This document shows positions 1-36,214 of a DNA stretch of 36,214 bases, in pieces. The first letter of the stretch is position 1; each line of letters opens with the position of its first letter. The stretch covers positions 1 to 36,214 of the forward strand of contig JAAXXT010000024.1 in assembly GCA_013334325.1 (NCBI GenBank), read 5' to 3'. A program made the position numbers and the translations under genes. The notes below the pieces were generated by a model. That model was not told the DNA's origin. It searched no databases and worked only from the letters and a program-made list of their open reading frames with translations. This DNA is from Erysipelotrichaceae bacterium (GTDB lineage: Bacteria > Bacillota_I > Bacilli_A > Erysipelotrichales > Erysipelotrichaceae).

Positions 1-2
1 GC

Positions 3-515
3 TCAATCGGGCGTGCTGTTGGCGGAGTCGTAGGCGTATTCTATCAGGCTGGCCGTGAATCCATCGATATCGTTATCAAAAACGTCTTGCCGTTTATGGC
101 ATTCATCTCCATGATGATCGGTTTGATCACAGTATCCGGTTTCGGTACAGTCATTGCTGAAGCAGTTAAGCCGATGTCAGAAAACATCATCGGTATGGTC
201 GTCTTGTCATTCATTGCTGCTATTCCGTTCCTATCCCCAGTTTTGGGCCCTGGTGCTGTAATCGCGCAAGTCGTTGGTGTACTGTTGGGCGTTGAAATCG
301 GTAAAGGCAATATTGCCCCATCGATGGCTCTTCCTGCTTTGTTCGCCATCAATGCACAAGTCGGTTGTGACTTCGTTCCTGTAGGCTTGACCTTAGGCGA
401 AGCTGAAGCTAAGACAGTCGCTATTGGGGTTCCTGCTGTATTGTTCTCAAGAATGATCACTGGCCCAGTATCCGTATTGATCGCTTATGCTTTCAGTTTC
501 TTCATCTATCAATAA
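3..515 (+). CDS. srlE: PTS glucitol/sorbitol-specific EIIBC, C-terminal part (5' truncated by window)
   Basis: The frame is open from base 3, so the gene begins upstream of the window and about 170 C-terminal residues are visible. They match the IIC-like half of the glucitol/sorbitol permease subunit: GRAVGGVVGVFYQAGRESID, then LPFMAFISMMIG, PFLSPVLGPGAVIAQVVGV, and the hallmark ALPALFAINAQVGCDFVPVG and GVPAVLFSRMITGPVSVLIA. In the known family this protein, with SrlA (IIC) and SrlB (IIA), imports and phosphorylates sorbitol at the membrane. The phosphorylated cysteine of the IIB domain lies outside the window. Codon use is closer to that of the abundant binding protein at 28972 than to most genes here, which suggests high expression. 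A strong terminator follows, so it is probably the last gene of its operon. The family call is secure; sorbitol as substrate is inferred from the family. Confidence 0.93.
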   Translation, partial: SIGRAVGGVVGVFYQAGRESIDIVIKNVLPFMAFISMMIGLITVSGFGTVIAEAVKPMSENIIGMVVLSFIAAIPFLSPVLGPGAVIAQVVGVLLGVEIGKGNIAPSMALPALFAINAQVGCDFVPVGLTLGEAEAKTVAIGVPAVLFSRMITGPVSVLIAYAFSFFIYQ

Positions 516-542
516 GCATTAGCTAACCATAAAAAGGGTTAC

Positions 543-572
543 AAAAGAATACGCATTGCGTATTCTTTTTTT
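543..572 (+). terminator. Rho-independent terminator after srlE
   Basis: Perfect 12-bp stem (arms 543-554 and 558-569, core GAATACGC/GCGTATTC), three-base loop, and a T run to 572. Confidence 0.93.
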
Positions 573-599
573 GTCATAAATCATAAAAGAAGGTATACT
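571..599 (+). promoter_or_regulatory. Sigma-A-type promoter of the LipL-like gene, probably leaderless
   Basis: TTGTCA (571-576), a 17-base spacer, and TATACT (594-599). Transcription should start near 606, only 2-4 bases before the ATG at 609. No ribosome site lies in that interval. The GAAGG at 589-593 is inside the promoter and too far upstream to serve. Confidence 0.7.
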
Positions 600-608
600 G
601 AAATAAAT

Positions 609-1340
609 ATGAACCTCTTTCGTCTATTTAAACATGTGTCACTCATAGATGAATCTGTTTCTCTAGAGAATCAACTTTCCTATGATAAGGAATTAAGTAA
701 ACAGATCCATAAGGATGGCTTTATCGTGCGTTTCTGGAGCACTGAAGGGATCATTTTAGGTAAGATGGATACTCTACTACCTCAGTTTGAAAAGGGCTTA
801 AAACACATCTCTGGGCTTAAGATAAATACCTTTATACGTAAAGCAGGAGGCTTGGCTGTCGTCTGTGATAGAGGCATCTTAAACTTAAGTATCCTCTTCT
901 CTAAGAATCATCCTGAAATAGGTGGTCTAGATGAATCTTATGCCTTTGGGGTAAACCTTATGAAGCATCTTCTTCAAGATTTCCATATGATTATAGAAGA
1001 AGGAGAAGTATCAGCGTCTTATTGCCCAGGAAAATACGATCTCAGTGTAAGAGGTAAAAAGTTCGCTGGGATGGCTCAGTATCGAAGTAAAGATGCGGTC
1101 ATGGTGATGATCACGATCTGTGTGAATGGGAATCAAGCCAATCGATGTGAGCTCATACGTGACTTCTATAAACTAGCGAATCCTCTAAGTGATCCTAAAT
1201 ATCCTGAAATCGATCTCAACAGTATGATCACTTTAAGTGACATCACTAATAAGCCTATAACGGTCCACGCTTTAAAGGAAAACATGACTCAAATCTTACG
1301 TAAGAGTGGAATAATTGTGAATCCTAAAAAACATATGTGA
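609..1340 (+). CDS. LipL/LplA-family lipoate or octanoate protein transferase
   Basis: A 243-residue protein of the BirA/LplA/LipB fold. The diagnostic blocks are RKAGGLAVVCDRGILNLS (residues 77-94), which resembles the R-S/A-GG-A-V strand pair of octanoyltransferases, and SYCPGKYDLS followed by GKKFAGMAQYR (137-159). The conserved lysine of the family is at about 150-151. Cys139 in SYCPG is the candidate acyl-thioester cysteine if this is LipL (octanoyl-GcvH to E2 amidotransfer); an LplA-type ligase would not need it. LipL is usually about 280 residues, so this one is short. It sits 238 bases upstream of the 2-oxo acid/acetoin dehydrogenase operon on the same strand, so E2 Lys43 of that complex is the likely acceptor. 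It has its own promoter and no ribosome site. The choice between LipL-type transferase and lipoate ligase is open. Confidence 0.78.
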   Translation: MNLFRLFKHVSLIDESVSLENQLSYDKELSKQIHKDGFIVRFWSTEGIILGKMDTLLPQFEKGLKHISGLKINTFIRKAGGLAVVCDRGILNLSILFSKNHPEIGGLDESYAFGVNLMKHLLQDFHMIIEEGEVSASYCPGKYDLSVRGKKFAGMAQYRSKDAVMVMITICVNGNQANRCELIRDFYKLANPLSDPKYPEIDLNSMITLSDITNKPITVHALKENMTQILRKSGIIVNPKKHM

Positions 1341-1407
1341 ATTATAATCGTCTATAAGTGTCTGTTTAAGTGTAAAAAAGAACAAATGTCACAAACCAGT
1401 ATAATGT

Positions 1408-1436
1408 TTGACATTGATTTTGTTATCTCATAAACT
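1408..1436 (+). promoter_or_regulatory. Promoter of the SorC-aco operon
   Basis: TTGACA (1408-1413), a 17-base spacer, and TAAACT (1431-1436). The start should fall near 1443, just ahead of two inverted repeats and about 135 bases before the first gene. A TATAAT at 1400-1405 has no matching -35. Confidence 0.65.
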
Positions 1437-1447
1437 GATGATGTAGA

Positions 1448-1470
1448 ATTTGTGATAGCCCATCACAAAT
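1448..1470 (+). promoter_or_regulatory. Candidate operator: 9-bp perfect inverted repeat
   Basis: ATTTGTGAT, a 5-base spacer, ATCACAAAT, immediately downstream of the predicted transcription start of the SorC-aco operon. The position suits repression by the SorC-family protein encoded first in the operon, but the regulator is inferred. Confidence 0.6.
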
Positions 1471-1518
1471 GTCATAAGCTAAAAATGGTTTGGTTTTACC
1501 ACTATGATGTGGAAAGCA

Positions 1519-1542
1519 ATTTGACCAAGACTTTGGTCAAAT
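1519..1542 (+). promoter_or_regulatory. Candidate operator: 10-bp perfect inverted repeat
   Basis: ATTTGACCAA, a 4-base spacer, TTGGTCAAAT, in the leader of the SorC-aco operon. It has no T run, so it is not a terminator. Its sequence differs from the repeat at 1448-1470, so a second protein or an RNA hairpin is possible. Confidence 0.55.
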
Positions 1543-1543
1543 C

Positions 1544-1567
1544 ATCGATTAAACCTTTAAAATCGAT
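1544..1567 (+). repeat. Spaced inverted repeat next to the ribosome site of the SorC gene
   Basis: ATCGATT (1544-1550) and AATCGAT (1561-1567) flank a 10-base spacer and end directly before the AAGGAGGAG ribosome site. It could be a hairpin or operator half-sites; the meaning is uncertain. Confidence 0.35.
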
Positions 1568-1578
1568 AAGGAGGAGCT

Positions 1579-2556
1579 ATGGGATATAATGACGATGTCC
1601 GTTTACTGATCGAGATGGCCCACATGTATTATGGATCAGGTGCCACTCAAGACGAAATCGCTAAAAAATTCAATATCAGTCGTTCTTTGGTTTCTAAATA
1701 TATGTCCAAAGCACGTGAAATGGGTTTGGTGGAAATCACCATCCACGATGAGAATCTTCATCCTTATAAGCTTCTAGAAGAAAAACTCAAGAAGCGTTTT
1801 GATTTGGAAGACATCATCTGTGTCAACGCTCAAGATCCCAATCAGATCAGAATAAGAATAGGGATCGCCGCAGCGAAGTATCTGACCCGTATGATGAAAC
1901 CAGACAGTGTGATTGGGGTCTCCGCAGGAACTACGGTATATGAGGTAGCTTCCAATATCAACGTCCAGATCCCTATGTCCAACGTGGTATTTGTGCCTTT
2001 GGTTGGAGGATTAGGCAAAGCCCAATCCGATATCCAAGCCAATGTCATCTGTGATATCTTCACCAGAAGAACAGGTGGATCCAGTATCGCCCTTCATGTC
2101 CCAGTCATGGTAGATGATGTCAATGCGAAAAACGTACTTATGAGTCAACGTTTCGTCAAAGAAGTCTTTGATATCGCTCGTAATGTCGATATCGCAGTCG
2201 TCGGGATCGGTGGTCAACCTGCCTATTTCGAAATGACTAAGGCTTACTTTCATAAGGTAGATCCTCTTCAAGAAGAAGAAGCTGCCAATGTGACAGGAGA
2301 TATCTGTTATAACTTCATAGATCACGATGGAAAAGCCATAGAATCAGATTGGAATAAACGTGTTATGGCAGTAGACTTAGAAGACATCAAACGCATTCCT
2401 TTGGTTATAGGTTGTGCTGGTGGTTTGACGAAAGTCGAAGGCATCTATGCGGCCTTGGTTGGACAACTCATCAATGTGTTGGTCACCGATGTCCAAACCG
2501 CCAATAAGTTATTGGAATTGTCTCAAAAAGAAAACAGTGGAGAGGAAAACAAATGA
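1579..2556 (+). CDS. SorC-family (sugar-binding) transcriptional regulator
   Basis: A 325-residue protein with an N-terminal helix-turn-helix at about residues 22-45 (GATQDEIAKKFNISRSLVSK) and a long C-terminal SorC/CggR-type effector domain from about residue 60. The effector domain shows GVSAGTTVYEVA near 116, VPLVGGLG, and VVGIGGQ near 210. Such proteins bind a phosphorylated sugar or related metabolite and control the operon they belong to. A strong AAGGAGGAG ribosome site lies at 1568-1576. The stop codon overlaps the start of the dihydrolipoamide dehydrogenase gene by four bases (ATGA), so regulator and enzyme genes are translationally coupled and the target is almost certainly this operon. 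The inverted repeats at 1448-1470 and 1519-1542 are candidate binding sites. The effector is unknown. Confidence 0.88.
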   Translation: MGYNDDVRLLIEMAHMYYGSGATQDEIAKKFNISRSLVSKYMSKAREMGLVEITIHDENLHPYKLLEEKLKKRFDLEDIICVNAQDPNQIRIRIGIAAAKYLTRMMKPDSVIGVSAGTTVYEVASNINVQIPMSNVVFVPLVGGLGKAQSDIQANVICDIFTRRTGGSSIALHVPVMVDDVNAKNVLMSQRFVKEVFDIARNVDIAVVGIGGQPAYFEMTKAYFHKVDPLQEEEAANVTGDICYNFIDHDGKAIESDWNKRVMAVDLEDIKRIPLVIGCAGGLTKVEGIYAALVGQLINVLVTDVQTANKLLELSQKENSGEENK

Positions 2557-3938
2557 ACACTTGTGATACCGTCATTATCGGTTCAGGTCCAGGCGGTTAC
2601 GTCGCGGCCATCAGATGCAGTCAATTGGGTCAAAACGTCACCCTTATCGAAAAGAATGTCATAGGGGGAACCTGTCTTAATGTAGGCTGTGTCCCTTCTA
2701 AAGCCCTTCTTCAAGCAGGTCATACTTATCAAGAGATCTTGCATGCAGAGAAATTTGGAATCACTGCGAGTGGCACTTTAGATTTCGAAAAGACCCAAGT
2801 TTGGAAGAATACCCAAGTGGTTCAGAAACTAAGATCTGGGGTTACTCAGCTCTTAAAGAAAAACAAGGTCAACGTCGTATTCGGTGAAGCCAAGTTTACA
2901 TCCAAGTCTTCCTTAAGTGTAAGCTTTGAAGGAAAAACAGAAGACTATACTTTTAAGAACCTTATCTTAGCTTTAGGTAGTCGTCCAATCGAAATCAAAG
3001 CAGCTCCTTTTGGGAAACGCATTGTAGATTCGACTGGTCTATTAAACATTCCTTTCTTACCTAAGACCTTAAGTGTCATAGGTGCAGGTTATATCGGTAG
3101 TGAACTCGCAGAAGCCTTTGCGGCTTTTGGGACGAAAGTGACCTTAATAGAAGCAACCCCCGGTATCTTACCTGGATTCAATACGAAGTTATCGGATTTA
3201 GTGAAACGTAATTTAACGAAATTAGGCGTCACCATCTTAACCGATGCCTTGGTTCTATCTTCTAAAGAAGACGAAGATAAAGTAACACTTACTTATAAGA
3301 AAGCTGATCAGGAACAAACTCTTGAATCTGATCTTGTCTTGGTTTCAGTAGGAAGACGTCCTAATACAGATCTCATCAATATCAACGCTTCAGGAATAGA
3401 GCTTGATCCTAAGGGCTTCGTTAAAGTAAACAAGAAATCTCAATCTTCTAATCCTAATATCTATGCGATAGGAGACATCACTGCTGGTCTTGCCTTAGCC
3501 CATAAGGCTTCTTATGAAGCCAAGATCGTTGCGGAAGTCATCTCAGGTCATCCTTCTCTTATCGATTATAAAGCGATGCCTGCGGTCTGTTATACGACCC
3601 CTGAAATCGCTACGACTGGTAAGTCTTTAGAAGAATGTCTCGCTTTAGGACTAAAAGCAGTCGCTACTGATTTCCCATTAGCGGCCAATTCTAGAGCCAT
3701 CGCAGCGTCTAAAACGGAAGGCTTTGTAAGGATCATCTCTGATGAGAAGACAAAGCTTATCTTAGGAGCCCAGATCGCTGGAGTATCCGCCAGTGAGATC
3801 ATCTCCGTGGTGACCTTAGCGATTGAAACAGGCCTTACTTTAGAAGATATCGCCTTGACCATCTTCCCTCATCCATCCGTCTCAGAAGCCATCATGGACA
3901 ATACGGAAGCCGGTCTCGGTTATCCTATACACATCTAA
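2553..3938 (+). CDS. lpdA: Dihydrolipoamide dehydrogenase (E3)
   Basis: A 461-residue flavoprotein that re-oxidises the dihydrolipoyl group of E2 and reduces NAD+. Visible are the FAD-binding IIGSGPGGYVAAI (residues 8-20), the redox disulfide GGTCLNVGCVPSKAL with Cys41 and Cys46, the NAD-binding VIGAGYIGSELAEAF (near 175), the second FAD motif IYAIGDIT, and the C-terminal HPSVSE dyad (His440, Glu445). Length is normal and there is no N-terminal lipoyl domain. It overlaps the SorC gene by four bases and is followed 12 bases later by E1 alpha, so it is dedicated to this complex. Confidence 0.95.
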   Translation: MNTCDTVIIGSGPGGYVAAIRCSQLGQNVTLIEKNVIGGTCLNVGCVPSKALLQAGHTYQEILHAEKFGITASGTLDFEKTQVWKNTQVVQKLRSGVTQLLKKNKVNVVFGEAKFTSKSSLSVSFEGKTEDYTFKNLILALGSRPIEIKAAPFGKRIVDSTGLLNIPFLPKTLSVIGAGYIGSELAEAFAAFGTKVTLIEATPGILPGFNTKLSDLVKRNLTKLGVTILTDALVLSSKEDEDKVTLTYKKADQEQTLESDLVLVSVGRRPNTDLININASGIELDPKGFVKVNKKSQSSNPNIYAIGDITAGLALAHKASYEAKIVAEVISGHPSLIDYKAMPAVCYTTPEIATTGKSLEECLALGLKAVATDFPLAANSRAIAASKTEGFVRIISDEKTKLILGAQIAGVSASEIISVVTLAIETGLTLEDIALTIFPHPSVSEAIMDNTEAGLGYPIHI

Positions 3939-3950
3939 AAGGAGATCATT

Positions 3951-4940
3951 ATGTCAATATCTATTAAAAACAAAGCAAATCTAGACGATGCAGCACTTAT
4001 TGAAGCCTATCGTAAAATGTGTTTGATTCGTCTATTCGAAGAAAAAGTAGATTACTTCTTCGCCAAAGGAATGATCCATGGGACGACCCATCTATGTGTA
4101 GGCGAAGAAGCCAGCGCAGTAGGTTCAGGCATCGTCTTAAGAAACTCCGATTGGATCACAGCCACCCATCGTGGTCACGGTCAAACCATCGCCAAAGGCA
4201 CCGACATCAATAAAATGATGGCTGAGCTTTTTGGGAAAACCTCTGGAACCAATAAAGGTAAAGGAGGATCTATGCATATCGCAGAGATCGAAACTGGTAA
4301 CCTAGGTGCCAATGGGGTCGTAGGAGGCGGTTATCCGATCGCTTGTGGGGCCGCACTTACAGCTCAAATGAAACATACGGATCAAGTATGTTTATGCTAC
4401 GCAGGAGATGGATCCACCAACGAAGGCTCTTTCCATGAGTCACTGAATATGGCTTCTATTTGGAAACTACCTGTTGTCTTCTTTATCGAAAATAATCAAT
4501 ATGGGATGAGTGGTCCTATCAAAGATATGGCCATGGTCAAAGATCTTTCGATAAGATCAGTTTCTTATGGTATGCCTGGGATCACCATCGATGGGAATAA
4601 CCTCATCGAAGTCATCAATGCGACCTTTGATGCCGTAGAACGTGCTCGTAAAGGTGAAGGTCCTACGCTTATTGAAGCCAAGACCTATCGTTGGAAAGGC
4701 CATTCTAAATCTGACGCTAAGAAATACAGAACACGTGAAGAAGAAGACATGTGGAAAACAGAACGTGATCCTATCGCCAACTTCAAAGCAGAACTGATCA
4801 AAGCGAAGATCCTGACAGAAGCTCAAGATGTAGAGATCCAAACGAAAGCCGCTGAAACCATCGAAGCTGCCGTAGCGTTTGCGGAAGCAGGAATCAAACC
4901 AAATGCCGATCAACTGATGACCGACATTTACGCAGCGTAA
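3951..4940 (+). CDS. acoA: Acetoin/pyruvate dehydrogenase E1 component, alpha subunit
   Basis: A 329-residue thiamine diphosphate enzyme subunit. THRGHG (His74) and the ThDP/Mg motif from GDGSTNEG (152-159) through ENNQYG (180-185) are intact. The overall sequence (LFGKTSGTNKGKGGSMHIA, GNLGANGVVGGG, YRWKGHSKSD) and the 329-residue length fit the AcoA / short E1 alpha group better than the longer pyruvate dehydrogenase E1 alpha. The E1 heterotetramer decarboxylates the 2-oxo acid, or cleaves acetoin, and passes the acyl group to lipoyl-E2. A ribosome site (AAAAGGAGA) precedes the ATG. Substrate is not decided by sequence alone: acetoin dehydrogenase is favoured, pyruvate dehydrogenase is the alternative. 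Confidence 0.85.
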   Translation: MSISIKNKANLDDAALIEAYRKMCLIRLFEEKVDYFFAKGMIHGTTHLCVGEEASAVGSGIVLRNSDWITATHRGHGQTIAKGTDINKMMAELFGKTSGTNKGKGGSMHIAEIETGNLGANGVVGGGYPIACGAALTAQMKHTDQVCLCYAGDGSTNEGSFHESLNMASIWKLPVVFFIENNQYGMSGPIKDMAMVKDLSIRSVSYGMPGITIDGNNLIEVINATFDAVERARKGEGPTLIEAKTYRWKGHSKSDAKKYRTREEEDMWKTERDPIANFKAELIKAKILTEAQDVEIQTKAAETIEAAVAFAEAGIKPNADQLMTDIYAA

Positions 4941-4949
4941 GGAGCCACA

Positions 4950-5933
4950 ATGAGAGAAATTACCTATACAGAAGCCGTTAGAGAAGCCTTAAGCGAAGCC
5001 ATGAGAGAAGACTCAAATGTCTTTATCATGGGTGAAGATATCGGTGTTTACGGGGGTGCCTTTGGGGTTACTCGCGGAATGATCGAAGAATTCGGACCTG
5101 AAAGAATAAGACATACCCCGATTTCAGAAAGTGCCATCGCAGGAGCCGCAGTAGGCGCAGCCATTACAGGCATGCGTCCTATCTTTGAATTACAATTCTC
5201 AGATTTTATTACGATCGCTTTAGATCAAATGGTCAATCAGGCCGCTAAGATCCATTATATGTATGGAGGCAATGTATCTATTCCTTTAGTTATGAGAACA
5301 CCTGGTGGATCAGGTACAGGCGCAGCCGCTCAACATTCTCAATCTTTAGAAAACTGGACAGCACATATTCCAGGACTCATCGTCATCCAACCTTCCACGG
5401 CCTATGACGCGAAAGGCCTACTCCATTCCGCCATCGCCAACAATAACCCTGTCATGTTTTATGAACATAAGTTATGTTACAGAACCAAAGGGGATGTCCC
5501 AGAAGGCAAGTACTTTATCCCAATTGGTGTCGCAGACATCAAACGTCAAGGAAAAGATATCTCCGTTGTTGCGACCTCTTATATGGTCCATAAAGCTTTA
5601 GAAGCCGCTGAGATCTTAGCGAAAGAAGGCATCGATATTGAAATCGTCGATCCAAGAACATTGGTTCCACTAGATAAGAAAACCATCGTTGATTCCGTTA
5701 AGAAAACAGGTCGTGCACTTATCGTGACCGAAGCCGTTAAACGTAGTGGTTTCTCATCGGAATTGGCTGCGGTCATCTCCGAAGAAGAATCCTTTGACTA
5801 TCTTGATCATCCAGTGGTTCGTTTAGCGGGTGCTGAAACACCTATTCCTTATGAACCTAATCTAGAAAAACTCGCCGTTCCTCAAGTGAACGACATCGTC
5901 GAAGCCTGCCGCAAGATTATGGCAGTGAAGTAA
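4950..5933 (+). CDS. acoB: Acetoin/pyruvate dehydrogenase E1 component, beta subunit
   Basis: A 327-residue partner of E1 alpha. [18 protein letters not shown] and [17 protein letters not shown] at the N terminus, [15 protein letters not shown] (with the glutamate that activates ThDP), [18 protein letters not shown], and the C-terminal transketolase domain with [10 protein letters not shown] are all standard. It starts nine bases after the acoA stop with a GGAG ribosome site and ends 12 bases before E2. Complete and ordinary; substrate as for the alpha subunit. Confidence 0.9.
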
Positions 5934-5945
5934 GGAGGAAACACT

Positions 5946-7166
5946 ATGGCTAAAGAAGTATTGATGCCCAAATTGTCCTCTACGATGGATAAGGGCCATG
6001 TTACAGAATGGTTTAAAAAAGTAGGAGATCCTATTAAAGTCGGAGAAGTGTTGTTTGAAGTCATGACCGATAAGATCGCCATTGAAGTAGAAGCTTATGA
6101 TGCAGGGATCGTTTTAGGTCGCTACGTTGAAGTAGGTCAAGTCGTACCTGTTAACACCGTAATAGCCCATATTGGACAAGCTGGAGAAAAAGTAGAAGCA
6201 CCGAAGTTGGATGCACCTGTACCATCCATAGCTGCCCCAGTTGGTGAAGTCGCAAAAGTTGAAACCGTTGTGTCTGCGCCTGTTGTTTCTCAGGCACTTC
6301 CATCCGATGGATTTGGAGTAAGAGCGACTCCAGCGGCACGTAAAGCAGCGAGAGATCGTGGAATCACCGTCGAAGATGTATTCTCATCGACTGCGGGTTT
6401 AACTAGAGTTCATTTAAAAGACGTGGAAGCTTATCAACCAGGTCAAAGAAAAGCAGCTGTCGTCTTGGGTGTAGAAAAAGTCATCCCTTGGACAGGCATC
6501 CGTAAACTGATCGCTGATCAAATGTTGAAGTCTCATACTACAGTTCCTTCTGTGACCATAAACGCAGAAGTTAACGTGGATTCACTGCTTAGAATGAGAA
6601 CCGAACTTTTAGATAAGATCGAAAAAGAAGCTGGTGTTCGTATTACTGTCACTCATTTATTGGCGTATTTCGTTACCAAAGCTTTAGTCAAACATCCAGG
6701 AATGAATGCCCGTGCCTTAGAAGATGGGATCCATGTGATGCCTTCGATTAATCTAGGGATTGCAGTTGCGTTAGAAAATGGCTTAATCGTACCTAACGTC
6801 AAGAATGCCCAAGCTTTATCATTAAAAGATCTATCTAAAGCCATCAAGACCCAAACAGGTAAACCAAAAGCGAATACACTGATGCCTGATGATATCTCTG
6901 GAGGGACCTTTACGATCACTTCCTTAGGGACCACAGCCGTCATTGATTTCAACCCAATCATTAATGTCCCTGAGATCTGTATCTTAGGGGTAGGAAGAAC
7001 TGTAGAACGTGTTGAATTCGACGCCAACAATAATCTCGTCAAAGTCAATAAGATGACCCTAAGCTTAAGCTTTGATCATCGTGCGACAGATGGGTATCCA
7101 GCTGCGCTATTCTTAACGGATCTTGTGTATCTGATTGAACATCCCCTTACCCTTTTAGCGGATTAA
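5946..7166 (+). CDS. acoC: Dihydrolipoamide acyltransferase (E2)
   Basis: A 406-residue E2 with one N-terminal lipoyl domain (residues 1-78; lipoyl Lys43 in VMTDKIAIE), an Ala/Pro/Val-rich linker (82-120), a peripheral subunit-binding domain (124-163, RATPAARKAARDRGITVEDV), and a C-terminal catalytic domain ending in FDHRATDG with His378 and Asp382. It transfers the acetyl group from lipoamide to CoA and forms the core of the complex. The usual lipoyl context ETDKA is TDKIA here, which is seen in the acetoin/branched-chain group. It is the last gene of the operon and a terminator follows. AAGGAGG precedes the ATG. Confidence 0.93.
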   Translation: MAKEVLMPKLSSTMDKGHVTEWFKKVGDPIKVGEVLFEVMTDKIAIEVEAYDAGIVLGRYVEVGQVVPVNTVIAHIGQAGEKVEAPKLDAPVPSIAAPVGEVAKVETVVSAPVVSQALPSDGFGVRATPAARKAARDRGITVEDVFSSTAGLTRVHLKDVEAYQPGQRKAAVVLGVEKVIPWTGIRKLIADQMLKSHTTVPSVTINAEVNVDSLLRMRTELLDKIEKEAGVRITVTHLLAYFVTKALVKHPGMNARALEDGIHVMPSINLGIAVALENGLIVPNVKNAQALSLKDLSKAIKTQTGKPKANTLMPDDISGGTFTITSLGTTAVIDFNPIINVPEICILGVGRTVERVEFDANNNLVKVNKMTLSLSFDHRATDGYPAALFLTDLVYLIEHPLTLLAD

Positions 7167-7176
7167 ATGAATTAAA

Positions 7177-7200
7177 AAAGCACTTCGATTGAAGTGCTTT
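7177..7200. terminator. Bidirectional terminator between acoC and the convergent alcohol dehydrogenase gene
   Basis: Perfect 10-bp stem AAAGCACTTC/GAAGTGCTTT with GATT loop. It is flanked by A on the left and T on the right, so it can serve both strands. Confidence 0.88.
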
Positions 7201-7202
7201 GT

Positions 7203-8363
7203 TTATGCGCAAGCTTTTAAGATCTCTACGACATCTTCTAGATTTAATGGCACATAGGCATAATGGAGGCCACCTAATTCAACGGCTCTTTTTCCCATAA
7301 GCTCAAACTTACTTTGATCGATCCCTACCTCATGAAGAGTCATAGGAATATTAAGTGATTTGAAGAAAGCTTCTGTCGCATCTATGGCTTGATTAGCCAC
7401 TAAAAATTTATCAGAAGAAGGGGATAGATGCCAGACATTGAGCCCATAGTCGACAAACTTATCGACGGTGTTTTCGTTTAGGATATGTCTCATCCAAGAC
7501 GGAGTCAAGATCGCTAGACCGATCCCATGGGTAAGGTCGTAATAGGCACTGAGTTCATGTTCAATAGGATGAACTGACCAAGAGCCATTTTTTCCACTTC
7601 CGCATATCCCATTTAAAGCCAAAGAACTGGCCCATGCTAGATTTGCTCTTGCGGAATAGTTATGTGGTTCCTTAAGTGCGAGAGGTGCGTATTTGATGAC
7701 GGTCTGTAAGATGCCTTCTGAAATCTTATCTTGGATATAGGCATCCGGTGTAGATTTAAAGTAGGATTCTAACACATGAGAGAAGATGTCTGCGGAGCCC
7801 GCTGCGGTCTGTTTCTCAGGTAGGGTCATAAGATAAGTAGGATCCATGATCGAGGTACGTGGGATGGTTACCCAAGCACCTGTGCCTTTTTTCATACGCG
7901 TCTCTGTATTGGTGATGACAGCGCCTTTGTTCATCTCAGAACCTGTACCTGCCATAGTCAATACCGTAACGATAGGCAATGCTTTTGTGATCAAACTAGA
8001 ATCCATGACGAGATCCCAAGCTGGTCCTTCATAGAAGGTAGCTGCCGCTACGACTTTACTACAGTCGATAACAGAGCCTCCTCCTACCGCTAAGATCACA
8101 TCGATCTTATGATCTCTACATAGTTTAGCGCCTCTTTCTACTGAGGTAAGATGAGGATTAGGTTCGATATCAGGAAAATCAATAAGTTCAAAATCTTTTA
8201 ATAAGTTCTGTATCGTTTGATAGATCCCATTCTTTTTAATGCTTCCGCTTCCATAAGCCAATAAGACTCTTTTCCCATAAGGGGCCAAGACCATCGGTAA
8301 TTGTTGAATCTGATCTTTCCCAAACAAGATCTCTGTATACGCATGAAATTTAAAGTTATCCAT
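7203..8363 (-). CDS. Iron-containing (group III) alcohol dehydrogenase
   Basis: A 386-residue protein of the butanol dehydrogenase/YqhD branch. The coenzyme motif VGGGSVIDCSKVVAAA is near residue 95. The metal-ligand region follows: SADIFSHVLESYF, then HPIEHELSAYYDLTHGIG and the LAILTPSWM segment typical of BdhA/YqhD. It reduces aldehydes to alcohols with NAD(P)H in fermentation or aldehyde detoxification; the substrate cannot be read from sequence. AAGGAGA precedes the ATG. It is convergent with acoC and lies downstream of the nitroreductase gene, separated by a terminator, so it is probably transcribed alone. Confidence 0.9.
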   Translation of the reverse strand: MDNFKFHAYTEILFGKDQIQQLPMVLAPYGKRVLLAYGSGSIKKNGIYQTIQNLLKDFELIDFPDIEPNPHLTSVERGAKLCRDHKIDVILAVGGGSVIDCSKVVAAATFYEGPAWDLVMDSSLITKALPIVTVLTMAGTGSEMNKGAVITNTETRMKKGTGAWVTIPRTSIMDPTYLMTLPEKQTAAGSADIFSHVLESYFKSTPDAYIQDKISEGILQTVIKYAPLALKEPHNYSARANLAWASSLALNGICGSGKNGSWSVHPIEHELSAYYDLTHGIGLAILTPSWMRHILNENTVDKFVDYGLNVWHLSPSSDKFLVANQAIDATEAFFKSLNIPMTLHEVGIDQSKFELMGKRAVELGGLHYAYVPLNLEDVVEILKACA

Positions 8364-8422
8364 AGTTCTCCTTAGTCTCTCTTAGTTTACCTAAAAATCA
8401 TAAGACAAGATAGCCTTATGAT

Positions 8423-8452
8423 AAAAAAACACTCACAGAAATTCTGTGAGTG
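8423..8452 (-). terminator. Terminator of the nitroreductase gene
   Basis: 10-bp perfect stem (CACTCACAGA at 8430-8439, TCTGTGAGTG at 8443-8452), with seven A on the left that read as a U run on the minus strand. Confidence 0.9.
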
Positions 8453-8464
8453 AGAAGGTGATGC

Positions 8465-9058
8465 TTAGTTGATGACTTTATAACGAGAATCAACAGGAAC
8501 GAATTCTTTAGGTGAAGCTGTGCTTACTGGATTCCCAAAAGGCATCTGAGCGACTAGTTTCCAAGTCGAAGGAATATCGAATTCTTGTTTGACGGATTCT
8601 TCGATAAGCTCATTGTAGTGCTGTAAGGAGGCACCTAATCCAGCTTCAGTCAATCCAAACCAGACGTTCTGTTGAAGCATACCATTGGATTGTGTAGCCC
8701 AGATTGGGAAGTTGGCCGCATAGAGCGCGAATTTATCTTGCAGACCTTTTACGATCGCATCTTCTTCGAAATACAAGATGGTTCCGTACGCAGCTGCGAA
8801 GCTATTGATCTTATCTTCTGTGCTCTTAAACGAAGCTGCAGGTACGATCAAACGTAGAGCTTCCATCGTCATAGACCATAGTTTCTCATGACCTTTTCCC
8901 AACAATAAGACAGCTCTTTGACCCTGTGAATTAAAGCCAGTAGGGGTATGTAGTAGTGCGTCTTCTAGGATCTTAGTGATCTTAGTGTCACTCACTTTAA
9001 CGTTCTTATCCAAACCATAGATCGATCTTCTTAGTCTTAGTACTTCATTGAATTCCAT
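8465..9058 (-). CDS. Nitroreductase-family protein, Frm2/Hbn1-like
   Basis: A 197-residue FMN-dependent oxidoreductase. RLRRSIYGL at residues 8-16, TPTGFNSQGQRAVLLLGKGH (38-57), STEDKINSFAAAYGTILYFE and the C-terminal GLGASLQHYN are the signature of the Frm2/Hbn1 (fatty-acid-repression homologue) branch rather than of NfsB. Members reduce nitroaromatics or quinones with NAD(P)H and are linked to oxidative or lipid stress. It is a single-gene unit bounded by terminators. Its upstream region carries a 22-bp palindrome (9129-9150) and a leader inverted repeat, so it is probably under its own regulator, which is not encoded next to it. Confidence 0.87.
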   Translation of the reverse strand: MEFNEVLRLRRSIYGLDKNVKVSDTKITKILEDALLHTPTGFNSQGQRAVLLLGKGHEKLWSMTMEALRLIVPAASFKSTEDKINSFAAAYGTILYFEEDAIVKGLQDKFALYAANFPIWATQSNGMLQQNVWFGLTEAGLGASLQHYNELIEESVKQEFDIPSTWKLVAQMPFGNPVSTASPKEFVPVDSRYKVIN

Positions 9059-9084
9059 TTTAAATATCTCGCTTTCTTTATGTT

Positions 9085-9105
9085 AAACAGGAGTGTTTCC
9101 TGTTT
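9085..9105 (-). promoter_or_regulatory. Inverted repeat in the nitroreductase leader
   Basis: AAACAGGA, 5-base spacer, TCCTGTTT, lying 27-47 bases upstream of the nitroreductase start. It has no U run on the minus strand. It could be an operator or a leader hairpin. Confidence 0.45.
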
Positions 9106-9128
9106 GTGAGTTTACTGTACCATATGAA

Positions 9129-9150
9129 CATATAGATAAATATCTATATG
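9129..9150 (-). promoter_or_regulatory. Perfect 22-bp palindrome upstream of the nitroreductase gene
   Basis: CATATAGATA, AA, TATCTATATG. It lies 71-92 bases upstream of the nitroreductase ATG, where promoter elements would be expected. The shape suits a dimeric winged-helix repressor (MarR, HxlR or PadR type); the protein is unknown. Confidence 0.6.
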
Positions 9151-9177
9151 ACCGAGAAATGATTTTTATGATTAAAA

Positions 9178-9195
9178 AAATCCCCGAAGGGATTT
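9178..9195 (-). terminator. Terminator of the SGNH esterase gene
   Basis: AAATCCC/GGGATTT stem with a CGAA loop and an A run on the left (U run on the minus strand). The stem overlaps the stop codon of the esterase gene. Confidence 0.8.
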
Positions 9196-9796
9196 ATAGA
9201 AGTTTTTGTAGGACTTTAGTGACTTCGTTGGCGATAAGTTGATGACCAAGATCACTAGGATGAACTCCATCTGGTAAGAGTTCCTCTTTAGAATAATCTT
9301 TAGTGGCTTGATTCAAGATCTCTTGAAGAGGGATATAGGCATCTGCTTTCTCATGAGCGATACGTTTAACGATCACTTTTAGTCGATCTAATGGAGCGAC
9401 CCAATCAGCTTTGACGACCCCTACTTCAAATAAGAAGGGCTGCATCATGACGATCTTTAATTTTGGATTGATATGTTTCAGTTCATCTAAGATGAGTCTA
9501 TAATCTTTCTCATATTGGGAATCAGAATATTCTTTCCCATAAGAGAGATAATGCCAAACCTCATTGACTCCGATCATAATGACCAAGACATCAGGATGAA
9601 GATCCAAAGCATCTTCTTTCCAACGTTCTTTTAAATCAATGACACGATTTCCACTGATGCCTCTATTGATGATCTCAAGTTGAGGAAGTGCTTTAACTAC
9701 TTTACTTACGTAGCCATCTCCATAGGGAGTAACACTAAATCGATTACAATCGGTAATACTGTCTCCTTGAAATAAGACAATTGTTTTATTGGCCAT
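9194..9796 (-). CDS. SGNH/GDSL-family esterase or acylhydrolase
   Basis: A 200-residue cytoplasmic protein with no signal peptide. All SGNH blocks are visible: FQGDSITD with nucleophile Ser13 (block I), NRGISGNRV (block II Gly), MIGVNEVWH (block III Asn) and DGVHPSDLGH (block V Asp and His). Members remove acetyl or acyl groups from carbohydrates or lipids; the substrate is unknown here. It starts three bases after the stop of the aldo/keto reductase gene, so the two are cotranscribed. Confidence 0.88.
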   Translation of the reverse strand: MANKTIVLFQGDSITDCNRFSVTPYGDGYVSKVVKALPQLEIINRGISGNRVIDLKERWKEDALDLHPDVLVIMIGVNEVWHYLSYGKEYSDSQYEKDYRLILDELKHINPKLKIVMMQPFLFEVGVVKADWVAPLDRLKVIVKRIAHEKADAYIPLQEILNQATKDYSKEELLPDGVHPSDLGHQLIANEVTKVLQKLL

Positions 9797-9799
9797 AGT

Positions 9800-10609
9800 C
9801 TAACGATCCAATTGATCCAACTCAGCCATAACCAAGGCAGGGATCTTAAACTCAAGATCCGCATTTTCGATCATACGAGCCTCATGAGTACTCTTAGGTA
9901 AAGGAATGGTTCCTTTTTGAACACAATACTTGATCGCTAAACGAGCGACACTGACCTCTAGTTTATTTGCGATCGCAACAATCTTTTCGTTTTTGAATAG
10001 TTTACCTGTCGCAAGAGGAGAATAGGCTTCGATTAAGATCTTGTGGGTATCACAGAAACTGACGGTTTCTTTTTGAGTATGTCCTATCCAATAAGAGATC
10101 TGATTTACGAAAGGAACGATCTCACAGGTATCGATGAGGGCCTGTATGTCTTTAGGAGCGAAGTTTGATACCCCTATGGTTTTGATCTTACCTTCTTTAT
10201 AAAGCTTCTCAAAAGCTTTCCAAGAGTCAATATTGCCTTGTGTACAATCTTTCCCGATCTGATCCCATGGCCAAGGCGCATGGATGAGATATAAGTCTAA
10301 GTAATCTACCCCTAGTTTAGTAATGGTCTTCTCAAATTCAACCAAGGCTTCATCATAACCTTTGATTTGAGCTTGAAGTTTACTGGTGATAAAGAGATCT
10401 TTTCTAGGAATCCCTGAATCTTTGATGGCTCTTCCTACGGCTTCTTCATTCCCATAAGCTGCAGCTGTATCGATATGACGATAGCCATTCTTAAGCGCTA
10501 AGCTTACTGCTTCATAGGCTGCTTCATTAGGAATCTGCCAAGTCCCAAAACCTACCACAGGGATATTTATCCCATTACGAGTGGTCTTTACTTCATGGAT
10601 TGTTTTCAT
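9800..10609 (-). CDS. Aldo/keto reductase
   Basis: A 269-residue TIM-barrel oxidoreductase. The catalytic tetrad is intact: Asp47 and Tyr52 in GYRHIDTAAAYGNE, Lys77 in ITSKL, His110 in LYLIHAPWPW. The NADPH-site region IPLPKSTHEARMIEN is near the C terminus and IGVSNF is also present. It resembles the 2,5-diketo-gluconate reductase/YtbE group, which reduces varied aldehydes and ketones. It lies 39 bases downstream of the DUF47 gene without a clear terminator between, so it may be the third gene of the pit operon, followed by the SGNH gene. Confidence 0.9.
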   Translation of the reverse strand: MKTIHEVKTTRNGINIPVVGFGTWQIPNEAAYEAVSLALKNGYRHIDTAAAYGNEEAVGRAIKDSGIPRKDLFITSKLQAQIKGYDEALVEFEKTITKLGVDYLDLYLIHAPWPWDQIGKDCTQGNIDSWKAFEKLYKEGKIKTIGVSNFAPKDIQALIDTCEIVPFVNQISYWIGHTQKETVSFCDTHKILIEAYSPLATGKLFKNEKIVAIANKLEVSVARLAIKYCVQKGTIPLPKSTHEARMIENADLEFKIPALVMAELDQLDR

Positions 10610-10648
10610 AGGGTCCTCTTTCTAAAGGTAAACTAAAACAATATAAGT

Positions 10649-11308
10649 TTATAGTTTAGCGATAAGAAGTCTTTCTACAGAATTCGCAACATCTTCTAAA
10701 CGATCACAAGTATCTTCCATTCTAGAATAAATGGCTTTCTTTTGAACGATACGTTTAGCGTCGGTCTCATTGATGAAAAGATTTCTCATACTATCAATAT
10801 AGACTCGATCCGCATCTTCTTCCAGTGTATTGATTTCTTTTATGACCGCATACATCTTAACTGTATCCATTTTTTTGAATCGTCTAAGATGAGTCATCAG
10901 TTCTAAAGCCAATTCTGCTTGTAGGACCATGATGTCGATGAACTTATTGTAGAAGATATCTGGTTCTTTGATGTTGAGCATATAGATATGAGCAGAGACA
11001 TAGTCGATATGATCAGTAACGTTCTCGATTGATTTTAAGATATCGATAAGATCAGATTGATCGATAGGAGTAATGAAAGCATCTTCGATGATCTGAAGAG
11101 ATCTATGGACATGATGATCTCCTTCGTGTTCGATCTCTTTGATCTTGAGTTGTTCTTCACGACTGATGATGCCATCTTTGAAGCCTTCTTTTAAGGCAAT
11201 GGCGGCTCTTAGTGTAATCTCAGCGCCTTGTGTAATCATTTCAAAATAATCGACATCAGATGGGATAATAATACCTTTGATCTTTGATAAGAGCGTTTTC
11301 TTTGTCAT
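10649..11308 (-). CDS. DUF47 (PhoU-like) accessory protein of the Pit phosphate transporter
   Basis: A 219-residue all-helical protein beginning MTKKTLLSKIKG. I chose the ATG at 11308 because AGGAGG lies 5-6 bases upstream; the open frame extends back into pitA but that part is a shadow. The helices EIEHEGDHHVHRSL and TLEEDADRVYIDSM carry the E-x3-D metal-binding pattern of PhoU-like proteins. DUF47 proteins are paired with PiT permeases and modulate phosphate uptake. The gene starts eight bases after the pitA stop, confirming the pairing. Confidence 0.9.
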   Translation of the reverse strand: MTKKTLLSKIKGIIIPSDVDYFEMITQGAEITLRAAIALKEGFKDGIISREEQLKIKEIEHEGDHHVHRSLQIIEDAFITPIDQSDLIDILKSIENVTDHIDYVSAHIYMLNIKEPDIFYNKFIDIMVLQAELALELMTHLRRFKKMDTVKMYAVIKEINTLEEDADRVYIDSMRNLFINETDAKRIVQKKAIYSRMEDTCDRLEDVANSVERLLIAKL

Positions 11309-11316
11309 AGTGCCTC

Positions 11317-12321
11317 CTATAGCAATATTGAGCGAATGATGATCGCGAACACATAACCCAAAAACATACACGCAGGGAAGGTTAAGATCCATGCGGCAAT
11401 CATTTCCTTAGCGATGCCCCAATCGACTTTAGAGACACCTCGTGATGCACCTGCACCCATCATCGCTGTGGCTTTAGAATTGGTGGTACTTAGTGGAATA
11501 CCCCAAGAAGTCGCCAAGAGTAAGCTTACAGAAGCAATGAGTTCAGCGGTAAAGCCTTGATACTTTTCTAGATTGACCATATCCATTCCCATCGTCTTGA
11601 TGATACGGTAACCTCCAATAGAAGTCCCTATCGCCATGATCCCAGAAGCAGCAACCATGATCCATAAAGGAATGACCATTGCCCCAGTTTGAACAGGTAA
11701 AGCTTTACCTACGATCAGCGCTAAAACCATAACGCCCATAAACTTTTGACCATCTTGAGCTCCATGAGCGAAAGCCATCAACATCGCCGAGACCAATTGT
11801 CCTCGTGCGAAGAATTTATTGGCTTTTCTTCGATTGACGTTTCTAAACATATAGCCAACCAGTTTGGTTCCAAAATAACCCGCAACCAAACCAACTAGAA
11901 CTGAAATAAATAAACCACCGAATACTTTATAAACAGAAGTCATATTAAGCGCCGCAAGACCATTTAAAGACATACCAGCACCCATTAAGCCAGCCACCAA
12001 AGCATGGCTCTCACTGGTTGGTATCCCAAATCTCCACGCCCCAACGGCCCATAAGACAATGGCCAATTGAGCAGCCGCAAGAGTAACCAATCCTTCTGTA
12101 CCAGAAGAGATCGAGATGATCGTAGATGTCGTCATCGCAACAGCAGATCCCATCAAGAAAACCCCTAAGAAATTGAAGAAAGCACCCATCATGATGGCAG
12201 CTTTAGGAGACATGACACGGGTAGATACGACTGTTGCGATCGCATTAGGTGCATCTGTCCATCCATTGACGAAGATTGAGCAACCAATCAGAAACAAGGT
12301 AAAGATTAGGATTACATTCAT
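11317..12321 (-). CDS. pitA: Inorganic phosphate transporter, PiT family
   Basis: A 334-residue polytopic membrane protein. The inverted repeat of the PHO4 family is visible: NGWTDAPNAIATVVSTRVMS near residue 20 in the first half with FGIPTSESHALVAGLMGAG, and GIPLSTTNSKATAMMGAGAS in the second half. It imports phosphate (or metal phosphate) by cation symport. AAGGAGA lies upstream of the ATG. It is first in an operon with its DUF47 partner and possibly the aldo/keto reductase and SGNH genes. No Pho-type box was recognised. Confidence 0.93.
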   Translation of the reverse strand: MNVILIFTLFLIGCSIFVNGWTDAPNAIATVVSTRVMSPKAAIMMGAFFNFLGVFLMGSAVAMTTSTIISISSGTEGLVTLAAAQLAIVLWAVGAWRFGIPTSESHALVAGLMGAGMSLNGLAALNMTSVYKVFGGLFISVLVGLVAGYFGTKLVGYMFRNVNRRKANKFFARGQLVSAMLMAFAHGAQDGQKFMGVMVLALIVGKALPVQTGAMVIPLWIMVAASGIMAIGTSIGGYRIIKTMGMDMVNLEKYQGFTAELIASVSLLLATSWGIPLSTTNSKATAMMGAGASRGVSKVDWGIAKEMIAAWILTFPACMFLGYVFAIIIRSILL

Positions 12322-12392
12322 AGGGATAATTCTCCTTGTTGAATCAGGTAAATGACACTTTATTCACTTCTCTTTTAATGTTTTACATCGAA

Positions 12393-12421
12393 ATTTTACG
12401 ATATGAAGTCTAATAAATCAA
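12393..12421 (-). promoter_or_regulatory. Promoter of the pitA operon
   Basis: On the minus strand, TTGATT (12421-12416), a 17-base spacer, and TAAAAT (12398-12393), about 70 bases upstream of the pitA start. The rest of the 164-base gap between kbl and pitA shows only a weak long-range GCAC/GTGC pairing and no convincing terminator for kbl. Confidence 0.6.
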
Positions 12422-12485
12422 GGACTAAAAAGCACTCTTTCTTAAAAGATATAAAACCACTTATTTAATACTGGGTGCTTATCAA

Positions 12486-13676
12486 TTATACCTTAGATTG
12501 ACCTAGTTCTTCACGTACTTTTATAAACATTTCGACTGCTTTTTGAAGTTGAGTTTGAGTATGAGCAGCACTGACCATGACCCTTAAGCGAGCTTTACCT
12601 TTAGGGACAGTAGGGAAGATGATCGGTGAGATATAGACGCCTAGTTCATAAAGTCGTTTAGAGTATTTAACCGTTAAGGCTTCATCGAAAATCATGACTG
12701 GGGTAATTGGTGATTCACTATGTCCGATATCAAATCCAGCTTGACTCATTTTCGATTTAAAATAAGCACTGTTGTCCCATAAGGACTTCGTATAGGCATC
12801 GCTTTCACTCATCATCTTGACCCCTTCGATGAGGGCTCCTACGACTGCAGGAGGTAAACTCGTTGAGAATAGAAGAGGACGAGCTCTTAAAGTAAGCCAT
12901 TCTTTCATAACTTTTTTACCTGCCACATAACCACCCATGGCTCCGAAAGCTTTGGATAAAGTACCTATCGTAAAATCGATTCTCCCATGAAGATGGAAAT
13001 GATCAACAGTTCCTCTTCCGTTTTCACCTAAGACTCCTGATCCATGGGCATCATCGACATAGGTCAAACAGGCATATTTCTCTGCGAGATCAACGATCTG
13101 AGGCAGTAAGGCAAGATCTCCATCCATAGAAAAGACCCCATCCGTAATGATGAGGACATTGGTGTAGTGTGTTCGTTTTTCTTTTAAAATACGCTCTAGA
13201 TCATTCATATCACTATGTTTATAGACCGCTTTATCCGCTTTAGATAATTTGACCCCATCAATGATGGAGGCATGATTCAGTTCATCTGAAAGGATAAGAT
13301 CGCCTAGATCCGTAATGGCTTGGATGACCCCTGCGTTACAGTTGAATCCAGATTGAAAGACTAAGGCAGCTTCTTCTTTCTTAAATACGGCTAAATCAGC
13401 TTCGAGTTGTTCATGAAGCGACATATTGCCTAGAATCGTTTTTACGGAACCAGACCCTATCCCAAATGTTTCTATGGCTTTAATAGAAGCTTCTTTTAAA
13501 CGAGGATGATTTGCGAATCCTAGATAGTTATTAGAAGTTAGATTGATGACTTCTTTCCCATTGATGATGACCATAGCTTCATTGGGAGATTCTAAAATAG
13601 GCAAGACTCTAAAGGTACCTTCTGCCTTAAGTTGATCGACTTTGGCTTTTAAGAAATCGAGGTCATGGATACTCAT
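12486..13676 (-). CDS. kbl: Glycine C-acetyltransferase (2-amino-3-ketobutyrate CoA ligase)
   Basis: A 396-residue PLP enzyme of the alpha-oxoamine synthase family. Visible are [11 protein letters not shown] (48-58), [12 protein letters not shown] (130-141), the PLP-pairing [11 protein letters not shown] (207-217) and the Schiff-base lysine Lys242 in [12 protein letters not shown]. With Tdh it turns threonine into glycine and acetyl-CoA through 2-amino-3-oxobutyrate. The four-base overlap with tdh (ATGA) identifies the substrate within a family that also contains BioF; without that context the two are hard to separate. No strong ribosome site is present, which fits translational coupling to tdh. 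Confidence 0.9.
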
Positions 13677-14731
13677 TTGTGATCACCAATGGAAACTCTT
13701 AGAACGATCTTTCCGCAGTTACCAGAATGCATAAGCTCAAAAGCGTGCTCATAATCATCGAAAGGTAAGATATGGGTAACGATCTTATCGAGATCTAATA
13801 GTCCCGCATCGATCAGTTCTTTGCCTTGTTGCCAGGTAGTCATGATTCTACGTCCTGTGATCCCGTGGATGGTGATGCCTTTAAAGACGATCTCATTGGC
13901 CACATCTATGGTCATCGGATGATCAGGTAGACCTAAGATGGATAAACGACCACCTTTTTTAAGAAAACTAAAAGCTTGATGAAGGGCAGTAGGCGCTCCA
14001 CTCATTTCGCATACCACATCAACCCCATAACCATTTGTCGCTTCTAGTATGATCTTGGTGACGTCATCATTAAGAGAGTTGAGTGCCATATGGGCACCTA
14101 ATTCTTTAGAGAGATTTAAACGATAGCTATTGATGTCTACAGCGATGATCAATCGTGCGCCTAAAGCTTTGGCCACATTGACAGCCATTAGTCCAATAGG
14201 ACCTACGCCTACGATCGCGATCGTTTTACCTTTGACTTCTCCTGAAGTCACAGTATGGATCGCATTACCTAATGGTTCTTGAACACATAGATAAGCAGGA
14301 TCTATTTTTGGATTATTGATCCAGGCATTTTTCGCTGGGATCGCGATGTATTCTGCGAAAGCCCCATCACGATCCACACCTAAGATCTCTGTATTTTGAC
14401 AGATATGACCTTGACCACTTAAACAAAATTCACAGGTACCACAGATGATGTGGGTCTCAGCTGAAACGATGTCTCCTAGTTTAACACTGGTGACCTTACT
14501 ACCTATTTCTATGACCTCTCCAGCCAATTCATGGCCCATGACTTGAGGGATCTTAATTCTAGATTTGGCCCAATCGTTGTAGTCATAAATATGGACGTCG
14601 GTTCCACATACAGAAGCCGTTAAGACCTTGATGAGGATCTCATCGTCTTGGATGGTTGGGATGGGTTTAGAGATGATGCCGGCCCCACGCTGTGGACTCA
14701 GTTTACTAATCGTTTTCATGGTGTTTTTCAT
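13673..14731 (-). CDS. tdh: L-threonine 3-dehydrogenase
   Basis: A 352-residue zinc medium-chain dehydrogenase. I place the start at 14731 ([10 protein letters not shown]): it has an AAAGAGG ribosome site six bases upstream and gives the normal family length. The longer open frame to 14857 would run through the promoter and the repeat at 14825-14858. Catalytic zinc ligands Cys42, His67 and Glu68 ([19 protein letters not shown]) and structural zinc cysteines 97, 100, 103 and 111 are present. The NAD-binding motif [19 protein letters not shown] is present. It oxidises threonine to 2-amino-3-oxobutyrate and is first in the tdh-kbl operon. Confidence 0.9.
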
Positions 14732-14750
14732 AGGGGACCTCTTTGAGTTA

Positions 14751-14759
14751 ATTGTATCA
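14751..14759 (-). promoter_or_regulatory. Extended -10 promoter of tdh-kbl
   Basis: TGATACAAT on the minus strand (TG-n-TACAAT), with no good -35. Transcription would start near 14744, giving a leader of only about 13 bases that begins at the ribosome site. Confidence 0.55.
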
Positions 14760-14824
14760 TAGGGACCCACTACTATGACCCCTTCTGTGTGTGCGAAAAG
14801 TGAAAAAAGAGGCATATATAAGAC

Positions 14825-14858
14825 ATTGTGTTCACCATTGTGGACACTTGAACACAAT
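14825..14858. promoter_or_regulatory. 34-bp operator-like element with three GTGTTCA-type half-sites
   Basis: Outer arms ATTGTGTTCA (14825-14834) and TGAACACAAT (14849-14858) are perfect inverted repeats. Between them TGGACAC (14841-14847) is a third, one-mismatch copy of the half-site GTGTTCA on the minus strand. The element sits in the 197-base divergent region between tdh and the LURP-one-like gene and could control either. Confidence 0.6.
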
Positions 14859-14905
14859 ATTTAAACAGATAAGGTGTTTGCTTTATCGACTTAAGATTTA
14901 TGGTC

Positions 14906-14911
14906 TATAAT
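14906..14911 (+). promoter_or_regulatory. -10 box of the LURP-one-like gene
   Basis: Consensus TATAAT with a weak TTTATC 18 bases upstream. The AAAGGAG ribosome site follows before the ATG at 14929. Confidence 0.55.
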
Positions 14912-14928
14912 AAAAGAAAGGAGAATTT

Positions 14929-15441
14929 ATGAAACTCTATATTAAACAACAAGTATTCTCATGGAAAGATAAGTTTACGATTAAAGATGAGGCAGATCTC
15001 GATAAGTACACTGTCGAAGGAGAATTCTTTTCGTTCGGAAAGAAGCTTCACATCTATGATGCGAGTGGGGTAGAAGTAGCTTTTATCCATCAAAAAGTCA
15101 TGAGCTTGATGCCTCGGTATTTCGTTTATCAAAATGAACAAGAAGTCGCAGAGATCGTAAAGAAATTTACTTTCTTAAAACAAGCTTACGCAGTCAATGG
15201 GCCTAATTGGAAAGTAGAAGGCAACTTCAACGCGCATATGTATCGTGTCTTTGATCAAGACAATCCTGTCATCAATATTGAAAAGGCTTGGTTTAGTTGG
15301 GGAGATTCTTATGTCTTAGACATCGATCCTGCGGTCAATGAAGTTTTAGCCTTGGCAGTTGTTTTGGCAATCGATGCGGCCAATGAACAAGCCAATTCTA
15401 ACAATAGTACCAATCATAATGGTATCAACATCAAGTTCTAA
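14929..15441 (+). CDS. LURP-one-related (YxjI-type, tubby-like fold) protein
   Basis: A 170-residue soluble protein. It starts MKLYIKQQVFSWKDKFTIKD and repeats the family pattern of short beta-strands: YTVEGEFFSFGKKLHIYD, VAFIHQKVMSLMPRYFVY, WKVEGNFNAHMYRVFD, VINIEKAWFSWGDSYVLDI. It ends with a helix (VLALAVVLAIDAANEQANSN) and an Asn-rich tail. This is the usual layout of LURP-one/YxjI proteins, whose fold resembles the phospholipid scramblase and tubby domains; their bacterial role is unknown. It is followed 36 bases later by an orphan PTS IIB gene with no terminator between, so the two are likely cotranscribed. Confidence 0.8.
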   Translation: MKLYIKQQVFSWKDKFTIKDEADLDKYTVEGEFFSFGKKLHIYDASGVEVAFIHQKVMSLMPRYFVYQNEQEVAEIVKKFTFLKQAYAVNGPNWKVEGNFNAHMYRVFDQDNPVINIEKAWFSWGDSYVLDIDPAVNEVLALAVVLAIDAANEQANSNNSTNHNGINIKF

Positions 15442-15477
15442 ATCTATTTAATAAGTTCATTAAAAAAGGAGTCGATT

Positions 15478-15774
15478 ATGAAAGTGCTTTTGATTTGTGC
15501 ATCAGGTTTATCGACCAGTATCTTAGTCAACAATATGAGACAATACGCACCTAGAGAAGACAGGATCATGGCTTGTTCAGTAAGTGAACTTTCTACTTAT
15601 CTCAATGATGCCGATGTGATCTTGGTTGGACCTCAGTTGCGCCATCAAATTAAAGACATCGAAGATAAAGCTTACTTAACGAGCAAAATCGTAGCTTTGA
15701 TGGATCCTAAAATCTATAGTCGAATCGATGGGGAAGGTATGCTAGAACAAGCGAGATCCTTATTTGTAAAATAA
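15478..15774 (+). CDS. PTS lactose/cellobiose-type EIIB, orphan
   Basis: A 98-residue single-domain protein. LLICASGLSTSILVNNM has the phosphocysteine Cys7 in the CxxGxSTS loop, and DVILVGPQLRHQIKDIE matches the family's VLLGPQ segment. It would carry phosphate from IIA to a sugar at a IIC permease, but no IIC or IIA gene is nearby. It may serve a permease elsewhere or have a regulatory phosphate-relay role. AAAAAGGAG precedes the ATG. Confidence 0.85.
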   Translation: MKVLLICASGLSTSILVNNMRQYAPREDRIMACSVSELSTYLNDADVILVGPQLRHQIKDIEDKAYLTSKIVALMDPKIYSRIDGEGMLEQARSLFVK

Positions 15775-15780
15775 TCATAG

Positions 15781-15803
15781 AAGGTGCTTAAGCACCTTTT
15801 TTA
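15781..15803 (+). terminator. Terminator after the orphan IIB gene
   Basis: AAGGTGC, TTAA loop, GCACCTT, followed by a T run. Confidence 0.9.
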
Positions 15804-15831
15804 TTTCTCATCTATACCTTAGCCTTTTCAA

Positions 15832-15840
15832 TGATAAAAT
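15832..15840 (+). promoter_or_regulatory. Extended -10 of the GH30 gene, probably leaderless
   Basis: TGATAAAAT (TG-n-TAAAAT), nine bases before the ATG at 15849. No ribosome site and no clear -35. An upstream in-frame ATG at 15831 lies inside this box and is therefore rejected. Confidence 0.55.
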
Positions 15841-15848
15841 ATAACTAC

Positions 15849-17318
15849 ATGAAAACAACCCTATCTTTCCTCATCGTATTGCTGAGTTTAAGTGCTTGTG
15901 TTAAAGAAGAGCCTGAACCAGATCCAGAACCTATACCAGATCTTTATCAAATCACAGATCAAGCCAAGGTATTTTTATCAACCATTGATCAGACCTATGC
16001 CTATACTCAGATCACTGAAGGTATAACACTTTATAATAAGAAAGATGCGCCTAAGATTGGTTTTGACGTATATGTGGATCCCAATAAGACTTACCAAAAT
16101 ATCTTGGGAGTAGGGGCTTCTTTTACAGATAGTTCAGCTTATCTGATCAATCAAGTACTAAGCGAAAATGATCGTAATGGTTTAATGGAAAAGTTGTTTA
16201 GTAAAGAGAATGGGATAGGACTTTCGTTTATTCGTAATCCAATGGGATCTTCTGATTTCTCAAGGACTTTCTATTCATATGATGATCAATCAAAGGGTGT
16301 AAAAGATGAAGATCTAAGTGATTTTAGTATCGCTCATGATCAAGAAGACATCATTCCTTTGGTTAAACAAGCCTTGGATTTGAATCCTGATCTTAAGGTC
16401 ATGATGAGTCCTTGGAGTGCACCAGGTTGGATGAAGAGCTCAGACAGTATGAAAGGTGGATCGTTGAATGCCACCTCTTATGAAAACTATGCCCAATACT
16501 TTGTGAAGACGATCAAAGCCTATCAAGAAGAAGGCATCGATCTATTTGCGATCTCTGTTCAAAATGAACCTTTATATGTCCCTACTAATTATGCAGGTAT
16601 GGGAATTAGTGCTGATCAACAAGCCAAATTCATCAAGGACTATCTAAAACCTGCTTTCGTACAGGAAGGTCTATCGACAAAGATCCTTGCTTATGATCAT
16701 AACTGGGATCGAAAAGATTATCCTTTGACTGTCTTAGAAAAAGCTTTAGATGAAGTCGATGGGGTGGCATGGCATGTCTATGGGGGAAATGTCATATCTC
16801 AAACTGAGGTCTATCGTCAATACCCAGAGAAAGATGTTTATTTTACTGAAGCTTCTGGTGGAGAATGGATCCCGCCTTTTGAAGCTGCTTTTTTATCTCA
16901 AATCAAAACAGGCATCGATGTGTTTAGAAACTACTCTAGGACCTATGTCTTATGGAATATGGCTCTTGATGAGAATAATGGACCTGTAGTACCTGAGTTT
17001 GGGAGATCTACGTGTCGTGGTGTCGTTACCGTGAATCAGAACACCAAAGCGTTGACTTATAATTTAGATTTTCTAACTTTAGCTCATTTTAGCGACTACT
17101 TAGAAAAGGATGCGGTAAGAATCGATTCAACGAAAGCAGAAGGCAACTTTACTTCAGTGGCGTTTATGAATCCTGATAAGACCATAACAATGGTCATCTA
17201 TAACATCAAAGACACCCAACGAGATGCCTTGATTCATATAGGGGATCAAGTCTTGGTTTATAATATGCCAGGTAAATCAGTTGCGACAGTGACCTTTCAA
17301 ACTCAAATCGTTAAGTAA
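15849..17318 (+). CDS. Surface lipoprotein glycoside hydrolase family 30
   Basis: 489 residues from the chosen start. A lipoprotein signal MKTTLSFLIVLLSLSAC places the lipidated cysteine at 17, followed by an acidic Pro/Glu spacer (EEPEPDPEPIPD). The GH30 barrel follows: GVGASFTDSSAYLIN (88-102), FIRNPMGSSDFS (127-138), SPWSAPGWMK (187-196), acid/base Glu240 in ISVQNEP, and nucleophile Glu334 in YFTEASGGEW. The C-terminal beta-domain ends in a typical VYNIKD/VTFQ pattern. GH30 enzymes on Bacillota surfaces cleave beta-1,6-glucan, glucosylceramide or related beta-glucosides. With the beta-glucan locus 6 kb downstream, an endo-beta-1,6-glucanase role is attractive but inferred. It lies alone between two terminators and has no copy of the regulon palindrome. 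Confidence 0.88.
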   Translation: MKTTLSFLIVLLSLSACVKEEPEPDPEPIPDLYQITDQAKVFLSTIDQTYAYTQITEGITLYNKKDAPKIGFDVYVDPNKTYQNILGVGASFTDSSAYLINQVLSENDRNGLMEKLFSKENGIGLSFIRNPMGSSDFSRTFYSYDDQSKGVKDEDLSDFSIAHDQEDIIPLVKQALDLNPDLKVMMSPWSAPGWMKSSDSMKGGSLNATSYENYAQYFVKTIKAYQEEGIDLFAISVQNEPLYVPTNYAGMGISADQQAKFIKDYLKPAFVQEGLSTKILAYDHNWDRKDYPLTVLEKALDEVDGVAWHVYGGNVISQTEVYRQYPEKDVYFTEASGGEWIPPFEAAFLSQIKTGIDVFRNYSRTYVLWNMALDENNGPVVPEFGRSTCRGVVTVNQNTKALTYNLDFLTLAHFSDYLEKDAVRIDSTKAEGNFTSVAFMNPDKTITMVIYNIKDTQRDALIHIGDQVLVYNMPGKSVATVTFQTQIVK

Positions 17319-17338
17319 CGCTCCAAAGAGCGTTTTTT
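17317..17338 (+). terminator. Terminator after the GH30 gene
   Basis: AACGCTC, CAAA loop, GAGCGTT, T run. The stem begins inside the stop codon. Confidence 0.9.
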
Positions 17339-17390
17339 ATTGTTTACCTTAACTAAGGGAAAAAGACAAGCATTAAGGGATAACTCTGTG

Positions 17391-17399
17391 TGCTACAAT
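17391..17399 (+). promoter_or_regulatory. Extended -10 promoter of the YczE-MFS pair
   Basis: TGCTACAAT with no good -35, 48 bases before the ATG at 17447. Confidence 0.45.
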
Positions 17400-17446
17400 A
17401 TTTAAGTCTAAAATAGAGTGAATATACAACAAGAGTTTGGAGTCTT

Positions 17447-18130
17447 ATGAGAAAACAAATGCTTAATTTTATGTGGTTATTGATTGGGGTCTCGTTGATT
17501 TCGATCGGGATCGCCCTTATGAATAAATCAGGTCTAGGTCAAACTGCGTATTCTGGTTTAGCCACTACGATTGGGCTAGTAACCCATATAAAAAGTGGGA
17601 CAGTCCTGATCATTTTTAATATGAGCTGTGTTATTGGTCAAATTGTCTTCTTAGGAAAGGCCTTCCATAAACTTCAATGGCTTCAGGTGATCGTCGCTTA
17701 TTTAAGTGGACTCATGGTTAATTTTTGGATCTATGATTTTAGTTTAACCTCAACTTATATCCCTGGAAATTATTTAACTCAATGGGTATTAACCATATTG
17801 GGTATTATAGTGATCTCGATTGGGGTCGCCATCGTCATGGCTTCAGAAACCATCAAGATGCCTTTAGAGGCTTTCGTTTTAGTGATCTCAGAAAGAATTA
17901 AGAGACCTTTCGCTCAACTCAGGACCTTAGTCGATGTGATCTCCATCATCTTAGGTTTGTTTCTTATATTGATTTTTCATTTGGGTTTTGAAACTTTAAG
18001 AGAAGGCACTTGGATCTCTTTGGTTCTTTTAGGTTCTTCAATGGGAATTACTTTCCCCTTGGCTCAGAAAGTCTTAAGTCTATCTCATCGAATGTTAGAC
18101 CCACAAGATATTCAAGGTGCTCATAAATGA
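17447..18130 (+). CDS. YczE/YitT-like integral membrane protein
   Basis: A 227-residue protein with five or six hydrophobic segments. The N-terminal region (LLIGVSLISIGIALMNKSGLGQ, then TAYSGLATTIGL) is the hallmark of the YczE group (COG2364): a helix, a short polar turn with Gly-Leu-Gly, then a second segment. A matching repeat IGVAIVMASETIKMPLEAFV is in the second half. The function of the family is not established. The stop overlaps the MFS gene start by four bases (ATGA), so the two are translated together. Confidence 0.75.
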   Translation: MRKQMLNFMWLLIGVSLISIGIALMNKSGLGQTAYSGLATTIGLVTHIKSGTVLIIFNMSCVIGQIVFLGKAFHKLQWLQVIVAYLSGLMVNFWIYDFSLTSTYIPGNYLTQWVLTILGIIVISIGVAIVMASETIKMPLEAFVLVISERIKRPFAQLRTLVDVISIILGLFLILIFHLGFETLREGTWISLVLLGSSMGITFPLAQKVLSLSHRMLDPQDIQGAHK

Positions 18131-19305
18131 CAGAGCTTAAACAACTAAACTCAAGAAAACTTCATATTCAATTCATGGCTATTTTCTTTGTGGCGTATAT
18201 CGCTTATGCGGTCAGTTATACACAGATGTTGCCTTTCTTATCGGATATAGGTTATACCTCGAGTGAGAAAGGTCTCATCTTATCAGGAGCTGCGGTCATA
18301 TCGATCATCGGTCAATTCTTATTTGGATTTTTATGTGATAAATATAAGACCGTTAAGAAGATGTTTTACTTAGCGACCATTGTGTTCATTTTGATCGTGA
18401 CTTGGGCATATTCAGTGACTGAGATCGCCTTCTTCTTTCATTTGATTACTTTATCCCTTATGGGTGGTTTCTTTAGGATCGTCGTAGGTCTTTTAGATTC
18501 ATGGACGATTGAAAGAGATCCTCTTCTACAAAGAAACTACGGGATCATTCGTGCTTTTGGATCTTTAGGTTGGATCATAGGGGCTCCTTATACAGTATGG
18601 GCACTTAGTAAAGGTGGATATGGATCTATAGGACTCAATGTGGGTATCTTAAGCATCTTGACCTTATTGATTGGTGCTACGATGGGGGATGCCCAAAAGG
18701 TGTCTCATCAAGCACCTATCAAGATGGTAGATATCAAACAACTTCTTAAAAAGAAACAATACATCATTCTTTTGATCATCTTGACTCTTATCAATATCGT
18801 TCTGTATGCGGATGCCTATACGATCGTCAATAAGATCCTTGCCTTAGGAGGAACTGCCACAGACATCTCTAATAAATGGGTCCTTCAAGCTTTTATGGAA
18901 CTCCCTCTATTCTTCTTAGGAAGTGTCCTATATAAACGTTTCTCTGCGAAGACTTTACTGATGGTTGGGATATTCATGTTTATGGTGAGATTTCTTCTTA
19001 GTGCCCTTGCGACTTCTGCAGCTCAATTGGTGATGATCTCTGCGACTCAACTGGTGACTTTTCCGTTTATCCTTTTGTCTTCTAAACAATTGATCGATAG
19101 TGAATCACCAGCCCATTTAAAATCAACAGGACAACTTTTAGGCTTAGCGATGTATAGTGGTCTATCCGCTTTGATTTCCCCATTGATGTCTGGTTTTCTC
19201 GTTGATTGGATCGGAACCGATCAAACCTTGATTTTCTTTGGTTTACTCTGTTTGGTTCCTTTGGGTTTATCCTTGTGGTATCGAAAGATGAAAGCTGCCT
19301 ATTAA
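18127..19305 (+). CDS. MFS transporter (MFS_1-like, LacY/HcaT branch)
   Basis: 392 residues with about 12 hydrophobic segments in two halves. The loop 2-3 motif is GFLCDKYKTVKK, a variant of the MFS signature GxxxDRxxRR. YGIIRAFGSLGWIIGAPYTV in segment 5 is typical of the LacY/nucleoside-proton-symporter-like group that handles sugars or small acids. Loop 6-7 is charged. The substrate is unknown. It is coupled to the YczE-like gene and is followed by a terminator. Confidence 0.85.
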   Translation: MTELKQLNSRKLHIQFMAIFFVAYIAYAVSYTQMLPFLSDIGYTSSEKGLILSGAAVISIIGQFLFGFLCDKYKTVKKMFYLATIVFILIVTWAYSVTEIAFFFHLITLSLMGGFFRIVVGLLDSWTIERDPLLQRNYGIIRAFGSLGWIIGAPYTVWALSKGGYGSIGLNVGILSILTLLIGATMGDAQKVSHQAPIKMVDIKQLLKKKQYIILLIILTLINIVLYADAYTIVNKILALGGTATDISNKWVLQAFMELPLFFLGSVLYKRFSAKTLLMVGIFMFMVRFLLSALATSAAQLVMISATQLVTFPFILLSSKQLIDSESPAHLKSTGQLLGLAMYSGLSALISPLMSGFLVDWIGTDQTLIFFGLLCLVPLGLSLWYRKMKAAY

Positions 19306-19309
19306 ACTG

Positions 19310-19332
19310 AAGAGCTCAATGAGCTCTTTTTT
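19310..19332 (+). terminator. Terminator after the MFS gene
   Basis: AAGAGCTC, AAT loop, GAGCTCTT, T run. Confidence 0.92.
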
Positions 19333-19351
19333 ATTACTTAGATAATTTCTC

Positions 19352-19380
19352 TTGATTTTATATTCCACAAAGTATATATT
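19352..19380 (+). promoter_or_regulatory. Promoter of the PadR gene
   Basis: TTGATT (19352-19357), a 17-base spacer, TATATT (19375-19380). Confidence 0.6.
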
Positions 19381-19395
19381 ATACTTGTAGAATAT
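19360..19395 (+). promoter_or_regulatory. Long imperfect palindrome over the PadR promoter (probable autoregulatory operator)
   Basis: The left arm (19360-19376) and right arm (19380-19395) agree as ATATTC-Y-ACAA-(A)-GTATA read inward, with one substitution and one extra base. It covers the spacer, the -10 box and the start point, as expected for PadR autorepression. Confidence 0.65.
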
Positions 19396-19407
19396 AAAGG
19401 AGACCTT

Positions 19408-19959
19408 ATGTCACTTAAACATGGCTTATTAGGATTACTGAATTATGGAGATATGACAGGATATGAACTCGATAAAGCGTTCAAAGTATCACTGAATTTC
19501 TTTTGGCAAGCACAGACCAGTCAGATCTATAGAGAACTGAATGCGATGGAGAAACAAGCCTGGTTGATCTCACAGATCATTCCTCAAACAGGTAAGCCCA
19601 ATCGAAAGCTCTATAAGATCACTGATTTAGGTAGAGCTGAACTAAAGAAATGGCTCTCTAAGAAGGATCTTGAAGAAGATCTCAACGTAAAAAATGTGTT
19701 TTTAATGAAGATGTTTTTCTCGGCTGAAGTCAATGTCTCTGAAACCATAGACACACTGAAGCGCTATAAGGCACAGTGTTTAGGTGATCTACAAGCGATG
19801 AGTCAAACAGGTTCAGTTATAAGTGATTATGGCCAAAATTTAGAAAACAAGAAAAGCATGGTCTATTGGGCCTCTACCGCAACCTTTGGGGTATATTATC
19901 TCAATATGTGTGTTAAATGGGCTGAAGATACAATCAAAACATTGGAGGAAATCTCATGA
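19408..19959 (+). CDS. PadR-family transcriptional regulator
   Basis: A 183-residue protein. The PadR winged helix occupies residues 1-90: SLKHGLLGLLNYGDMTGYEL, QTSQIYRELNAMEKQAWL, GKPNRKLYKITDLGRAELKKWL. A C-terminal dimerisation domain of the Vir_act_alpha_C type is at 95-180. PadR proteins repress detoxification or membrane-protein genes and often respond to phenolics or hydrophobic compounds. The stop overlaps the next gene's start by four bases, so the regulator is coupled to the flavodoxin-fusion gene, its likely target. AAGGAG precedes the ATG. Confidence 0.92.
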   Translation: MSLKHGLLGLLNYGDMTGYELDKAFKVSLNFFWQAQTSQIYRELNAMEKQAWLISQIIPQTGKPNRKLYKITDLGRAELKKWLSKKDLEEDLNVKNVFLMKMFFSAEVNVSETIDTLKRYKAQCLGDLQAMSQTGSVISDYGQNLENKKSMVYWASTATFGVYYLNMCVKWAEDTIKTLEEIS

Positions 19960-21572
19960 AGATTCTCGTAATTAATGGAAGTCCAAAAGGCAACGCAAGC
20001 AACACCTTAAAATTGACTCGATCTTTTTTAGAAGGTATGAACTCTGTTGAGCAACACGACATAGAATTCATCGATCTCGTTAGAACCAATATCAGTCCTT
20101 GTACAGGCTGTTATGGGTGTTGGACGAAAACACCTGGGACCTGTGTCTTAAAAGATGATATGGCGGATTATATTCCTAAGGTCTTAGCGGCTGATCTTTT
20201 GATTTGGAACTTTCCTTTGTATTATTTTGGGATGCCTTCTAAAACAAAGATGTTTCTAGATCGTTTACTTCCAACGACACTTCCTTATATGGTAGAAAGA
20301 GAAGCTGGTGGAACGACTCATCCTTATCGTTATGAATTAAGTCATCAAAAACACCTATTGATCTCAACCAGTGGTCTTTATTCGACCCAAAATAATTATG
20401 ATTCACTTCTTAAACAATTTGAGATCTTATATTATGGTCACTACGATAAGATCATCTGTACAGAAGGAGAACTGTTTAGAGTTCCTCAGTTGAGTAAACG
20501 AACCAATCAATATTTAGGCTACGTTAAACAAGCAGGGATCGAGTATGCCTCATCAGGTAAGATATCTGAAGAGAGTAAGAATCATCTAGAAGAGTTGTTG
20601 TATCCTGCCCAAGAGTTCATTCAGATGGCGGATGCGAGCTGGAAGATCGCTGAATCTAAAGAGAGCCCAAAAACAGAAAAAACAGCTTTGAATTTTATGA
20701 GACAAATGGGGGCGACATTTAATAAAGAAGCGGTAAGTCCTACTGAACACTTCGTCATCGAAATGAAATATACAGATTTAAATGAAAGTTATCAATTCGT
20801 CATCGAAGATGGGAAATGTACCTTACTCACCCAAGATTTTAAACCGAATACGGTCTTGATCGAGACCCCTTATGAGATATGGATGAAGATCTCTGAAGGG
20901 AAGTTGAATGGAGCTCAAGCGATGATGGATAAGCTCTATAAAGTCACTGGAAGCTTTGAGACGATGATGAAGATGAATACCTTATTTGGAAGCAATGAAG
21001 AATCAAATCAAGCGCCTGTGACACAAGTTAAGGAAAAGAAAAGTGTCATGTTGATGCTCTTGGTACCTTGGATATCATTATGGATCTTGTTGCCTCTACA
21101 ACCAAAGATCGCTGGCTTGATCGCGATCACCCTTTGTGCCTTATTACCTTTACTAAGCGTCAAGATCAAACAAACCATCTATGAAAAGATTGGTTATGTC
21201 TTAGTGTGTTTATTAGGCTTAGGAGCGTTGATGGGGATTGAGACCTTGATCTTGGTGCTCTTATCATATTTCTTGTTTGGGGCTTTATGGTTTATCTCTA
21301 CCTTTACGAAGATCCCACTTACGGCGTATTATTCTAGTGCTTCTTTGAATGGGGAAGAAGCCTATAAGAATCCTTTGTTTATAAAAACAAATCGTATCTT
21401 GACGATGATGTGGGGAATTCTCTACATCCTATCTTCAGTATTATCATATTTCCTAATGAAAAGTTTCTTAGCAGAATTTACAGGTTTGATCAACTATGCG
21501 ATCCCATCTGGAATGGGACTATTTACCGCATGGTTTGCGAAATGGTATCCTGCGAAAGTCGCACGAGGTTAA
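19956..21572 (+). CDS. Three-part fusion: flavodoxin domain with CxxCxxC...C cluster, SCP2-like domain, polytopic membrane domain
   Basis: 538 residues. Residues 1-200 are a flavodoxin-like NAD(P)H/FMN oxidoreductase: VINGSPKGNASNT FMN loop and YYFGMPSKTKMFLDR. Cysteines 49, 52, 55 and 63 (CTGCYGCWTKTPGTC, then LKDDM) match the compact cysteine motif C-x2-C-x2-C-x4-7-C of [4Fe-4S] iron-sulfur flavoproteins. Residues 265-346 look like an SCP2 sterol-carrier domain (FVIEDGKCTLLTQDFKPNTV, IWMKISEGKLNGAQAMM). Residues 363-538 contain about six hydrophobic segments. The arrangement suggests a membrane-bound redox protein acting on a lipid-like ligand; this is inferred, and cluster binding needs proof. 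It is cotranscribed with PadR and followed by a terminator. Confidence 0.75.
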   Translation: MKILVINGSPKGNASNTLKLTRSFLEGMNSVEQHDIEFIDLVRTNISPCTGCYGCWTKTPGTCVLKDDMADYIPKVLAADLLIWNFPLYYFGMPSKTKMFLDRLLPTTLPYMVEREAGGTTHPYRYELSHQKHLLISTSGLYSTQNNYDSLLKQFEILYYGHYDKIICTEGELFRVPQLSKRTNQYLGYVKQAGIEYASSGKISEESKNHLEELLYPAQEFIQMADASWKIAESKESPKTEKTALNFMRQMGATFNKEAVSPTEHFVIEMKYTDLNESYQFVIEDGKCTLLTQDFKPNTVLIETPYEIWMKISEGKLNGAQAMMDKLYKVTGSFETMMKMNTLFGSNEESNQAPVTQVKEKKSVMLMLLVPWISLWILLPLQPKIAGLIAITLCALLPLLSVKIKQTIYEKIGYVLVCLLGLGALMGIETLILVLLSYFLFGALWFISTFTKIPLTAYYSSASLNGEEAYKNPLFIKTNRILTMMWGILYILSSVLSYFLMKSFLAEFTGLINYAIPSGMGLFTAWFAKWYPAKVARG

Positions 21573-21581
21573 TCGTTTATA

Positions 21582-21602
21582 AAAGCACTCATAGAGTGCT
21601 TT
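21582..21602. terminator. Bidirectional terminator between the fusion gene and the ROK kinase gene
   Basis: AAAGCACTC, ATA loop, GAGTGCTTT. A and T flanks serve both convergent genes. Confidence 0.85.
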
Positions 21603-21604
21603 GT

Positions 21605-22498
21605 TTATTCATAGAGATGATGGTATAAGGCGCCATAGAGATTGGCGTCATTGGCGAAGGTACATCTTACGATCTTAGGTTTCCCAATAGGCATTTTCTC
21701 ATACTGTCCATATAAGTCATCGACTGCTTTTTTTAAATACTCAATGAGGATAGGTTGGGCACTGATGCCTCCTCCTATTGCGATGACTTCTGTATCCAAA
21801 ACTGCTTGAATCCCAATGACTCCTATCGCAAAGCTTTTCGCAAATTGATCTAAGATCTTAAGAGATGTAGGATCACCTGCATTCACCAACTTAAAGAAAT
21901 CTTTTCCACTCATCGATTGATGAGGTAGATTTTTCTCTTTCTCATAGACTTCAGTTAAACCCATCGTTCCACAAAGGTGAGCCCATAAGAAGGGTTCATC
22001 TTTTCCCATCTCAACCATTGAAATTGGTAACCAGGATAATTCTCCTGCCCCAAAATTTTGTCCTTTTAAGAGTTTCCCGTTGACGAGTATGCCTCCTCCT
22101 ATACCTGTTCCTAAGACGACGACCATTCCGTTTTCTACTCCGACTAAGGAACCCTTCCATCGTTCACCTAAAGCAGCACACTTCCCATCGTTTTCTATAG
22201 ATATCTTTAAAGGGATCTGTTGTTTTAAGATGTCTACTAAAGGGAAATCTTCGATGAAACTTAAGTAGCCTCCTGTATGCATCAAACCTTTGGCTGTGTC
22301 GATACGACCAGGTACACTTAAGGCAATGCCTTTGACTTGGTTTTCATATTTTCTAGCCAATTCTACTAAAGCTTGAACGAAATGGATACTATTATCTACA
22401 GGTGTAGGTACTTCACCTTTTTCGATAATTTCATCGGCTGTCATTAAAGCATATTTGATATGACTTCCACCAACATCCATTACGAAGAATTGATCCAT
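21605..22498 (-). CDS. ROK-family sugar kinase
   Basis: A 297-residue protein. The phosphate-1 motif is DVGGSHIKYAL (8-18); the catalytic aspartate is Asp104 in IENDGKCAALGE; VVLGTGIGGGILVNGKL and AIGGGISAQPILIEYL form the ROK core. The zinc-binding CxCGxxGCxE stretch of classic glucokinases is missing, with FGAGELSWLP followed by HLCGTMGL instead. That pattern is known from beta-glucoside kinases and some glucokinases. It is transcribed away from the LacI regulator with a shared operator. It probably phosphorylates glucose or beta-glucosides released in the cytoplasm. AGGTG precedes the ATG. Confidence 0.88.
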   Translation of the reverse strand: MDQFFVMDVGGSHIKYALMTADEIIEKGEVPTPVDNSIHFVQALVELARKYENQVKGIALSVPGRIDTAKGLMHTGGYLSFIEDFPLVDILKQQIPLKISIENDGKCAALGERWKGSLVGVENGMVVVLGTGIGGGILVNGKLLKGQNFGAGELSWLPISMVEMGKDEPFLWAHLCGTMGLTEVYEKEKNLPHQSMSGKDFFKLVNAGDPTSLKILDQFAKSFAIGVIGIQAVLDTEVIAIGGGISAQPILIEYLKKAVDDLYGQYEKMPIGKPKIVRCTFANDANLYGALYHHLYE

Positions 22499-22528
22499 AA
22501 TTCACCTCAACTTGCTTTTTCTATTTTT

Positions 22529-22534
22529 ATTATA
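22529..22534 (-). promoter_or_regulatory. -10 box of the ROK kinase promoter
   Basis: TATAAT on the minus strand. The -35 position (22552-22557, TTTCGG) lies inside the operator at 22553-22566. Confidence 0.6.
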
Positions 22535-22552
22535 TCTTATGAATAAAATAAC

Positions 22553-22566
22553 CGAAAGCACTTTCG
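22553..22566. promoter_or_regulatory. LacI-type operator 1 (ROK/LacI divergent region)
   Basis: CGAAAG-CA-CTTTCG, perfect six-base arms. It covers the -35 of the ROK promoter and lies upstream of the LacI promoter, so it could control both. Confidence 0.8.
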
Positions 22567-22592
22567 TAATATATTTTTTCAGTGATCAAATG

Positions 22593-22601
22593 TGGTAAAA
22601 T
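22593..22601 (+). promoter_or_regulatory. Extended -10 promoter of the LacI regulator
   Basis: TGGTAAAAT, 24 bases before the ATG. A GGAGG ribosome site follows. Confidence 0.55.
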
Positions 22602-22624
22602 AGTAACAAGTATGGAGGGTTTGT

Positions 22625-23620
22625 ATGATCGATATGAAGCAAGTCGCCAAGTTGGCTGGGGTATCCGTGGCGACAGTATCCAAGACATTGAATAATTATA
22701 GAGAAGTCAGTGATGAAACCAAGATCAAGATCATGAAGATCGTTGATGAATTGGGCTATATTCAAAATTCTAGTGCTAGATCTTTAAGCACTAAGCGTTC
22801 AAATCTAATTGGGATCGTTTATTCGGAACATCTTGGGATCGGTCTAGAACACTATTACTTTTCAGGTGTCTTAGAAGCTTTTAAAAAAGAAGTTGAAAAC
22901 GCTGGTTATGATGTCGTCTTCATCAACGGAAGAGACATAGGTTATCTCAAAAAATGTAGAGTAAGAGGGGTCGATGGGGTCTTCGTCGTCACCGCTGATA
23001 CTTCTGATAAAGGTTTAGTTGATTTATTTAATGCGGATATCCCTTGTGTAACGACAGATACACCTTGGAATAAAGTACCTTTGGTCTATTCAGATAATGT
23101 CCAAAGCTCTATAAACGCAGTTAAATATCTTCATTCATTAGGTCATACACGAATCGCCCATATCGCTGGACCTCAAGCATCCATCGCTGGTCGTGAACGT
23201 TTAGATGGCTATCGTCAAGGAATGATGGAAGAAAACTTATCTTATGATCCTGATATGGTGGTCTACGCCAATGAGTATAACTCCATCTCAGGTTATGGCG
23301 CTATGAACATTCTTTTATCCAATGAGAATCCTCCTACAGCGGTCTATATCATGTGTGACTTATCCGCAGTAGGTGCGATACAAGCCATAAGAGAAGCTGG
23401 TTTAAAGGTAGGAAGAGACATCAGTATTATGGGTTTCGATGATATCCAAATCGCCGCTAACCTAATACCTCCATTAACCACCATTAGACAAGATAGAGTT
23501 GCGATCGGTCATGCGTTGGCCGCAACCTTAATAAAACTTATGAATAAAGAAGAAGTACAATTGGTCTCTAAGATTCCATGTACAATCATCGAAAGAGAAT
23601 CCACTAAAGTAAAAAAATAG
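22625..23620 (+). CDS. LacI-family transcriptional regulator of the glucan locus
   Basis: A 331-residue protein with the LacI helix-turn-helix at 2-24 (MKQVAKLAGVSVATVSKTLN) and hinge LSTKRSNLIGIVY. A periplasmic-binding-like effector domain follows: AHIAGPQASIAGRERLDGYR, then PTAVYIMCD and ISIMGFDDIQIAANLIPPLTTI. It lies between the ROK gene and the GH16-GH3-GH2 operon. Four palindromes of the type LacI proteins bind occur in the promoters around it, so it is the best candidate regulator of the locus. The inducer is probably a glucan oligosaccharide imported by the ABC system; this is inferred. Confidence 0.93.
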   Translation: MIDMKQVAKLAGVSVATVSKTLNNYREVSDETKIKIMKIVDELGYIQNSSARSLSTKRSNLIGIVYSEHLGIGLEHYYFSGVLEAFKKEVENAGYDVVFINGRDIGYLKKCRVRGVDGVFVVTADTSDKGLVDLFNADIPCVTTDTPWNKVPLVYSDNVQSSINAVKYLHSLGHTRIAHIAGPQASIAGRERLDGYRQGMMEENLSYDPDMVVYANEYNSISGYGAMNILLSNENPPTAVYIMCDLSAVGAIQAIREAGLKVGRDISIMGFDDIQIAANLIPPLTTIRQDRVAIGHALAATLIKLMNKEEVQLVSKIPCTIIERESTKVKK

Positions 23621-23640
23621 ACAACTGTGTCTATTTTTTT
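23611..23640 (+). terminator. Terminator after the LacI gene
   Basis: 13-bp perfect stem (core TAGACA/TGTCTA, loop ACTG) with A7 and T7 arms. It overlaps the LacI stop codon. Confidence 0.9.
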
Positions 23641-23652
23641 ATGAAGGGGGTA

Positions 23653-23661
23653 TGCTATAAT
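23653..23661 (+). promoter_or_regulatory. Extended -10 promoter of the GH16-GH3-GH2 operon
   Basis: TGCTATAAT, followed after nine bases by operator 2. Confidence 0.7.
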
Positions 23662-23669
23662 ATTTTTAC

Positions 23670-23683
23670 CGAAAGCGTTTTCA
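23670..23683. promoter_or_regulatory. LacI-type operator 2 (GH16-GH3-GH2 operon)
   Basis: CGAAAGCGTTTTCA. It spans the predicted start point directly before the AGGAGG ribosome site, a position suited to blocking initiation. Confidence 0.82.
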
Positions 23684-23693
23684 GGAGGAACAT

Positions 23694-24410
23694 ATGTCAA
23701 AATGGAATTTGGTGTTTGAAGAAGATTTTTCCAAGCAGACCAGTTTAGATTTAACACATTGGACAGTTGATGTGGGAGATCATGGAGGTGGAAACAATGA
23801 AGCTCAGTATTATACCGCAGGTACACATAACATCATCTTCGAAGACGGAGCTCTTCAACTAGAAGGTCGTAAAGAAAAATATAAATCCAAAGAATATACC
23901 TCAGCTAAGATCGTAACCAAAGACAAGATCGAATGGAAATATGGTCGATTTGAGATCTGTGCGAAGATTCCCCAAGGAAAAGGTACATGGCCAGCGATTT
24001 GGACTTTAGGTCATAAACTTCCTAAAGAAGGATGGCCAGAAATGGGTGAAATCGACATTATGGAACACGTAGGTTGGAACCAAGACATCATCCATTTTAG
24101 TCTACATTCCAAACTTTATAATCATAAGATAGGTAATCAAGCGACCTTCTTTACGAAGATCGAAAATGTTTCTTCCTCATATAAAACCTATGTCTTAGAA
24201 TGGGATGAAACTAAGATCTCATTCTTTGTTGATGATCGACATATGTTGACCGTCCTTAAGAAAGATTATGCAGATTCATGGCCTTTTGATAAACCACACT
24301 ATCTTATCTTAAACCTTGCCTTAGGTGGAGGCTGGGGTGGAGAAATCGATGACACATGTTTACCTCAACGTTTATCGATAAAGAGTGTAAAGGTCTTTCA
24401 GAAAGACTAA
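23694..24410 (+). CDS. GH16 endo-beta-glucanase (laminarinase type), no signal peptide
   Basis: A 238-residue enzyme consisting of the catalytic jelly roll only. The start MSKWNLVFEEDFSK is at the AGGAGG site and no hydrophobic leader is present. The GH16 signature GEIDIMEHVG has nucleophile Glu119, Asp121 and acid/base Glu124 in the ExDxxE (beta-bulge) form typical of laminarinases. GNNEAQYYT and KIPQGKGTWPAIWTLG also match GH16 laminarinases. The expected reaction is endo-cleavage of beta-1,3 (or 1,3-1,4) glucan. Most homologues are secreted; this one should act in the cytoplasm on imported oligosaccharides. First gene of a three-gene operon. Confidence 0.92.
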   Translation: MSKWNLVFEEDFSKQTSLDLTHWTVDVGDHGGGNNEAQYYTAGTHNIIFEDGALQLEGRKEKYKSKEYTSAKIVTKDKIEWKYGRFEICAKIPQGKGTWPAIWTLGHKLPKEGWPEMGEIDIMEHVGWNQDIIHFSLHSKLYNHKIGNQATFFTKIENVSSSYKTYVLEWDETKISFFVDDRHMLTVLKKDYADSWPFDKPHYLILNLALGGGWGGEIDDTCLPQRLSIKSVKVFQKD

Positions 24411-24412
24411 TT

Positions 24413-26608
24413 ATGGATATTAAAAAGATCATCTCTCAAATGACTTTAGAAGAGAAACTATTGATGCTTGGGGGCAAAGATGGCTGGCACTTCTATGGGG
24501 TCGAAAGATTAGGTATAGAAGATGTGCGTGTATGTGACGGACCACATGGGATCAGAGTCCAAACTGAAAATGAACATGTCAATTTACCCGCAACCAATTT
24601 CCCAACGGCTTCTGCTTTAGCGTCTACTTTTAATCCTGATCTAATCAAATTGACAGGAGAAACCATAGGTAAAGAATGTCGCCATTATGGGGTCCAAGTT
24701 TTATTAGGTCCTGGTGTCAATTTAAAAAGATCTCCTTTAGCGGGTCGTAATTTTGAATACTATTCAGAAGATCCTTATCTCAGTGGTAAGATCGCAGCTT
24801 CTTTTATTAATGGGGTCCAATCTCAAAAAGTAGGGACTTCTCTTAAGCATTATGTCGCCAATGAACAAGAAACGAGTCGTTTATTCATCAGTTCTAAAGT
24901 AGATGAGAGAACTTTTCATGAGCTCTATTTGACACCTTTTGAGATGGCCATAAAAGAAGCCAATCCTTGGACCATCATGGGTTCTTATAATCGAATCAAT
25001 GGGACCTATGGATGTGAGAATGAACATACCCTCAATAAAACATTAAAGAAAGACCTCGCTTATGATGGGCTCGTCGTTTCTGATTGGGGAGCCGTCAATG
25101 ATAAACTGGATTCTCATCGTTATGGATTAGACATACAGATGCCTGGTCCTGTAGCGTTGGATGATCGTTTAAAGAAAGCTGTCTTAAGTGGAGATCTACC
25201 TTTATCCATCATCGATGATCACGTAGAGCGTTGTTTAAGACTCAATCAACGCGTCTATAAAAATGGTGATAATTGTGGATTGGATCTAGAGGCTGATCAT
25301 AAGATCGCCCAGAAGGTCGCTTTAGAATCCATCGTCTTACTTAAGAATGAAAACATACTTCCTTTAAAATCGAATACTAAACTCGCAGTCATAGGGCGCT
25401 TTAGTGATGATCAAGTCCGTTATAACGGTGGTGGTAGTTCATGGTTAAATGCCTATAGAGTTGAAAGACCTTTAGAGTTTTTAAAAGCCAAGACGAAAGT
25501 TATTTATGCGCCTGCTTATGATCAAGAAAAAGTAACACGCAAATCTACTGATGAAGCTCTCTTAGCTGCATCTAAAGCGAAAGTGGTCTTATTCTTTACA
25601 GGTACTACAGCCTCGATGGAATCAGAAGGTTTTGATCGTTCATCGATCGATCTTCCTCATCAGCATCTCGCTTTACTTAAAAAAATCCATAAGATCAATC
25701 CCAACATCGTCGTTATCTTAAACAATGGTGCTGCAGTCGATCTAAGAGAAGTACAGCCTTATTGTAAAGCCATTGTAGAAGCTTGGTTACTAGGCTCTGC
25801 GTCTGGTCAACCTTTAGTAGACATCTTGTTTGGGGATCATAATCCTTCAGGTAAGCTTTCAGAAACTTTCCCACTTCAGTTGGAACATACCCCAGCTTAT
25901 GGAAATTTCCCTGGCTTAGGTGATGAGATCGTTTATAGTGAAGGTCTATTGAGTGGCTATCGTCATTATGATACACGTCAATTAAAAGTCATGTATCCTT
26001 TTGGATATGGCTTAAGCTATACCAGTTTTAAATTATCTGATCCTGTCTTATCACAAACGAAGATTACTAAAGATGAGACCTTAACTTTAAGTGTTACTTT
26101 GAAAAATACAGGAAAAAGAAAAGGTCAACAAGTCGTTCAAGTCTATCTAAAAGATCTTGAATCCTATTTGCCTCGTCCACTAAAAGAACTTAGAGCATTT
26201 AAGAAAGTTGAACTAAAGGCAGGAGAATCTCAAAAGATAAGCTTTACTTTATCTGAAAGAGATTTTGCGTATTATGTGCCTCATCTAGGACGATTCGCAG
26301 TGGAGAGTGGTTTATTTGAAGCCTGTATAGGTTTCTCCTGTGAAGAGATCTTGTGTAGTGTTAAATTCGAAGTGAACTCAGATGATAAGGTAAGACCTCA
26401 TCTAAGCTTGGATTATCCTTATAATCGATGGATTAAATATCCTTATGAAAATACTCAAGTCAAGAAACTAGTTGAGATGACGAGAAATCCTTTCTGGTGG
26501 GAAACAGAGCCACCTTTACGTCGATGGCTCAAAGTGCTTAAACTTGAATTCAATTGGAGCGACTCTAAACTAGAAGAAGTCAAAGCCATGTTGATGGAGG
26601 AAGAATGA
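24413..26608 (+). CDS. GH3 beta-glucosidase, cytoplasmic
   Basis: A 731-residue enzyme from the start MDIKKIISQMTLEEKLLML, two bases after the GH16 stop; the open frame further upstream overlaps GH16 and is not used. Domains are the GH3 N-terminal barrel (CDGPHGIRVQ, GRNFEYYSEDP, KHYVANEQE; nucleophile Asp224 in VVSDWGAVND), the C-terminal alpha/beta sandwich, and a fibronectin III-like domain (GQQVVQVYLKD). A roughly 70-residue helical tail with RNPFWWETEPPLRRWL is at the end. It releases glucose from beta-glucan oligosaccharides. There is no clear ribosome site: a small GTCTTT/AAAGAC hairpin covers the end of GH16, so translation is likely coupled. Confidence 0.92.
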   Translation: MDIKKIISQMTLEEKLLMLGGKDGWHFYGVERLGIEDVRVCDGPHGIRVQTENEHVNLPATNFPTASALASTFNPDLIKLTGETIGKECRHYGVQVLLGPGVNLKRSPLAGRNFEYYSEDPYLSGKIAASFINGVQSQKVGTSLKHYVANEQETSRLFISSKVDERTFHELYLTPFEMAIKEANPWTIMGSYNRINGTYGCENEHTLNKTLKKDLAYDGLVVSDWGAVNDKLDSHRYGLDIQMPGPVALDDRLKKAVLSGDLPLSIIDDHVERCLRLNQRVYKNGDNCGLDLEADHKIAQKVALESIVLLKNENILPLKSNTKLAVIGRFSDDQVRYNGGGSSWLNAYRVERPLEFLKAKTKVIYAPAYDQEKVTRKSTDEALLAASKAKVVLFFTGTTASMESEGFDRSSIDLPHQHLALLKKIHKINPNIVVILNNGAAVDLREVQPYCKAIVEAWLLGSASGQPLVDILFGDHNPSGKLSETFPLQLEHTPAYGNFPGLGDEIVYSEGLLSGYRHYDTRQLKVMYPFGYGLSYTSFKLSDPVLSQTKITKDETLTLSVTLKNTGKRKGQQVVQVYLKDLESYLPRPLKELRAFKKVELKAGESQKISFTLSERDFAYYVPHLGRFAVESGLFEACIGFSCEEILCSVKFEVNSDDKVRPHLSLDYPYNRWIKYPYENTQVKKLVEMTRNPFWWETEPPLRRWLKVLKLEFNWSDSKLEEVKAMLMEEE

Positions 26609-28893
26609 ACTATAGAACCTTACCTTCAACCTTTTCATTAGTTCAACTCAATGAAAAGGAGCCTCATTATATTCCAATGCAATGTAAAGAAGTCTATCCT
26701 TATTTTGAAAAACAAGGATTTCCTACGATACAGCTACATGGGACTTGGAAAAAGATCAGAGTCAATGATCCTAAGCTCACCATGCGTATACGTGATGTCA
26801 ATGCGCTTGATAAACTTAAACAAGAAGTGCCAGGAATTACCTTAAGAGATTTTAATGATCAACATCTTCTTGATCATGTCTTACCTGGAGTTGAGAATAG
26901 AATAGGTCATAAAGCAGCTTCTCATGGGGAAGGTATGGAAACCTATGAGGCAGGGGTATGGTATAGAAAAATCATCAAAGTCAAAAAACAAGCCAATAAG
27001 ATCTACTTGTTTAAAGCCCTCTCGATGGGCAGTGTCGCTGATCTTTTCATCAATGATATCCATATAGGGACCCATGAAGGAAGCTTTAATCCTTTCTCCT
27101 TTGATGTAACTAAAGCTCTTGTTGAAGGCGAGAATGTCTTCGCCCTAAGAGTTCACAATATCCCGTGGGGCTCAAGAATCGATACGATCCCTGCTCAAGC
27201 AGGATCAGATTACTTCAACTATACAGGTGTCATCCATGATTTCTGGATCGAAGAGGTTCCTCTCGTATCTGTGCGTAGAGTTGATCTTGTCTCTAAGAGC
27301 TTAAAAGAAACAGAACTTACACTTATCGTCGTCAATAAATCTTCACTCGATCAAACACTTACCCTGAATTTTGAAGTCTTTTCAACAAATATCACCTCAA
27401 AGAATCTTGGCTCTGATTACGCTAAGGATCTCATTGATGCCTCATTGTTTAAACTACAAGCTAAAACCATCGATGTGAAATCCAATTCTTTAGAACGTGT
27501 TTCTTTTAAGATCGACACAAGTACACTAAAACCTTGGGGCTTACTAGATCCTCATCTATATGCGTTAAAGACCTCGACGAATGAAGAGACCCTGTATCAT
27601 GAATTTGGGGTCAGGACCTTATCCACCAACAAGCACTCTATTTTATTAAATGGGAAAGCAGTCTTTCTCAATGGGATGGCCCGTCATGAGGAATCTCTTG
27701 ATAAAGGAAGAAGCATAAGTCATGAAGACATTGTTTCGGAATGTCTAGAATTAAAGAAGATGAATTTGAATTTTTCTCGTACAGGTCATTATCCTAATCA
27801 TCCTTTGACCTATCGTGTTTTAGATCGATTAGGGATGGCTTCTATGATGGAAGTACCTTTGTGGCAACATGAAAACGAACACTTCAAAGCTCAGATCAAT
27901 CGACGCATCGATCAACAGATGTGGAGAGAAATGATCTTCACCCAAAGAAATAGACCTTCTGTATTTTTATGGTCTACACAAAATGAATGTAACGGAAATG
28001 ATTATCGATTGGCCTACAATCGTCTATTGGTCAGTGATCTAAGAAAGTGCTTTGATGATGGTCGCTTAACGACCCAATCTTCCGCAGCGGATCGACCAGG
28101 CTACAGTGATCCATCTATGGACCCTTTGGATGTCTTAGGCTTTACTTTATACTTTGGGATCTTTCATGGACAGCCTCATAATACAGAAACACCTTACGTC
28201 GACAATGCCTATCTTGGTACCCTTGATTATCTGAAAGCAGCCTATAAGACCCATAAGAAACCTATCGTGGTGAGTGAATATGGGCTATGGAGCTCAGCTG
28301 GAGATGGGGTCCAATTGTCGGTCATCATGAATAATCTGCGTGCGTTTATTGAACTACGAAACCTAAATTTCGATGGATCAGAAAGCGAAAGAGGATTCAT
28401 CACAGGGATCAATTATTGGACGATAAATGACTGGTTTGTCAATCATAATGCGTGGATCCAATCTATGGGCTTCAAAACCCTCGAAAGAAAGGATAAACCC
28501 ATCGTTTTAAGGGTAAAACCCCTCTATGAACGCCTAATTCATCCTCGTTTAGGGGTCAATTCTGATCATAATCTGTTTAGAGGACATCGATACATCACAG
28601 GACCAAATGCGGTGCTTTATCTCAACGCAAACGGTTTCGATGCATCAAAATGGCCATTTTTGGTCATAAAAGCGGATGATCCTATGTTTAATGATGGATT
28701 CGAATTGAACATCTCAAATAGGAAAGGCGAAATACAGACTCTCAAAGCTGAAAGAATGGATGAAAACATGGTATTCCATTTATGGATGCTAAATCCGGAC
28801 TTCCTTAGAGATATGATAGCGCTTACCATATCGACCACCTCTTCAGAACGAAGAATCCACCTTAGAAGAATCGATTGTCGAACAACATTATAA
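26605..28893 (+). CDS. GH2-family glycoside hydrolase, cytoplasmic
   Basis: A 762-residue protein. An N-terminal sugar-binding beta-sandwich (about 40-220, with GVWYRKI and GSFNPFSFDVT) is followed by an immunoglobulin-like domain (220-340) and the GH2 barrel. The barrel has acid/base Glu461 in LWSTQNECNGND and nucleophile Glu558 in IVVSEYG. The Asn-Glu pair is intact. No signal peptide is present. GH2 includes beta-galactosidases, glucuronidases, mannosidases and some beta-glucan-active enzymes, so the bond cleaved is not fixed by sequence. The start overlaps the GH3 stop by four bases (ATGA) with a GGAGG site. No terminator follows, so read-through into the binding-protein gene is possible. 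Confidence 0.87.
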   Translation: MNYRTLPSTFSLVQLNEKEPHYIPMQCKEVYPYFEKQGFPTIQLHGTWKKIRVNDPKLTMRIRDVNALDKLKQEVPGITLRDFNDQHLLDHVLPGVENRIGHKAASHGEGMETYEAGVWYRKIIKVKKQANKIYLFKALSMGSVADLFINDIHIGTHEGSFNPFSFDVTKALVEGENVFALRVHNIPWGSRIDTIPAQAGSDYFNYTGVIHDFWIEEVPLVSVRRVDLVSKSLKETELTLIVVNKSSLDQTLTLNFEVFSTNITSKNLGSDYAKDLIDASLFKLQAKTIDVKSNSLERVSFKIDTSTLKPWGLLDPHLYALKTSTNEETLYHEFGVRTLSTNKHSILLNGKAVFLNGMARHEESLDKGRSISHEDIVSECLELKKMNLNFSRTGHYPNHPLTYRVLDRLGMASMMEVPLWQHENEHFKAQINRRIDQQMWREMIFTQRNRPSVFLWSTQNECNGNDYRLAYNRLLVSDLRKCFDDGRLTTQSSAADRPGYSDPSMDPLDVLGFTLYFGIFHGQPHNTETPYVDNAYLGTLDYLKAAYKTHKKPIVVSEYGLWSSAGDGVQLSVIMNNLRAFIELRNLNFDGSESERGFITGINYWTINDWFVNHNAWIQSMGFKTLERKDKPIVLRVKPLYERLIHPRLGVNSDHNLFRGHRYITGPNAVLYLNANGFDASKWPFLVIKADDPMFNDGFELNISNRKGEIQTLKAERMDENMVFHLWMLNPDFLRDMIALTISTTSSERRIHLRRIDCRTTL

Positions 28894-28911
28894 AAAAAAT
28901 ATACAAAACAC

Positions 28912-28940
28912 TTGAAAGCGTTTTCGTAATTTGCTAATAT
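28912..28940 (+). promoter_or_regulatory. Promoter of the binding-protein gene
   Basis: TTGAAA (28912-28917), a 17-base spacer, and TAATAT (28935-28940) preceded by TGC, an extended -10. A GGATTA/TAATCC inverted repeat (28942-28957) lies at the start point. Confidence 0.75.
28913..28926. promoter_or_regulatory. LacI-type operator 3 (binding-protein gene)
   Basis: TGAAAGCGTTTTCG. It overlaps the -35 box and spacer of the promoter at 28912-28940, a classic repressor position. It also fits a CcpA cre site closely. Confidence 0.82.
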
Positions 28941-28971
28941 AGGATTAGAATTAATCCATTAGGAGGAAACA

Positions 28972-30579
28972 ATGAAGAAAATTCTACTAGCTGTTATCGC
29001 ATTAGCATTCATTGGCTCAACTCTAACCGGATGTTCAAGCTACAAAGCCCTCGACAAAACAATCGAAGGTAGTATCGATGTTATGATGTGGTCCGGCGAC
29101 GGCACCTACATTGAAGACCTCGGTCACAAAGACTTGGCACCGGAAGATCTAAAAGGCCAGAATAACGCATCTGTATATGCAGTCGCTAAAGCCTTCAACG
29201 CAATTTATCCGAACGTTAAGATCAACGTTTATGCAAAATCAGGCGGTCCTGGAACTGCTGCTGAATGGGTTCAAGAAATTGAAAACTTCAAAGTAGACCA
29301 TGGGAAATATCCTGATCTCTATGCTGCTATGGATCTTCCTGGCGATATCGCTCGTGGATTCGTTGCTGACTTATCCGTATTTAGTAGTGATCCTTTATAC
29401 AAATCATTCAACAAATCCATCTTGGGTATGATGAACTACTACGGCTTCCAAGCTGGTTTACCACAGTTCTTACAACCTTGGGGTATCTTCGTTAATAAAG
29501 CATTGGCTGAAGACTATAATATCGAAGTTCCAGAACCAAACTGGACCATCGCTGAATATACTGATTTCATTACTTCTGCTAAACCTGAAGATGGTTTCTA
29601 CGGTGCAATGGATGTTGATATCGACATCATTCGTACTGGCGTTACCACCATCGAACAACAGATGAAGAACTACAGCGGAACTGGTGACTATGTCAACTTG
29701 GCTTCCGATGAAGTTAAAGCCTTGTTGGACTATGTTCCTGAATGGGCTTCAGTTGCTGTATGGCCTCAAAATGATGCAGGCAACGTATCTGGCGACTTTA
29801 TGAACGCACACTGGTGGTGGGGTCATAAATTATTCGCTGACAACGTATTGTTGACCAACGCTGGCGATCCTTGGATGATGGGCGATTGCGCTAATCCAGA
29901 AGATCCTTGGGGCGGTTCATGTAAATCTTCCGACTGGGATATCTATCCACGTCCGTCTACAGATTATCAAGACAACACTGTTGGTGTAGTATTAGATCCA
30001 ATGGCTGTCTACAATCATTGTATGGATGACGGCGATGCTGCTTGTACAACTGAAGAAAATGCTGCCACAAAATTGGCGTATACCTTCACAGCTTTCATGG
30101 CTGGCGATACAGCTGCATGGCAGGCAAGAGCTGATCAAACATTCTTGGATGGAACAACTGTTAAATCCGCAATGAATGATTCTCTACCTTTCGTTACTGG
30201 CAAAGCATTCGACGAACAAATGGAAATCTGGTATCAACCAGCCATCCACAACCGTTTTGCTGATGCTGCTAAGATGCCTGGTTGGCACCTGATTCTCGAC
30301 ATCTGGGAAAAAGGTCAAGTATGGGCAATCTCCGATAAAGCTGCTTTATGGTTCTATACTGAAAATGGCGAAAAGAAAACCATCATCAGCGAATTCCTAA
30401 GCATGAATAATCCGGACATCGCTGGCGCAACCCGCGTATCCCCAAGCTTCCCGAATGAAGTTAAAGCAAGATTGGCTGATTGGAATACATCCGCTAATGA
30501 ACGCTTCCAGATCGCTGAAACAGCACTGAGAGATGCTTTAAAAGAATTCTACGGCTTCAAAGACGCAGACTTCAAATAA
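28972..30579 (+). CDS. Lipoprotein sugar-binding protein of an ABC importer
   Basis: A 535-residue extracellular solute-binding protein (family 1). The lipoprotein signal MKKILLAVIALAFIGSTLTG is followed by lipidated Cys21. The mature part is rich in aromatics (WPQNDAG, AHWWWGHKLF, WQARADQTFL), as expected for an oligosaccharide cleft. Four cysteines form two close pairs, 306/317 and 350/358, unusual in such proteins; disulfides or metal-binding loops (NHCMDDGDAACTTEEN) are possible. AGGAGG precedes the ATG. It forms its own transcription unit with operator 3 and a strong terminator, the usual set-up for a binding protein made in excess over its permeases. Codon use (GGC, GCT, TCC, AAC) differs from the flanking enzymes, pointing to high expression. 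Confidence 0.92.
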   Translation: MKKILLAVIALAFIGSTLTGCSSYKALDKTIEGSIDVMMWSGDGTYIEDLGHKDLAPEDLKGQNNASVYAVAKAFNAIYPNVKINVYAKSGGPGTAAEWVQEIENFKVDHGKYPDLYAAMDLPGDIARGFVADLSVFSSDPLYKSFNKSILGMMNYYGFQAGLPQFLQPWGIFVNKALAEDYNIEVPEPNWTIAEYTDFITSAKPEDGFYGAMDVDIDIIRTGVTTIEQQMKNYSGTGDYVNLASDEVKALLDYVPEWASVAVWPQNDAGNVSGDFMNAHWWWGHKLFADNVLLTNAGDPWMMGDCANPEDPWGGSCKSSDWDIYPRPSTDYQDNTVGVVLDPMAVYNHCMDDGDAACTTEENAATKLAYTFTAFMAGDTAAWQARADQTFLDGTTVKSAMNDSLPFVTGKAFDEQMEIWYQPAIHNRFADAAKMPGWHLILDIWEKGQVWAISDKAALWFYTENGEKKTIISEFLSMNNPDIAGATRVSPSFPNEVKARLADWNTSANERFQIAETALRDALKEFYGFKDADFK

Positions 30580-30587
30580 TCGTAATT

Positions 30588-30610
30588 AGGCACCTTAGGG
30601 TGCCTTTTTT
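30588..30610 (+). terminator. Terminator after the binding-protein gene
   Basis: AGGCACC, TTAG loop, GGTGCCT, T run. Confidence 0.93.
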
Positions 30611-30629
30611 ATGATTAGTCGAGAAATTG

Positions 30630-30643
30630 CGAAAACGCTTTCT
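30630..30643. promoter_or_regulatory. LacI-type operator 4 (GH4-transporter operon)
   Basis: CGAAAACGCTTTCT. It abuts and slightly overlaps the upstream edge of the -35 box of the GH4 promoter. Confidence 0.8.
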
Positions 30644-30671
30644 TGATTTATAAGATGAATTTTGATAAAAT
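30643..30671 (+). promoter_or_regulatory. Promoter of the GH4-transporter operon, probably leaderless
   Basis: TTGATT (30643-30648), a 17-base spacer, and TAAAAT (30666-30671) preceded by TGA. The start codon is only nine bases after the -10 and has no ribosome site. Confidence 0.7.
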
Positions 30672-30680
30672 AAATGTATT

Positions 30681-32084
30681 ATGAAAACAAACATAAATAC
30701 GACTAAAATTGTGGTCATAGGTGCAGGTAGTGCCTCCTTTGGTTTGGTTAATTTAGGAGCCATTATTCGCCATCCTCAACTTAAAAGAATTCGTTTATGT
30801 TTGGTCGATATCAACGCATCTGGTCTACATAGTATCACTCAATTAGCTCAGAGAATGAATCGTGAATGGAAGGCTGAAATGACGATTACTTCGACCACAG
30901 ATCGTACTGAGGCTTTGATCGAGGCGAACTATATTATCTTGTCTGTTGCGGTAGATCGTGAATCCTGTTGGAAAAGCGATGTCGATATAGCACTAAAATA
31001 TGGAATACGACATTATGGAGAAAACGGTGGTCCTGGAGCACTGATGCATACGGCGAGAAACATTGCCATCATCATGCCGATTTTAAGGGATATCGAACGA
31101 TTATGTCCACAGGCTATCGTCATGAATTTTACGAATCCTGTACCTCGAATATGTATCGCCGCAGCTCGTTACACCAAGGTTAAAATGGTGGGTATATGTC
31201 ATCAAATCGATTTTGGATATTTGATGGTTGCGAAGATCTTTCAAGAAGAATATGGATTTAAGGTACCTAAAGATTATCGCTTTACTTGGGAGGGGGATTG
31301 GGGGACCTATGGAGACATGGTGAGCCAAGCCAAGGAGAGATTTACCTTACTGGCTGCCGGGGTCAATCATTTCACTTTCTTCTTATCTCTGATCGATAAA
31401 CAAACAGGACAAGATCTTTTACCTAAGTTCAAAGAAAAATTTAAAAATTCTTATCCTGAATTTGAGCCTTATACACGAGAGATCTTATCTACCTTAGACA
31501 TCTTACCTGTATCAGGAGATTGTCATATGTTGGAATACTTCCCCTTTACACATAACGAAGCTAAGAAAGCTTGGGAACACTATGATATCCAAATGTATCC
31601 CTTGATGAAAGCTGAAGGTGATCGTCACCAGATGTGGAGAGAAATCGATGATTTGGCTGCTGGAAAAGGTTCCATCGATCATCTACTTCATACCCATACA
31701 GAAAGAGCAGAACAGATCATCGTAGCGATGATGAACGATGAGCCTTATCATGATCAAGCGGTCAACTTACCTAATCTTGGTTATATCCAAAACTTACCCT
31801 TAGATGCCATCGTCGAAGTACCTGCATCGTTTATGAAAAACTCGATCAAAGGTGAGACTATAGGAAAAGTTCCTGAACTTGCTGCCTTGTGGTGTCGACG
31901 TGAAATAGAAAGTGCAGAACTTGCGGTCAAAGCAGCTGTCAATGGAGATGAAGCCATACTCCTACAAGCCTTACTCATCAATGGGATGATCGATGATATC
32001 CCAAGCGCAAAAGCAATGCTAAAAGACTATCTTAAAGCCAATACACAGTATCTTCCTCAGTTTAATAAAAAAGGAGAAGCTTGA
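30681..32084 (+). CDS. GH4-family NAD- and metal-dependent glycosidase
   Basis: A 467-residue protein with an N-terminal Rossmann motif VVIGAGSASFG (11-21). GENGGPGALMHTARN (113-127), NFTNPVPRI (149-157), GICHQ with metal-ligand Cys173, and AAGVNHFTF with His230 are the GH4 catalytic set. These enzymes cleave alpha or beta glycosides by oxidation at C3 and elimination, using NAD+ and Mn2+. The sequence looks closer to the alpha-galactosidase/alpha-glucosidase (MelA/AglA) side than to 6-phospho-beta-glucosidases; substrate unproven. It is the first gene of the transporter operon. Its stop shares one base with the next start (TGATG). Confidence 0.9.
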   Translation: MKTNINTTKIVVIGAGSASFGLVNLGAIIRHPQLKRIRLCLVDINASGLHSITQLAQRMNREWKAEMTITSTTDRTEALIEANYIILSVAVDRESCWKSDVDIALKYGIRHYGENGGPGALMHTARNIAIIMPILRDIERLCPQAIVMNFTNPVPRICIAAARYTKVKMVGICHQIDFGYLMVAKIFQEEYGFKVPKDYRFTWEGDWGTYGDMVSQAKERFTLLAAGVNHFTFFLSLIDKQTGQDLLPKFKEKFKNSYPEFEPYTREILSTLDILPVSGDCHMLEYFPFTHNEAKKAWEHYDIQMYPLMKAEGDRHQMWREIDDLAAGKGSIDHLLHTHTERAEQIIVAMMNDEPYHDQAVNLPNLGYIQNLPLDAIVEVPASFMKNSIKGETIGKVPELAALWCRREIESAELAVKAAVNGDEAILLQALLINGMIDDIPSAKAMLKDYLKANTQYLPQFNKKGEA

Positions 32085-34987
32085 TGAAACGAATCTCAAC
32101 TCTGGTCTTATCGTTGTTTCTGAGTCTAAGCTTATTAAGCGGATGCCAAAGTGGATCTGCCGTCGAAAACTATAGTGATGGTGAAAGAGACGAAGCTTAT
32201 TCCTATTTGATTGAAACGCTTAATCAACCTGTTTTGTTTTATGCTGATTATCTTAAGACTTTAGAGTCAGATTCTTTGGAATTTGAAAAAGAAATAAGTT
32301 CTGAGGCTTTGGTTTTAGGAGCTTACGCAAGCGTTGATTTTTCACTCAATCTTGAAAGCGCTACCACGGCTCAACTTAGGATCTATTATCAAGTTGAAGA
32401 CGGGACCTTATTATCGCCTATCCTTTCAGTTGCGATCAATGGGAAGAATCCTTTCGTTGAAGCACTATCGATCGATGTGGCCCTCAATTGGTTCAGTGAT
32501 ACCTCCTCTTTCCCTCTAGATTCATATAAAGATGAATCTTTACCATTACAGACAGTCGATACGTCGATCGTGGCTTTAGATTTCTTTGATAATCTACACA
32601 GTAGTACTCAACCTTTAAAGTTTGGATTTGAAGCTGGAGATTCTACTATAACCTTTACGAATGTTTCTTCTAGTCCAATCAATATCATCAAAGTTGTCTT
32701 GATGCCTGTCAATGAGACTCCAAGCTATAGTCAATATGCCTCATCATTAAGCTTAGAATCTAAAGAAGCCATCTTGATCGATGCGATCCATTATAGTTCT
32801 AAGAACTCATCGTTCGTTAGACTCAGTTCTTATGGATCTCCATCCGTATCACCTTTCTCAGTAAATACAAAATTATTGAACATCATCGATGGAGTTGCCT
32901 GGAATAAATCGGGACAAGCTGTAAGCTATACGATCGATGTTAAAGAAGCTGGAGCGTATGCTTTAGCGGTTCATTATCTCAATGATAAGACTGATTTCCA
33001 AGTTTTCCGTTCCATCTTGATCGATGGGAAGATCCCATTTCAAGAATTAGAAGCCTATGCCTTTGATTATACAGGTGGTGGTAATTGGGGCGTAGAGCTT
33101 ATCTCTGATGATCAAAAAGAACCTTACTTGTTTAATCTAAGTAAAGGAACCCATAAGATTACCTTTATGGCTGAAAATGAACCTTTGGTTCCTTCATTAA
33201 CGACCATCCGTAATTTGATCGCCCACATCAATGCCTTTGCCTTAGATATCCGTAAGATCACAGGGAGAGATATCGATCGTAATCGAACATGGAAATTAAC
33301 GACCTTCTTACCTGAGACAGAGAAGAATCTTAATACCTATAAGATCCTTATCAGTCGCTTGGTAAGCGATCTATCTGTTTACGCCAATAACGGGGCATCC
33401 TCTTCAGCGCTTTCTTACTTACTTAAAGCCATTATGAAACTGGATAAGATGTTGGAAAAACCTGATGAATTGCCTTTGTATTTGGATGATTTATACAGTG
33501 CGACGGGATCAGTCACTGAAATGTTGGGCAATACCTTGACCACGCTTCAGGGCCAAGCCCTTTCTTTAGATAGCTTTGCATTCTATACAGATAAACAACC
33601 TTTATTATCAAATGCCTCTTTCTTTGATGTGGCGAATTCAACCGTTTTAGGGTTCATCAATTCGTTTACTTCTAAAAAATACATCGCCAAGAAAGATCCT
33701 ACTGTACTTAATGTATGGGTCAATCGATCCATCACTTATGTCGATACGATGCAGAAACTGGTCGATCAGACTTTCACACCAGAAACAGGCATCAAAGTAA
33801 AGATCTCAGTTATGCCTGATGTCAGTAAATTGATTTTGGCCAATGCGACCAATGAAGCACCTGATATTGCCTTAGGATTACCATCCTATATGCCTTATGA
33901 TTTTGCGATAAGAGATGCTGCTTATCAACTCAGCTCATTCCCTGATTTCTGGGAAACAGTTGGGAATATGCCTGCTGGATCGATGGTGCCTTATGTCCTC
34001 AATGAACAAGTGTATGCCATTCCTGAAACATTGGATTTCCATGCGGTTATTTATCGAAAAGACATCTTTGCGAATCTAGATCTTACAGTACCTGACACTT
34101 GGCAAGATGTCATAGATATCTTGCCTGAACTTCAACGTTATGGGATGAACTTCTATCACTTAACGGCTGGAGGAACAGCCTTGAAGTGGTACTATCAGAC
34201 CAGTCCTTTCGTTTATCAATTTGAAGGCAGTCTCTATTCTAAAGATGGTTATAGTTCAGCGATCGATAGTCCTGAGACCGTAGCTGGGCTTAAGTTTATG
34301 ACAGATCTCTTTATCAAATATGCGATTCCTGAACAAGTTGCTTCTTTCTATAATGGCTTTAGATTTGGATCATTACCTATCGGTATCACCGATTTTTCAA
34401 CCTACCTACAAATAAAGAATGCTGCTTCTGAGTTGACTGGTTTATGGGCATTAGCGCCTTATCCAGGCATTGAGAATGACCAAGGAGAAGTCTTACGTTG
34501 GGACATCGTCAATGGGACAGCAGGCATCATCTTCAAGAGCACCAAGTATGCGGACAACAGTTGGGACTTTATGAAATGGTGGACTTCAACTGAGACCCAA
34601 ACTTCTTTCGCTTATGCCCTACAATCGACCTATGGTCCAGAATATGTATGGTTATCTTCTAATCTAGAAGCAGTTAAGAATGCCCCAATCGATGCGGCAG
34701 ATAAACGTGTCATGCTTGAACAGTTTACTTGGATCAATGACGTACCTCGTTTACCAGGTGGCTATATGCTTGAACGTGGTCTATCCGACATCTGGAATAC
34801 CACCGTTTTAGAAGGCACTCCAATAAGAGTCGCCATCGATATGCAGAAGATCAGTATCGATAGAGAAATCAAACGCAAAATGATCGAATTTGGTTACTTA
34901 GATACCAATGGGAATGTGATTAAACCTTATATCGTAAGAGGAGTCGATTGGATCCAAGCTCAAATCGACGCAGCGAAGGAGAACTAA
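32084..34987 (+). CDS. Giant lipoprotein: carbohydrate-binding-like domains fused to an ABC sugar-binding protein
   Basis: 967 residues. The ATG at 32084 is seven bases after AAGGAG and is preferred to an adjacent TTG. The lipoprotein signal ends LSLLSGC (Cys21). Residues about 40-225 and 240-395 look like two beta-sandwich carbohydrate-binding-type modules. The second has [44 protein letters not shown] and [16 protein letters not shown], resembling CBM6/CBM35-like folds. A helical stretch (about 400-530) follows. Residues 541-967 are a complete family 1 solute-binding domain: [61 protein letters not shown]. It is cotranscribed with two permeases and is probably a surface polysaccharide-anchoring receptor. 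The binding-module assignment is by pattern only. Confidence 0.85.
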
Positions 34988-34988
34988 G

Positions 34989-35927
34989 ATGAACATCGTT
35001 AAACGTGTACGACGAGTCTTTATCGAAAAGGCTGGTGAATCTACTTTCAATGATTACCTAACGATCTTCTTATTGCTTCTGCCTTATGCTTTATTGTTTT
35101 CTTTGTTTGTAGCTATACCTGTAGCCTTAGCGATTGGTCTATCATTGACTTATTTTAATACGATACAGGTTCCTGAATTTAAAGGCTTCCTCAACTATAT
35201 TATGCTTTTGACTCAAGATGAAGTCTTCTTAAAATTCGTCTTACCTAACACCTTTAAATATGCCTTGATTATTGGACCAGGCGGATACTTCTTATCGTTT
35301 ATCTTGGCTTGGATGTTGGCTCAGATTACTCCTAGGATGAGAACGATCATCGCTTTGGCTTTGTATACTCCATCGATGGTTGGTGGTGTCTTTATTTCAG
35401 TTGTATGGAGAACCTTGTTTTCAGGAGATGAAGCAGGATACATAAATGCGACACTGATGCAATGGGGATGGATCGTAAGACCCATTCAGTTTCTACAATC
35501 CCCACAATATTTAATGAATATTATGATCATTGTTGGATTATGGTCTGCGATGGGGATAGGCTTCCTTGCGATGTTGGCCGGGATACTAAACACCAACGAA
35601 GAACTGTATGAAGCAGCCTATATCGATGGGATCAAGAATAAACTTCAAGAAGTCATCTATATCACGATTCCTTCGATGAGAAGCCAAATGCTCTTTGGAG
35701 CGGTTATGGCCATCGTTGGGGCTTTCAATAGTGGGTGGATCGGAGTTGCCTTATCAGGCACCAATCCTACACCTCAATATTCAGGTCAATTGATCATCAA
35801 TCATATTGAAGATTATGGCTTTATACGATATGAAATGGGATATGCTGCAGCTGTATCAGTAGCTTTGCTTTTGATCATTTGGGGTTTTTCTAAAGTAGCT
35901 TACCGCTTGTTTGGAGAAAGGGACTAA
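34989..35927 (+). CDS. Sugar ABC transporter permease (MalF-like)
   Basis: A 312-residue membrane protein with six hydrophobic segments after a charged N terminus ([18 protein letters not shown]). The ATPase-contact EAA loop is [45 protein letters not shown] (first segment) and [17 protein letters not shown] are typical of CUT1 permeases. It starts one base after the lipoprotein stop, with AAGGAG ahead. It pairs with the truncated permease that follows. Confidence 0.93.
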
Positions 35928-35928
35928 T

Positions 35929-36214
35929 ATGGCATTCCAAGGCACTAAAATCAATCCTAAGCGTTTTGATAAGTCTCAACTTAAATTCTATGCAGTCTTA
36001 GTTCCTATGGCTTTATTTATGGTCTTACCTGTCATATACATCGTCAATCAAGCGTTTAAACCACTCGATGAACTCTTTATGTTTCCACCAAGATTCTTCG
36101 TCATCAAACCTACACTAAAGAACTTCACTGATCTCTTTAGGACTGCGTCTACGACAGGGGTCCCTATGAGTCGATACTTATTCAATTCGATCATCGTCAC
36201 CGTAGTCACTGTCT
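35929..36214 (+). CDS. Sugar ABC transporter permease (MalG-like), 3' truncated by window
   Basis: The first 95 residues are visible, starting MAFQGTKINPKRFDKSQLKF one base after the previous stop, with GGAGAAAGG ahead. YAVLVPMALFMVLPVIYIV is the first membrane segment, and NQAFKPLDELFMFPP with NFTDLF and YLFNSIIVTVVTV is the standard MalG-type N-terminal pattern. The EAA loop lies beyond the window. It is the second permease of the importer; no ATP-binding gene is visible, and a shared MsmK-type ATPase elsewhere is likely. Confidence 0.93.
   Translation, partial: MAFQGTKINPKRFDKSQLKFYAVLVPMALFMVLPVIYIVNQAFKPLDELFMFPPRFFVIKPTLKNFTDLFRTASTTGVPMSRYLFNSIIVTVVTV

Follow-up and report, generated by a model that had tools for sequence, protein, structure and literature searches.

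The window analysed here, a stretch of 36,214 nucleotides of DNA from an Erysipelotrichaceae bacterium, harbours two adjoining genes on its forward strand: one for a 183-amino acid PadR-family regulator of the long type (19408–19959) and one for a 538-amino acid protein that unites a flavodoxin domain, an SCP2 domain and a six-helix membrane domain (19956–21572). The two ORFs share the sequence ATGA, a 4-nt overlap, and lie where the first-pass annotation, made from the sequence alone, had placed them. One terminator-like hairpin follows the upstream MFS gene on the forward strand and splits it from the padR unit (19309–19329), and a second, intrinsic terminator-like hairpin is located directly 3' of the fusion gene on the same strand (21582–21602); the transcription unit therefore probably comprises padR and the fusion gene, and nothing else. 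A forward-strand promoter-like site, TTGATT-17-TATATT (9 of 12 matches), is situated at 19352–19380, and an alternative one ending in TATACT at 19357–19385; nine such sites were found in the region where 6.7 are expected, and the match at 19352–19380 is weak when taken alone.

Directly upstream of the padR unit lies an MFS sugar-transporter-like gene (18127–19305), which in turn shares a 4-nt overlap with a gene for a YitT/DUF6198-like membrane protein (17447–18130; a sub-threshold match). The segments 15831–17318 and 22625–35927 encode glycoside hydrolases of families GH30, GH16, GH3, GH2 and GH4, along with permeases, solute-binding proteins and a regulator of the LacI type. This region is likely to serve the utilisation of beta-glucan or a related polysaccharide, and to bear no relation to the padR-fusion unit.

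The winged-helix domain of the regulator is well above the Pfam cut-off for PadR (55.6 bits against 27; 5.5e-15) and is accompanied by a Vir_act_alpha_C domain (9e-11); its solved sequence relatives are AphA (1yg2) and the PadR set 5x11–5x14. A 22-bp palindromic, operator-like site, TATATTATACTTGTAGAATATA, occupies positions 19375–19396, overlaps the likely −10 region and matches the motif TATATTNYACWWGTRNAATATA with 0 mismatches. The first-pass annotation had named 19360–19395 as the interval at which to check PadR binding, which comes close; the conserved palindrome actually extends from 19375 to 19396, and an imperfect copy at about 19359–19380 overlaps it. Across loci the consensus of the palindrome upstream of padR reads TATATTCCACAAGTGGAATATA. 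At three or fewer mismatches TATATTNYACWWGTRNAATATA occurs 66 times, in 51 of the 65 padR upstream regions (35 kb), a frequency that is inflated in-sample since the motif was built from the very loci that were scored. At the same threshold there are no occurrences in the remaining 492 kb of these loci, and the palindrome is likewise absent (≤3 mismatches) upstream of the fusion gene in loci without PadR. This clean background and the absence at PadR-less loci are independent support for the candidate operator motif. In the whole 1.95-Mb genome the only perfect TATATTNYACWWGTRNAATATA site is the one at 19375–19396, and with this single perfect site the simplest reading is that PadR is a local auto-repressor acting at this candidate operator. 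A wider PadR regulon was considered and rejected: a site with two mismatches is positioned inside an ORF, and a control search with the reversed pattern yields equally many weak sites.

The pairing of the two genes is conserved. Of the 85 full-length loci examined, 65 have a padR gene immediately preceding the fusion gene, frequently with the same 4-nt overlap, and together with the conserved operator-like palindrome this bears out the coupling of the fusion protein to PadR that was suspected from the window alone. At about a fifth of the fusion loci PadR was not seen, some of these being cut by contig ends. Among the fusion loci examined no conserved neighbour other than PadR was found. In one locus (L061:1741–2010) a C-terminal remnant of PadR, apparently broken by a frameshift, precedes an intact fusion gene.

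Pfam, an AlphaFold model and 80 full-length homologues agree that flavodoxin, SCP2 and about six membrane segments are joined in one 538-residue protein, the unusual combination on which the first-pass annotation had remarked. The flavodoxin domain (residues 1–200; 19956–20555, forward strand) adopts an azoreductase/NQO-like fold according to VIA-align and Foldseek and carries the FMN-binding motif NGSPKGxxSN; Pfam detects Flavodoxin_2 at residues 1–143 (8.9e-19) as well as FMN_red (4.2e-16). The SCP2 domain, earlier claimed at residues 265–346, is present with Pfam boundaries at 256–344 (20721–20987, forward strand; 5.6e-11, 43.1 bits against a cut-off of 21.3). The last 170 residues match no Pfam family; the AlphaFold model and the predicted topology define here a six-helix membrane domain (residues 366–537; 21051–21566, forward strand). 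An AlphaFold2 model built with 80 sequences (pLDDT 92.3, pTM 0.83) displays the flavodoxin fold up to residue 200, helices up to residue 253, an alpha/beta domain with the SCP2-type layout and six membrane helices (366–378, 383–402, 408–425, 430–448, 473–502 and 506–537), and its confidence is low in the linker at 350–357; structure prediction, suggested earlier as a check on the architecture, is thus in its favour. A lysine-rich loop at 403–407 and a basic C-terminal end hint at a cytosolic location for both termini of the membrane domain, and the flavodoxin and SCP2 domains are predicted to face the cytosol. Foldseek matches the fusion model to the alkylsulfatase Pisa1 (2yhe), which carries an SCP2-like C-terminal domain. 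The fusion resembles SCP2 proteins in its own above-threshold SCP2 domain; in other proteins SCP2 usually either stands alone as a carrier or is attached to enzymes of other kinds. A Blautia SCP2-like protein, small and different from the fusion, has been reported to bind cholesterol (PMC13029680).

An assembly artefact or a chance joining of adjacent genes, with the parts encoded separately elsewhere, would undermine this architecture, and we consider it next to impossible. Homologues are full length across 85 loci, many genera and independent assemblies, isolates included, and these homologues do not have their parts split between genes. Alignment A2 contains the flavodoxin domain in 80 of 80 members and SCP2 in 78 of 80. 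Among 295 genomes of the order, all eight matches to the membrane part reside within frames of 539–609 aa, and none of these genomes encodes the membrane part without flavodoxin and SCP2. The split-gene reading is refuted by the full-length homologues, and no evidence in support of it was found.

Scanning 84,980 species genomes yielded 374 confirmed relatives, of which the best 80 were aligned and cover essentially the whole protein. The hosts of these best 80 are mostly Clostridia, including Oceanirhabdus, Lutispora, Clostridium, Lachnospiraceae, Oscillospiraceae and Christensenellaceae; further hosts are Erysipelotrichaceae and metagenome-assembled genomes (MAGs) labelled Treponema, Spirochaetales, Desulfovibrio and others, although labels from such outlying phyla call for caution. 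The hosts are anaerobes of gut, rumen and sediment, amongst them Roseburia and many Lachnospiraceae MAGs from ruminants. Within the order to which the window belongs the fusion has a sparse, patchy distribution: it was found in 8 of 295 genomes and in none of the seven others from the window's genus. The window copy is 55% identical to that of Oceanirhabdus, as opposed to 40–45% for copies from its own family, and in the tree it groups with clostridial copies (83/93), apart from own-family members (97/97); identity and tree placement together suggest that it was acquired separately by horizontal transfer. No record in the plasmid collection covers 80% of the fusion query, the matches being confined to the flavodoxin part. 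The three-part architecture is real, widespread, made of known domains and apparently undescribed; the open literature searched contains no paper in which SCP2, flavodoxin and PadR come together.

Among solved folds, those of azoreductases, indigo reductase, NQO1 and NQO2 come nearest to the flavodoxin part. For azoreductases and NQO1/NQO2 the comparison gives Z 15–17 and an rmsd of 2.4–3.5 Å over about 180 residues, and AzoR (8h4j/7n2w) aligns over 182 residues with a VIA-align Z of 17.0 and an rmsd of 2.8–2.9 Å. Lipophilic quinones, azo dyes and drugs are the substrates of these reductases. AzoR and NQO1/NQO2 share the fold of the fusion flavodoxin at 14–21% identity in the aligned region, but they are devoid of SCP2 and membrane domains, and the solved relatives shown as alignments lack the cysteine motif. 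The best sequence match in the PDB is the flavone reductase FLR (7d38; 7.7e-12 with profile A1), a flavodoxin-fold flavone ene-reductase of the gut that is reported with FMN and flavin absorption (PMC7862272). FLR (PDB 7d38–7d3b) resembles the fusion in its FMN fold and in a similar CxxCxxC...C..DD region, and differs from it as a soluble protein of 310 aa with its own C-terminal tail in place of the SCP2 and membrane domains. Its cysteine spacing is C-x2-C-x2-C-x11-C, in contrast to x7 in the fusion; the main text of the FLR paper makes no mention of cysteine or iron-sulfur, nor is PadR found in its text (PMC7862272).

The cysteine motif C49-x2-C52-x2-C55-x7-C63 (CTGCYGCWTKTPGTC; 20100–20144, forward strand), already recognised in the flavodoxin domain by the first-pass annotation, is invariant in the 80 named-genome homologues and the window protein (81 of 81). 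So is C168 (about 20457–20459), which is located outside the motif. Residue 139 (about 20370–20372) is a cysteine in 97.5% of the homologues and a serine in the window protein. Within a flavodoxin fold, the x7 spacing fits the motif of iron-sulfur flavoproteins (Isf), printed as CX2CX2CX5-7C in PMC3164229 and taken more broadly here as CX2CX2CX(4-7)C, and C49, C52, C55 and C63 could be envisaged as ligands of a [4Fe-4S] cluster. Such a cluster may nonetheless be absent from the fusion, because FLR with its x11 spacing is reported with FMN only. The likeness to Isf of the Methanosarcina thermophila type comprises the flavodoxin fold, the compact cysteine motif and anaerobic hosts. Isf is, however, a soluble single-domain protein; SCP2 and six helices are added in the fusion, whose flavodoxin domain, at about 240 aa including the C-terminal helices, exceeds that of Isf in length and forms its own clade. 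Generic Isf-like flavodoxins of 175–190 aa from related genomes fall into a separate clade (100/98).

The nearest unfused relatives are proteins of about 245 aa in which the CWx(R/K)TxGxC motif of the fusions recurs; the tree unites them with the fusions in one clade (100/98), at about 35% identity over 235 aa. They have neither SCP2 nor a membrane part, no PadR was seen adjoining them, and they reside in KAS-FabG-FabZ-ACP-Acc operons of fatty acid synthesis (FAS). Five such loci encode flavodoxin-like proteins with the motif CxxCxxCWxRTxGxC (L130:4995–5717, L132:1537–2274, L134:1477–2232, L135:1501–2244 and L154:1477–2217), in four of them directly after FabZ. On a Lachnospira eligens plasmid the gene order is ACP, KAS, FabG, FabZ, FabD, AccD, an AccA-like ORF, flavodoxin and PlsX. 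Four genomes of one genus, from another family of the window's class, have FabG, FabZ and flavodoxin in succession, with ACP and AccB directly next in three of the four; wherever the reading extended further, the remaining Acc subunits and FabD turned out to belong to the operon too. No other enoyl reductase was seen within the five FAS operons examined, and two of the four whole genomes examined (G308 and G724, 96% and 98% complete) show no full-length FabK and no FabI-like SDR. The unfused sisters are thus candidate enoyl-ACP reductases of a new class. This is not proven, because the other two genomes (G678 and G129) do contain a FabK relative, and because FabV, which was not found in the genomes examined, was searched for without a positive control. 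The position of the sisters in FAS operons and the ene-reductase activity of FLR suggest that the ancestral activity of the clade was the reduction of C=C bonds, which falls short of a demonstration; the reaction of the fusions may differ from that of the sisters because their identity is only about 35%.

As a matter of anatomy, the enzyme first proposed, a redox protein of the membrane that has a domain for hydrophobic ligands and is controlled by PadR, is well supported by domains, topology, operon and operator; its chemistry and its ligand class we infer. In the general picture that we favour, and to which we would assign slightly less than an even chance, the locus is a ligand-induced two-gene operon for an SCP2-fed, membrane-anchored reductase of the ene/quinone type acting on a lipophilic substrate. 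Judging from the position and conservation of the palindrome over the promoter, PadR would repress its own operon and, following the pattern of the PadR family, would let go of the DNA upon binding a small lipophilic or aromatic compound, thereby serving as the sensor of the ligand class. The six helices are predicted to anchor the fusion with its flavodoxin and SCP2 domains facing the cytosol, and may form part of a lipid path. SCP2 would extract a hydrophobic substrate from the inner leaflet for reduction at the FMN of the NQO/azoreductase-like domain. The bond reduced would most likely be an activated C=C or a quinoid one, and NAD(P)H or ferredoxin would supply the electrons, which possibly travel via a [4Fe-4S] cluster at C49/C52/C55/C63. 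The likely role would be detoxification of a harmful lipophilic molecule, for example a quinone, an oxidised or unsaturated lipid, or a xenobiotic of plant or drug origin. With reductase, lipid carrier and membrane anchor in one chain, the protein would be a compact device for altering lipids, greasy drugs and plant compounds within the gut.

Several narrower or competing accounts have to be weighed against this picture. The sisters' placement at the expected enoyl-reductase position of FAS operons, the precedent of FLR as an ene-reductase (PMC7862272) and the gut and rumen hosts, with Roseburia and the ruminant Lachnospiraceae MAGs amongst them, would all suit a lipid ene-reductase that saturates unsaturated or conjugated fatty acids (biohydrogenation) or another membrane lipid, SCP2 taking the role of ACP. 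The fusion loci, however, are not tied to lipid genes, and we deem this account unlikely. The Butyrivibrio CLA reductase contains iron and has a size of about 60 kDa, properties that were not used as evidence here. As a possible identity of the fusion this enzyme was considered and set aside: the description of it is that of a membrane-associated, not an integral, protein, and its gene sequence has already been reported (PMC4478896), which also speaks against the lipid account. We also judge it improbable that the protein is a membrane-tethered, Isf-type scavenger reducing O2/H2O2 or nitro-drugs, with SCP2 and the helices acting mainly as a localisation module: the CX2CX2CX7C spacing fits Isf (PMC3164229) and Isf genes rise in metronidazole-resistant Entamoeba (PMC4419850), but SCP2 is retained in 78 of 80 homologues, beyond what a passive anchor would lead one to expect, the nearest folds are quinone and azo reductases, and the generic Isf-like flavodoxins belong to a separate clade. 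A plain FMN quinone or azo reductase without a cluster, its cysteines being structural or redox-sensing, could invoke FLR with its related motif and FMN only; four invariant cysteines with the x7 spacing of Isf, unlike the x11 of FLR, speak against it, and we consider it very doubtful.

Beyond the favoured picture of an inducible, SCP2-fed reductase, the clade as a whole might constitute an unrecognised class of flavodoxin-fold ene-reductases, in which the unfused members act as enoyl-ACP reductases in some gut Firmicutes and the fused members are PadR-controlled, integral-membrane lipid ene-reductases with SCP2 replacing ACP as the acyl or isoprenoid carrier; we regard this broader proposal as unlikely. 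The link to FAS operons is the most valuable lead to emerge from the locus and amounts to a concrete, testable claim on a missing enoyl-reductase class.

The membrane domain has no relative in the PDB, the best Foldseek match having an E value of 1.6 and VIA Z scores of at most 7.6 falling on unrelated helical bundles. The VC0807 family, named by no paper in the open literature searched, weakly matches 30 of the 80 members (best 2.1e-7, below cut-off), and the window protein reaches 20.1 bits where the curated VC0807/DUF3159 cut-off is 65. Hhalign of the six-helix part against six stand-alone DUF3159-like proteins returned a probability of 1%, with both profiles shallow; kinship with VC0807/DUF3159 is suggested, not confirmed. 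Stand-alone DUF3159/VC0807-like membrane proteins are encoded in the window's own genome (C33; L125:1429–2112) and elsewhere in its genus and family (L123, L124, L126, L127 and L128).
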